Source: Poecilobothrus nobilitatus (Eukaryota > Arthropoda > Insecta > Diptera > Dolichopodidae). Taken from it: a stretch of 64,000 nucleotides of DNA. The stretch spans positions 126,077,911-126,141,910 of the forward strand of contig OX352773.1 in assembly GCA_947095535.1 (NCBI GenBank). Reading direction: 5' to 3'. The notes under the pieces are model-generated. The model saw nothing but the letters and a program-made list of their open reading frames with translations, was not told the origin of the DNA and made no database searches. Positions 1-64,000 of the stretch are shown here, in pieces (the stretch's first letter is position 1; every line of letters begins with the position of its first letter). Both the position numbers and the translations under genes were made by a program.

Positions 1-150
1 TACTTTTTAAATTTATTTCCAAATAAATACTGACATACACATATATATATATTTTTTATGATACACTTACATAATGTTTAGTCACTAATTTTAATTTTTT
101 AATATTTTTAATCGTTCTTACATTTATAGGAAAAATATTTATATTTGATT
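1..150 (+). repeat. Copy of the AT-rich repeat that is tandem at 8.16-8.58 kb
   Basis: This stretch has the same order of landmarks as the units at 8160-8580: tttttaaatttatttccaaa, a TA dinucleotide run, cttacataat, tcactaattttaatttttt and taatcgttcttac. It lies just upstream of the first Helitron relic, and the tandem copy lies just upstream of the second. It is therefore probably part of, or a hitchhiker with, that Helitron family. Confidence 0.6.
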
Positions 151-279
151 TGATTTAAAATACATATTATTATTATGAATCGTAGTCAGTATTATAGAAA
201 TAGGAGGTTTATACATATTGACAGATATACCATAGTGTGTCTACATTGTATGCTGACACAAATATTGAGCCGGCGTTTG

Positions 280-2000
280 GACAGCTATACATATTTGATT
301 CAGCAATAGCTACTAATAAAAGATTACAAAGAGTAGACAATTCTCAATGTAACAAAGATCTTATGTTAAAATTAGATTAAATTTTAAGAAGAATTAATCC
401 GTTTGCTGAATCATGTAAACAAATGAATGAAATTGTATCTAATAAACCAACTGTAAAAGTCAATATGATTCTGATGGAAGATCCGCAATAGGATTTACGT
501 GGGTACAATGCACCCTCATGTAGAACCGATGTCGCTGCAATTTTTGTGGGAGATAATGGTGAACCTCCACCTGAAAGAAAAATGTGTGTATACCCTAAAG
601 CAGATTCTTGCAAAATTATATTGCCAATTAGTAGAAATGGTGATCCGATGGTTTATCCCTTATTATTTCCGTATGGCGAAAATTGATGGTATGCTGGTTT
701 AACACACGTGAAAGAAAGACAAACCGCAATACGCGTAAGACTCACAGAACTACAATTTAATGCATATCAACTTGCATTCAGAAGTGAATTTAGCTTACTT
801 CACTTAAACTTGTGGAAAACCTTTTCAGCAGTACATAGTAGATGTTTATGTGAAAACCGAGTGTTCACGGTTAAACTGCATAAGGTTCATTTAGAAAGAT
901 CTACGAGCAGAATATTATAAAGGACTTTTGGATGCCTTACAAAAAAGTACTGCAGACAACAATTTAAGATTTGGAAAAATGATTATCTTGCATCAACTTT
1001 CGGCTAGCCGCCATTCATGCAACAAAATTACCAAGATGCGATGGCAATGGTTCGAAAGTTTGGAAAACCAGAGCTTTTTGTAACTTGCAATCTTACTTTG
1101 CCTGAAATCGTCAACAACATTCCGAATGGTCAAAAGACAGAAGACAAACCCGATATCGTTGTTCGGATATTCAAAATTAAGGTTCATGAATTGTTAGATG
1201 ATATCGTAAAAAGAAATAAATTTGGAGTTGTAATATGTCACATTTATGTTATAGAGTTGCAGAAACGCTGTTTACCGCATGTCCATATGCTTTTTACTTT
1301 AGATGGCAATTCAAAAATATGATCAAAAGATGATATTGATAAATATGTCAGTGCAGAAATACCGAATAAAAATTTAAATGCAAGGCTATTTGAAATCGTT
1401 ATAAAATGCATAGTGCACGGACCATGTAGTACTGTTAATCCTGCATCACCGTGTATGAAAGATGACATTTGTTGCAAGCGATTTCTAAAACAATTCAATG
1501 AAGGAACAAAAGAAAATATTAATGGGTATCCAGTGTCTCAACGAAAGGAAGGTACTAATGCACATTTTGGGAAGTTTACTATAGATGATCGATGGATACT
1601 ACCATATAATCCATGGCTTTGCAAAAAATATAGTGTGAATATTAATGTTGAAGTATGTGCTTCTATTACAAGTGTAAAATATCTTTATAAATATGTCTAC
1701 AAGGGATATGATTCAGCATCAGTTAGGTTTGAAAAAACTTCGGAAAACTCTGAATGAATTGTTGTCGAACATGATAAAATACTTACTTTTCTTGAAGACA
1801 GATATGTAAGTGCCCCAAAAGCTATGTGGCGTATGAATGTGTTTTGCATGTCTGACAATTCTCATATAATAATACCGTTATTGGTTCATTTACCAAATCG
1901 TCAAGCAATATATTTTCAGGAGGGTGCTGAAGAACAAGCTTTATCAAATGAGCTAAATAAACAACTATGTTTAGCAACATTTAAATAAATCTGATTACGC
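280..2000 (+). pseudogene. Helitron RepHel, Rep (HUH nuclease) part, broken
   Basis: The Rep half nicks and joins DNA during rolling-circle transposition. The fragment at 499-702, read with adjacent frames, gives the usual pre-Rep region (NAPSC, then FVGDNGEPPPE). At 1017-1322 the text around YQDAMAMVRKFGKPELFVT opens the Rep domain, followed by LPHVHML, the HUH motif with two histidines. At 1413-1757 KYLYKYVYKG carries the paired tyrosines and lysine expected of the catalytic tyrosine motif. Stops or frameshifts separate these pieces (for example TGA near 1755), so no intact nuclease can be made. Confidence 0.78.
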
Positions 2001-2280
2001 TATAAATTACACTGATATACATAAATATTATACATTCTGCTACAGTGAATGGAAAAAGCGTTTAAGAGGAGGAAACTTTACCATTGGTAGAATACCTGCT
2101 GTTAATATCAGGGACAACGAGCGATATTATTTAAGAATGCCGTTAAACCGCTCCACATGTATTGAAAGCTTTAATCAATTAAAAATAGCGGGCGGATTAG
2201 AATGTAGAACTTTTCATGAAACATGTCGTCAACTCGGTCTTGAAATTAGAATGCCTGTCTACTTAAGATAATTATTTGTT

Positions 2281-2520
2281 ATGATTTGTTGTTTTGGTGA
2301 GCCTGAAAATGTTCTTCAACTTTGGGAGGCCCATAAAAATTCTTTAAGCGAAGATTTTACTAATAATTTACAGGGAATGCAATATAATCGTACTTTACCA
2401 GGAATAAATAATATGTTAGGGTCGTATGAGCTTGATTTGCTAAAATTGAATTTATCTGCCATAGAAGAAAATTATGAAACTTCAGAGGCCATAAATAATG
2501 TTGTTGTCATTGAAAATTAG
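2281..2520 (+). pseudogene. Helitron RepHel linker fragment
   Basis: This 79-aa open stretch lies between the Rep and helicase parts of the Helitron. It follows a short conserved segment at 2030-2270 that reads YYTFCYSEWKKRLRGG-like and ends before the stop at 2270. The same segment recurs at 13497-13621, which shows it is transposon sequence and not a separate gene. I recognise no catalytic motif in it. Confidence 0.6.
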
Positions 2521-2532
2521 AGAAAAGCGCCG

Positions 2533-3170
2533 TTGAGTACTCAAAAATCAAACACAGATCAACGTTATGTTGTTGATAAGGTTTTAAAAGCTGTTTATGA
2601 AAGTAATGAGAATGAGAAGAAATATTTCTTTCTTGACGTTCCTGCCGGAACTGGTAAAACGTTTGTTTATGAAACTCTCATATCCACAATCAGGGGAAGA
2701 GGAGATTCTGTGGTTCCAGTGGCGTCAACAAGAATTGCAGCAACATTATTGCCAGGAGATCGAACCGCTCATTCAACATTTAAGATACCTTTAAATTTAA
2801 CTGCAAAAACAACTTGTAATATAAAGCCAAATACAAAAGAAGCTAGAATTTTACTAAATTCCAAATTCATAATTTGGGACGAAGCACCCATGACTCACTC
2901 ATATGCTTTTAAGGCTTTAGATCGTCTCCTTCAAAATATAATAGAAAGAGAAAAACAGTTTGGTGGTAAAACTATTTTGTTTGGAGGAGGTTTTAGGCAA
3001 GTATTACCATTAATGCCACGTAGTTCACGTTCATTAATTGTAGTAAGTTGCATAAAAATGCATTCAATTATGAAACGAACTTGAAGCTTTAATATTAAAG
3101 GATAATATGAGAACTGGAGAAAATGAACAGCATTTTGTTAAATGGCTCCTCAATGTTGGTAATAGTACTA
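2533..3170 (+). pseudogene. Helitron PIF1-like DNA helicase, truncated
   Basis: This is the SF1 helicase half of RepHel, which unwinds DNA during rolling-circle transposition. Walker A is PAGTGKT at about residues 38-44 of the 2533-3084 reading, and Walker B is IIWDEAPM at about residue 114. The next motif reads GGGFRQ where PIF1 helicases have GGDFRQ, so a key residue is changed. The frame breaks at 3084 and continues in another frame (NMRTGENEQ). The normal C-terminal third of the helicase is missing. Confidence 0.82.
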
Positions 3171-3189
3171 CTGGTAACAAAATTGTAAC

Positions 3190-4010
3190 GGTAGTGTGCA
3201 GGTACGATTCCGGATGGAAACATTTTTTGATTTTTTTGTATATAAATTACAAATACATATATAATTTTCTTTTTTTATTTACTGCATTATTTGACAAAGT
3301 ACAAATTATACATTATTCCAAAATCGCAAAAGCAAATATGTAGGTATGTGTATATAAAAATAAAATTTGCCATAATAGTTAATTATTTATATGAGTATGT
3401 ACAGTAAATTTTAATTATGTATGCATTTTGAATTACTTTTTAGGATCACTTTTTTTACAGCGATTCATATTGAATTTGTTAGATTTTCTTTGTGTCTGTT
3501 GAAGATTCCACCTTCCGTAGAAAAGAAAACTCAATCTGTTCAAATGTCGAGCGCTTGGTGACAATTGCTCGAATTTCGCGCACTGACGACACTAGTAAGA
3601 AATTATTCTACGAATGAAATATTTTTAAAGAAATAATGCAATGTATATGGCGATATATAATAATACTAGATAAACCCGGCGTGGCGTTTGCCAGTCTAGT
3701 AATCTAGAAATAATATTGGTTTTTTGTCACTTAACTTTTTAATGAAATAAAAAGAAATATCTTTCTATTCTAATATCTATTATATAAAAGCCGTAAACGT
3801 TTGGAACAATAACATAACATTTTTTCATAGCAAACCTAATACTGCACATAACAGAACAAGTAAAAGTAACAGTAAGTCGATGCAACCGACTTATTTATAC
3901 CCTACACCTAAAAAATTCAAACTAAATTAAAAATCCATAAGTTTTTTTAGTTAGGTATTTAATATACCTAAGCTAAAAAAATAAATACTTTCACAACCTT
4001 TGTACAAATA
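3190..4010. other. Gene-free AT-rich stretch after Helitron copy 1
   Basis: There is no credible coding sequence. At 3670-3692 cccggcgtggcgtttgcc is followed by agtctagt. It resembles the terminal motif at 48190-48235 (gacgcggcaaacgttgtttt) and may be the end of a non-autonomous element. The rest is AT-rich filler with no structure I can name. Confidence 0.4.
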
Positions 4011-4710
4011 CAACCTTTGTATTTCAGATTTCTAGCTTTATTAAATTCGAAAATATGCTTGTTAGGTTTCTGGAAGTGTGTGAAGGCACGCCGACCACCA
4101 CCCCAATTCATCTCAAATTTTAGAGACATCATCAGAACAGAGTAGAACATTCTTATATCAAATTTAAAGTTTTTATATTTATTAATTTCGAAGATATGCT
4201 TGTTTGGGGAAATGCTTGTTTGGGAAGATATGCTTGTTTGGGTCTTGGGAGTTGTGTGGCAGATACCCGAACAACCATTCCAATTCATCTGAAATTTTAA
4301 GCAAACCAGAGATTAATGAACAACAGACTCGTATCAAATTTGCATTTTCTATCTTTATTAATTTCGAAGATATGCTTGTCCGGTTTTGGGAGTTGTGTGG
4401 GAGGTACCTGAACAACCCCTCCAATTCATCTCAAATTTTAGACAAATCAGGGACTTAGGAGATAATACCCTAATACCAAATTTGAAGTTTCTATCTTTAT
4501 TAATTTCGAATGTATGTTTGTTCGGTTTTGGGAGTTGTGTTGGAGGTACCCGAACAACCATTCCAATTCATCTCAAATTTTAGGGATATCAGGGATTCAG
4601 GAAAACACACCCTCGTACAAAATGTTAAAATTATATCTTTATTAATTTCAAAGATATGTGTATTCGGTTTTGGGAGTTGTATGGGAGGTACCTGAACCCA
4701 TGGTCCGATT
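4010..4710. repeat. Tandem array, about 142-bp unit, nearly five copies
   Basis: The landmark attaatttcgaagatatg recurs at about 4181, 4358, 4499 and 4641, with a diverged copy at about 4030. Each is followed by gttttgggagttgtgtgg, a gaggtacc(c/t)gaacaacc segment and ccaattcatctcaaatttta. The spacing is 141-142 bp except for one 177-bp unit. That longer unit has a short internal duplication (gcttgtttggg at 4198-4240). Unit copies have drifted, so the array is old. Confidence 0.85.
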
Positions 4711-4794
4711 TCGCCCATTTGATCACAATCCCCGCCTTACGTTAGTCATTGTTAAACTACAGTATAAATTTCATCAAGATAGCATCATTATTTT

Positions 4795-4960
4795 TTGAGT
4801 TATCGTGCGTACGGACGGACATCGCTAAATCGACTCAGGATGTGGTCTTGATTCAGAATATATATACATGTCCATATCTAACTCGCTTCCTTTTGGTGGT
4901 TACAAACACCATACCAAAGTTAGTATACCCTATACTTTAAGTGTAGGATATAAAAATATA
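4795..4960 (+). repeat. Insect repeat tail: gagttatcgtgcgtacggacgg to tataccc segment
   Basis: The segment runs from gagttatcgtgcgtacggac, through ctaaatcgactcagg and gattcagaatatatataca, to gtgtaggatataaaaata. I recall very similar tails downstream of tandem arrays in fly genomes; this is memory and I did not search for it. It directly follows the 142-bp array and probably belongs to the same repeat family. Confidence 0.45.
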
Positions 4961-5695
4961 ATAAAGAATTCTTTTAATAACATTTATGTACCTATATCAT
5001 AATATCAAATCATAGAAAATAAATGTTTGCAACAATAACATTTTTCATAGCAAAAACTAATTCTGTACATAACAACAAAAAGAATAAAAAAAATTAAAAA
5101 TTTGTAATATAACATTTATGTATATCATACTAAAAACGTTTATTCATAGAAAATAAACGTTTGCATGCAATAATAAAATTTTTAATAGCACAAATGAATA
5201 CTGCACATAACAGAAAAAAGAAATTCAAAATTCATATATACATGTTAATAATTGATATTTGATATGTATGAAAAAAAAAGGAATGCTGTGAACAGAAATA
5301 TACGAAAAGCTACTCTGATTGTTTTTATTTTTATTTTTTTTTTTAATGCATTTCTCTGCCACATAAATGTTTTTTATTGGTTTATAATTCAATTTAATTT
5401 TTAAAATAAAAATACAAACCATTTTCCATATTATATTACACACTTCAATGGAAGCAACGAATTTTTATTAGAATAATTACGAATACTCATTCCAATAATA
5501 GCAAATTTTTATATACAATACACACATTTTTTAGCTTTTATTTTTACAAAATGTACTTTCATACACAATTTGTCTGTAACTCAAAAAACCACATACAATA
5601 TTTTCAATGTACATTATATACCTAATACTTACATAATATTATACTCACAATTATTCTTTACACAAAACAAAAAAAAAAAAACAACAAAACAAAAA
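4960..5695. other. Gene-free AT-rich stretch
   Basis: It holds A-rich and TA-rich low-complexity sequence, with one short direct repeat (ataaacgtttgca-like near 5020 and 5150). I see no coding potential. Confidence 0.5.
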
Positions 5696-6076
5696 ATATG
5701 TAGATAAATACTTAACATTACACATATCTATACTATTCATATCAAACTATATGTATAGCAATAGCGCATATTGTATAGAAACAAAAAAAAAAACAAAATA
5801 AAACAAAAAATACGTATAGCCATAGACTTTAGATACCTAACACTATGTAGCCATATGAATACATTTTTATATCATTCATATTTAAATTTCAAACTATATG
5901 TATAGCAACAGTATATGTATATTGTATAGAAACATAAAAGAGAAAATAAAACAAAAAATGCGTATAGCTATAGATACCTAACACTACGTAGTCCTATAAA
6001 TACATTTGTATATCATTCATATTCAAATTTCAAACTATATGTATAGCAATAGCATATACTGTATAGAAACATAAAA
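5695..6076. repeat. Tandem array, about 130-146-bp unit, three copies
   Basis: The landmark caaactatatgtatagcaa recurs at about 5744, 5891 and 6031. Each is followed by tgtatagaaaca and an A-rich run, and preceded by acctaacact or cttaacatta and a tatcattcat element. It is embedded in A-rich DNA with no genes. Confidence 0.8.
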
Positions 6077-6639
6077 TTCGAAAAAAAAAAGAAAAAAGGA
6101 GAAAAACAAACGCTAATATATTTCGCCAAAAAATCCTTAACATTGATAACAGAAAAATAGAAAAAAGAAAAAAAATCAAATCTATGTAAATATTGCGAAG
6201 AATAATAAAAAATAAAGCAGAGTGGAAAACCAAATTTTTTAAAGGAGCACAATTTAAAATATAAATTCGCATTAATATTTTCAATTAAATTTGGAATTTT
6301 TTCTCTAACATTTTCTCTGAATTTTATGCTTTCCATGTCAATATATCGATATATGAATGAGTTATGGGTATATATGTACATATAGTTATAGATTTATTAT
6401 TTTTTATTTTAAACTAACACAATATCAATTAATAGCAACAATTATGTTTATGTATGCATGCTAAACATAAACGAACAAAAAAAAATTTAGAATGTTCTAC
6501 AATAGGTAATAAATTTCTATTTTCTAAATAGACTGTATGCATAAATTTAATATTAAAAAAAAAATAAAAGAAATACTTAGCGAAATACTTTTCTAAATAC
6601 TTAGAAAACAAAAAAAAAATGTAATGCTGTGAAGAAAAA

Positions 6640-7175
6640 TAAAAAGAAGAAAAAGAATAAAAAATGTTACTTTGATTGTTTTTAAATATTTTAAATATTT
6701 TTAATTGTACATATCCATACGTACATCTGATATTTATACCTGTATAACCGATAGAAAAAAAGAAATATTAAAATGTTACGCTATGAAAAGAAAAAAACGT
6801 ACATCTGATATTTACGTACATAACAGATAGAAAAAAAGAAATATTAAAATGTTATGCTATGAAGGAAAAAGAAATATTAAAATGTTATGCTATGAAGGAA
6901 AAGGAAATATTAAAATGTTATGCTATGAAAAGAAAGAAACGTACATCTGATATTTGCGTAGAAAAAGAAATAGACAATTTAAAATAGAAAGAAATATAAA
7001 TAGAAAAGAAAGATTAAAATTTAATGTCATGAAGAGAAAGAAAAAACAAGGCAGTGTATACATAAAAGTTTTTAAAGGGTCGAATTTTTAAGTAGAAATA
7101 AAGAACATTATAAAATTGCAATCATATTTTTATTTAAATTTTGAATTTTGCTATGTAACGTTTTCTTATACATAT
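6640..7175. repeat. AT-rich short-repeat block, first copy
   Basis: Units containing acgtacatctgatatttacg, aacagatagaaaaaaagaaa and tattaaaatgttatgctatg are repeated several times between 6720 and 7030. They are followed by aaaacaaggcagtgtata and a conserved stretch up to aacgttttctta. The same assembly recurs at 49540-49890 and partly at 50280-50500. I find no coding sequence; it is probably a non-autonomous element or a minisatellite family. Confidence 0.7.
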
Positions 7176-8160
7176 TTACATACTTTTGTATTTAGCTGGC
7201 AATTGGTATACGTCTCATTTTTTTATTACGTTTTCAATTCTTATTTTTATATTTTTATATTTTTTGTTCTTATTTTCTTAATTCAATGTATTTTTAATTC
7301 TTTAAAGTTAAAATGATTAAAGTATTTTCTTATACTCTTTATGTATGTATACATACATATATGTATGTAAATGTATTTAAGAAGATTTAAAAAGAAAAAA
7401 ACGTTTCATTGTTAGATATTTTTAAGTTCTTATTCTTTTAATTCGATGGCTGTTACTTAATAAGTTAATCCATAAGTTACTTAATAAGTTAATAATTATT
7501 TTATTATATTATACCTACCTATAAAATGTATTAATAAAAAATACTGCACAATGCACATGTGTTACGTTTTTCGCGTTCTTTAGAACGAAAATAAAACGCC
7601 TTATGTGACATAACAGAAAAAAGAACTATGATGTTAATTTATCATTACAAAATACAAAAGTATACGTAGAATTAGAATATCAAAGAACATATAATTATAA
7701 GAAGTCTCATCAGAACACTTTTTCAATTTTTAGATCTATGATGCGTACGGTCGGGGGAAAAAATAAAATAAAAAAGCATTCTTTTATTGTCTTTAAAATT
7801 TTGTATTTGACTTTTTCCTTTTTTTTATTATTGGTTTTCAATGTAAATTGTATAAATAATATAAATTTTAAGAGCGAATTTTATGTAATGAGAGGGAGAA
7901 AAAAAAAACAAAATCAGAAAGAAAAAATATTCTGATGTGGGTCTTCATATCATAATCCACATATGGAAAAAAATATTTTTAAAATTTGTATGAGATGAGA
8001 CTTATAATTATATGTTCTTTAGTAATATGTAACATTATCTACAATCATTTCAATTGAGTTTTGAAACTAATTGAGTGAGTAATTGATTGACTTCATGTAA
8101 TTATTGTTTGTAACAAAAGTAACAAAGGTAAATATAAAGGTTAATATATTAATAATATTC
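7175..8160. other. Gene-free AT-rich stretch
   Basis: The only open frames are short, biased hydrophobic or lysine-rich runs produced by AT-rich sequence. I see no RNA gene or element end. Confidence 0.45.
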
Positions 8161-8585
8161 CTTTTTAAATTTATTTCCAAATACATGCATACATCCATAC
8201 ATATATATATATTTCTCTTTTTTATAATATAGATACATACTTACATAATATTTAGTAAGTAAGTAATAGATACATACTTACATAATATTTAGTCATTAAT
8301 TTTAATTTTTTAACATTTTTAATCGTTCTTACATACATTTTAATAAAAAAATATTTCTTTTTAAATTTATTTCCAAATACATACATACATATGTATATAT
8401 ATTTTTTTCTTTTTATGATATACTTACATAATAAGTCACTAATTTTATTTTTTAAATATTTTTAATCGTTCTTACATACATTTTAATAATAAAATATTTC
8501 TTTTTAAATTTATTTCCAAATTCATACTTACGTACATATATATATATTCTTCTCTTTTTTATGATATTTTTATGATAATTTTTAT
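8160..8585. repeat. Tandem array, 150-190-bp AT-rich unit, two and a half copies
   Basis: Units start at ctttttaaatttatttccaa near 8161, 8355 and 8500. They share a TA run, atacttacataat, a tcactaattttatttttt element and taatcgttcttacataca. The first unit has an internal duplication of agatacatacttacataata. A single relative of this unit lies at 1-150. Confidence 0.85.
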
Positions 8586-8944
8586 AAATCTTTCGCCACT
8601 TGTTCATTTGGAACAATAGATTGATTTTTTACTTGTTTTTGATGATTTAGTAAAGAATTACATACACGTTTATTACGAGTGTCAAAACAATATATGATAA
8701 ACGATAATTTTTGATAAAAATGAACTGTTTTAATTACGAGTGCATTATTTATCGTATATCGTTTTTATAATTAGTTAAGTTTGCACTGTTACAATATGTT
8801 GATATTATTCTAGATTTATAATTTTTATTTTTGTTTAATTTGTATATTCATGGAAAATAAAACAAATAAATAAATAAAAAAAATATAAAAAAAATAAAAA
8901 TAAAAAAAATGAGCTAAATAAAAAAAACAATGTTAACAGCATAG

Positions 8945-9253
8945 TTTGATTTAAATAAATCTGATTTTATGGGTAGGTCTATAAATTACACTGATATACC
9001 TAAATATTATACATTCTCCAACAGTGACTGGAAAAAGTGTTTAAGAGGAGGAAACTTTACCATTGGTGGAATATCTGCTGTTGATATCAAGGACAACGAG
9101 CGATATTATTTAAGAATGCTGTTAACACGCGCCACAGGTATTGAAAGCTTTAATCAATTAAAAATTGTGGACGGAATAGAATATAGAACTTTTCATGAAA
9201 AATGGCGTCAACTCGGTCTTGAAATTAGAATTCCTGTCTACTTAAGACAATTG
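8945..9253 (+). mobile_element. Helitron copy 2, first exposed piece
   Basis: It is highly similar to 1981-2275 of Helitron copy 1. The open frame at 8969-9274 reads NYTDIPKYYTFSNSDWKKC and continues through ERYYLRMLLTRATGIESF, a conserved Helitron segment. It is better preserved than copy 1. Homology stops near 9253 (cttaagacaattgttt), where a minus-strand LINE begins with a T-rich tract, and resumes at 13497. Confidence 0.82.
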
Positions 9254-9254
9254 T

Positions 9255-12200
9255 TTTTGTTTTTTCTTTATTAAATTCATATAGCATAAAAATAAAATAA
9301 ATTTTGTTAATACAATGTTAAAAATAATTTTCTTTGATCTTTGCTTAAAGCTGTCTGATCTTATAATTTTCTTGTATTGAATAATCTGTTGTTGTGATTT
9401 TATCAAAAGCTTAAAATTTGAATCAATTCAATATTAATAAATTTTAATTAAAACTAACATAAATATATTAAAAAAATAAAAAAAACAAAATAAATAAATA
9501 AATAAAAATTGCAAGATAGCTAAGTTTTCATTTTCACATACATTTTATTTCCTTTTCTCATTTTATTTTTGTTCGTTCATTTTTTTTTTGTTTGTTAAAG
9601 TTAACCATATACTATTACATGTTTTTCTAACTTGCATTAATTTGTTAATATAACTGGTATATTTCTCTCTTAAATAGCGATATACTCGATAATTTCTTTA
9701 TATTATACGATAACTCATTAAACATTTGTAAACATGCATGTAGGCAATTTTTTTCTGGTTACTTGTTCTAAATAGTGTTAGATAGAAATTTGTTTTATTG
9801 CCTGTGTTATAAGTGTGAATATCCAACATTCTATTTAGAATAAAATTATGTTTTATTATGTTAATTGTTATTTTGAAAACTGTCGTATACATTGCTTTTC
9901 TAGAAATATTTTCTAAGCTTAAGTATTGTTACTGAAAATATTGACGAAGTAGGATAAGATTTTTGTGTATTATATTTAATTTATTGATCACCGACCGGTC
10001 GGCTATCAATAATAAATTATTACTTAATAAGAATTACACTTAAAAAATTTGTACTTTGTTTTGCTCAATAAGCGAAAATTTATATTTATAGTTCCCCTTA
10101 TTGACCAATATGATACTAAGACCACCAACAATGGAATGTGAACAGATATTTTGTAATGCAAAAATTATTTTTATGAATTTTTACCAAATGTAGATCATTA
10201 AATTATATTAAGTATTTATAAAGAAATTTTGTAATCTTTTCATGTAAACCAATAAATTATATTTAGGATTTTAAAATAAGCAAAAATTTGTAAAGAAATT
10301 TTGTAACTTTTTACTATAAATATGTTTAACATTACTAAAACAAATCACTATTAATTTTACAATAAACCAAGGAGAACATTTTGAAAAAATTTTTTATTGT
10401 TTTATTTAAATTTACAAAAAGTAAATTAACTTGTATAAATTGAAAATAATATTTAATGCTTTCCTTGGTAAGTAATTTCGAAGTCGCCGGAGAATGAACA
10501 CGTATGGAGTAATTTTTTTTATTTAATAATCAATATGATCAACCCACTTCAATTTATTGTCAATCCACAACCCCAAATAGTTGAATTTTTTTACTATCTT
10601 TAATGGAGTATTATCAAAAATAAAAGAATGACTTATATAATCTTTACTGCCAAATAGTAAAATTTTCGTTTTTTCTACATTCAAGAGTAAAAGATTATTC
10701 TTTAGCCATTTTTCTATCATTTTTAGATCATTTTGAACAGGAATTCTCATGTCTTCCTCAGTTTTTTCAGAGTATTTTAAAACTGCATCATCTGCTTACA
10801 GTTGTGTATGCCCTTTTAAATTAAGCAATGATATTTCATTTAGATAGAGTTTAAAAATATCCGGTCCCAAAATCGAACCCAAGGGAACGCCTTTTTTAAT
10901 AATTTTCTCAGTGCTCAGTACATTTCCAATTTTAACTTTTGCGACCGATTTGTTAAATAAGACTCAAAAATGGATATTTGATTGTTGTTGAAATTCATGT
11001 CATGTAGTTTTCTCAATAACACACCGTGGTCCACACAATCAAATACCTTCTGCAAGTCCAAAAACACACATGCCACATATTTTCCTTCATCCAAACCCTT
11101 AGTTATAAAATTAACTAAACTTAGACAAGCTGCGGTGGTATTGGAGAATTTTTCGAAACCATATTGCTCATGATGCAATATATTATTGGTTCTAATAAAA
11201 TAACCTAACCTGATCTTAATTTGGTTTCAAAGATTTTCGACACAGAATTTAGAACTGAAATTGGACGATAGTTCATTTGATCAGTCAAACTACCGCTCTT
11301 AAATATTGGATTCACTATAGCCATTTTAAACGAAATTTGAACAATTTCTGCTTGAAAAGAGGAATTTATTAATTTTGCGATAATTGGATCTAATTTCTTA
11401 CAGTACTTTTTAATAAATTTTGTCGAGATATTATCATAACCTGTACTAGCAACAGATTTTAGTGAATTATTTACTTCAATAACTTCTTGAGTATTAGTAG
11501 GACTTAAATCAAACGTGTTATGAATTGTTCTAGCTAATGAACTAACATTGTTAGTGCTTGTTTGATTGGCAGAGATTTTTAATTTCTCTGTGACATTTAT
11601 AAAATGAGTGTTCATACATTCAGCTATATAATTTTGGTCTTCAAAAGTAATATCGCCATTTTTCAAAACTTTAATAATACTTTTACTTTCATTTGGGTCC
11701 TTATTAAATATAATTTTTTTGTAAATACTCCAGAGTTTCCTCCTATTACTTGAGTCTTACAAGATTTCTCTCGAATAGTATTCTTTTCTTGCCCTACGTA
11801 TTAAAATCTCTACCTCTTTTGTATATTTAAAAGACAAAACTAAAATTCTTGAATTATCTTTATATCCTTTGGAGTATTTATAATACGAGTCTCTAATTTT
11901 CATTTTCTCAATTATATCATCAGTAATCCATTCTTGTTTTTTTCTTTCTGTCTTAACTTGGAGAATTTGAGTATTTCGTGATATTGTTTTACTCAAATCA
12001 ATAATTAACTCATCTATGTTAGAATATAAATGAAGGTTAGACCATATTGCTTCTCTTTCTATATTGTTATAGTTTAAAATAGTTTTAAAAACTTCTTTTT
12101 TTTCCTTCAGTGGTTTCGAATTCATATTAATAAAAAACATTCTATGATCAGACAGTGCCATATCAAACACATAAAATAAATATTTATTTCTAACCAAGTC

Positions 12201-13496
12201 AGTGATGAAATGATCTATTATAGAGTAACGCGTTTTTCCTATTCTTGTAGAAAAATTAGTATCCAGTTTATTGTACATAAGATAAATGTTACTCTGTAAG
12301 ACCTCTTGATAATACATAACATCTAAATTTTGTAAATCTAAAAGGTTTAAATTAATATTTCCAAGTATTAAGGATTTATTATAATTAGAACTTATTTCAT
12401 CTATTTTACTTATAAATTGATTCATGTTTGTTTTATGAGATCTATATATAGCTATTATATTAATTTCGTAGCTAGGTAACTTAACTACCTGGACTCATAA
12501 AACTCTTCTTTAAAGATTAAATCACTACTTATCATATTATTGACATAAATTGTTGCTCCACCATATAAACTTTTCCTATTTGAAAAGTGGGATGTATAAC
12601 CCTGTAGATTAAAGAATTTATTTTCTGATTCACCTATCCATATCTCCGTCAAAACAATTATATGTATGTCACATCTGTAGGATTTTATTACTAGTTCTAG
12701 ATTTAGTAGTTTATTACGTAAACTCTGTTTATTCAAATATAGTATGTTTAACCCATCTTTTACTTTTTCCGAACCTATGTCATTCAGTAAGGTAGTCACC
12801 CCTGAAAAATAATCGACCTTTAAACTGTCATGCATATTCAATGTGTTATCATCTGATTGCATTGTTAATGCGTAATAAAGAAATTATTTTAAAATTTAAG
12901 AAAGAGATATCATTAGTCAGAATATTAAATAGTGCAAGTAACGCAACGTGCAAGTTTATAAAAATTATGAAGGAAATTATTCGGTTCGGCGCAATTAAAA
13001 AAAATATAATATTTAAAGAATAATAATATTTAAAGAATTTCGAAATATTTTAATTGTGTGTAATTGTTAATGTAAAAAGTAAAATACAAATTTAAAATGT
13101 ATAAATTTAGAAAATAAATCTTAATGAGAAAAAAAATTAAAAAGTATGTTATTAATACGAAAAAGTTTACAATATTTTTTAAAATAATAAAATGTGATGT
13201 TATGTTTTTATGAAGATATATATAGTAATAATAAAAGAAGAAATAAAAATATAACCTCAAATGTGAAATTTTAAGCATTTTTATAGATTTTAATTTTTGA
13301 ATATAATTATTAATATAAGTAGAAAAAAAATTTCTAATATAAAAATTTATAATAAAAATTTTAGTGAGGAAAAAAATTAAAAAGTGTGTTATCAATATGA
13401 AAGAGTTTACAATATTAGTACAATTTACAGAAAGATAAAAACAGAAATTTACCAGATTAATCCAAAATACTGAGTGTTTTTTTTAATAAACTCAAT
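9255..13496 (-). mobile_element. LINE A: Jockey/CR1-type non-LTR retrotransposon, inserted in Helitron copy 2
   Basis: It reads on the minus strand. The 3' end, with a T-rich run on the plus strand, is at about 9255. Reverse transcriptase lies at 10.5-11.7 kb, endonuclease at 11.8-12.9 kb, and an AT-rich 5' region at 12.9-13.5 kb. The flanks, joined across it, are continuous Helitron sequence, which defines the insertion well. The 5' region contains a duplicated segment (about 13047-13180 and 13300-13420). Confidence 0.75.
10523..12862 (-). pseudogene. LINE A ORF2: endonuclease and reverse transcriptase, broken
   Basis: The endonuclease part (12862 down to 11757) shows NILYLNKQSLRNK, LTEIW, LGNINLNLLD and SDHRMF, the usual landmarks of an AP-like endonuclease. 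The RT follows: NYRPISVLNSVSKIFE (11205-11666), HHEQYGF and FLDLQKVFDCVDH (10915-11178), GSILGP, then an ADDAV box near 10780. A C-terminal part reads NVEKTKILLFG (10523-10750). Stops and frameshifts separate five pieces, including a stop directly before the ADD box, so it is inactive. The gene copies LINE RNA at the target site. Confidence 0.82.
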
Positions 13497-13621
13497 GTCA
13501 TTGTTATGATTTGTTGTTTTGTTGACCTTAAAATGTTCTTCAACTTTGGGAGGCCCATAAAGATTCTCTAAGCGAAGATTTTACTAATAATTTACAGGGA
13601 ATGCAATATAATCTTACTTTA
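13497..13621 (+). mobile_element. Helitron copy 2, second exposed piece
   Basis: It is collinear with 2276-2400 of Helitron copy 1: ttatgatttgttgttttg, then aatgttcttcaactttggga and tttacagggaatgcaatata. It breaks off at 13621, where LINE B begins. Confidence 0.85.
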
Positions 13622-16600
13622 TTTTTATTTTATTTATTTATTTAGTAATTTCTTTACATTACATTCATACATAAAATAATGTAAATAAATTCATTACATT
13701 ATTTTTTATAAACTTATTTGTTTTTTGTTTTAATATTTAACATTTATTTTTTCAATTAATATTATCTTGAACATACTTATTTAAATTCTTTTTAAAGATC
13801 AAACAATTTTTTCAATTTTTTAAATTATTTGGTAATTCATTATATAATTTTAATCCATTGTACATTAACATATTCTGTGTTTTGCTTTTTTTAAATAAAC
13901 TTAATCTAAAATTCAAAATGCTTCTTAAATAATAGTTTTGAACGTTTTGAACATAAACTAATCTGTTGGTTAAATATACTGGCATTAGTTTATTTTTTAT
14001 TTAAAATATTATTAACAAAACATTAAATTTAATTTTTTGTGACACGCTCATCCATTTTAAACAATCTAACATAAACGATTTAGACGAATACCTGCCTAGC
14101 TTTAATATAATTCTCATTCCTCGATTTTACAATTTTTGTAGCGTGCAAAGCATCTCTAAGTTAAACATAAAAAGAATTGAAGAACAATATTTAAAATGGG
14201 GTCTTACTATTACATTATACAGTTTAATTGCACTTAACATCGTTAAATTATTTCTAATTTTATAGAAAAAACCTAATTTTTTATTAATTTTTTTACATAG
14301 ATATATATTCCATGTGCGCTTTAAAATTTAATTTATCATCAATAACTACGCCTATGTATTTAATTTTATTTACTCTATCTATTATTTTGTTCTCAATTAT
14401 AATTTCTTCACTTATATTACTATTTATTATCATACATTTAGTCTTTTCGCAATCAAGCTTTAATTTGTTATTAATAAACCATTTATTCAATTTTTCTAAG
14501 TCCTAGTTAGTTTTTAAACTGCATTTATCAATTGAATTTCCTACTACAAAAAAAAGCATCATCGGCAAAAAATGCAATATTACCAAAATTTACAACTTTA
14601 TCTTTATCATTAATATATATTAAAAATAACAGAACACCAAGTCCCGTACCTTGTGGGACTCCAAGTTCAACATTTATTAGATCTAAAACTGCTCCATTTA
14701 CTTTTGTTCTCTGTTTTCTTCCTTTTAAATATGATTCAAACCATCTTATTTCATTTTGATCAATGCCATATCTGCTTAGTTTATTTAATAAAATGTTACG
14801 ATCTAAAGTCTCAAATGCTCGTTTTAGGTCCAAAAAAACCGTTACTATAATTTTATTATCATCCACAGCAATCTTCCAATTAGTTACTACTAAATTCAAT
14901 AGTGCTTCACTGCTATGGTTTTTTCGGAACCCGGATTGATTCTAAGAAATGAAACCTGTTTTTTGAAGTAGTTCTCTAATTGATTATATACAGCCTTTTC
15001 TATAATTTTTGATAGAATGCTCATCATATTGATAGGACGAAATTCCGAATATTTTGTCGTGTTTTTTACTTTTTCAATATGAACAATGATAGATTCCTTC
15101 AAACATTCAGAAAAACTCCCGTTGTTGATGCGTTTACCACTGATAGAACATTCTGCCCAATTAAGTCGAAAGAATCGTTTATCATTTTAACATTACAAAA
15201 ATTGCAATCATTTTTGTTATTGATTGATTTTATTAATAATTTTAAGTCTTCTAATGTTAACAGCTTAAATCTGAATTGAGTACTTATATTTCCTATTATA
15301 TTTTCATATTGTGTAACAAAATATCTATTAAAATTATTAGCTATTTCTGTATTAATTTTACAATTTTTATTATGAAATTCTACTTGCTTTATTTCATTTT
15401 TTGGTTTCTTTAGAAGTAGTCTTTTTATTCTTCTCCAGATTGACTTTTGATCAACAGCATTATTAATTTTAGTCTATATTAACTTTGATTTAACGTTTTT
15501 AGCACATTTCCAAAAAAAATTTGAAAAAATGTGCTTATTAGTTTCACTCTGTCCGTCCGTCCGTCCGTCTGTTTACAAAACTTCTACACTGTTAAAGATA
15601 GAGAAAAAAATTTTTAACCATGGGTAGGTCTCATAAAAAAAATAATTTTGTGGAACAACTTTTTCATGTAGCCCCACACATTACGGAACTACAGCCCCTC
15701 AAACTTTGAAAAAGCTCTATTTTTAAATGAATATATCTTATGTTCTGCTTAAGATTTTTTCAATCTGAAAACGCCATTCGACAGGTATTTTTTTTAACTT
15801 TGTAAATTAATCAAAATTATACAATTTTTTTAAATTTAGTATTTAAATTTACCGTTATGTGAAAACCAAATTTTGCATGATTTTTCTACTTTCATAACTC
15901 CGGCATGCTTCTAGATAGAGGCTTGAAATTTTGCACGCTTCTAGACAGAGACTTGAAGTTCAAGAAAGAACTTTTAGAATTAATATAAGTTTGCTCAGAA
16001 AATTTTTTTGGACCACCCCCTGTTTATGAGCTATTAGAGGCTTAAAAATTGAAAATTTGCTATTTTTAAACACCTGTAACTTAGACACCTGTACACATTT
16101 TACTTCTTCAAGATATAAAAATTAAAGCTACAGTAATATATTTTTACGTGTGTTAAAGGTTTATTTTATTTGTAGAGGGTTCCAAAGTTGCAGCTCTTCA
16201 AAATTGCGAAAAAGCCCCATTTTCAAATGTATATATCTCAGGCTCTGCGTAATATTTGTGCAATCTAAAACCGCCAGTAGATCGAAAATTTAATTATCTA
16301 TATAAAACAGTATCAAAATTATGTAATATTTTGTAATTTACTATTTAAATTTACCGTTATGTGAAAACCACATTTTGCATGAAATTACTTTTTTCATAAC
16401 TCCGACACACCTTTAGATAAGAACATGAAATTTTGAGAAAAGGAAGAACTTTTAGAATTAGTATAAGTTTCCTCAGAAATTTTTTTGGTAGCGCCCCTTT
16501 TTTAAGAGTTATTACGCCTCCAAAATATTACGCCTTTGTTATTTTTAGACACATGTAACTTAGGCACCTGTAAAAATTTATCTTCGGCAAGACATAAAAA

Positions 16601-17636
16601 TTAAAGGTTCCATAATATATTTTTACGTGTGATAACGGCTTTTCTTAGTTATATAGGATTCCGGACTTCCGGCCCCTCAAAATTTCAAAAAAGTCCTATT
16701 TTCACATTTTTTGTTATTACATGAAATTTTCAAATTTTTGTGCAAGTCACACTTCTAAACAGATTGTATTGGGTTTTGCAAATGTGCGCTTTTAAAAACC
16801 GTTGGTTTACATTCTACCTTGTTTAATTTATTCTTATATCTATTTCTTATTATTTTATATTTATTCCATTCTTCATGGCTATTATTAATTACCGAAATTT
16901 TATATTGTCTTCATTTTTCGTTTTTAAGTAATTCTAATCCATCAGAATAAAATTCTTGATGTTTATATTTTAACCTTTTTGTAACAATAAAGTTATTTAC
17001 AATATTCTTAGAGCAATTATTAAATAATTCAGTTTTACTATTGCAATCAAGAAAATATGTCGTCATTAGATCACTACCAATTATTTTATTTCTAAATTTA
17101 TTTTTATCATATTTGAAATATTTTGTTTCTTCTGTTTTGACTAAATCTACATTTGCATTGATATCGATTATTATAGTTTCATAGTCGCTTATTTTTAATT
17201 CATTAGCAACTTTAGCTTTAATATTGTATTGATCGTTTACTACAACATAATCAATTAGCGTTCTTGAATTTTCTGTTATCCTAGTGAATTCCCTGACTAT
17301 TTGATTGAAACTGTTATCACATATTGTTTCTGTTAATCTATTTCGATAATTATTTGTTTGTAGCCAGTTAATATTAAAGTCCTCTGCTATTATCTTGTTT
17401 TTAAAAGCGGATAGCTCTTCTACGTGTGAATTGAAAATACTATGAAAACCATAATTTGTTCTTGTGAATGCAGGAAATCTATAAAAAGCAGCCAAATATA
17501 ATGTATTATTCGCATTTTGTACTTTGACTACAAGCCACCAAATTTGTACATTACAATTATCGATTATACACCAAATTACTACATTATAATTATCGATGTT
17601 AATTAAATTATCACAGTCTTCATCCGATAAATGAGT
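13621..17636 (-). mobile_element. LINE B: Jockey/CR1-type retrotransposon, inserted in Helitron copy 2
   Basis: This is a minus-strand LINE between two Helitron pieces. Its RT lies at 14.3-15.5 kb and its endonuclease at 16.9-17.6 kb. It is itself interrupted at about 15.52-16.80 kb by an unrelated repeated insert. About 490 bp of Helitron (equivalent to 2400-2890 of copy 1) is absent across this insertion, so integration came with a deletion, or a deletion followed it. Confidence 0.75.
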
Positions 17637-17642
17637 ACTCAT
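14293..17642 (-). pseudogene. LINE B ORF2: endonuclease and reverse transcriptase, broken and interrupted
   Basis: The endonuclease part (16911-17642, 243 aa open) shows AAFYRFPAF, IIAEDFNINWL and LKISDYETIII, where the usual SDH is SDY. The RT part shows FRPINMMSILSKIIEK (14896-15102), TVFLDLKRAFETLDR, GVPQGTGLGVLLFLIYIND and FADDAFF, the intact catalytic box (14528-14899). A C-terminal DCEKTKCMI segment follows (14293-14490). Frameshifts and the 1.3-kb insert make it a pseudogene. Confidence 0.82.
15520..16800. repeat. Internal-repeat insert inside LINE B, about 480-bp unit, 2.3 copies
   Basis: Two long units share gaaaaccaaattttgcatga (15864) and gaaaaccacattttgcatga (16366), then ttcataactccg, cttttagaattagtataagt-like and acctgtaactta blocks. 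A third partial unit begins near 16640. Near the left end is a tgtccgtccgtccgtccgtc run (15549-15570). The boundaries carry agcacattt and aaatgtgcgct, a possible short inverted repeat. There is no coding sequence. It splits the LINE ORF and so is younger than LINE B. Confidence 0.65.
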
Positions 17643-17905
17643 ATGCTTTTAAGGCTTTAGATCGTCTGCTTCAAGATATAACAGAAAGAAAACAAATCCT
17701 TTGGTGGTAAAACTATTTTGTTTGGAGGAGGTTTTAGGCAAGTATTACCAGTACCATGTGATTCACGTTCATTAATTGTAGCAAGTTGCACAAAAATGCA
17801 TTCAATTTGGAACGAACTTGAAGCTTTAATATTAAAGGAAAATATGAGAACTGGAGAAAATGAACAGCATTTTGCTAAATATTGGTAATGGTACTAGTAG
17901 GCAAC
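17636..17905 (+). mobile_element. Helitron copy 2, third exposed piece (helicase)
   Basis: It is collinear with 2888-3170 of copy 1. It runs from ctcatatgcttttaaggc, through ggaggaggttttaggcaagt (the same GGGFRQ variant), to aaatatgagaactggagaaa. The shared GGGFRQ codons show that both copies descend from a parent already carrying that change, or that the GGDFRQ rule does not hold for this family. Confidence 0.82.
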
Positions 17906-19065
17906 CCTGCACTTTGGGATGGGAAAAAAATTTGATCCATATCGCACGACATGCTGACCTACATTTTGATTTATGGGTTTAATGTAGGTCATGCTTGGTT
18001 AGTAGGTCAAGAACTTGTTTTGATCGTTTTGGTTTAGGTTTTAAGTTAAGTTGTATGTGTGGGTTGTATACTTATAAGTTCCAAATGGTTTTATAGTAGG
18101 AAGTCAAGTGTTAAACAATTTAAAGTAGGGTCGGCCGTTAATAAACAAAATTGTATAACTGAAGTTTAAATACTAGGCGCACATATAAAAGTAGTAAGAA
18201 AATTTCTTATATGAAAATAAAAAACAGAAAAATTTTTTTTATTTTTAAATCTACAGTGCATCTTTAAAATTGAAAAGAAAAAGTGTTTTTTTTTTTTTTT
18301 TTTTTTGTAGCATAAAGAGAAAAAATTAAAAAGTAAGATATAGATTTTTTTTGCTTACCTAAAAATGTTGTCTCTTCTGGATAGAAGAATTTATAGAAGA
18401 AAAGAGAAAACGAAAGTCATTAATTAGCTGACTGCATGTCGTATAAGATATTTTTTTTATTTTTTAATTAAGAATGTTCAGAAAATATGAATAAAAAGAA
18501 AACAAACAGCAAATCAAAAATATGGAACTGATTAAACTAAAGATATACTCTTTACTCTTGATATGCATTTATGTTTCTTGATATGCATTTATGTTTATGT
18601 TTATGTTTTTTTTGTTTTTTTATTTTTTTGTTTTTGTATGGGATAAAAAATAATTCAAAAATTTCTAGTTTTAAACTAAACAAAAAATTTAAGACTTGTT
18701 TTTGTTATTGTTAAATTAATATACGAGTATACAAATCTCTAGTTATCTAGTCAAAGCAAGGAATTGATATAAAAAGAATATAATGCAAAAGTTGAATGAT
18801 TCTATGATAGTATAGTTGGTTTTAAAAAATTACAATATTCTAGTAATAACAAGATAATAATTAATAATTTATTAAGATTCTGAAAAATGTAATGATCATA
18901 AAAGAAAATCGAAAGTATAGAACTGTATGATATGTATGTAAATAATGTCTACTTTTACATGTAGAATTTTTTTTGTTTAAATCTTTATTACATTCTTAAA
19001 AATTTTAAATTAATATACAAACAAATATTTTTACAATACAAATAAAAATGTTCAAATTTGAATGA
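17905..19065. other. Gene-free stretch
   Basis: It begins with a less AT-rich block (17905-18180) whose origin I cannot name. It continues with homopolymer-rich sequence, a 26-T run near 18282-18307 and a short duplication of cttgatatgcatttatgttt near 18559-18597. No genes are seen. Confidence 0.45.
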
Positions 19066-19068
19066 ATA

Positions 19069-20318
19069 CTATTTAGATATAGTTATCAACATTTGCTTTT
19101 TTCTGTTATATCCATACGGTAAAGAACTACCATCTTCATTAAATTTTCGTTTTTCCGATTTTGGTGGATATTTTTTTATTTCGGGATTCCTAAGTACATC
19201 ATGATTTTTATTTCGATGAATATTTTCTGAAATGACGTATGTGTCTGCACTTTTCAATGAATTTAAAACTGCTGCCTTTATGCTATTAAAATTGATTTTT
19301 AGAGAAGCTTCATAACTAAGAGAGAATCCTTTAACTTTACAAACAATTTTTTCTGTATTATCTTTTGTACAGTAAATTTTGTAAGCGTAGTTCTTGGGAC
19401 CACCACCTACAAATTCTGTAATATAACTTCCTATACCATAACATTCTAATTCATCAGTCATGTCTCCTATAAATTCACCTATTTCTGGTTAATATTCTCT
19501 TTCTCGGCTAATATACAACACTGAATCGGGGTCATAATATAATACTCTACTATCCAACTTCTCTAGATAACTGTAAAGTTGAAGACGAGCATGTGTTGTT
19601 GTATAAGCAGCGATACTTACGTTGATACTTATATTTCCAGCTAATCACTATGTTTTCTTCATTTACTGGAAATATGAGACATACTTCTACAGAAGGGTTT
19701 GTTATTAACTCATAAAGTTTAAAAGGTTGATTTATAATGGTGGTTTGTTGTTGATTTTCTCTTTGCCCAAATTTTTCCCAGAATGAGTTTAAAATAATCT
19801 TAGCAAAAGATCTTAAACCAGGGTTATTAACTACTTTATCGTATTCTAATTTAATTTCTTCCTTTTCAAAAAAAACTATCAATATATTCTTCCTTTTCTT
19901 TTTGAGTTTGACATTTTATTGGCCACGCAGAAGCTTCTTGTTTAATCTTTATAAATTTATTCATCATTTTAGTGAATAAACCATCAATACCATGGCAATT
20001 GTCATATTTTACTGTTTCGTATTCCGAAACTTCATAAATATTTAAAAGTTTATACCCTTTTTCAATTGCTTTTTTAATTTCATCAATTACCCAAGTTCCT
20101 ACTAATGCTCTTTCATCGTCTGTATGTTCACAGTATTTTCCTTGATATTTTTGTTCACTACAAGTGTTACATAGTGAGAACATCAATTTATTATTTTGTT
20201 TGACAGGTAACACGGGGTGTAATAGATTTGTTGGTGGATTTTACATTTCATAATACCGTCAATAGTCATTCTGTTTAACTTGGAATAAGTATCTTCTCCA
20301 ACATAAATCTTAGGATGG
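19069..20318 (-). pseudogene. DNA polymerase B palm fragment from a second Polinton lineage
   Basis: This is protein-primed family B polymerase, the replicase of Polintons. Going leftward: NNKLMFSLCNTC and ERALVGTWVIDEIKKA (19866-20213); then NPGLRSFAKIILNSFWEKFGQREN (19550-19882), the motif B region with Glu where Gly is usual (FWGKFG); then a motif C reading YYDPDS near 19520-19540, which keeps both aspartates; and MTDELECYG with GGPKNYAYK (19069-19461). At least two frameshifts and one stop are visible. It is clearly distinct from the polymerase at 29-33 kb, which has YMDTNS. It is cut at about 20318 by a LINE end. Confidence 0.83.
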
Positions 20319-21126
20319 TTTATGGGAAATTTTCCTCGTTTGCATTGTCATCATCGCATGCAACATCATACAGCATTGTCGATGAAAACAAAAATATCAT
20401 CAATATCGGAGCTTTATCCAGTTATTCAACAACATACTCTGCCGAAGCACTAGCCATCCTCAACGCAGTCAAAATCAACCTGCACCCTAGTGAAAAGCGG
20501 GTAATCTGTACCGACTCCCTTTCAACTCTAGACGCAGTTATCAACATCAACCATACAAATCCTACCATACAAGAAATCAGGGGCAACTTAATTAAAAAAG
20601 AAAAACAGTTAAAACTCCTGTGGGTTCCTGGGCATATGGATATTACTGGAAATGACTTTGCAGACAAAACAGCAAAAGAAACTGCAAACTATCCATTGAT
20701 CATGTCAGAATATGTTAACAAATCAGACACAACCAATGAAATATTTAACATAACAAAGGAAGAAATGATTCGCACATGGGCCAATTTCAACCATTATTAC
20801 AAACATATTAACGCACATCAAAGACCTCCCAACATTCCTACTTCGATCAACAGAAGAAACGCAATCGTGTATACAAGATTCAGAATTGGACACACTCTGC
20901 TTTCGCACGAGCATCTGTTCAAAAAGGAACCACCTCCTACTTGTTCCTTCTGCAATAACAATATCACAACTATTAAACACATCATTGCCGAATGTCCAAC
21001 AATTGACAATATAAGAAAGTAAGAAAACATACAAGCGCTACACAGACTTCTCACAGAGGTGACAGCTGACAAGGTCACAACGTTCATTAACTTTCTCAAA
21101 AAACTAAAAATTTATAATAGAATATA
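20315..21126 (+). pseudogene. LINE ORF2 C-terminus: RNase H domain, 5'-truncated
   Basis: The open part encodes a retrotransposon RNase H, which degrades the RNA of RNA-DNA hybrids during reverse transcription. The motifs are YSAEALAIL (catalytic Glu), CTDSLSTLDAV (Asp) and WVPGHMDITGNDFADKTAK (His and Asp). A cysteine-rich CSFC...H...C tail follows, typical of I-clade and related LINEs. An in-frame TAA at 21020 is followed by an open tail to 21126 (LHRLLTEVT). The 5' end is truncated at the junction with polymerase sequence near 20318, and endonuclease and RT are absent. A T-rich 3' region follows to about 21310. Confidence 0.8.
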
Positions 21127-21333
21127 AAAACAAAATAATTTTTTCTCTCAACTTAACTTCTATTTCTTTTCTTCTTTTTTAACATGAAAATTTAACTTAG
21201 CTTTATTTTCTTTTCTTTTAACTTGATTTCAATATAAACTTTATCTTTAACTTTAACTTAATTTTAATATTAAATTCAAGTTAAGTGCATTTTGTTCCAA
21301 TTATTTAGCTTAAACCACAATTTGATCATTAAA

Positions 21334-21663
21334 TCAATATTGTAAATAAATAATATAATAGTAAAACAAAAATAAAAATATAGTAAAACTAAGACATCGA
21401 CCAATAACAATTCTTAACCCATATTGTAAACATAATTTTGTATTCTTTATTGATTGTTTTGAGTACCTTTCACAAAATTGCTGATGGAACTTACACCAAT
21501 CATGATATTTTAAAATAGCTGGCTTTTTTCCAATACGGTGAAAAATGCAAGTTGCTACAAGAGATTCTGTATCAAAACCAACAAGAACTTTTAATGACTG
21601 ATTTCTGTTGAGAAAATATGTATAGCTCAACATCAAATTTGTGTTCGAACCTTGATCTTCCAT
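21334..21663 (-). pseudogene. Unknown ORF next to the Polinton protease relic
   Basis: This 109-aa open frame reads LVGFDTESLVAT, then HDWCKFHQQFCERY. I do not recognise the family. It lies on the same strand as, and between, the protease relic (21695-22008) and the polymerase relic (19069-20318), so it is probably another gene of the same decayed second Polinton. The hydrophobic C-terminus (FTIFLFLFYYYIIY) comes from AT-rich flanking sequence and may not be original. Confidence 0.4.
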
Positions 21664-21694
21664 TACTACGTTTTAACTAAAGCTTTTTTTAATA

Positions 21695-22008
21695 TTAATT
21701 ATATTGCTGAGGTACACAAGATTGTGAAAAATTTGAATTTCTAAATAAATTATAGAACATATTAATAATCAGATTGTCGTTTTCTATATTATTATCTTTG
21801 TGAAATTCATTCAAAAGAGTTTTCATACTTAAAACATCTATACCAGCCAAAAACGCAACAGTATTGCTCACATACATCTGGAAGAATACCCTGTATCTGC
21901 TTATTATTAAAAATTTTGCACTGATTTTTCAAGTATTCCAAAATTTCCGGTTTATCTGGAACTCCACCATACGAATCAAAATATTCTGTGCAACCATGCT
22001 TTGAAATA
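21695..22008 (-). pseudogene. Adenain-like cysteine protease relic of a second Polinton
   Basis: Polinton proteases mature capsid proteins. The fragment shows EYFDSYGGVPDKPEILEYL, the acidic triad region. After IQG it reads DVCEQYCCVF, where the nucleophile Cys is normally followed by Gly (CGQYCC), and then a second-frame tail NEFHKDNNIENDN. A frameshift lies near 21840. The N-terminal half with the catalytic His is cut off at about 22009 by the poly(A) end of LINE C. The sequence differs from the protease at 37.2 kb. Confidence 0.72.
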
Positions 22009-25000
22009 TTTTTTTTTTTTTTACCAGGGTTGGTTGCAAACTCGAAAGTCACCAAGAGGAACTTCACGTGCTTCCTCAGGGTAGTGTTGGGCTTTAACCA
22101 ACCAAAACCACCCCCCCTTTAAAATCAAACTTTAGGATGGAACCTTTAATACGAATGTACAGTTGGGTTTTGAGGATAGGGATGTGGGAAAGATAATTGG
22201 GAAAATTGGAATTTGGATTATGGGGGATAGGTAGGAAAATTTGGAGGGACATTTTATAGAAAGATGTTAATGTTCTTTTTAAACTTAAGTAAATTGTACA
22301 CATAAGAAATACCATCTTTAGGGAACACATGCGATGGTATGTGGTTCCACAAACGGGGCGTGCGCATAACAAACGAATTTCCATAGGCTGTATTTTGCCA
22401 TCTTGATAACTCAACATGGTAGGGATGAGCAATCGTTGCCCTCCTTGTTTCTCGTTGGAAAACTTTGAGTGGAGGCATTAGTTGTTTTAGTTCTTTAGAA
22501 CAAATATTAATCCCTACGAGATACCTATAAAACAAGGTCAGTGACCCAACTGTGCGACGATGGCTGAGTGGAGTGACCATTGAAGCTACACTGGGGTCGT
22601 TGATCAAGCGAATAGCTCTGTTTTGCACATTATCTAAATAACCCAGTGCTGTTTGAGACCCTGCAGCCCAAATGTATGCATTGTACTCCATTTTCGGCCT
22701 AATGTACGTTTTATAGATATTGAGAAGATCAGATGCGGAAAAGTAAGTTTTGCAGCGATACAAAAAACCCAAACATTTAGCTGCATCCTTAGCTATACCA
22801 AAAATGTGATTTGAGCAAGTCAGTTTTTGGTTTAACCCGATGCCCAGCATCTTTAATTCCGTTGAATGCTGCAAGATCTCTCCCTGAAATAGTAGAGTAG
22901 GAAGAGTAGTGGCCATTTTCCGCGAGATCAGACAGCATTGTGTTTTTTTGGTATTGGACTCAACTCTGTTGACTTTACCCCATTTTTGAATTTTTGCTAA
23001 ATCGTTATTTAGCTCACTAATAGTTAAATTTTTTGCTGTTGTATTATTCTGGTGATTAATGTTACAGCGGCTATTAAGCGAAACTATGGATCGGATTGGC
23101 GGTTAATGAGTGTAGGTCATTGATAAATATTAAGAAGAGAGTGGGGGATAAATCTGATCCCTATGAGACACCAGCATTTATTTTGAATTTGTCAGATGAA
23201 TATCCATCGACCAGTACACGAATCGTGCGATTCGAAAGGAAATCTCGAATCCATTTAAGAAAGACCCTACCTAGACCTAATGCTTTGCATTTTGCCAATA
23301 GAGCATCGTGCCAAACTCGATCGAAAGCCTTAGAAATATCAAGAGCCACAACATCAGATTCACCGGAATGATGAAGGCTGATGCTTAGCTTCTCATAATG
23401 GTAAGTCATGAGATCACTGGTTGAACGACGGGCGCTGAATCCGTATTGACGATCATGAAGCAAACCTTTGTGGTCCAGGTATTTCAGAAGCTTTTGGTTC
23501 ACTATTTTCTCCATTACCTTGGAGAGGACCGAAGTTATAGCAATAGGGCGGTAATTGGAGGGATCGCTTTTATTACCTTTTTTGGAATTGGGATAACATG
23601 TGCAACCTTCCATAGGTTAGGATGAATACCCGAAGTGAAGGAGACGTAGAAAAATCACCGCCCGCGTCCTAAATTAAATTTTACCGAAGGAGGAGCCAGC
23701 TCCTGGAACAGAAGGTGGCATCTGAGCTGACTGTGACAGTGTCAAATTAAAAGCGAACTGCTTGCCAAATAAGTTCGCTTTCTCTTTAGAATTTGATACG
23801 GTTCTGTTATTATTATCAATAAGTGGTGGAAAGGAAGACTCTCTAACGTCTTGTTGTTGGCAAATGACCAAAAAGATTTGCTATTCTTTGGCATGTGGAT
23901 GCTTTTATGTTTCAACCTTTGGTTGAACAAGAATTTTTGCTTATTGATAACTCTCTTACAACTGTTTCTCACCACTATATAGTTGGCCCTGTGCGCCTCC
24001 GACCTATTGTTTTGGTATAGTTTAAAAGCCTCCTCTTTTCTAGATGGCTTCTTAATGTCTTCTTCGCAAAAACGATTAAACCAAGATTTGGGACTCCTTT
24101 TAACAGATTTCATGAAATGAGGGAAGAATAACCTCATTCCAAGTAAAATAGTTTCACTAATCGCATTTGCAGCAAAGTTAACATTTCCGTTGCGGAAGCA
24201 GAATGGGCAATCAAAGGCTCTAAAAAAGTTGTTAAGGCCCTCCCAGTCAGCATGGCTGTAACGCCAAACTAGTTTTTTGGGAGGGAACCTTTGGTTGGAG
24301 ATTGGGCTTACCCGGAAATTTGTGTTAACCAAACAATGATCGGAATTACCCAGGGGGCAACCAACTGAAACCACATATTTTTCAGGGTGTGTGGTGAGAA
24401 ACAGATCCAAGAGGTGACCTTCATGATCAGCATGGTCCGGGATCCTAGTGGGATTTTTAACAAGTTGAGAAAGGTGGAACAGTGTGGAGAATAGTTCAAC
24501 TTGTTTCCCAATTGAGTTTTAACTCGGGGAGATATTGCTCGAAAAATGAAGCCAGTCCCTGTTATGAATGTTGAAATCTCCCGCCAGAACAATTTCAGTT
24601 TCTGGAGGTGCTTCAAAAATTTCATTGATCTGGTTCGATAGATTTTCAATTTCCATAGCAGTTTCTTGTTCATTTCAGTTGGGTGATCTGTATAGAAAAC
24701 AGAAATGTATGACATGCTTTCCAACGAGAATTTTTACCCAAATGTAGTGGAAGGTTGGGTTAGAACATTTATATTTTGGAAGTATGTTGAAAGCGATGTC
24801 ATTTTTTATATAGACAGCGATCCTCTTTTGGGTACGAAGTGTGAAATAAGTGAGTAGCCGGTAACATTAAAGTTACCATTGTGATTACTGACTTGTGTTT
24901 CACATAGGGCTAAAATTGCTGGTTTAATTTAACTAAGATGGCACTCGACGGCATGAAAATTCGTTTGCAACCCGCGTATGTTACAGAAATTAACATTAAA

Positions 25001-25330
25001 ATTGTAATTTTGATGAAAAATAAATTAATATAAAAGAGTTAAAATAATAAATAATAATATTAAAATTGAAATCTAGTTTAAAATTAAAATCAAACGCAAA
25101 ATTAAAAAGAAGTCAGAGTTGAAATTGTAATTAAAGTCAAAATTAAACTTACTTGACTTAAAATCAATTTCAAAATTAACCAAGATCAAAATCTGACTGA
25201 TAAATTAAAGTATGTAAATTAAGATTAAAGTAAAAATTTAAATTTATTCAAAATTAAATTCCAAAGTAAAAGTGCACGATTTAGTTAATTTTTATTTTCC
25301 TCAGTTGTTCACTATCGTATCTTTTTTTTT
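22009..25330 (-). mobile_element. LINE C, minus-strand copy, inserted into the protease relic
   Basis: Its 3' end is a poly(A), seen as T on the plus strand at 22009-22021, preceded by a 3' UTR with ctgaggaagcacgtgaagtt on the minus strand. The coding region runs 22.25-25.0 kb, then a 5' leader of T-rich gattttgat-type sequence to about 25330 (aaatcgtgcacttttacttt). A sister copy lies at about 52150-54715 on the plus strand and shares the 5' leader, the ORF and the 3' UTR. Confidence 0.82.
22254..25000 (-). pseudogene. LINE C ORF2: endonuclease and reverse transcriptase, RT catalytic box deleted
   Basis: The endonuclease N-terminal part (about 25000-24300) carries NIRGLQTNFHAVECHL and GNSDHCLV. 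The RT carries NYRPIAITSVLSKVMEK, HDRQYGF and VVALDISKAFDRVWHD (23161-23613). Between HSFA and the next shared text, about 35 bp present in the plus-strand sister (its FADDSTL box) is missing, near 23070, which removes the catalytic aspartates. The downstream thumb/C-terminal part (22254-22916, 220 aa open) includes LGFLYRCKTYF and MEYNAYIWAAG. Several stops are present. Confidence 0.85.
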
Positions 25331-25339
25331 TAATTTTTA

Positions 25340-26250
25340 ATTGTTCAGTTTTAAAAATTCTTAAACGCTTTATTCACTCAATCAATCAATCTTAAACGCT
25401 TTATTTACTCAATTCGATCACTGAATAATTTGTTTGTATATATAATTCTTTCTGCCTGAAGTAGACTCACTTAAGGATATCGAAGAGAAGTCTTATTTTT
25501 TAAAAAAATGTTTATTTTACCTACCGACTGCGCCACTTAAATAATTTCATTTGGTTATTTTCAAAAAAAACTTTATTTTTGTTTTTATAAACTAACTTTA
25601 TTTAACAGTAATCTTACAATTTAGCTTATAACATAAATAGTTTTATTGGTATTTGTTTTGATAATAACAGGAAGTGCTGACGTAGTGTCTGGTAAAGAAT
25701 TTATTATATTATATAAAGGATTGGGTGAATATATAACTTACGTGTAACAACTAAATTTGGTGTAAACCAAATTGAACTTTTATTCCTAGTCTATGATTTG
25801 CTGACTCAACAGATTTCATGTTATGTTGGCTGTTAAGTTTACTGTTGTGTTAACTTACATATGAAAAATTAAACACATTAAATGAATTAACAGTTTGTAT
25901 ATTTAAAAATTACTGTCAATTAATAAATAATTAGCTAATAGAAATTGTAAAAATTGATAAAGAAACAATTCTAATCAGAAATGCTAATAATTTATATGTA
26001 TAAATAAATCATGTGATACTTGCATTAAACCATATTCAATTTAACAATTTGTACATTAAATATTATAATAGATCATTATTTTTCAAATTTAAAATATATG
26101 TTTCAAGAAAAATTTTATTATACATTAAATCAAACCTACAATTTTGAAGATAAAACAACATTTGATGAAATTCTATTAGAAATAATAATATATAGAATAA
26201 TGTAATTAAAGAATTAAAATTTCATAAACATGTTTCTCATATATTTGTGG
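25340..26250. other. Gene-free AT-rich stretch
   Basis: A cgctttattcactcaatcaa / cgctttatttactcaattcg duplication lies at 25366-25418. The rest is AT-rich without coding potential. At about 25650-25690 there is a less AT-rich patch (aacaggaagtgctgacgtagt) that I cannot assign. Confidence 0.4.
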
Positions 26251-26600
26251 AATTTTTACAGCACACTGTTTCAGTTCAGCTGTAGTGATTCAACTCCTTC
26301 TGTTTGTCAGCTATCTTCAGCTGTATTCATTCGGCTGGCTCCACTATTCACTTTCGTGTTGTATATAGTGTGAGCGAGTAGTTGGCATCTTTTTGTAATT
26401 GAATACATATATATATATTAAAATATTAAAGTTTCTAATTAAATGTTTTGATTTTGTTAATATTAAAGTTTCTAATTAAACGTTTTGATTTTGTTAATAT
26501 TAAAGTTTCAAGTAAATGTCCTTATATTAGAATAAAGTGTTGTGTGTGCTTCTATAAATTGGGGGCTCAACCAAAATAATAAAATGCGCGATTAAACGTA
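26250..26600 (+). repeat. LTR-like stretch with possible primer-binding site
   Basis: A possible promoter (ttgtatatagtgtgagcgag, about 26357) is followed by 2.6 copies of a 37-bp repeat (ttaatattaaagtttctaat..., 26418-26515), an AATAAA near 26531, and aattgggggctcaacc at 26559-26574. A GGGGGCTCAACC directly after an LTR is the usual layout at the start of Gypsy-type internal regions. No second LTR, gag or pol is present, so this would be a remnant. Confidence 0.35.
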
Positions 26601-26699
26601 TAGCTTTAATTTTTGCCGATTATTAACTTTTTTTTTATTAAGCAACGCGAATGCTTATATAGCTAAAGAGTAAAGAGTTTATAAAATAAAGTGTTTTTT

Positions 26700-26753
26700 A
26701 TATGCTTTTATATTAACTCGTCGCTGTCGGTTTATTTATTTATTTATTTATTT
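26700..26753 (+). repeat. Dispersed repeat: ttaactcgtcgctgtcggttt plus TTTA microsatellite (copy 1)
   Basis: The segment atgcttttatattaactcgt followed by cgctgtcgg and a run of tttatttatt is found again, virtually identical, at 49984-50036. Outside this core the flanks differ. Confidence 0.8.
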
Positions 26754-26804
26754 GTCATTCTGTCACGCTTTTTATTATCTTCGTAATCTGTTAGCAACAT
26801 TTAT

Positions 26805-27184
26805 AAGTGTTGTATGGTGCAGAGGAAAGTGTACAGGTTTCAAAAGTGGTGGTCATGTTGTTCGAATCAGTTCACATGCAACATTTTTTTTTTTTTAACT
26901 ATCTATTCATCAACATTTTTTGAATAAAATATGTATATATTTTGTATATATGAATTTGAAACTTAAATTTTTTTTATCTCTAAATTCATGCATACAATCC
27001 ACACGCAATACATTTTTGATCTTTTCTCCTATAATAGTATATTTTTATGTATGTAGCTAAAATATTTTGTTTACAACATTTGTTTAGTATTTAAATCAAA
27101 ATATTTGCTGTCAACATTCTTTAATGCATATTGAATATGCATGGTTAAAAATTAAGATTTTATGTTCGTAATATGTTCATTAAG
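26805..27184 (+). repeat. tRNA-derived SINE-like unit 1
   Basis: The unit begins tggtgcagagg (26815-26825, A-box-like) and has tgttcgaatca (26858-26868), a degraded B box. It then has a T-run, catcaacattttttgaataa, ctcctataatagta, tgtttacaacatttgtttag, gtcaacattctttaatgcat and tgaatatgcatgg. The same landmarks in the same order make up the next 390 bp, so the two units are tandem copies. Confidence 0.65.
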
Positions 27185-27590
27185 TATTTAAGTGTTGTAT
27201 AGTGCAGAGGAGAGCGTACAGATTTTGAAAGTAAGAGTATTTTGGTTCGAATCCAATTCGTGTAGGTACATTTTTTTTTTTGTTAACTGTATTCATCAAC
27301 ATTTTTTTAATAAAATTTTATGTATAATACACATATTATTTGATCTTTCGTCCTATAATAATTTAGTTCAATCAATCTTGATGTGCACATGTATTTTGTA
27401 TTAGGATTTAGCAAAACACAAAATATATAGGTACAATATTTTTATGTTGCTAAATTATTTTGTTTTAAAACATTTGTTTAGGATTTAAATCAGAATTATT
27501 TGTTGTCAACATTCTTTATTGCATATTGAATATGTATGGCGTTAAAAATTAATGTTTTATGTGTTTTATTTAGGAACATTTATTATGCCT
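27185..27590 (+). repeat. tRNA-derived SINE-like unit 2, with intact Pol III-type boxes
   Basis: tagtgcagagg (27200-27210) fits the A-box consensus TRGYNNANNNG. ggttcgaatcc (27244-27254) fits the B box exactly, with 33 bp between them, a normal tRNA spacing. The body repeats unit 1 (catcaacatttttttaataa, cctataataattta, ttgtttaggatttaaatca, ttgtcaacattctttattgc). No clean cloverleaf can be drawn, so it is tRNA-derived and not a tRNA gene. Confidence 0.65.
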
Positions 27591-27950
27591 ATTGTGTATA
27601 TAGATATACATATAAAATTTCATTCAAAATAATTCCAATAATTCCAAAAATTTTTACTCTTGCCATATAATAAAAATATCCCATATTTTATATCCCATAA
27701 TAAGTAAAAAAAATAATTTTTAAAATATATACATATGCTTTTTTCTAAACCGAATTCGCCCCTAAAAAGTTGAAAATAAAATTGATTGCAAAACTTTAGC
27801 TTTTTGGACTGTTATAATATAAAAGTGAGTTGCTAGTGCAAGCATTTTGGACTGTTATAATATAAAAGTAAATTGTTGGAATAAAAAAGAAACACGAACC
27901 TCAAATTTCGCAGATTTTTGTTTAACCTTATTCTTTATGCTTTAGGAGAA

Positions 27951-27956
27951 AATGTG
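27951..27956. repeat. Polinton target-site duplication, left copy (aatgtg)
   Basis: aatgtg immediately precedes the left terminal AGTAGATAG and is repeated exactly after the right terminus at 44969-44974. Six-base duplications are the hallmark of Polinton integration by the DDE integrase. Confidence 0.95.
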
Positions 27957-28955
27957 AGTAGATAGAATCTGGCGATTCCAGCACAGTTTTGACAGCTGTC
28001 ATTTATTTTGACAGCTATAAAAAGAGGTTTCGCGTTAGTGGCGGTTAATTTTGAAATTTAAAAAAATTTGAATTTAAATTAGCGTTAGTGGCGCTTAATT
28101 TTGAAATTTAAAAAAATTTGAATTTAAATTCGCGTTAGTGGCGGTTAATTTTGAATTTAAAAAAATGTCAGTGTGGGGTATAATGGAATTGAATTTTAGT
28201 TTTGAAATGAATGCAGGTTGTTTTTTTTGCTGGTAGAGTTTTGTTGGCTAGAGTCTGGGTGCTAGAGGTTGGGTGGCTGAGGGTTGGGTGCTTAGGGACT
28301 AGGGGTCTGGGGGCCTGTAGCTGGTGGGGGGCTAGGTTCTGAGATATTGTCTAGATTGGAAACTGAGAGAAGTTAGGTTTGCCGATTCTAGTACAGTTGG
28401 GAGTATTATGAGATTGAATTTTTGTTTATGAAATGAGTTTACACACATAATAATAAAATATAATTTTTGCTTATTATTGAAAATGAAATTGTTGGGAATT
28501 GAGTAGCTTATAGTAGGTAGGTGTATTATTGTGGTTTCTTTTGTGATAAGAATATAAAATTTAAATTCAAATTTCTTCTTATTAAAATAATATGTTATAG
28601 TGGTTTTCAAATATAAAATTAGATAAGAAAATTTAATAAAATTTAAATTCAAATTTTTTCTTAGTAAAGTATGTTATAGTGGTTTTCAAATATAAAATTA
28701 GATAAGAAAATTTAATAAAATTTAAATTCAAATTTTTTCTTAGTACAATATGTTATAGTGGTTTTCAAATATAAAATTGGATAAGAAAATTTTGATTTGA
28801 AGAATAAAAGAAAAAGTCTAATTTGTAAAAAATTACGTCAGGGGATTCCATAAACGTTTGGCTGATAAAAGTTTAATGAAATAAAAAGTTCATAGATTCA
28901 TATAGAAAGTGAGTAAAGTAAAAAAAAATTTAAATTATTTAAATATGTTTGCATT
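27957..28955 (+). repeat. Polinton left terminal inverted repeat
   Basis: It is nearly identical to the reverse complement of 44105-44968 apart from indels. It contains the palindrome TGACAGCTGTCA at 27990-28001, three 50-bp units starting gcgttagtggcggtt (28031-28166), a G-rich block (28228-28345) and three roughly 80-bp units starting aaaatttaaattcaaa (28556-28790). The right copy has one fewer unit of both arrays and a shorter G-rich block. Confidence 0.92.
28228..28345 (+). repeat. G-rich block in the Polinton left TIR
   Basis: Repeated short G-runs (gggtgctagaggttgggtgg, then gagggttgggtgcttaggga, ctaggggtctgggggcctg and ctggtggggggctagg) stand out in otherwise AT-rich DNA. Spacing of the runs would allow G-quadruplexes. 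The right TIR has a shorter version on the other strand (44640-44720). Confidence 0.7.
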
Positions 28956-28994
28956 TAAAACTTTTGATAACAAAAATGTTTCAAGAATTAAAAT

Positions 28995-29016
28995 AGGATG
29001 AGTGCGGTTTTATAAC
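28995..29016 (-). promoter_or_regulatory. Polinton repeated intergenic motif, inverted copy upstream of polB
   Basis: aggatgagtgcggttttata is close to the reverse complement of accataaaaccacattcatc, which occurs four times downstream of polB (32859, 32975, 33169, 33273). Repetition only in intergenic DNA flanking the first two genes suggests a regulatory or packaging/replication site. The function is inferred. Confidence 0.4.
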
Positions 29017-29178
29017 CCCCGAATTATTACTCTTCCTCTTTATTTTACAGACATAAAACTTATTGTATTATGAAATATTTTGGTATATAAATTAAAAAAT
29101 AATGAAAAATTTGATCATTCTAAAAGAAGTATTTGATTTCAAATAGTGAACTATTTCTATAAATAACTATATAGTAAA

Positions 29179-32100
29179 ATGAAACGCAATTCAAACCAAA
29201 TTTCTGGAAGTGAAGAAAAATATTGCTCTTCTTGTAAAATCTCTGTTCCCATTAAAGGATGGATGTATCACCTAAGAACTCTAAAACATAGAAGAAATTC
29301 AGCAACTATAATTGAAGATGGTCTTAAGTGCATTAAAAGTACTTTTAATGAGAGAATAGAATCGTTTATATATGATAATGACGTAGAGGAATTACAATCA
29401 CCTAATGAGTTTTTTATTAAAGGAAAAGATAAAATAATTAAATTGTTGCAAACTGCATTGGAAAAACATAAAGCTCTAAAATATAATTTGGAATTATTCG
29501 CTGAGTATATTAAAATTTCCAAGAAGGATGGTGAAGATGAGGAATATGATGGTAATATGGATCTATCGGTGAAATCTTTCAATACTAGTATGAGAACTGT
29601 CAATCAAAGTAAGCAGCTTTCAGAGTTTTATGATGATATGGTTAATAATATTGTTAAAAAATGTGACGAGTTTCAAGAACGAGATAGCGGTTGGGCTTTA
29701 TTACGAATTTTACATGTAGAAATCAACATTAATCAGTACAAGCCTTTACGATGCTCACAATATGTACCATTACCGAAATTCATTCAGGACAAAAATGCTT
29801 GTATTAACATTAACAATTCAGATGAATATTGCTTTAAATGGAGTATAATATCAGCCCTTTATAAAGGAAATCAAAATTTACAAAGAACATCGATTTATAG
29901 AATACCTGATATTGAAAGTAGCACAATACATTTAAATGAAAATTTTGAAGAGTTTACTTTAGAATTTGGCAATTTGGAATTCCCACTTAAAGTAGCAGAC
30001 ATAGATTTATTTGAAGAATTAAATCCTACTATTAGTGTAAATGTTTTTGGAATTGAAGAAATTAGCTCACAAAAAGGGATTTTTTATGAAATAGTAGGAC
30101 CGTATTACTCAACTAAAGAAGAAAAAATTAAGCATATTAATGTTTTATTGGTTGAAAATGAAGAAAGAGCTCATTATGTTTGGATAAAAAATATATCAAG
30201 GCTGATTAGATCGCAAATAACACAACATGGTCATGGTTTGTACTTATGCAATACATGCTTACAATATTTTCACAACGAAGAGTCTTATCATATACATAAA
30301 AAAGAATGCTGTAAAATTGTTACGTTGATGCCTGCTGAGGAAAATAAATGGATAACATTTACAAAATATGAAAGAAAAATTGATGTACCTTTTACCCTTT
30401 ATGCTGATTTTGAATGCTTACTTCAAGACATTTATACATGTCATCCTGAAGAAACAAAATCAGCAACAACAGATATACAAGAGCATATTCCATGTGCATT
30501 TGCTTACAACATAAAATGTTCCTTCAATCACAATTGGGATTTATTTAGAATGTACACAGGTGAGAATTGTATTCATATTTTTATAGATAAGTTAATTGAA
30601 GATGTTATTGTTATTTCGCGTGAACACCTTCAAAAAGTGATACCAATGAAAAAGTTAACAAATTTAGAACAAAAACATCAGATAGAAAGTTAAATATGTC
30701 ATATTTGTGAATTAGATTTAGGTATAGATAGGGTTGCTGACCATTGCCATTTAACCGGCACATACCGTGGACCTGCTCATTATACATGTAATTTAAATTA
30801 TTCACACGCTCATTTCATTCCAGTTTTATTTCACAATTTTTCGGGATACGATTGCCATTTATTAATAAAAGCGCTATCAAATCACCCCGGTCAAATAAAG
30901 TTGATACCAATCAACAAAGAAAATTACATTTCTGTTTCAAAACATATAAATATTGATGAAGAAAATGTGATTAAAATACGATTTTTAGATTCTTTTAGAT
31001 TTATGGCTTCAAGTATTGATAATCTAGCCCGTAATTTATCGAATGATAATCTAATTAGCACTAGGAAAATATGTATTGATGATGAGCAATTTATGCTTTT
31101 ACGACGAAAAGGTGTATTTCCTTATGAGTTTTTAAATTCATGGGAAAAGCTTAATTTTGAAACATTACCTTCTCGGGAAAAATTTAATAACAAATTATCT
31201 GATTATACTTGTTCTGATGAAGATTATGAGCATGCTAAGAAAGTGTGGGAAAAATTTAACTGTAAAAATTTTAAAGACTAATTAGAAATTTATTTAAAAA
31301 CTGATGTATTCCTATTAACTGATATTTTTGAAAATTTCCGTAAGCTTTGCAAAAACATATATTCTTTAGATCCATGTCATTATTACACGGCGCCAGGCTT
31401 ATCTTGGGATGCCATGTTAAAATATACCAAAATTGAACTTGAACTATTTACGGATATTAACATGTATAATTTTATTAAAAAAGGAATTAGGGGGGGAATA
31501 ATACAATGCGCTTTGAGGCATTCAGTAGCGAATAATAAATATATGGAAAATTTTGACAGTTCCAAAACTTCTAAGTTTATTGTGTATTTAGATGTTGTTA
31601 ATCTATATGGTTGGGCTATGTCACAATTTTTACCTTTTTCTGATTTTCTATGGGTGGAAAATTTTGAAACAAATATTTTAGATATACCGGATGATTCTAA
31701 TATAGGTTATATTTTAGAAGTAGATTTAGAGTATCCCATTTCTAAGCATGACGAACATAAAGACTTACCATTTTGCTGTGAACATAAAATGAATCAATAT
31801 ATGAAGAATACCAAGTTGATTACTGATCTTGAAGATCACAATCATTATGTCATTCATTATCGAAATCTTAAACAATGTTTAGAGCACGGGTTAATTTTAA
31901 AAAAAATTCATAGAGTATTACAGTTTAGACAAACATGTTGGCTTAAAAGCTATATTGATTTAAATAATTCACATAGAATAAGAGCTGTAACACAATTTGC
32001 TAAAGACTTTTTTAAGCTATTAAATAATGCTGTTTTCGGGAAAACTATTGAGAATATTGATAAAAGAAAAGATGTTAAAATAGTGACAAGTTGGGAAAGT

Positions 32101-32820
32101 CGGGGAAGACATTTAGGTGCTAGAGCTTTGATTGCTAAAGCAAATTTCAATAGTATAGCCCATTTTACAGAAAATATGATTGCTGTTCAATTGGACAGAG
32201 TAAAAACGTTTTATAATAAACCTATATACGTCGGATTTTCAGTATTAGATGTTTCAAAATGGAAAATGTATAACTTCTTATATAATTATATGAAACCAAA
32301 ATATGGAGATAATGTTGAGCTAAATTATATGGATACAAATTCTTTTGTATTAACAATTGAAACAGATGATTTTTATAAAGATATTATACCTGATATAGAT
32401 CTAAATTATGATACCTCTGATTATAATGTAAATAATATTTACGGTATACCCTTGAAAAATAAAAAGGTTCTCGGTATGATGAAGGATGAATGTATTGGCA
32501 GTATAATAAGAGAATTTATAGGTTTAAGATCCAAAATGTATTCTATAGATATTATTAATAAAAATGAAATAAAAAAGGCAAAAGGTGTTAAGAAATATGT
32601 AGTTAAAAATCTAACTTTATCAAATTATAGAGATTGTTTATATAAAAGGAAAATATATGTAAATAAAATGTATATATTTAAAAGTAAGTTGCATACTTTA
32701 TACACACAATGTTTAAATAAAGTATCTTTAAGCTATTTTGATGATAAGAGATTTGTACATTCTAATGGTGTTAATACATTACCTTGGAATCATTATTCAA
32801 TTGGTACAGAATTATTGTAA
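29179..32820 (+). pseudogene. polB: Protein-primed family B DNA polymerase (POLB), two in-frame stops, altered motif C
   Basis: This is the Polinton replicase. One frame of 1,213 codons is interrupted by TAA at 30691-30693 and 31279-31281. The N-terminus has a C2H2-type finger (CSSC, then HLRTLKH). A second finger-like CNTC...H lies near residue 356. The exonuclease has DFE at 30406-30414, FHNFSGYD ending at 30852 and YLKTD at 31303. A CNLNY cysteine/histidine segment lies at 30740-30800. Motif A is YLDVVNLYG (Asp at 31591) and motif B is KLLNNAVFGKT (about 32014-32046). Motif C reads YMDTNS: the second catalytic Asp, normally YxDTDS, is Asn (32338-32340). The stops and the Asn make it inactive as read. 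The start ATG follows an ataaataact TATA-like patch at about 29160. Confidence 0.93.
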
Positions 32821-33048
32821 AATAAATTTAATGTAATGAAATAAAAATAAAATATTGTACCATAAAACCACATTCATCCTCCTATTTAAGCTTTAAAACA
32901 TTTTCTGCGAAATGTGAATTATATTGTTATTGTAAAATAAAATTTAATGTAATGAAATAAAAATAAAATATTGTACCATAAAACCGCATTCATTCTTTTA
33001 TTTAAGCTTTAAAACATTTTCTGCGAAATGTGAATTAGATTGTTAATG
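32812..33048 (+). repeat. Tandem duplication of about 116 bp after polB
   Basis: Two units share attattgtaaaataaa, accataaaaccacattcatc or its one-base variant, and cattttctgcgaaatgtgaa. The first unit contains the polB stop codon. A third partial copy lies at 33273-33335 (accgtaaaaccacattcatc, then tttaagctttaaaacatttt). Confidence 0.85.
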
Positions 33049-33390
33049 AATTTACTTTAAAAATTAAAAGTGTAAATTTGATATATGAATATTGTGATTA
33101 GAAAGGGAATCCTATAGTATTTTAGAGTATAGAGTATTTAAAACATAATAATTCTAGAAAATTTAGGTACCATTAAACCACATTCGTCCGGATTTAGAAA
33201 TTTAATTGTTACATGACGTCAGGCAATTTCATAATATTTAAAAAGCATATTAATGATAAATAATGAATTGAGTACCGTAAAACCACATTCATCCTCCTAT
33301 TTAAGCTTTAAAACATTTTCTGGGGAATTTATATCTGATTAATTAAAAGCAGTTTTTTAACAATCTTTTATTACCAGCATAAGGAAAAAT

Positions 33391-33430
33391 AGTATAAATA
33401 GGCTGTATATTTTAATTAATTATTCAGTTA
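33391..33430 (+). promoter_or_regulatory. Candidate RNA polymerase II core promoter of the small acidic-tail gene
   Basis: TATAAATA at 33393-33400 is followed about 31 bp later by attcagtt at 33422-33429, which matches the arthropod initiator TCAGT. The gene starts at 33484 after an A-run. The TATA-to-initiator spacing is the usual one for insect promoters. Confidence 0.55.
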
Positions 33431-33483
33431 TTACCTACACTAATTACTCTAATAAAGCATTAAAAAAAAAAAAAAAATAAAAA

Positions 33484-33865
33484 ATGAGTTTTTTAAATAA
33501 CTTAAATAAAAAATTCGAGTCGCGAAAATTCAAAAGTACAGTCACAGTTTCAACTATGCTGTATAAAAAATTATATAAAATAGAGAGACTGATGAAGATA
33601 AATACTAAATTCGGAGAAAGGGTTACAGCAGAATTGGGAGAATTTAAGATATTTCTTCCAATACGATTTAATGCCCTTACACAGGATGAAATTACAAAAT
33701 TGGATGATGGATCATATGGATTGGTAAATTATGGTCACAAAGGAAAATCCTTTAATTTAAAAATTTTTAAAAAAGATGAATGGACTGGTAGTATGGAGCA
33801 CAACAGATGACGATGGTGAAGATGATGAAGACGCTGATATTCTTGAAGAAAACCAGGCCATATAA
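33484..33865 (+). pseudogene. Small Polinton protein with acidic tail (possible ssDNA-binding protein), frameshifted
   Basis: The ORF 33484-33810 encodes 108 aa with strand-rich text (FGERVTAELGEFKIFLPIRF, then YGLVNYGHKGKSFNLKIF). At about 33795 the frame shifts by one base. In the shifted frame an acidic tail of about twenty residues (DDDGEDDEDAD region) runs to TAA at 33863-33865. A compact basic/beta domain with an acidic C-terminus just downstream of the polymerase suggests a single-strand DNA-binding or processivity role. I do not recognise a named family. The apparent stop at 33808 is therefore probably a lesion. Confidence 0.55.
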
Positions 33866-34176
33866 TAATTATGTAATCAATACAAAATAAATAAATAAAT
33901 AAATATTTTGATTTTTATGATAATTATATAGTTTTCTTTTATTTTATAAATTGTATCTTAATTTTCAGGGCGCACTTTTTATAGGTTTTATAGGTTTATT
34001 TTTTAATTTTTTATAGGTTTTTTTTTTTTGCAAATTAGCTGAAAGGGTGGAAAAAATCAAAGCTAAAAAAAAAAAAAATATGTTACAGTAAAACTGTTCA
34101 TTCATTTTTATTTAATCATTATTAGTACATATCACAATTAAATCATAAAAATCATAAAAATAAAATAATAAAATGT
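33866..34176. other. Intergenic between convergent Polinton genes
   Basis: It is AT-rich and contains three tataggttt units (33978-34022) and poly-T/poly-A runs, likely the 3' ends of the converging transcripts. There is no gene. Confidence 0.5.
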
Positions 34177-34647
34177 TTACAATAGTGATTTTAATAAATA
34201 AACATTTTCAAAAGCGCACATACCAACATGATTGAATGAGCATCTTTGAGCAGGGGTATTTTGTTGCCTTTTTAAAAATTTTAGGCTTGTGTAATCTTGT
34301 CTGTTTAAATCTACAACATTATTATAATGTTTCAAAATGTTTTGAATCCAAATTCTCTTTTCATCACCCTTTACGTAAATGCAAGTATTGGTATTTATAA
34401 ACAATTTTAAAAAATTCATCACATCACAAAAACTTGTTTTACCATCAGACCATTTAAATCCATGGTGATTTTTTGTTAATCATTTATTGATATATTTTGA
34501 TTGTGACTCAAGTACGTGATAACTGTATGGAGGTTTAATTATGAAATGTTGAATTTCATTACTTGAAGTTAATATTGCAATTTCTTTTAGAATAAATTTG
34601 TTACTATTATCTCGGAAGCCTTGAATATCAAGTATTACATATTCCAT
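34177..34647 (-). pseudogene. Small Polinton nuclease-like protein, one in-frame stop
   Basis: Read from ATG at 34645-34647, the frame gives 156 codons with one internal TGA at 34480-34482. The N-terminus VILDIQGFRDN followed by FILKEIAIL resembles the first strand pair of RNase H-fold exonucleases (acidic residue in LDIQG). Then come IIKPPYSY, a HHGFKWSDG segment, CIYVKGDEKRIWIQNIL and a C-terminal CSFNHVGMCAFENV Cys/His patch. I recall this type as a common small Polinton gene. The nuclease role is inferred from the fold resemblance only. It is the last gene of the leftward block. Confidence 0.55.
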
Positions 34648-34797
34648 TGCTTAGATGTCTATAAAACAAGTAAATTAAAAATGTTACTCCAAAACAGAGT
34701 CGTATATAAAATGTATAAAACGATTTTAAATGATTGATTTTGTCTATTCAGTGATTGTTGTTGTAATTTCATTAGAAAAGCTAATTGATTTGTAATT

Positions 34798-36000
34798 TTA
34801 ATTTATTTTATTAACATCCACGCTCAAAGGTTGAAATTCAACTAGTCGATCGTGTAACAAAAGACAGTAGGCTGTGGTACTTGCTGGAATGCTACTTGCA
34901 GTTTTAAGCCGTATTTTAACATCAATTGACCCCGTTTTTAAATTTTCATTTTGATAACGAGTGTCTATTACGAAAATTGTACTACTTTTCTTAAACTCTT
35001 CCCATGTTAATAAAGGTTCAGGTATAGAATAATTATAATAATTGCAACGAAAGTTAATGTATGCCTCGTAAGCTATTCCATAACGATGTGTTTCAAAATT
35101 TAAATTCATATCTTCATATGGATAAGCTTCTGAATTTAAGAAAACTTTTAAATCTTCTACATCCAAATGATCAAATTTCGATGGATCTTCTTTAAGTTTA
35201 TTTAACTTATTTGTTTATAGAGCGAAAATAATGAAACGCGGCTTTTCAAGTTGAGTTGTAGTTTTAACGTTCCAAATATGATGGTTAGTATTTGACGGTA
35301 ATGTTGGATATTCATATAAATCCCAATTTCTAAAAGCTAATATAATTTTAGCATTATTATCAATATTCTTGTACAGGTTTAATTTGAAGGAATCAGCTAA
35401 ATTGATATGTTGTACTCGCCATTGCACTTTAAGTAATTGAATTTTCGGTTTTTCATTAATATCAGAGCAAAGTAAAGAGTTATCATCAGATCTTGAACGT
35501 ATCAAAATTAATTCATGTTTTGCATTCGGTATAATGTTTTTATGATCTTCAGCAAATCCCAAGAGTCTTTTCAATGGAACACAATAGTTAAAAAATTGTG
35601 TTTTTGAATCAATTGTTGCTTTGGGAGACCAACATGCATTCATAAGAGCTTGACTCTCATTTTCATTTAGCGAAATAAAATTTTTTAAACATGTTGTTAT
35701 ACCAACATTTCGACAATGATCAATTTCCTTCCCATTTAATTCATAGCGTACTTCTTCGAATAGAAATGCCATTGCGTTATTAATTAAATTTGTTTTTGTT
35801 GCAAGACTTCCATCTTGTTTTGAAATAAAGCCTTCAATATAAAGAATACTGGTAGACGGTAAGATATTTAGATTTTGATTTTGTATTTGTATGCGAATAA
35901 TATCGCTTTTATTAAATGAATCTGTGAATGCTGAATATGTGTGCCAATGAGCACTTGTTATACTTTGATCAATGACAGGGCTATGAAATAAATTATCCAT
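34798..36000 (-). pseudogene. MCP: Polinton major capsid protein (double jelly-roll), one in-frame stop
   Basis: This is the main shell protein of the putative virion. The frame from ATG at 36000 runs 400 codons to the stop at 34798. One TAA at about 35215 falls between FIIFAL and TNKLNK, splitting the first 261 and the last 131 codons. Family landmarks in order are FTDSFNKSDIIRI, NNAMAFLFEEVRYELNG with DHCRNVGI, LLGFAEDHKNIIPNAKHE, QWRVQHINL, QLEKPRFIIFAL, then FDHLDVEDLKVFLNSEAYPY, and a C-terminal AYCLLLHDRLVEF. The single stop is one substitution away from a Gln codon. It follows the 59-aa ORF by three bases, so it is co-transcribed. Confidence 0.92.
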
Positions 36001-36003
36001 TTT

Positions 36004-36183
36004 TTAAAACGTTTTTAATTTAAGGCCAATTGATTTTAAAAATTGTTGTCTTTCTATTGTTAGAGTTCCTTTGTTTATTCTGTGAGATCTTATTCCTCTT
36101 AACGTTGACATGCTATTAAAATGATCCTTGACGTGTGCTAAATATTTATTGTGTTTCTGATAATTATTATCATATATTATCAT
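36004..36183 (-). CDS. 59-aa ORF between minor and major capsid genes
   Basis: Its ATG at 36181-36183 overlaps the TGA of the minor capsid gene (36180-36182), and it ends three bases before the major capsid ATG. The product is basic, with RGIRSHRINKG and a C-terminal QQFLKSIGLKLK. A short, basic ORF in this place with an FLxSLGL-type ending is, from memory, common in insect Polintons, which supports it as a real gene. Its function is unknown. A virion-assembly or DNA-associated role fits the context and charge but is a guess. Confidence 0.62.
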   Translation of the reverse strand: MIIYDNNYQKHNKYLAHVKDHFNSMSTLRGIRSHRINKGTLTIERQQFLKSIGLKLKTF

Positions 36184-36879
36184 TTTTCCTGTTTTTTCAA
36201 GTGCAAGCGCACTGTTATAGTTTCATCTCGAAAATTAATTAAATTACCGTTCTGGTCGAGTAATTTTATGTTTATCGATTTGATTTGATTGACAGCTACT
36301 GGTAAATAGATAAGATTTCCAGGAACTTCAATTATTTTATAGCCGGGGCCTATTAATTAAAAATTCATGTAAAATATGTACTCTCTGATCATTAATATAT
36401 GTTCCTTGAATAATGTTGCATTCAACTCGTATAATATTAATTTTGTTTATATCAACAGGAAGATCTGAAATATTCCACTTATTTGGTTTTAATCTTCTTT
36501 TACTAAAACCTAACAATCCACCAATAGTGTCTTCTCGTTCAAAATCAATCTCTTCATCGGAAAAAATTTCACAATTTAATGTATTATTGTTAGCTTTTAT
36601 ATAGAGTTTCCGTTTTTCAGTTTTTGTATTTGTAATTTCTAGTTTCTTCTTAAGAAAATCTTCGATATCTTCAATTTCATAGGAACCTGTTGGAAGAATG
36701 ATGCTTTTATCCCCAATAAGAAATCTATTATTTCCTTCATCTACATTCGGTATAGAATTGTATGTCTGAAAATCAACTAATGCACAAACATATTCCCCTT
36801 CTAAATCTATGGGTGGAAAATATTCTGCTGTTAGTACAGAAATTTTACCATTTAAGGTAAACGTTAATGGTTGCTCTTA
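36180..36879 (-). pseudogene. mCP: Polinton minor capsid (penton-like, single jelly-roll) protein, broken
   Basis: This caps the vertices of the putative capsid. Reading leftward from 36876: LTFTLNGKISVLTAEYFPP, YVCALVDFQTYNSIPNV, LPTGSYEIEDIEDFL, IGGLLGFSKRRL and RVECNIIQGTYIND, in one frame to a stop at 36337-36339. The tail (GPGYKIIEVPG, IYLPV, INFRDETITVRLHLKK) continues in another frame to TGA at 36180-36182, so a frameshift lies near 36355. An in-frame TAA at 36877-36879 precedes the open part. The text upstream (RFNNCLIG) looks like the true N-terminus but has no ATG. Confidence 0.82.
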
Positions 36880-36889
36880 ACCAATTAAA

Positions 36890-37196
36890 CAATTATTGAA
36901 ACGTATTATCTTTTATATAACCATTATCATAATTTATTATAAATTAAATTACCTACACATATATATACAATTTATGATGAAAATTCAATTTTAATTTCAA
37001 TAACCTTAAATTTCATTTAAAAATCATATGATTTTTAACAAGAAAATAAAAAACAAACCTTGAACTTAAAATTTGAATTGCATAATAATAAAAACTATGA
37101 TTCTATTCAATATCTCTATTGAAAGAAAACAAAAATAGCCTTGAATTTACTTTTTTGTCACGCTTAAAAAGAAAAAAAAAGTGATATATTTCTTAT
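36890..37196. other. Intergenic within the leftward Polinton block
   Basis: It is AT-rich, with no ORF on either strand. On the minus strand ggttatataaaagataatac (about 36905-36925) is a TATA-like site upstream of the minor capsid gene. Confidence 0.45.
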
Positions 37197-37613
37197 TCAT
37201 TTTTTATTTTGCTTATAAAAAATAGTATTAGATAAGAAAGTTAAACATAAATGACCACAATTGTATGTATTAAATTTTTGATATTTATAATAATTATATG
37301 AAAGCTTATTTCCTAAATATTTTACAATTTCATTTGGTGGTTTTAAATTTCCAAAGCTATCAAAATATTTTATATCATTTAAATTCTTATAATATGCTAC
37401 CCAATGAGTTCCATCTCCGATTGAGTTATCTAAATTGACGATTCCACATTCACATTTCCAAGGTTTAGTTTTAGGAAGATCGTCTCTCATAAAAACTCCA
37501 CGAAAATATTTTAAGTATTTGGTTCCAAAATTATTTAAATCAATATTGGTTAAAGCCCGTTTGGGTAGCAAACTTAGCGGTTTTTTGATGTCAGAAATAA
37601 TCCAAGTCCCAGT
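37197..37613 (-). CDS. PRO: Polinton adenain-like cysteine protease (PRO), no clear start codon
   Basis: This is a maturation protease of the adenain/Ulp1 fold. In the open frame 37613-37197: LPKRALTNIDL, FRGVFMRDDLP, CECGIVNLDNS, then GDGTHWVAYY (catalytic His), KYFDSFGNLKPP (acidic member) and TYNCGHLCLTFL (nucleophile Cys in the NCG). All three catalytic positions are present. No ATG lies in frame between the upstream TAA (37614-37616) and the first conserved residues; TTG at 37569-37571 is the first near-cognate codon. The start is lost, non-AUG, or supplied by frameshifting from the overlapping upstream gene. The domain itself is unbroken. Confidence 0.85.
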   Translation of the reverse strand, partial: TGTWIISDIKKPLSLLPKRALTNIDLNNFGTKYLKYFRGVFMRDDLPKTKPWKCECGIVNLDNSIGDGTHWVAYYKNLNDIKYFDSFGNLKPPNEIVKYLGNKLSYNYYKYQKFNTYNCGHLCLTFLSNTIFYKQNKK

Positions 37614-38393
37614 TTATATGGTTTTAAATGTAAACCCCTTCCTCTTAGAGCAATAGCTTCCATTGTTTTATTATGACGTTCACTTTCATTTAACTGCACC
37701 TTAGCATTTTTAGCATCAGTAACAGCTTTAGTTATACCAGCAGCACCACCTGCAAGAGCTCCGACAGCTGATAAACCTGCGAATATTGGAATTAATGGTA
37801 GAATGCCACCAGTTTTAGGAACAGAATTTAATTGATTTTCTATATTTGCTTATATTTCTAGCAGCTTTCAGCGCAATTTTGATAGCGTCATTTTGCTTAT
37901 TAGGTTTATACTCTTTAATAGCTATTCTAGCTTCTTGAATGACTCTTCTTAAGGGTTGCTTTTTCGGTGCTTTCTTTGCTTCCTTCTTGCAACCCATACC
38001 AAGTCTAATTTTTGTCTTCATTGCGTTTATAACAAGAAATCCGTTTGCTTTTTCACTTAAAGTTGAATCACGCGATTTAACTCTTTGCCAAGCTTTCTCA
38101 GCTAATATTTTATCAGCTATATGACGATCAGAAATATTACTATGTTTAGAATATGCAATATCGTGTTCACGACATGCATCATCTAATTGGTTTATTCCTT
38201 TATCCCCACGTTCTAGACGTTTTTTAAGTTTTGTTCCTGGTCCACAATAATTATATCCAGGTAGATGTGCTTCAAATGGTAATTTATTAATTATGGAATT
38301 TAATACACCACCTTTCTTTTTGATTTACAACTGATTGCATTTCTCTTGTAACTGATCATATTTAATCTTATATCGGTGACAGTTCAATATGGA
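37574..38393 (-). pseudogene. Phospholipase A2-domain Polinton protein with membrane/basic tail, broken
   Basis: The open frame 38324-37815 has GYNYCGPGTKLKKRL (calcium-binding loop YCGPG), DDACREHDIAYSKH (catalytic His-Asp pair) and SDRHIADKILAEKAW. This is the layout of the phospholipase A2-like domain used by parvovirus-type virions to leave endosomes. A lysine-rich stretch follows (GCKKEAKKAPKKQPLRR). After a frameshift near 37855 the tail reads IFAGLSAVGALAGGAAGITKA, a hydrophobic Gly/Ala segment, then LRGRGLHLKPYKLGLGLFL, to TAA at 37574. An in-frame TAA at 38325-38327 interrupts the N-terminus. The tail resembles adenovirus pVI/pX-type minor virion proteins in composition only. It is divergent from the ATPase gene, about 60 bp away. 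Confidence 0.78.
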
Positions 38394-38450
38394 TTGTTTT
38401 GATTAAGACATATAAATATAGTTTTATATGAAATTGATTTAGTTGCTAAA

Positions 38451-39057
38451 ATGAAGTTTATCAAAAAAGGTGAAACAATAAAGATTATGAATTTTGATGA
38501 GAAATGTAATATTATTAAAGAGTATAAGAAACACGGAGAAATACTACCAAACAGGATTAATTGTTGGACCATCTAATTGTGGTAAAACAAATGTCATGTT
38601 AAGCATGTTATTAGATCCAAAAGGTCTTAAATTTCAAAGTATATACAGTTATTCGAAATCATTACACCAGCCAAAGTATCAGTATTTTAAAAAAATTATA
38701 AAACGTATTAAAGGAATGGGATATAATGAATTTTCAAATAATTCAGATGTAGTTAAACCATCAGAATCCCGACGGCATCAAAACGTCGACAGTTTCTATT
38801 TATGTCAATCATATACTCGAATTCCTAAACATTTAATAAGAGATAATGCAAATTTTATAATTTTATTTAAGCAATATGATTTAAATTTAAAGCATATCTA
38901 TAATGATCATGTTAATGCAGATATGTCCTTTAAGCAATTTAAAGATATATGCACACATTGTTGGCGAAATAGCTATGGATTTTTACTTATTGATAAAGAT
39001 AGAGCTTTAAATAATGGTCGCTATAAAAGAAATTTTGAAAAATGTGTTCAATTATAA
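38451..39057 (+). pseudogene. ATP: Polinton FtsK/HerA-type packaging ATPase, frameshifted, Walker B region missing
   Basis: This is the motor that would pump DNA into capsids. The ATG at 38451 opens MKFIKKGETIKIMNFDEK. A one-base shift near 38550 moves to the frame of 38494-39057. Walker A is GPSNCGKT (about 38566-38589). Later conserved text is NVDSFYLCQSYTRIPKHLIR, DNANFIILFKQYDLNLKHIY and GFLLIDKD. Between VVKPSESR and RHQNVDSF, where family members carry the Walker B strand (hydrophobic run ending Asp-Asp), this copy jumps straight on. An in-frame deletion of roughly thirty codons near 38768 is the simplest reading. Predicted inactive. Confidence 0.82.
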
Positions 39058-39075
39058 ACATATATAATATACCGT

Positions 39076-39190
39076 TCACAACAACAACAGATCAGATCAA
39101 CAACAGCAGCATATCAGATCAGGAACAACAACAGATCAGATCAGACCAGTTTCGATTCAATACAGATCAGGTCAGATCAGTTGCAGTTCA
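39076..39190 (+). repeat. CAGATCAGATCA-type short repeats before the DUF8207-like gene
   Basis: cagatcagatcaacaacagc, atatcagatcagg, cagatcagatcagaccag and cagatcaggtcagatcag occur within 115 bp, after a tatataatatacc TATA-like site (39060-39073). They occupy the probable 5' leader. Several contain the TCAGA/TCAGT initiator-like core, so transcription may start at more than one point. Confidence 0.6.
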
Positions 39191-39204
39191 ATAGCAGTTC
39201 AATC

Positions 39205-40148
39205 ATGAATAAAACCTTTAATGAAAAAGTCTTAAAAGACATAATTAAAACGAGAAAAAATTTGCAAAGGAAATATAAAACATTAAAAACTGGAAAAATA
39301 GCAGAGGAGCAATATTTGGAGGAAACATTTAAGCCAATTGTAGAGCCAATTAAAAAATTAACTAATATTGTGAAAAAGCAGGAAGTGAAACCGGAAGATG
39401 AATCCAAAACTACTGATAATGATAAAATTAGTATGACATCATTCATGCAAAAACGGAAACACCAAAGAAAAAGAAATCAGATTTTGAAAGTTTTAAGACA
39501 TCAACACCTAACACTACTACATTTTCAACTTCTAAATTGACTGCCGATTCATCATCATCATCATCATCACCTTTATACAGCTATAATAAATCAGAAATTG
39601 ATAAGAGTTATGGACCATATCTTGACCTAAAATCGAACATAAGAAAATTAGGTAATTCAACGTTTAGTATTAATGAAAATAATCATAACATAATTATTAA
39701 TGGTGAGACCTTTGAGGGAACTGAAGGTTTGCATAATCTTATATTTAAAAAGAAACCAGTGAATTATACTGAAAATGATTTAAAACAGTATCAAAGGATT
39801 TTGGAAAAAACTAATGCTCATAGGAGAAATTATGATTCATTGGAACAAATTAAAGGAAATAAGGGTTATAAATATCAAAATATTATAAAACACCTGTATA
39901 AACATGAATATAATACGAGAACTAAAAAAGGAAATTCTTATTCTAATAAAAATTTATTAGCATTGCCACGCTCTTCTAATATGTTATATTCAAACCGCCC
40001 GATTCAATATACTTATTGGGATGACCCTAATGAATTAGTTGATAGATTGGAGCTTTTGATTGCATCAGAAATGTCTGGTAACAATAATCATCATAATGAA
40101 ATCAATTCCATTATTGAAGAACTCAGAGAAGCTAATATAATTGAGTAA
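39205..40148 (+). pseudogene. Conserved Polinton protein (DUF8207-like), one frameshift
   Basis: The ATG at 39205 opens a lysine-rich, probably coiled-coil N-terminus (RKNLQRKYKTLKTGK, IVEPIKKLTNIVKK). A frame change near 39450 leads into the frame ending at 40148. The conserved C-terminal part reads GPYLDLKSNIRKLGNS, GTEGLHNLIFKKKP and YWDDPNELVDRLELLIASE with GNNNHHNEINSIIEELREA. That signature is, from memory, common in insect Polintons (DUF8207). The function is unknown; because it follows the ATPase, a virion role is possible. A serine run (39541-39565) lies at the frame junction. Confidence 0.72.
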
Positions 40149-40275
40149 TAAATATTTTAAAGTAACACTTACATGATGACAATTGACAAATTTGGTCATA
40201 CTTGAGCTCAACCATATAAAAATAAACCCTTAAACAGCCATATAATAAGTTTTCCTTTAACTTCAGAAGGAAATT

Positions 40276-40662
40276 ATGATCTTCAAAATAAGCAATTCGC
40301 AAATGTTAGAACATCCAACAGATGTTGTAACAAAAAGTTATATTGATAATCAATTCGATATTCATGATGAAAGTATAACAAATCTTTTTATAGATTTTCA
40401 AAGAGAAAATGCTGACTGGGTAAATACACAACTTTCAGATGCAAATAAAACCATAAAACAATATACTGAAAATGAAATTAGCAAATTAGATGATAAATTA
40501 AAAACTTTTATTGAAGAAAAAATTGAAAGACATAATTCGTTTATCTGGAGCAGCATGGAAAAGGAAATTAAAAATGCTATGCATTTCGTAGATACGAATG
40601 CTGCAGAAATTCTTAAAAACTTTGAACTTCGAATAAAACTTTTGGAAACAAATAGTAAATAA
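40276..40662 (+). CDS. Unknown 128-aa coiled-coil protein of the Polinton
   Basis: This is an intact frame from ATG 40276. The middle and C-terminal parts are heptad-rich and charged (QYTENEISKLDDKLKTFIEEK, then IKNAMHFVDTNAAEILKNFE), suggesting a helical oligomer. A tataaaaataaaccc site (about 40215) and an initiator-like acttcag (40259) lie upstream. I do not recognise a family. A short trimeric or dimeric helical protein could be a fibre, scaffold or adaptor; that is a guess. Confidence 0.65.
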   Translation: MIFKISNSQMLEHPTDVVTKSYIDNQFDIHDESITNLFIDFQRENADWVNTQLSDANKTIKQYTENEISKLDDKLKTFIEEKIERHNSFIWSSMEKEIKNAMHFVDTNAAEILKNFELRIKLLETNSK

Positions 40663-40704
40663 ATTTGTAACAATCAGTCTGTACTAAAGATTTAGGCATT
40701 AAAC

Positions 40705-40995
40705 ATGGATATATCACGAATCGGATATAAATTGAATAATTTTCTAAATATATATGAAGATATTCTATTAGAAGAACATTATACTGAATTAAAAGATCAT
40801 TTTAATTTTTTGGTGCAGTTCAAAAATTCAGTGCAGTTAGAAACAAGAAATCATAGTATTCACTATACTATATGCCTATATGCGTCAGATTCATCTGATT
40901 CATACCCAGATACATGTCCATGTATGTCGGCTGAACGAATAATGATAAGAATTGTGAAATTAATGAAATTATATGAGAGAATTAAAAATAAATAA
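40705..40995 (+). CDS. Unknown 96-aa protein of the Polinton
   Basis: This is an intact frame starting 43 bp after the previous stop. It is mostly helical-looking, with SIHYTICLYASDSS, a CPCM pair of cysteines and a basic helix RIMIRIVKLMKLYERIKNK at the end. No family is recognised. Being open in an element with many broken genes makes it worth noting. It is followed by an A-run (41010-41024). Confidence 0.6.
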   Translation: MDISRIGYKLNNFLNIYEDILLEEHYTELKDHFNFLVQFKNSVQLETRNHSIHYTICLYASDSSDSYPDTCPCMSAERIMIRIVKLMKLYERIKNK

Positions 40996-41054
40996 AACTA
41001 TTTAAATTAAAAAAAAAAAAAAATAAGCATTATAATTATTGTTTTATATTTAAA

Positions 41055-41420
41055 ATGAGTCAGAGTGAGGTGGTTGATTTATTTGAATGGCTTAACATTT
41101 TGGATTCCTCTGAAGAGAGTGATGTAGAGAAGGAGGAGGAGGAAGTGAAAGACGATGGCCAAAAGCTGATGAAAAGAGTTCGTTTTGATTTAAAACCTCA
41201 AATCCATATATTGTACACATGGAACTCTGCGCATAAATTAGCTCGACAAAAATATTGGGAGATTATAGCTCTAGATCGAGTAAGATTTAATAAAAGAATT
41301 GAAAATACTGATAACCTTATCTCTAAAGTTTTAAATAAAAACCATCGTCAGCATATTTTTAATGACAGATTTTCTAATTACAACCTCATAACAGAAATAA
41401 AACTAGATCATTCATCATGA
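41055..41420 (+). CDS. PPP1R15/GADD34-like PP1 regulatory protein (eIF2alpha phosphatase recruiter)
   Basis: This is an intact 121-aa ORF. After an acidic stretch (residues 19-35) comes KRVRF (RVxF PP1-docking motif, residues 41-44). The PPP1R15 core pattern follows without a gap: Ile-His 50-51, Trp56, Ala59, Ala63-Arg64, Trp68-Glu69, Ala72, Asp74-Arg75, Arg77-Phe78 and Arg81-Ile82. In PPP1R15 proteins this segment binds the phosphatase PP1 and G-actin and directs dephosphorylation of eIF2alpha, restarting translation. The distance from the RVxF Phe to the second Trp (24 residues) equals that of human GADD34 as I remember it. Large DNA viruses carry genes of this type. Its stop overlaps the integrase ATG by four bases, so it belongs to the Polinton. 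Activity is inferred. Confidence 0.82.
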   Translation: MSQSEVVDLFEWLNILDSSEESDVEKEEEEVKDDGQKLMKRVRFDLKPQIHILYTWNSAHKLARQKYWEIIALDRVRFNKRIENTDNLISKVLNKNHRQHIFNDRFSNYNLITEIKLDHSS

Positions 41421-42337
41421 CTAAGAGAGAGGTTGTTGAAGAATTACATAAGCCAGCTCGAAAAAATTTTAAAAGGCGTAGAGTAATTATCAAAGGTTAT
41501 GATGATCTCTGGCAAGCAGATTTGGTAGAAATGGGTTTATATGCTAAAGAAAATAAAACATTTCGATTCTTACTAACCGTAATCGATACCTTTTCGAAAT
41601 ATGCCTGGGCTATTCCAATAAAAAATAAAACAGCTCAAAATGTTGCTCAGGCAATGCAATCAATTTTCACAAAATTTAACAGATATCCAAAAAACCTTCA
41701 GACTGATGATGGAAAAGAATTCTTCAACATAACTTTTAAAAATTTAATGAGAAATTATAAAATCAATCATTACTCAACTTTTAGCTCATTAAAAGCATCT
41801 ATTGTAGAGCGCTTTAATCGTACTTTAAAAGAAAAAATGTGGAAAGAATTCAGCTTTAATGGAAATTACAAATGGATAGGCATAATTGAAAGTTTAGTTC
41901 ATCAATATAATCACAAAAAACATCGCACAATTGGAAGATCTCCATCAGATATAAATGAAAAAAATGCTAATGAGCTGCTGTCAAGTGTTTATAATCATAT
42001 AAAAATTTCACCACCGGCTAAATTCAAAATTGGTGACTCAGTTCGGATAAGCAAGTTTAAACACGTTTTTGAAAAAGGTTATACACCCAATTGGACAACT
42101 GAAATATTTAAGATAAGGAAAGTGCAAATTACTAATCCCGTAACATATTTGCTAGAAGATTATCAACACAATCCAATAGAAGGAAGCTTTTATGAAGCAG
42201 AACTATTAAAAACAAAAATTAAAGATATTTACTTAATTGAAAAAATATTAAAATATAAGGATGATAAAGCTTTTGTTAAATGGCTTGGGTTTCCTTCAAG
42301 TCATAATTCATGGATAAATAAAACAGATTTAATTTAA
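41417..42337 (+). CDS. INT: Polinton DDE integrase with C-terminal chromodomain, intact
   Basis: This is a retroviral-type integrase that joins the element ends to target DNA and makes the 6-bp duplication. Its 306 aa are open from ATG 41417. The catalytic triad is Asp35 (WQADLVEM), Asp97 (LQTDDGKEF) and Glu131 (SIVERFNRTLKE). KPARKNFKRRRVIIKGYDD precedes the core; no HHCC zinc-binding domain is seen in this ORF. FKIGDSVRISKFKHVFEKGY is the usual C-terminal SH3-like segment. The last 45-50 residues (LIEKILKYKDDKAFVKWLGF, then SWINKTDLI) form a chromodomain. A near-identical damaged relative lies at 60116-60745. Its end overlaps the convergent secreted-protein gene by nine bases. Confidence 0.95.
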   Translation: MTKREVVEELHKPARKNFKRRRVIIKGYDDLWQADLVEMGLYAKENKTFRFLLTVIDTFSKYAWAIPIKNKTAQNVAQAMQSIFTKFNRYPKNLQTDDGKEFFNITFKNLMRNYKINHYSTFSSLKASIVERFNRTLKEKMWKEFSFNGNYKWIGIIESLVHQYNHKKHRTIGRSPSDINEKNANELLSSVYNHIKISPPAKFKIGDSVRISKFKHVFEKGYTPNWTTEIFKIRKVQITNPVTYLLEDYQHNPIEGSFYEAELLKTKIKDIYLIEKILKYKDDKAFVKWLGFPSSHNSWINKTDLI

Positions 42338-42965
42338 TATATAAAAAATATTTAATATATATGTTTGCTTAATATTACGTAAATCAATTAAAGTATTCTG
42401 TGATTTGTACAGAGTATCATAAATCGTATATTTTTCCAATTCTCCATTACTTAAAATTCTATTAGAAGCAATTTCCATATATTCCAAACATTCAATTTTT
42501 AAAGAGTGTTGCTTAAATTTTGCATCATATGAACAGCGAACTTTTATTTCTTCATTTTCAGCATATTCTAAACGAAAATGTCTATAAAAAACGTTTTCAC
42601 TTTCTATGATACCACCAATACTTCTTTCCTTTAAAAAAAGATCTTGTCTAAATGCTTCAATTGCTTGCTCTGCTGTTATATATTGTAGAATTGAATCAGC
42701 TTTCATAATTTGATCATCAGCAATAAGTTTTTCAGTTATACCATCAAATGTTATTGGAGTGGTTATTGTTGTTGTTGTTGGAATTTCAGATGAAAGTACA
42801 TGTTTTAACAATTTTACAGATAAATTTATTTGAATAGTTTCATTATTTGGAAGTATAACATTGAAATTTTGCGCTTCCATAAGCTGACTGATCTAGTCTT
42901 ATATTAGGAGTAGGTGCTGAATAGATTCCAATGGTTAATAAACTCAACAAATAAAATAATTTCAT
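42329..42965 (-). pseudogene. Predicted secreted protein of unknown function, one frameshift
   Basis: From ATG 42963-42965 the frame starts MKLFYLLSLLTIGIYSAPTP, a good signal peptide with a likely cut after YSA. One extra A near 42868 shifts into the frame that continues to 42329 (NFNVILPNNETIQINLSVKL, EQAIEAFRQDLFLKERSIGG, FYRHFRLEYAE, IYDTLYKS). The relative at 59477-60081 lacks the extra base, confirming that this is one gene. No domain is recognised. A Thr-rich patch lies near residue 67. The shared upstream segment gagtgaagtgt (minus strand, about 43020; 59410 in the relative) may be promoter or leader. Confidence 0.72.
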
Positions 42966-43251
42966 AATGCTTGTAAAAATTAATATGTAAATATAATAAT
43001 GATGATGCAGAATTAACACTTCACTCTACGAAAGTTAAATTTGAAATGTCTTTAAAATACTTTCATTTCTAGTAATATGTACAACCAAATAAATTTTTTC
43101 AACTTTTTTTTGTTGTTCTTTTACTTTCTAGAACTTTCTTTATCATGTAAAAACTTTACTTGACTTATGATAGTGCAAACGTATAAAAACAATGGTAAAT
43201 AGCGATCTCTTCCATCTGAAAAAGCTTCCATAAAATCTAAATACTCATCTT

Positions 43252-43851
43252 TTAGTTTTTCAAGTAATATTCTAAACTTGTTAAAATGTCACCAACTTTT
43301 GATTTATTATTTTTTTCATTATACATGTTTTCTATTGATGATATATATAAAATTCCGTCATCAATTCGTTTTCTTATCATTGACTTTTTTGACTCATTTT
43401 GATTCTCTTCATATTCATTAAATGTAGAAGACATTGACTCAATGTGTTGTTTGAGATTTTTACCGAAATCATTTGGTAATATGCTTAAAATATTTTTCCC
43501 TATCATCTCCCAATCTTCTTCCTCTGCAAATGGGCAATCAGCATCAAACTTCTTTGGTATTTGAGGCTTTTTTTTATTTTGTGGGTTTCTTATTGCTCCA
43601 ATAATACAAATATCTCCTCCATATACTTCAATTTTTATATGTTGCCAATCAAAATGCGGTAGCATTAACTTGCCAGTTGATGACTCACCGTTTCTAATTT
43701 TAAATACACAAACTCTTTGTCCCTGTTCTGGAGTTACATATATCTCCAAAAAATCATGAAATATTTTCCAATTAATTATTTGTATTAATTTCCATTTGTG
43801 TTTACAAATACAATATTTATACCCATGTGCAATTATATCACACCAAAACAT
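43252..43851 (-). CDS. Unknown 199-aa protein next to the Polinton right TIR
   Basis: This is an intact frame from ATG 43849-43851. The first half looks globular (YCICKHKWKLIQIINWKIF, QRVCVFKIRNGESS, IKIEVYGGDICIIG). The second half is charged and helical (FAEEEDWEMIGKNILSILP, then a Glu/Asn/Lys-rich stretch). I do not recognise it. It occupies the terminal accessory position, where Polintons often carry lineage-specific cargo. In the relative at 58.7-60.7 kb this place is taken by a different ORF in the opposite direction. Confidence 0.6.
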   Translation of the reverse strand: MFWCDIIAHGYKYCICKHKWKLIQIINWKIFHDFLEIYVTPEQGQRVCVFKIRNGESSTGKLMLPHFDWQHIKIEVYGGDICIIGAIRNPQNKKKPQIPKKFDADCPFAEEEDWEMIGKNILSILPNDFGKNLKQHIESMSSTFNEYEENQNESKKSMIRKRIDDGILYISSIENMYNEKNNKSKVGDILTSLEYYLKN

Positions 43852-44104
43852 TATGATGTCTATCCTTACTAATCTTGTTGTGTAATGATGATCTTAATCT
43901 TACAAATACCCCTTTTAACCAACAAATTTTTAACAGTCTTTAGAAAAATCACATTTTGTTTTTGCTCTTTTTCTTTTTATTTCTTCAATATTAAAATTTG
44001 AACATTTTTTATATCAACAACTATTCAATAACTCATCGGAATTTCCTGACGTCATTATTCATTTCTTCATATATTTCTTTTTTTTATTCAAAAGCTTTTT
44101 TTTA

Positions 44105-44968
44105 AATCCAAACATATTTCATAATTTAATTTTTTTTTTACTTTACTCACTTTCTATATGAATCTATGAACTTTTTATTTCATTAAACTTTTATCAGCCA
44201 AACGTTTACGGAATCCCCTGACGTAATTTTTTACAAATTAGACTTTTTCTTTTATTCTTCAAATCAAAATTTTCTTATCTAATTTTATATTTGAAAACCA
44301 CTATAACATATTTTACTAAGAAAAAATTTGAATTTAAATTTTATTAAATTTTCTTATCTAATTTTATATTTGAAAACCACTATAACATATTATTTTAATA
44401 AGAAGAAATTTGAATTTAAATTTTATATTCTTATCACAAAAGAAACCACAATAATACACCTACCTACTATAAGCTACTCAATTCCCAACAATTTCATTTT
44501 CAATAATAAGCAAAAATTATATTTTATTATTATGTGTGTAAACTCATTTCATAAACAAAAATTCAATCTCATAATACTCTCAACTGTACTAGAATCGGCA
44601 AACTAACTTCTCTCAGTTTCCAATCTAGACAATATCTCAGAACCTAGCCCCCCACCAACTACAGGCCCCCAGCCACCCAACCTCTAGCACCCAGACTCTA
44701 GCCAACAAAACTCTACCCGCAACAAAAAAAAACCTGCATTCATTTCAAAACTAAAATTCAATTCCATTATACCCCACACTGACATTTTTTTAAATTCAAA
44801 ATTAACCGCCACTAACGCGAATTTAAATTCAAATTTTTTTAAATTTCAAAATTAACCGCCACTAACGCGAAACCTCTATAGGCATAAATTATAACTACTT
44901 TTTTTTATAGCTGTCAAAATAAATGACAGCTGTCAAAACTGTGCTGGAATCGCCAGATTCTATCTACT
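44105..44968 (-). repeat. Polinton right terminal inverted repeat
   Basis: It is the reverse complement of the left TIR with few substitutions. It differs by indels: one fewer 80-bp unit, one fewer 50-bp unit, a shorter G-rich block, and an extra segment of about 24 bp near 44875-44905 (ggcataaattataactactt). It ends in ctatctact at 44968. The palindrome TGACAGCTGTCA is at 44924-44935. Confidence 0.92.
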
Positions 44969-44974
44969 AATGTG
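44969..44974. repeat. Polinton target-site duplication, right copy (aatgtg)
   Basis: This is an exact match to 27951-27956, directly after the terminal ctact of the right TIR. Confidence 0.95.
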
Positions 44975-45450
44975 TACCAATTTAATTTTAAAAAAGCCAA
45001 TTATGATGCTACAAATGAGTTTCTTAATTCTTATGATTTTTTCACTATATTTAATAATATAGATTTCAATGTTATGACAAATAAGTTTTATAAAATCATT
45101 TTTAGTAGTTTTAGACAATTTATTCCTATCATCCGACAGAGATCTTTGAATTCTTGTCCTCCTTGGTACACTCATGAATTAAAAAAACTAAGAAATAAAA
45201 AGAATAAAAGTTGGAAATATCTCAAATCTAAAAATGGTATTGATTATAACAATTTCTTAGTATTATTTAATGAATTCAAAAATTTATCTGATGAGCTTAA
45301 ATATATGTACGTAATATGTCTTGAAAGCTTAAATCAAAACCAAAAGTGTTTTGGAAGTTTGTTAATATGAAACGTAAATGTGATGAATATCCAATAACAT
45401 TCACGAATTACAATGGAAGCACAAGCAACGATACTGCGTGATCAGTGAGT
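44972..45450 (+). pseudogene. LINE ORF2 fragment (endonuclease-RT linker) at the Polinton insertion site
   Basis: The open part (44972-45370) reads NFKKANYDATNEFLNSYDF, then CPPWYTHELKKLRNKKNKSW and SDELKYMYVICLESLN. A frame change continues with FWKFVNMKRK and EYPITFTNYNG. These are the standard linker and pre-RT motifs of Jockey-type LINEs. The fragment begins at the Polinton's right duplication and stops by 45450. On the left flank I see no clear matching half, although the frame is open for about twenty codons. Confidence 0.72.
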
Positions 45451-45940
45451 ATTTTCGTGATTTTTTTACATTACCCTACCCTGCATATTTATGAATGAAA
45501 ACATTATATTTTAAAATATTTTTCTTTACTGAATTATGTAAAAAAAATGCAACTTTAATTTTCTCTTTTTTTTTTTTTCTTTATTAAAATTTTGTTTTTA
45601 TTTACATTCTAAGTGGTTATTCCATATTTTTTTATTATATTATAATCATTTTATTTTTAGATGCTGCTTTTAAATGGCTGTATGGTCGTATAGATAGTTT
45701 AATAATTATCATATTTAATATTTTAATATTTATCATGTTTAATATTTTAATTTAAAAAAAAAAAAAGATATATCATTAACCACAACAATTCTGAAATTTC
45801 TAAATTTCATTTTCTTAAATAACAATAATTTCATTTTCATCTTTAATTATCAAATTATATTCTTAAAGCTATATTTTTAATATACTAGAATTAGCTATTA
45901 GTTTTTTTAATTTTTTTTTTTATTTTATTTTATTTTTTAT
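45450..45940. other. Gene-free T-rich stretch
   Basis: It holds T-runs and A-runs and a short duplication of atcat(a/g)tttaatattttaa (45708-45750). No gene is seen. Confidence 0.45.
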
Positions 45941-45944
45941 GTTA

Positions 45945-47050
45945 TTAATTAATTTACTACATTTACATTTACAATTATAACAAAATCACTAATTTTCTTT
46001 TTAAATAAGCTGCAGGAAGTTAAATTTTTCAATTCATCTGTTAAACTATTATAAGCCGTTAAACTATTATATCCACAATTTTTTTTTTTTTTGCTTATCT
46101 GTTCGGAACAAAGAAAGATAAAAGTTACTCCGGTTTCTACTATTATGATTATGTATGTCAAAATTACGATTTATTAAAAAGTTGTGTTTAATTAAATTGT
46201 TAACTATTTTAAAACTTAGAAAATACATTTCTTTCTTGCAAATATTTTCAAAGCTTAAATATTTAGGCGAATAAATTAAACTTGTGGGATATCTGATTGG
46301 GAAATTATTAATAGTTTTAACTGCTCTTTTATGTATTATATCTAATTTTTTTTATATAGATTTGTGAAGTGTTACTCCATATGGGATTTAAGTAGATTAA
46401 ATTTGAACAAATATAGGACGAATGTATAACATATAATGTTTTTTTTATTAAAGTATATTCTTAGTCTTTTTAAGATAAAAACATATGCAACAACCTACTT
46501 AATAATGTGATTTATATGTTCTTGCCATCTAAGTTTGCTATCGATAATGAGTCTTAAATAGTTAAAATTCTTTACTAAGTCAATTTAAATATTTTTATAG
46601 ATAATGCTAGTGAAACTAATAATTTTATTTTCAAATATTAAAATTTTTGACTTGTTAATATTTAATGATATTCAGTTTTTTAGCAGCCACTCCTCAATAT
46701 AACCCAAGTCATGTACAAATATTTCTTATTCGCTACCTGAAGAATATTTTATTACTGCATCATCAGCAAAAAGCTGTAATGATCCTATTAATTCTAGCCT
46801 GGTTATATCATCTATATAAATTTTTAATAATGTCGGCCCCAAAATTGACCCTTGGGGGACACCTTTTTTTATATGTTGTATATCGCTGTATGTGTCATGT
46901 GTCTTTGGATCAAATTGAATAAAATAAATTGTTCTTGTGTTATTTCAAGATTTATAGTTGGCCCCTTATTTTTTTATATAAGACTACGTGTAAATTTGTT
47001 AAAAGATGACCCCATATTAAGGCTTTACTCTCTGCACTTCATGGCCTAAC
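45945..47050 (-). pseudogene. LINE 3' part, minus strand (RT and C-terminus), heavily decayed
   Basis: Reading leftward from 46870 there is a GSILGPTLL-type turn, then FADDAVIKYSSGSE near 46750 (catalytic box), then thumb-like text. The C-terminal end at 45949-46161 shows YNSLTDELKNL and FKKKISDF, typical of the ends of LINE A-like elements. Many stops interrupt it. It resembles LINE A (9.3-13.5 kb) in layout, and is probably the same clade. Confidence 0.62.
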
Positions 47051-47800
47051 AATTGATGTGAGTCTCGATTTGCTTTAAAATTTTATTTTTTAGGAAGTAT
47101 ATACATAGTGTGTACATAGTATAAACGAGTGTGTATATAATATTATTACGAAAAGTGTGTATTTATTTATTAACAAAATAAAATCTCTTTTTAAATAGAG
47201 TAGAGTAGTAAAATGTCCACTAATACTATCAAATGATTGAAAAAATTTTATTTTTCTCAAAAATATTTCATACTAAAAAAGTTTATATTAAGTTGGCTCT
47301 CTTTCTAATATCTTTACTCAATGGTTTTATGTTTTTAGCTATAAAACTACAATGATTGGAATAGCAACTGGAATACTGCAAGTGCCTGTTCTCTAATCAG
47401 AATGAATAATTGGGATGCAGTTAAATTTGTATTAAAAATAATAGTATTAAGTATAATATTTAATAAAAAATATTTTTAAATAAATTCTGTGTTAATATTC
47501 ATATTTCATACAATCTTATAGGAACAAAATCTAGGTTAAAATAGGAAAAAAAGCTAGGTTAAATATGATTTTTTTTGTAGTGTTCTAGTGTAGTGTAGTA
47601 CATCTATTAGCCTTAAAGGGAAACTATCTTTATTTCAAAACTTCCACCGATTTTACGCAAGTAGTAAAAAAATTGAGAGTTGGTCATCTATTAGTGGTAT
47701 ATATTATTTATGACTAGGTGTAAATTTGTTAAAAGCCCCTTATTAAGCTTTTACCCTCTGCGCTTCATGGCCTGATAATTAATTTGAGTCTCGAAATATA
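46950..47800. repeat. Direct repeat pair of about 100 bp, 730 bp apart
   Basis: The segment cgtgtaaatttgttaaaaga...ctctgcacttcatggcctaa (46986-47080) is repeated as ggtgtaaatttgttaaaagc...ctctgcgcttcatggcctga (47717-47800). The sequence between is AT-rich and has no ORF. It could be an old duplication or the edges of an insertion. Confidence 0.6.
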
Positions 47801-49540
47801 CATACAATCAAAAATAATATAAACATAAAGATGTCGCACATAGAAGAAAAAATTAAAGCATGTTGCGATAATCTTTGAATAACATGTGCCTATGTTTATA
47901 GTAAAGTAGCAATATTTTATGTATTTTAATTTCAATATCATTTTTACTAAGTAATAGAATAGGTATATACTTTGTTTTACTAGAAACAATGTTGGAATAA
48001 AAATCAAAATAAAAACTATGTTAATTTATTTTAAATGTTTATGATCTTGTTTTTCTATAAAGTATTTACTTTACACACGAGTATGCACACTCAGTATAGA
48101 TTTAAATAATACACACATGTATTTAAAAATTGAAATTTTTCTTTTCTAGATTTTTAAATGATACCTATTCTTTTTTTAATGAAATTTCCTAGGGTACTAG
48201 CTGACGCGGCAAACGTTGTTTTGCCACATAAACCTTTTCCTATATTTTTAACTAATATTTTACACATCTAGTTGAATCGTTGTTTCATTTTCTTTTCTAA
48301 ATTATAAATATTTTTTAATATTTCCTGAAATTTTAAAAATTAAATAATTAAAAATATCGTCGTTAATAATACACAAATATTTGTTTTTTATCTTTTTAAC
48401 AGCTTTAACTTGGTTGGATAAAGGATGGATTTTCTTCATTAGATCAGATCCCGATGACAATACATGATTTTAAAATAATAATATCGAAAAAATTAGAGAA
48501 ATTAGCTTAATTTCAAAATTAAATTTTCATACAAAGATATAACAGAATTTTTAACAGAATTATTACAGAACCAAAATAATACATTTTATATAAATTTACT
48601 AAACTCACCAATACCAATACCAATACGTATACGTAATACATAAATTTATGGAGACCATTGCATTGTATGTGTACATATATGTAGGTACGTACTTAAAAAT
48701 ATGTAATAATATGTGCTTCGAAAATATTTTTGATTTGAATTTGAAAGATATGAATGTGTAAACAAATTATTGTGCCGCACTTGAGAACACAGTTTAAAAT
48801 TTAATATGCATTTACTTAAAATTTAGTTAGCAAGTGTTAAATTTAAGTTTTTTTTCATCAAATCAATTGATTTTTAGTATACATTTTTATTTATAAAAGC
48901 AATGTGTTTATTTATAATATTTATATAGATATATGTTTTTCCTTTCTTAATTATAATTAAAATAGGGCTTTTCTTTCGAAACTCTTAACATATTAAAATC
49001 GCATATTATGGCCCTAACATTGATATCTAAATTGGGAGCTGCCTTTAAATTAAGATCTATTAGGGAATGATGATCTGCACCACTAATGCCTTTTTCTGAA
49101 GTATAAAAACTAAGAATATATTTCCAATTATGTAAAAACATTAAACAACAAAAAGAATATATTAAAAATAAAAAATCCAGTCTTTTTTAAAAATAGTAAA
49201 TAACAACAATATTTTTCTTTTCAAAAACAATAATAATGAATTAATCATAAAATATATGTTATGTACATCGTCTAGAAAAAGCAAAATCATTTTTTTTTAA
49301 TTCAAAAACATTATCATTTAGAAGTAAGCAATTTAATATGTTCTCAATTACATACTTTTAAAACCAAATTTTTTTACTACATATGTATGTAGGTACAAAC
49401 ATGTACAAAAATGGTATGCATATTTTTATGTACTATTAAAAATCTGCTAACACAGTCACACCAAATTCCCAAATTCCCAACTATTATTATTTAGTTGATT
49501 TATCGATTTATTAATTTTTAATATGTAGCATAAAATAGAA
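47800..49540. other. Gene-free AT-rich stretch
   Basis: Contains an element-end-like motif at 48190-48235 (gggtactagctgacgcggca, then aacgttgttttgcc), similar in kind to 3664-3692. I see nothing else that I can support. Confidence 0.4.
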
Positions 49541-50500
49541 AAAAAAAGAACAAAAAATGTTACTTTGATTGTTTTTAAATATTTTTAAAGGCTATTTCTT
49601 ATGTATATATTGTGCACATCTGATATTTACCCACATTACAGATAGAAAAAAAGAACTATTAAAATGTTATGATTTTAAAAGAAAGAAACATACGTTTGAT
49701 ATTTCCGTACATAACAGATAAAAAAAAAAATATTAAAATGTTATGTTATGAAAAGAAAGAAAAAACAAGGCAGTGTATGAATCAAAGTTTTTAAAGGGGT
49801 CGCATTTTAAGTGGAAATAAAGAACATCATAAAATTGCAATATTTTTATTTAAATTTTGAATTTAGCTATGCAACGTTTTCTTAATTTTTTAAAAATTTT
49901 GTCGCATTATGATATAATGCAACACTGAGAAGTTCAGCTCATAATATAGATACATATGTATATGAATGAATATATGGCTATTATATGCTTTTATATTAAC
50001 TCGTCGCTGTCGGTTTATTTATTTATTTATTTATTTTTATGTATGTAGTTATAGATTGATTATTTTTTAATATGTAGGCAACAGTTATATTTATATGAAT
50101 GTTTTAAGATAAAATATTCATAAATATAAACGAACAAAAAAAAAATTCACAATGTTCTATAGGTTATAATTTATAGTTTTTAAATACAATGCATATGTGT
50201 AAATTAAACATTAAAAAAAAAAAAAGAAATACTTAGCGTAGCTAAATAACAGAAAACAAAAAAAAAGGAAAATGTAATACTGGAAGAAAAATAAAAATGA
50301 ATAGAAAAAAAAGAGAACAAAAAATGTTACTTTGATTGTTTTTAAATATTTTTAAAGTCTATTTCTTATGTATATATTGTGCACATCTGATATTTACCCA
50401 CGCAACAGATAGAAACAAAGAACTATTAAAATGTTATGATTTTAAAAGAAAGAAACATACGTTTGATATTTCCGTATATAACAGATAAAAAAAAAAATAT
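49540..50500. repeat. AT-rich short-repeat block, second and third copies
   Basis: The segment at 49555-49890 carries gttactttgattgtttttaa, gtgcacatctgatatttacc, tattaaaatgttatg and aaaacaaggcagtgtatgaa, matching 6660-7175. A second run at 50320-50500 repeats the first half of it (gttactttgattgtttttaa, tgcacatctgatatttaccc). Between them lies the second copy of ttaactcgtcgctgtcggtt with TTTA repeats (49984-50036). Confidence 0.7.
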
Positions 50501-50710
50501 TAAAAAAAATAAAAACGAATAGAAAATAAAATAAATAAAAAAAATTTTTAGAAAAACAGCTTTTTTGAACTAAAAAGTAGAAAATAAATTTTTAATAGAA
50601 AATTTTTCTGTAATTTTTTAAACTATATTGTTACAATCGAGATTTCTTTGAAAAAGTTTATTTCAATATGTCAAATATATATATAAATATAAGTATACAT
50701 AAGTTTTAAG

Positions 50711-50808
50711 GTCTGTGAAATTAATATAAAAGCTGGAGGCACAATTTAAAAATATAAGTTTATAGCTATGCGTTTGTTGCCTCCCGCTTTTATTTTAATT
50801 TCACAGAC
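50711..50808. repeat. Near-perfect inverted repeat (31-bp arms, 36-bp loop)
   Basis: gtctgtgaaattaatataaa with agctggaggca (50711-50741) pairs with tgcctcccgc and ttttattttaatttcacaga (50778-50808) at about 28 of 31 positions. It could be a pre-miRNA-like hairpin or the collapsed ends of a small foldback element. There is no coding sequence around it. Confidence 0.75.
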
Positions 50809-50819
50809 TGTGTAATAAC

Positions 50820-51430
50820 ACGTTTTCTTCTTTAAAATGTCGATTAATAATTGTGAGTTCAAGAATGTTTCCCAAAATTTTTTTGATAACTAATCTGGTA
50901 CCATTGCATTGGTGTTTCAGATTGCGTATTAAAATTATCCAATCCAAAGAGATTCAATTTTTAAGATGTAGTGGTATACCTGGTACGTTCGATGAATTTA
51001 AAAATTCAGTTGAATAATTAACTCCTTCATTTTCATCGACGATTGTATCAATTGATTTAAATGTGAACAATTGTGTATGAATTATATTTTGTATAGTAAG
51101 ATTTTAACATCAACGTCAATATTTTATTGCTGCCAAAACATCTCGTTCGCTTAGCCACTGATGGTGTGAATAATTGACTTCAATATTTGGAAACACGTTT
51201 TGTTTGAGTTTATTTTGTGTGATACAATATTACAAAAATTTTTTGGTAATTTAATATTTTGAGTGGTTGGATTTATTGGCATTTTTCTATCAGCAATTTC
51301 GAGTAATTCGAAAACCCTTCTGCTGTTGGATTACTTTGTTAATTTGAATGTATCTGTGAACCTTTTGAAGATGTTGTCACCTCTTTCTCTAACCTTCGAA
51401 GTGACAACATTTCTTCTAATTACGGATTAA
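50820..51430. other. Possible decayed coding region, unidentified
   Basis: The base composition is less skewed than in neighbouring DNA. Minus-strand frames give runs such as LFGLDNFNTQSETPMQWY, EKEVTTSSKGSQI and ETRCFG-like text broken by stops. I cannot assign a family; old LTR-retrotransposon gag or host exon debris are both possible. Confidence 0.3.
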
Positions 51431-52150
51431 AATTTTTTTATGTTAAAAGTTAAATTTTAATTTTATTTTTTTTTATAAAATTATATCAAAATTAAACTTT
51501 GTGCACTTTTTAATTAAATTTTTTTTTTATTTATCTTAAAACAAAAGTGTAGTGTCTAACTAAAGTATATTGAATTATACGGCTGCACCCCAATGGCGGC
51601 AGGATAAGTATTTTTTTTTTCTTTTTATAATTTTACTATACAATAACTATACAATTTTTTCTTATTTTATTTTGCATTCTAAAATTATTTACACATTAAA
51701 ATTTTTTTTTTATTTTTATATTGGAATTTTTTATTTTTATTTTTGATGTTGATTTTTTGAACTACATATCTATATATTAAATTTGAACAATTTTAATTTT
51801 AAAATTATAACTTCTAATTAAACGCGCTCGGTTGGTTTTGTTTACTTTAATTTACATTTATTTTTTATTTCTTATTTCATCTTAAAATCAATTTGTCGTA
51901 AACAAAACAATTTTATATCTATCTCCCTCCCACCCGTATGATGGATGCTGGAGTTCTTCTTTCATTCTCAATTCGCTCAATTTTTTTTAATACCACCATA
52001 GTTATAACCGTAATTTAATTTATTAATTTCTGGTGGTAAGTTTTGCTTTTGGTGAGTTTGCGGTTGTACCTGCGTTCAATAAGGTCACTTAGAAGTGTAT
52101 ATTAAAAACTGTTGAACGTTGTTATAAACCGTTTGCTCGCTCAAAGCAAA
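51430..52150. other. Gene-free stretch before LINE C plus-strand copy
   Basis: It is T-rich with a few complex patches (acggctgcaccccaatggcg near 51580; ctccctcccacccgtatgat near 51922). Neither matches anything I recognise. Confidence 0.4.
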
Positions 52151-54715
52151 ATATTAAAATTATTAGTATTGATATTAAGGTATTGATATTGATAATAATT
52201 TATTTTAAAGTGTTTTCAAGCTCGGGTTATTTAAATCGTACACTTTTACTTTACGATTTTAATTTTGATTAAATTTTAATTTTTGTTAATTTATATTTTG
52301 ACTGTAATCTTAAATTACATACTTTAATTTATTTTAATTCAGATTTTGATTTTGGTTAATCTTGGTTTTAATTCAATTTCAACTCTGATTCTATTTTGAT
52401 TTCGATTTTGATTATAATTTTAAATTGAATTTAAATTTTAACGTTATTCTGGTTTTTTTTTATTGCTTTTTTGTTTTGCATTAATTGTTTTCCAACAAAA
52501 TTACCAATTTTAATATTAATTTCTGTAATATACGCGGGTTGTAAACGAATTTTCATGCCGTCGAGTGCCATCTTAGTTCAATTAAACCAGCAATTTTAGC
52601 CCTATGTGAAACACAAGTCAGTAATCACAATGGTAAATTTAATGTTACCGGCTACTCACTTATTTCACACTTCGTATCCAAAAGAGGTATCGCTGTCTAT
52701 ATAAAAAATGACATTGCTTTCAACATACTTCCAAAATATAAATGTTCTAACCCAACCTTCCACTACATTTGGGTAAAAATTCTCGTTGGAAAGCATGTCA
52801 TACATTTCTGTTTTCTATACAGATCACCCAACTTAAATAAACAAGAAACTGCTATGGAAATTGAAAACCTATCGAACCAGACCAATGAAATTTTGGACGC
52901 ATCTCCAGAATCTGAAATTGTTCTGGCGGGAGATTTCAACATTCATAACAGGGACTGGCTTCATTTTTCGAGCAACATCTCCCCGAGTCAAAACTCAATT
53001 GGGAAACAAGTTGAACTATTCTCCACACTGTTCCACCTTTCTCAACTTGTTAAAAATCCCACTAGGATTCCGGACGGTGCTGATCAAGAACGTCACCTCT
53101 TGGATCTGTTTCTCACCACACACCCTGAAAAATATGTGGTTTCAGTTGGTTGCCTCCTGGGTAATTCCGATCATTGTTTGGTTAAGACAAGTTTCCGGGT
53201 AAGCCCAATCCCCAAAAAGTATTTACCCAAAATGCTTTACCCCAAACTTATTTCAAAACCTCTGCGCAACCTTTTCTACTTCTATTTCACTTCGGGTATT
53301 CATCCTACCCAATGGAAGGTTGCACATGTTTTCCCAATTCCCAAAAAAGTTAATAAAAAGTTAATCCTCATTCTGGTAAGTCGGATGTTGTGGCTCTTGA
53401 TATTTCTAAGGCTTTCGATCGAGTTTGGCACGATGCTTTATTGGCAAAATGCAAAGCAATAGGTCTAGGTAGGGTCTTTCTAAAATGGATTGGAGATTTC
53501 CTTTCGAATCGTATGATTTGTGTACTGGTCGATGGATATTCATCTGACAAATTCAAAATAAATGCTGGTGTCCCTCAAGCATCAGTTTTATCCCCCACTC
53601 TTTTCTTAATATTTATCAATGACCTACTTTCTTTAACCTCCAATACGATCCATAGTTTCGCAGACGACAGCACCCTTGTAGCTTCCTATGAATTTCATAG
53701 CCGCTGTAACACTAATCACCAGATTAATATAACAGCAAAAAATTTCACTATTAGTGAGCTAAATATCGATTTAGTGAAAATTCAAAAATGGGGTGAAGTC
53801 AACATAGTTGATTTCAACACGAAAAAAACACAATGCTGTCTGATCTGACGAAAAATTGCCACTACTATTCCCAACCTATTATTTCAGGGAGAGGTATTGC
53901 AGCATTCAACAGAATTAAACATGTTGGGTATCGAGTTAAATCAAAAATTGACTTGGTCAAATCACATTTTTGGTATAGCTAAGGATCCAGCTAAATGTTT
54001 GGGTTTTTTGTATCGCTGCAAAACCTACTTTTCTGCTTTTGATCTTCTCAATATCTATAAAGCGTACATTCAACCGAAAATGGAGTATAATGCACACATT
54101 TAGGCTGCAGGCCCTCAGACAGCGCTGGGTTACCTAGATAATGTGCAAAACAGAGCTATTCGTCTTATCAACGACCCGAGTGTAACTTCAATGCTCGCTC
54201 CACTCAGTCATGCTCCACTGAAATAAAACAGTTAATGCCTCCGCTCAAAGTTTTCCAGCGAGAAACAAGGCTGGCAGCAGAAGCTCATCCCTACCATGTA
54301 GAGATTTCAAGATGGCGAAATACAGCTTATGGAAATTCGTTTGTCATGCGCACGTCCCGTCTGTGGAACTATATACCATCGCATGTGTTCCCTAAAGTTG
54401 GTAATTCTTATGTGTACAATTTACTTAAGTTTAAGAAGAACATTAACATCTTTCTTCAAAATGTCCCTCCAAATTTTCCTATCTATCCCCCATAATCCAA
54501 ATTTCCCAATTTCAATTTTCCCAATTATCCTTCCCACATCCCTATCCCCAAAACCAAACTGTACATTCGTTTTAAAGGTTCCATCCTAAAGTTTGGTTTT
54601 AAAAGGGGGGTGGTTTTGGTTGGTTAAAGTCCAACACTACCCTGAGGAAGCACGTGCAGTTCCTCTTGGTGACTTTCGAGTTTTCCACCAACCCTCGTAA
54701 AAAAACAAAAAAAAA
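52150..54715 (+). mobile_element. LINE C, plus-strand copy with internal deletion
   Basis: It shares the 5' leader (aatcgtacacttttacttta at about 52232), ORF and 3' UTR (ctgaggaagcacgtgcagtt) with the minus-strand copy at 22009-25330. It ends in an A-rich tail at about 54700-54717. It is about 0.75 kb shorter because sequence between the endonuclease and the RT is missing. Confidence 0.82.
52560..54495 (+). pseudogene. LINE C ORF2: endonuclease and RT, internally deleted
   Basis: The endonuclease part (52854-53200) has VLAGDFNIHNRDWLHF and LGNSDHCLV. Around 53210-53380 the frame runs through fused text and skips the first RT blocks. The RT core follows: LDISKAFDRVWHDALL, GVPQASVLSPTLFLIFIND (Ala for the usual Gly) and HSFADDSTLVAS with both catalytic Asp (53390-53848). 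The C-terminal parts are at 53897-54103 and 54235-54495. At least three frame breaks are present. It retains the catalytic box that the minus-strand copy has lost. Confidence 0.85.
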
Positions 54716-54724
54716 ACTTATATA

Positions 54725-55520
54725 CAAAATCAAAAGGGTAGTTATGGCCGGTTAGATTGGAGCATTTTATGGTGATTAGCGGATCAGAATATAGTTTTTG
54801 GTATAAAACACATTTGAAGTTGTATGGCAGCTATGATTTCCTGTGAACCTTTTGAAAATACTTAAATACAGAATCAATAGGATAGTCATGACCGGTTAGA
54901 TTCGAACGTTTTGTTGTGATTAGACGATCAGAAAATAGTTTTTGGTATAAAAAACCCTTGAAGTTGTAGGGTAGCTATGACTTCCTGTGAACCATTTGAA
55001 AATACTTATATACAGAATCAATAAGGTAGTCATGGTCGATAGTTTTTGTTATAAAAAACACTTGCAGTTGTATAGCAGCTATGACTTTCTGTGAACCTTT
55101 TGAAAATACTTATATATAAAATCAATATGGTAGTTATGGCCGGTTAGATTGGAGCGTTTTCTGGTGATTAGAGGATCAGAAAATAGTTTTTGGTATAAAA
55201 AACACTTTAAGTTGTATGGCAGATATGACTTTCTGTGAACGTTTTGAAACACTTATATACAGATTCAATATGGTAGTCATGGCCGGTTAGCCTGGAGCGT
55301 TTTATGGTGAATAGAGGATGAGAATATAGTTTTTGTTATAAAAAATACTTCAAGTTGTATGGCAGCTATGACTTTCTGTGAACATTTTGAAAATACTTAT
55401 ATACAGAACCAATAAGGTACTCATGGTCGATTATATTGGAGTGTTTTGTGGTGATTAGGTGATCAGAAGATAGTTTTTGGTATAAAAAACACTTGAAGTT
55501 ATAAGACAGCTATGACTCCA
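54725..55520. repeat. Tandem array, about 143-bp unit, five to six copies
   Basis: The landmark tggccggttagattggagcg (or close variants) recurs at about 54746, 54890, 55138, 55281 and 55424; one unit near 55034 has a deletion. Each unit also holds ggtataaaaaacacttgaag, ttgtatggcagctatgactt and gtgaaccttttgaaaatact. It is followed by a conserved tail (next entry). Confidence 0.88.
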
Positions 55521-55534
55521 GCGCCACTTACAAA

Positions 55535-55665
55535 AAAAAAAAAAACCATCCGGGGCACCAAATGAACATACGTTGTAAATATGACTTTAATATGAGGATT
55601 TGTTTCGCGTGATACGGTTTCGTACAAACACACCAACGATTTTATATATTAAGATGTACATACAT
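55535..55665 (+). repeat. Element tail after the 143-bp array
   Basis: The tail runs accatccggggcaccaaatg, taatatgaggatttgtttcg, cgtgatacggtttcgtacaa and gattttatatattaagatg. From memory it resembles the 3' end of a widespread non-autonomous insect repeat that carries tandem arrays inside; no database was searched. Confidence 0.45.
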
Positions 55666-55669
55666 ACAT

Positions 55670-56390
55670 AGGTACATGTAAATAAATATTTAGTATGTTA
55701 AATTAAAATTGCGTTTTTGAACAGATGGTATATAATTCAATTAGTGTTTTTAAAAATTGTTATATTTTTAAAGAAATATTTATATCTATTAAGAAAGAAC
55801 TATAATATAATATTGTTTATTTATTGTTAAGAAAGAAAAGACTAAAATTGATTTTAGAAGGGGAAAAGCCTGAAAAACTTTAATATTTGTTTTAAATTTA
55901 AAATATAAATTTTCCAATTGGCAAATTAGGAGTTTTATTACTTAAATAACAAAATAAAAATTTATTCCAGTCAAAAATTCATTTAAGTACATGTAGATAC
56001 ATAAGTAACTAAAATAAACAAATTTACTGTTAGAAAGAAAAAGTTAAGAAGCTAACAATGCAAATAATATAAAACAAAACAAGTAACAAATATTAAACAA
56101 AATTATAAAGATAAATTATAAAAAAACATAATGGTAACATAAATAATTCTGACTATATAAAAAAATATTTAAAACTACAATAATTAAAATTTATTAAAAT
56201 AGAAGTTTAAAATATGATTATAAAAACTGATTTCTGACATACAAAGGCACCACAACCATTTTGTTCGTTAATAGATATGTATATCATGAAAAGAAAGATT
56301 AATAAATAATAGTATTTTCAGTAACGGGAAAATTAGGATAAAAACAATGTATTTTAATACGCATAAATAATAAATAAATAAAAATTGCCA
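55670..56390. other. Gene-free AT-rich stretch
   Basis: No coding potential or repeat structure that I can support. Confidence 0.45.
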
Positions 56391-56393
56391 ATT

Positions 56394-58215
56394 TTAGCTA
56401 ATCAAAACTTCCAACCTAGGATGTTTGGTTCTTGAAGTTTTTGGTATTTCCCAACTACAGTGTTTTTTGAGTAAGATTAGAATTAAAAAGTCAAGAATTT
56501 TAATTTTACGATTGTAACAGGCCCCCTCTTTTTTAAACCATATTTCATTATCTTTTTCTGTGACCAGAATATAATGTTCAATTATTATGTTTTTAATAAA
56601 TCTTGGTCTTAAAAAATTGATCAAAAATTAAAATATGTAATTTGCAAATTTTAAAAATTAAATCAGCCGGAGCAAACAAATTTCCAAAATCTGAATTCTC
56701 AGAATAATTTTTGGCAAAAATTAGAAGTTCTGAGAGTAAAGTAAGAACTTCATATTTCTTTCTCATTACGTCAGACTATTCAACGCAATTTATTTTAGGG
56801 AGAACTTTAAAAATTACATAGCCAATAAAATATTTCATTGAAAGTAATTCAGTGGCAATATTCAAATTACTTATAACTTCTTCTTCAAAAATTTGATAAT
56901 GGTTGGAATCTATTTCTCGTAACATGTTTTGAATATCAATATCTGAATCTGCGTATTCTAAATTTGTTACTTTTTCATAAGTTTGTTCTTATTGTATATT
57001 TATTTCAAGCATGGGTTCATTATCTTCGCAATTACTCGTTTTACTTAATTGAAATATATTTGAAGAAATTATTTTCGCTAATAAAAAATTAATCTCGAAT
57101 AGAGATGATTTCCTATTATTGCCCCCTTTTGCTCGAACTTGTGAAAATAAATTTTCAACCAAATCTTGATTTAAACGTTTTGTAAGTAGGAAGTTCACGT
57201 CAGGATTACTACTAAATAAATTTTCACTGAGTTGAAGAGTTCAGATTTAAGTTTTCTGAATTCTTTCAAACAATAAACCTTAGTTTTCTTTTTCAACGAA
57301 ATATTTTTGAAATAAAACAAGAACTCTTTTATGTAATTGAAAACATTATTACCATTTTTTAGAGCCTGTCTATAAATATTCTTATCATAAAGTAATCCGC
57401 TATTCATACAGTCAAATATTGTATCTATCTTTTTAATAAAGCTTGATGTCACTTGAGCTATTTCGAAAGAATTTGTTTTTAATTTTTTCATTTCCGTTCA
57501 TGTTTTACACCAGTAGAAACTGATTTACAAAAAGTCTGTGTTGTGTATTTAACACGCATGTTATCAAAGTCATTAGGATAAATATGCTTTTCTGTCAGTT
57601 TGGGGCACATTTTTGTTACAGAAAATTTTTCAAAATCCCACAATTTTCGTATACCATCAAAACTTACTATACAATCCGGTGTAATTTTATCTTATTTTAT
57701 AAAAAAGTTACGTAAACTTTTATTAAGGTGAGGAAAATCAAAAAAACGATATACTTTTATTCCGCGAAATATGAAATATGGGTTTTCTACCGTCACTCTA
57801 AGTTGAGAAAAACAATTTCCGTTATTGGAGCCTTGGTCACACACTATAGCTCTTATATTTAGTCCTAATTTGCAACAGAGCTCTAAATTTTCATGTATTA
57901 ATCAATTTAACGCTGCACTTTTAATATTAGTTTCTGTTACAAAATATATAGTTCAAAATAAATTTCGAATTTTCTATTAAATCCCTTACCATAAAAACAC
58001 AAACTAGCTTTCCTATAGCCCCACTTTGTTGGAAACCTAAATTTTCAACACCATCAATTAAATCTAAAACTTTATTATAATTATTCTCTTCGTATAGCGA
58101 TTTCATAGAAGACTAAAACTGCTTGCCGGCAATTAATATTCATTTCGTTTACTTTATTTTTAAGAAATTGTAAAGCGGTATTTTCTATAGCTGGCTGTAA
58201 GAGTAGATCAACTAT
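56394..58215 (-). pseudogene. P-element/THAP9-type transposase relic
   Basis: Reading leftward from 58215: NKVNEMNINCRQAVLVF, then KSLYEENNYNKVLDLIDGVE and GKLVCVFMVRDLIENSKF (about 57980-58110). Next come GLNIRAIVCDQGSNNGNCFS and FRGIKVYRFFDFPHLNKSLRNFF (57715-57890). Then FIKKIDTIFDCMNSGLLYDK (57195-57491), LTKRLNQDLVENLFSQVR with GG (56989-57198), and a C-terminal part to 56394. This order matches P-element transposases. The residue after VLVF is Tyr, where I would expect the first catalytic Asp. Stops and shifts break it into about six pieces. No terminal inverted repeats were identified. Confidence 0.82.
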
Positions 58216-58720
58216 GAGAGAGCTGGACCAAATTTTCCATAAGAAATATACATGAGCGATGTTGATGTACAATTTTTCAGATTTTAGTGTTAAAGAATTA
58301 AAAAGAAAGAAAGAAAAAAAGAAACAAAAGAAAAAAATAAGATAAGAAAGTGTATACATAAAATGATCAAATAGTTTAAACAAAACAAAAAAAAAACAAG
58401 ATAAGAAAGTCTATACATATAATGTAACAGTTTGTGTTGAGAAAAAAAAAACAAAAAAAAAATATAAGAAATTTTAGTATGAAAACTACACAATTTAAAT
58501 TTTAGAAAACTACTAACTACATAAATGCCGACGGCAAAATATAATTTGGGTATATTACATAGACAAAAAAAGTAATTCTTATCAGGAAAAAAAAAATTTT
58601 TATTTTTTTTAGTTGTTGTTTTTAAAATAATTACTTAAAAAAACAACAGAATTAGAAAATTGGTTGTATCTATGCCTACACAAACTTTTAAAAATTTGAA
58701 AATGAAAAATGTAAATCTAA
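58216..58720. other. Gene-free A-rich stretch between P-element relic and Polinton fragment
   Basis: Contains A-rich imperfect repeats (ataagaaagt(g/c)tatacata at 58340-58420). No gene is seen. Confidence 0.45.
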
Positions 58721-58796
58721 AATGACGTCAGGGATTCCTTTTGTTAAAATATATACAAAGAAAAAACAAAATATTATTATTATTACAAAGTTTCTT

Positions 58797-59093
58797 TTAT
58801 TTTTTGTTTTTACTATTTTTTCGATATCTACAATTTTTTTCTTTAAATTTCTTTACAATTTTAGCTAATCGCAAAAAGCATCTTTTAGGAAATTCAACTG
58901 AACTCGGAGTAAATAAATCTGTCCACTTCTCATCTTGATCTTCTTTGAGTAAATTGAATTGAATTAATGTTGACTCCACATAATTCCTGAGATATTTTAT
59001 ATGATAATCGATTTCCCTATATTGCTTTTGAAAGTCTATTTTATTTTCCTGGAAGAATTTATTAAATATAAGAAACGTTCTGGCAAACTCCAT
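58797..59093 (-). CDS. Unknown 98-aa ORF in the second Polinton fragment
   Basis: An intact frame from ATG 59091-59093. It is helical and charged (FARTFLIFNKFFQENKIDF, DYHIKYLRNYVESTLIQF) with a basic end (VKKFKEKNCRYRKNSKNKK). It lies between the TIR-like motif and the secreted-protein gene. No counterpart is seen in the 28-45 kb element, where a 199-aa ORF on the other element strand sits instead. Function unknown. Confidence 0.5.
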   Translation of the reverse strand: MEFARTFLIFNKFFQENKIDFQKQYREIDYHIKYLRNYVESTLIQFNLLKEDQDEKWTDLFTPSSVEFPKRCFLRLAKIVKKFKEKNCRYRKNSKNKK

Positions 59094-59476
59094 TTTTAAT
59101 TATTAAAACTAAAGAAAACTAATAAAGCAACTACATTAGAAAATAAAACATTAAAAATAATGAGTATTTAGACAACCTACTATGGATAGGAGTGCAAGAG
59201 TGTAAATAAAATCTACTAGGTAAGTTCATAATTATAAAAATGTTTAAATGAAATTCAGTCAAGTTAGGATTTTTACATCATAAAGAAATTTCCAGAATGT
59301 AGAAGACTAATAAAAACAAAAGAAAAGAAATTTTTTCTGATCTAGAATTGAGTATATATGTATTACTAAAACGGAAATAATTGAAGGTATTTTATATTCA
59401 ACTTTTCTGGAGTGAAGTGTCAACTCATCATCATTTATTATTATTATTAGTTGGATTTTAAATTTTAACATGCATT

Positions 59477-60081
59477 ATGAAATTCTTTTATATAATAATA
59501 AGTTTATTAATTATTGGAATTTATTCAGCACCTACTCCAAATTTAAGATTAGATGAATTAGCTTATGGAAGTGCAAACTTCAATGTCATACTTCCAAGTA
59601 ATGAAACTATTCAAATAAATTTATTAGTGAAATTACTGAAGCATATACTTTCTTCAGAAATACCAGTAATAACAACAACAACAACAACACAGATATATGT
59701 AAGTGAAGAATCAATTGGAAAACTGTTTGCAGATGATTGAATTATGAAAGCTAATTCTGCCCCCCATATGTTACAACAGAACAAGCAAAAGAAGCATTTA
59801 AACATGAGCTTTTATTGAAGGAAAGAAATATTGGTGGTATAATTGAGAGTGATCAAATTTTTTATAGACATTTTCGATTAGAGTATGATGATAATAAAGA
59901 AATCAAAGTTCGCTGTTCATATGATTCAAAATTTAAACAACGTTCGGTAAAAATTTAATGTTTGGAATATATGAAGATTAATACTAACAGAATTTTAAGT
60001 AATGGAGTATTGGAAAGTTATACAATTTATGACACTGAATATAAATCTATTAAACAAACATATAATATGGATATATCTTAA
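59477..60081 (+). pseudogene. Second copy of the secreted-protein gene, broken
   Basis: It starts MKFFYIIISLLIIGIYSAPTP, a signal peptide matching that of 42965. Then come NFNVILPSNETIQINLLVKL and a Thr-rich patch, and an in-frame TGA at about 59738. After a frame change it reads EQAKEAFKHELLLKERNIGG, FYRHFRLEYDD, a TAA near 59957, and CLEYMKINTNRILSNG to TAA at 60079. The N-terminal frame is intact here but shifted in the main copy, and the middle is open in the main copy but broken here, so together they define the gene. Confidence 0.78.
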
Positions 60082-60115
60082 ATATTATTTTTAAATAAAA
60101 TTACATTTTTAAATT

Positions 60116-60745
60116 TTAAACTAAATCTGTTTTATTTATCCATGAATTATGGCTTGAAGGGAACCCAAACCATTCAACAAAAGCTTTATTATCCTTATAT
60201 TTTATTATTTTTTCAATTAAGTAAATATCTTTAATTTTTGCTTTTAATAGTTCTGATTCATAAAAACTTCCTTCTATTTATTGGGTTGTGTTCATAATCT
60301 TCTAGTAAATATGTTACAGGATTTGTGATTTGCACTTTTCTTATCTTGAATATTTCTGTTGTCCAATTGGGCGTATAACCTTTTTCAAAAACATGTTTAG
60401 ACTTGCTTATCCGAACTGAGTCACCAATTTTGAATTTAGCCGATGGTGAAATTTTTATACGATTATAAACACTTGACAACAACTCATTAGCATGTTTTTC
60501 ATTTATATCTGATGGAAATCTTCCAATCGTACAAAATTTTATATGATTATATTGATGAACTAAACCTTTAATTATGTCTATCCATTTGTAATTTCCATTA
60601 AAGCTGAATTCTTTCCACATTTTCTCTTTTAAAGTTCGGTTAAAGCATTCTACAATTGATGCTTTCATTGAGCTAAAAGTTGAGTAATGAATAATTTGAC
60701 AATGTTTCATTAAATTTTTGAAAAGCTATGTTGAAGAATACAAAT
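60116..60745 (-). pseudogene. INT: Integrase fragment of the second Polinton
   Basis: It matches residues from about 108 onward of the intact integrase: HYSTFSSMKASIVECFNRT keeps the catalytic Glu, followed by EKMWKEFSFNGNYKWIDII and KIGDSVRISKSKHVFEKGY. A frame change near 60275 carries it into the chromodomain part (WFGFPSSHNSWINKTDL) ending at TAA 60116-60118. A TAG near 60728 and truncation at about 60750 remove the first two catalytic Asp residues. Confidence 0.88.
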
Positions 60746-60749
60746 ATTT

Positions 60750-63700
60750 ATTTTTGGCGCTATCTATTATCTTGTACAAGTATTATATATTTAATAATTA
60801 ATTTCCTATTACGATATAAATTATTAGGATAAAAACTTTCACGATATAAATCTCTACTACTGACCAAAGATTTTTTGATTGAACTGCCTGCAACTAAACC
60901 AGCACATTATATATAGTAAATCAGATATTTTTGCTAAATACAATATGAAATCTATTTTTAGTTCTATATATTTAAAATTCGTCAGATACTTGGGAGTGTA
61001 AAAGATTATATTCGCGGTGGTGACGAAAGCTACATAGATAAAATCAAAGGAAGATAAAAGGGATTTAGTTGTAAAACAAAATATGAGCATATCAGAATCG
61101 TCCAAAAAAAAAAAACTGACCATATGTGAGCATTTAGGGAATGGGTAACTACATGACATTTTTATTCAGTTTTGAAGAGTCTTATAGAAATAAAAACTCA
61201 CAAAAACTTTAATCGAGATCAAAGTTTTAAATTGAGAACTTCTTGAGACATTGAAGAACATACTTTTTTAGGGCGAACATTGAGTGTAGTCGAGTAGTTA
61301 AAAGATTGACAGATAATCAAGTGCGATCAGACAATTTAGGAATTTCGGAATTCATTTAGTGTGATTAGCTAGAATTTAATCCGAAGTATCGCACTTATGG
61401 TTTCGGACACGGCCATAATATTACACTACGATAGTCAGTACTCGTCACTCGATAAAAGTAATACAAAACGTACACAACAAAACAGAATAACAAAAAAAAA
61501 GCGCAAAATTTTAAAGAGATATTCTCATCTCACTTACTGTCTTTCTTTATAATTGTGTATTTTTGTTTTCTTTTTTTTCCTCCCGACTATTCTTTCGTTG
61601 TATGTATGTACTTTAACTTATGCATTTATAAAGAAAAAAAAATTTAAAAATTGATAAAAATCATCATTTATCACAATATGACTTGAAATTTGAAAATAAT
61701 GATGAATGATATTGCAATAAGCAATATGTATCTAAATATGTATTTATGTATGATCTAGTGGGCAGTGTCTCTTTCTTCTCATATACTTAAATTTGAGTAC
61801 AGCTACCGCTTCTACAGTACAGCTTGCAAGAACTATCAAAATTAAATTTGAATAATTTTTTATTTTTAAATATTTTGCACGTCAATTTTATGCAGAGTTA
61901 CCATTCGTACAATTGTGGTAATATTTTGTACGGTTTTCTCGCCCTCTATACAATGTACAATCTAGATTAAGGATTGTACGCCAAATATACGGTATTTTTC
62001 AGATTTAAAATTTTTTACATTAAGGCAAGGTAAAACGAACAACAGCAATATTGTTACAAACAACATGGCCTATAAAGAAATTTTCAACTGAATTTTCCTC
62101 CAAATTTTTTTTTGTGCATTTTACGAATGTTTTACAGATACTTATTCAGTTTTCTCCACGTACCTTTAAAACATTTATTTCAAATTCAATGGATAAATAG
62201 ACATAATAATCCTCACTCACAATACCAATATAACTTTAATATACCTACACCGGCTCTTCATATAATTGAATTCTGTTTTGACGATATTTTAAAAATAATT
62301 TCAATTACTGTTTTGATGAATTTGATTTTGCTTTCAGATTTTTTACGGATTGTACTTTTTCCATAACTTTTATTTTTCTAAACCGTAAATGCCGAATATA
62401 AATTGGGATTCAACATAGAATTTGACAACACATTAACAGGCGTCCCTAGTATTAACTAATAAACATAAGTACTGAATGTGTGGATTATAAGTATTGCATG
62501 TAGATTAGAGATAATAAAGTTTAAAAAAAAAACATTAAATATACATTTAATTTAAAATAACAGTTGTTTTTTCTGAAGAAAGATTTTATATCAAGGATGT
62601 TAAGGATTTGAAAAGTCAATATAAAGGTATATTGGTAGTCACTTTTATTTTATTTTCATTTAAAATAATTTAAAATTATTATTTCCAACGAAAAAAGCTC
62701 AAAAAATATTATTGAGTTATAGCTGTAAGGCTCTATAATAATGATCCTGTACTGGTTATTTCTTAAATTTTTTCTTAATTTTTTGCCAATTGAAAAGCAA
62801 AATTTCTTAGCTTGTTCATTTTTTAATAATATAAGAAATATAAGAGAAAAAAAAATATAGTTTTCAAGTAAAATAAAAATTTTTTCATTAAAACCAAAAT
62901 TTAAAAATAAAACATTACATATAGTTATAAACGAAATATTTCAATACTATTATTTCAATAACGAAAAATATTTACTTAATTTTTCTAAACAAAAAATGTA
63001 AAACGTATATTTTACGCTTGGTATTTTCGTTTTTATTATATCAGTTTAAAAATCCTTAAAAAATATGACACTTATATCATAAAATTACAGTATAGCATAT
63101 ATATATGCGTAAAATGTCAATAAATGAATGAATGTTGTGGTTAAATTATATGTATGTAAACCAAAAAAAAAAAAAAAATTGGAAGGGATAAGCAAAAATA
63201 TATATGATATTATATGAGCAATAAAGGCTCTACAAGCACTTTACGATACCATGTATCATCAATCAAAATCAAACCACAGCTGTGTCTTACAAACATTTTC
63301 TTTTTTGTTTGTTTTTTCTTTTTTTAATTTTTTTGCGGAATAAAAAAACGGAACGAAAACAAGAAAAACTGAAAATTTTAAAATGAAAAACAACGACAAA
63401 GTATATATGAATGAAAGACAAGCAGATAGATTAAAATTGAAAAGGAAAACTATAGAGAGGGAGAGAGATAGAAAGAAAAAAAAACTTAAAGAATAACATA
63501 AAAATAGGGAAAGATTTATGGCTTTTAACTTTATGCATTAACTGTAAAATCTTCAATTCAGATGTAGTTAAGCTCAGAAAAAACAAAAAAAAAACTTCTG
63601 TATTTTACAGACTGGGCTCATCTTTTTAATTTTCCAGCATTTTTTAGTGTTCTCATTTTAAACCAGTTCTTCAATTCTGATACTTTTAATAGGTTTTATA

Positions 63701-64000
63701 ATTCGCAACATTATTAAGGCAAAATAATATTGATAACATCCTTAATATCCTTTTTCTGTTTTTTCATGTATCAAAAAAATTTTGTTTTGGTTTTTTAGTA
63801 GGAAATCTTTAACATTTACTAACAGTATAAAAGAATTTTAAAAATTTTCCAGAAATATTTTAAAGAGATGGGTGTAACAATTATACAACAACGTTTAGAA
63901 GTCATTAAAAAAAGTTTTTGAAAAGTGTTCAGAGTTTTTTCAAAATAATTTGTTTATTGTGACAAATGACGTTTCTGGATGTAAATTTATGTTATTTCAC
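60750..64000. other. Gene-free AT-rich stretch to the end of the window
   Basis: I found no protein-like frame, tRNA or element end. A less AT-rich patch at 61380-61460 (cttatggtttcggacacggc, ctacgatagtcagtactcgt) and a purine-rich run at 63440-63490 (gagagggagagagatagaaa) are the only notable compositional changes. Promoter or exon content of a host gene cannot be excluded, but nothing supports it. Confidence 0.4.

Follow-up and report, generated by a model that had tools for sequence, protein, structure and literature searches.

A PPP1R15-type gene beside the integrase of Polinton elements in the fly Poecilobothrus nobilitatus, a likely eIF2alpha phosphatase targeting subunit

The window analyzed here is a stretch of 64,000 nucleotides from the genome of Poecilobothrus nobilitatus (contig OX352773.1, positions 126,077,911 to 126,141,910 of the forward strand). 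It holds a transposable element with the following features, given in window positions:

27951..27956, target-site duplication AATGTG, left
27957..44968, Polinton element of 17,012 bp, with terminal inverted repeats (TIRs), target-site duplication and genes
27957..28938, plus strand, left TIR, inner end approximate
29179..32820, plus strand, family B DNA polymerase frame with two in-frame stops (PF03175, E 8.4e-8, in the middle one of three pieces only)
34798..36000, minus strand, double jelly-roll major capsid frame with one in-frame stop (PF21738, E 5.8e-70 and 7.2e-41, in two pieces)
36337..36876, minus strand, putative minor capsid ORF, which we take to be such from background knowledge and position; no Pfam match
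37197..37613, minus strand, putative adenain-like protease (Peptidase_C5, E 0.037, under the cut-off)
37815..38324, minus strand, phospholipase A2-like ORF (PF08398, E 5.7e-14)
38497..39057, plus strand, putative packaging ATPase (ATPase_2, E 0.0038, under the cut-off)
39432..40148, plus strand, 238-aa ORF, no function assigned
40276..40662, plus strand, 128-aa ORF, no function assigned
40705..40995, plus strand, 96-aa ORF, no function assigned
41055..41420, plus strand, PPP1R15-like gene of 121 aa: N-terminal segment (1-15), acidic linker (16-39), PP1/actin/eIF2alpha core (40-106)
41417..42337, plus strand, integrase, rve core (PF00665, E 4.5e-14), its ATG overlapping the PPP1R15 stop
42329..42880, minus strand, 183-aa ORF, convergent with the integrase, with a relative in locus L041
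43252..43851, minus strand, 199-aa ORF, with a relative in locus L041
44121..44968, minus strand, right TIR, inner end approximate
44969..44974, target-site duplication AATGTG, right

We assign the element to the Polintons because it combines a polymerase B piece, an rve integrase, a double jelly-roll capsid and a phospholipase A2-like ORF with TIRs and a 6-bp duplication. The latter, AATGTG, lies outside the TIRs and is the perfect duplication that the initial annotation of this DNA had described as bounding the element. The TIRs, about 0.85-1 kb long, are identical at 838 of 864 ungapped columns, with 140 gap columns that include a misaligned repeat stretch. A chromodomain match in the integrase (PF00385, E 7.8e-4, 19.8 bits) stays under its cut-off of 25.1 bits. 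With two stops in the polymerase frame and one in the capsid frame, this copy looks defective despite its near-alike TIRs; the word "intact" in the initial annotation thus fits the PPP1R15 ORF and not the element that carries it. Since the stops are few and scattered over the element, an open ORF of 121 codons in one copy says little, and it is the relatives of the gene that carry weight. A second, fragmentary Polinton in the window comprises integrase pieces that share about 87% identity with the first, together with a relative of the 183-aa ORF at 65-67% identity (60119-60722, 59570-60087), and an ORF at 34177-34479 resembles, by eye, an approximately 200-aa ORF of the second lineage described below. 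Translations read by eye at 1008-3084, 10915-17648, 20279-24733 and 52545-54495 resemble remnants of Helitrons and of non-LTR retrotransposons. Neither Rfam families nor tRNAs turned up when the 64-kb window was scanned for them.

The PPP1R15-like ORF (41055-41420, plus strand) is a frame of 121 aa without internal stop, as annotated, and shares the bases ATGA with the integrase through its stop and the integrase ATG, which bears out the reported four-base overlap. All the residues on which the assignment had been founded (RVRF at 41-44, W56, A63-R64, W68-E69, D74-R75, R77-F78 and R81-I82) are found where they had been placed; the register described as gapless is free of gaps against human PPP1R15A across residues 40-94, and beyond the residues first named R98 and F102 agree with the PPP1R15 core too. 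An HMM search for the R15 domain, proposed along with the initial annotation, found PF10488 (phosphatase-1 catalytic subunit binding region, Pfam) at E 2.7e-6 and 27.7 bits, above the curated cut-off of 26.1 bits. In the PDB the protein matched PPP1R15A (1e-4 and 0.0016, two chains), PPP1R15B (0.001) and DP71L (0.003), and a search up to E 1 gave no matches other than these three. A relaxed version of the core pattern occurs once in the 64-kb window vs. never in 40 simulated windows. The identity of the ORF as a PPP1R15 protein is, in our estimation, close to certain.

Some of our searches stayed silent. A single-sequence homologue search among 5.8 billion proteins found none, and the synonymous codon usage of the ORF carries no signal (log-odds -0.063); both would suit a chance ORF or a misread similarity, an explanation to which we give next to no credence. 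It is ruled out by the PF10488 match, the genome-wide copies, the dN/dS ratios, the profile matches and the residues invariant in 13/13 copies (see below). The codon-usage frame score of the ORF was reached by 0 of 2000 simulated sequences, in a weak test in which stops are penalized. A protein search started from an alignment brought up 43 PPP1R15 proteins; the 24 inspected are all vertebrate by look, with no insect relative among them. Viral contigs, scanned with alignments and a motif as well as with PPP1R15, the integrase and the capsid, yielded no confirmed relative, and a search of a collection of genome contigs gave none at all. Single-sequence structure prediction gave helices at 3-15 and 24-119 (mean pLDDT 77.8, pTM 0.35), the longer of which is probably an artefact.

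We found that the gene is highly repeated in the host genome (944 Mb in 84 contigs), where candidate numbers stem from a loose first look and are not gene counts. With PF10488, all of the best 150 of 1569 candidates pass the cut-off. With the window protein, the best 150 of 2028 candidates all match at E <= 2e-30 and 57-100% identity; 20 of these are 96-100% identical, including 16 that span at least residues 2-120, and 15 of these 16 near-full-length matches at >=96% identity contain no stop. The PPP1R15 matches listed sit on several long contigs, and for this reason we reject contamination by a free virus. Most insects carry TTAGG repeats; a search for TTAGG x6 across this assembly gave 0 matches.

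We compared the scored integrases of the same genome (best 129 of 11,614 candidates) with the best 150 of 2028 PPP1R15 candidates; both lists are the best rows of longer ones, and absences in them prove little. Among the matches listed, a PPP1R15 gene lies directly upstream, on the same strand, of 50 of the 129 integrases. Broken down by integrase identity, again among the matches listed, this holds for 14/14 at >=90%, 0/19 at 84-89%, 15/32 at 80-83% and 21/64 at 77-79%. The 19 integrases at 84-89% without a listed PPP1R15 gene upstream may reflect gene loss, another place of the gene, or matches beyond those listed. Counted in reverse among the same matches, 50 of the 150 PPP1R15 hits precede an integrase: 14/20 at >=96% identity, 0/6 at 72-79% and 36/124 at 57-68%. 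Measured from where the PPP1R15 alignment ends, the integrase ATG lies at -1 nt in 11 of the 50 pairs (the ATGA overlap), 31 nt in 20, 48 nt in 12, 7 nt in four, 58 nt in two and 2 nt in one, values that are inexact as intergenic lengths wherever the alignment stops early. In five of the six flanked loci (L054, L055, L057, L058 and L059) the integrase start is visible downstream, while none is present within about 320 bp downstream of PPP1R15 in L056; several of the integrases so located are damaged themselves. At L041 a window-type PPP1R15 gene faces a partial integrase in convergent orientation and shares a strand with relatives of the 183- and 199-aa ORFs; the adjoining L053 contains none of the query genes. 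Placement next to the integrase is thus standard within the family of the window element and frequent in other families, without being general.

As a separate observation, 18 integrase copies among the matches listed have identical scores of 548.1 bits, at 78% identity, and are spread over C1, C2 and C8, which suggests very recent transposition. By manual reading of the matches listed, each of the 18 is directly preceded by a PPP1R15 hit. Relatives of the integrase in metagenomes are up to 79% identical (120 of 5698 listed).

A second form of PPP1R15, of about 74 aa, occurs in another Polinton-like lineage and scores higher with PF10488 (45.6 and 44.5 bits in two copies); one copy matched PPP1R15B in the PDB at 6.2e-9, better than the window protein. 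We read 52 loci with this form or a third one, 48 of them distinct, L021-L024 being dropped as overlapping L006, L001, L019 and L002. They comprise the best-ranked loci, loci in which long frames are open and others taken from across the list, and are not a random sample. In 45 of the 48 (not L030, L035 and L042) a same-strand ORF of about 200 aa, such as L032:4413-5024, stands directly upstream of PPP1R15; it has no Pfam match. An ATPase-like ORF is found nearby, likewise in 45 of the 48 (not L029, L030 and L035), and the ATPase of this lineage matches Pox_A32 at 2.5e-6. The other ORFs scanned gave no useful Pfam match, and those that we label capsid-like are presumed to be so from background knowledge and position. 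Integrase-like DNA occurs near L019/L023 (one place), L030 and L038. Judged by the genes read, this lineage (e.g., L006, L021-L023 and L025) appears to be Polinton-like. An ATG-started frame of >=72 aa without a stop in the core match is present in 27 of the 48 loci by manual count. L002-L005, within the 48, form a tandem array with a broken third PPP1R15 form; together with L024 they are near-identical tandem units (G000:C1:97.41-97.44 Mb). In L024 the third form has second-lineage genes on one side and window-type capsid genes on the other, and beside the latter lies a distant relative (26% identity) of the approximately 200-aa companion ORF (L024:7532-7864).

We aligned 13 hand-chosen copies from both lineages, nine of the window type and four of the second form. 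PF10488 is recognized at E <= 0.1 in 13/13, and V42, F44, W56, R64, W68, R77, F78, R81, I82, R98 and F102 are invariant in all of them. As a profile, the alignment matches PPP1R15B (1.1e-9), PPP1R15A (4.8e-9) and DP71L (7e-6) in the PDB, the last being the viral protein found there, which a single sequence reaches at only 0.003-0.004. Profile-profile comparison with 14 PPP1R15 sequences, vertebrate by look, gave 98.3% and E 1.4e-14 over 72 columns. Residue numbers of PPP1R15A equal window numbers plus 514, an offset set on the printed alignment by Trp582, Arg587, Arg591, Phe592, Arg594 and Arg595 as named in the part of PMC8500838 used here. In that part Phe592, Arg595 and Arg612 are described as G-actin contacts and Trp582 as lying in the PP1 pocket, while Arg587, Arg591 and Arg594 are assigned to eIF2alpha. 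On this basis the actin-contact equivalents F78, R81 and R98 are retained in 13/13 copies. F102 aligns with the Phe that opens the segment F696-Q700 of PPP1R15B, for which PMC4394352 proposes an actin-binding helix, and the nearly invariant I89 and L93 align with Leu57 and Leu61 of DP71L, which are important for its effect on CHOP according to an excerpt of PMC5346070.

The positions assigned to eIF2alpha are less uniform in this reading of PMC8500838: Arg591 is retained in 13/13 copies, Arg587 is Arg in 4/13 (the four second-form copies) and Leu in 9/13, and Arg594 is Arg in 3/13. The window protein has L73 and K80 at the latter two positions, and this replacement of two of three eIF2alpha-contact arginines counts against full eIF2alpha selectivity of the window type. 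Such a pattern, with the RVxF anchors and actin contacts kept in 13/13 copies, would fit a PP1-targeting subunit of PPP1R15 descent that was re-aimed at another phosphoprotein of the element or host and kept PP1 and actin docking but not eIF2alpha selectivity. We consider this unlikely, although it is the rival to be taken most seriously, for Arg591, which packs against eIF2alpha, is invariant, and the second-form copies keep Arg587, one of them aligning with the full eIF2alpha-binding motif published and quoted in PMC5346070. A further point against the rival is that the N-terminal segment and acidic linker resemble the eIF2-recruiting region of PPP1R15B, as far as that region is covered by the passages used of PMC7615683. 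The window copy itself agrees with the published motif at 9 of 10 specified positions and fails the strict pattern at K66, which replaces Gly; this counts against eIF2alpha targeting. We regard eIF2alpha-directed phosphatase targeting by the Polinton protein as likely from its sequence.

Selection was assessed by the Nei-Gojobori method on the window copy and L055-L060, six copies of which five are distinct (L055 and L060 are nearly alike). The window copy gave dN/dS of 0.10-0.17 against these six divergent copies (pS 0.64-0.71, pN 0.19-0.22; Fisher p 1.6e-9 to 1.1e-13), and 11 other divergent pairs gave 0.18-0.40. These ratios are rough, for the window pairs approach saturation at synonymous sites and the same sequences recur from pair to pair. 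Against the close copy L054 the ratio is 0.44. Against L041 pS is 0.75 and pN 0.23, with dS not computable; a separate alignment of this pair shows 30, 17 and 49 differences at the three codon positions among 106 codons (position 3 vs. 2, Fisher 3e-6). Comparisons with second-form copies gave 0.17-0.41 where computable, while the ratios among second-form copies scatter between 0.05 and 2.2, as these copies differ at few sites. By region, pN against the deep copies is 0.14-0.21 in residues 1-15 (15 codons only), 0.14-0.18 in the core and 0.29-0.44 in the linker 16-39; for the integrase, comparison of three pairs gave pN of 0.09-0.11. We read the window-type protein as two apparently maintained modules joined by an acidic linker.

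These ratios also bear on whether the gene does anything for its carrier. A host PPP1R15 fragment might have been picked up as a mere passenger and have multiplied along with the transposon at no benefit to it. The many broken copies, seen in the 21 of 48 second- and third-form loci without a started frame of >=72 aa through the core, fit this idea, as do the in-frame stops in the window element. Yet, the purifying selection between divergent copies, the repeated place beside the integrase and the stop-free state of 15/16 near-full-length matches at >=96% identity (in the best 150 of 2028) speak against it; we hold it to be very improbable and reject it, since dN/dS lies far under 1, a value that only gene conversion from a host gene under constraint might reconcile with a passenger. 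Equally improbable in our view is a reverse gene flow, in which Polinton copies of PPP1R15 now serve the host and are preserved by host selection. It draws on the numerous PPP1R15 matches and on the fact that the host's own PPP1R15 was not recognized in the 48 loci read of the best 150 PF10488 matches, among the other 102 of which it may be. A further genome search for it gave one hit among the best 150 of 1428 candidates, at a PF10488 place already listed. However, the conserved copies still adjoin the integrase or other element genes and occupy no one fixed locus. Since the host PPP1R15 was not recognized, host capture of the Polinton gene, once or several times, can be put forward as a possibility only. 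The claim of the initial annotation that a Polinton carries a PPP1R15-type gene is strongly supported by the many copies, by at least two element lineages and by purifying selection between divergent copies, and PPP1R15 is, as judged by sequence, very likely a maintained gene of these Polintons.

We therefore favor, with good though not full confidence, the reading that a genuine PPP1R15 protein is kept by the Polintons of this genome as a working accessory gene and acts through PP1, actin and eIF2alpha. According to the parts consulted of PMC8500838 and PMC4394352, the PPP1R15 core binds PP1 via RVxF and G-actin via a helix, and the complex dephosphorylates eIF2alpha-P. In the Polinton protein, the RVxF stretch (41-44) and W68 would dock host PP1, and the helix with F78, R81 and R98 would bind G-actin. 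Both dockings together would direct PP1 to phosphorylated eIF2alpha, its presumed substrate, so that translation could continue at the time when element replication or particle production may trigger the integrated stress response. The conserved N-terminal segment and acidic linker may recruit eIF2, cf. the H1 helix of PPP1R15B, which the passages used of PMC7615683 describe as needed for substrate binding and conserved in Drosophila and viral homologues; the same passages report that replacing the acidic ED motif of PPP1R15B did not abolish eIF2alpha co-precipitation. The window segment has Phe10 and Trp12, followed by the acidic linker, and PPP1R15A repeats insert Phe and Trp into eIF2gamma (excerpt of PMC10998612). 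We infer that the Polinton segment resembles the eIF2-recruiting parts of PPP1R15 in kind, while its aromatic spacing differs from that of the FLKAWVY motif. The gene sits just ahead of the integrase, and in the window's family the stop of the one overlaps the start of the other, which suggests that it is co-expressed with the integration function.

Mammalian PPP1R15 proteins exceed 600 aa and are animal eIF2alpha phosphatase targeting subunits. With PPP1R15A (GADD34) and PPP1R15B (CReP) the Polinton proteins have in common the RVxF, the central Trp, the actin-contact Phe/Arg/Arg and a C-terminal hydrophobic residue in gapless register; in contrast, they are only 74-121 aa long, have an N-terminal segment of their own and, in the window type, lack Arg587 and Arg594. 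A few large DNA viruses are known to encode PPP1R15 homologues. Two of these proteins, DP71L of African swine fever virus and ICP34.5 of herpesvirus, likewise represent a pared-down PPP1R15 core in a DNA virus, but the carrier here is an integrating Polinton. With Polintons/Mavericks and adintoviruses the window element shares the 6-bp duplication, long TIRs, polymerase B, rve integrase and double jelly-roll capsid. Most intact vertebrate Mavericks have accessory regions on the flanks of their core, according to PMC8097293, which also states that Polinton particles have not been observed. Within the open-licence PMC literature we found no report of a PPP1R15 gene in Polintons, Mavericks or adintoviruses, which agrees, for that literature, with the initial annotation. 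PPP1R15 is known as a kind of viral gene; the Polinton carrier, the breadth of occurrence and the architecture are new to us. We know of no eIF2alpha-phosphatase targeting subunit from a transposable element, and the present one would, if our reading is true, be the first.

The most economical reading would be that the protein reverses eIF2alpha phosphorylation during an infectious phase, and such a phase of this Polinton lineage, proposed at the outset, seems plausible. Somewhat more tentatively than its role as an accessory gene, we propose that PPP1R15 forms a dedicated, conserved anti-shut-off module of Polintons in this lineage of animals, one that is present in at least two element lineages, evolves under purifying selection and, in the lineage of the window element, is often coupled to the integrase. 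If this is true, the elements would regularly face the integrated stress response, like a replicating virus. The question whether Polintons are transposons or viruses has so far rested largely on capsid genes, for want of observed particles (PMC8097293). A conserved PPP1R15 gene, best known in animals and viruses for reversing the phosphorylation of eIF2alpha, would be an independent, biochemically testable sign that Polintons meet the cellular stress response, and would extend viral PPP1R15 mimicry to elements that integrate, for which this single genome yields well over a hundred matches.
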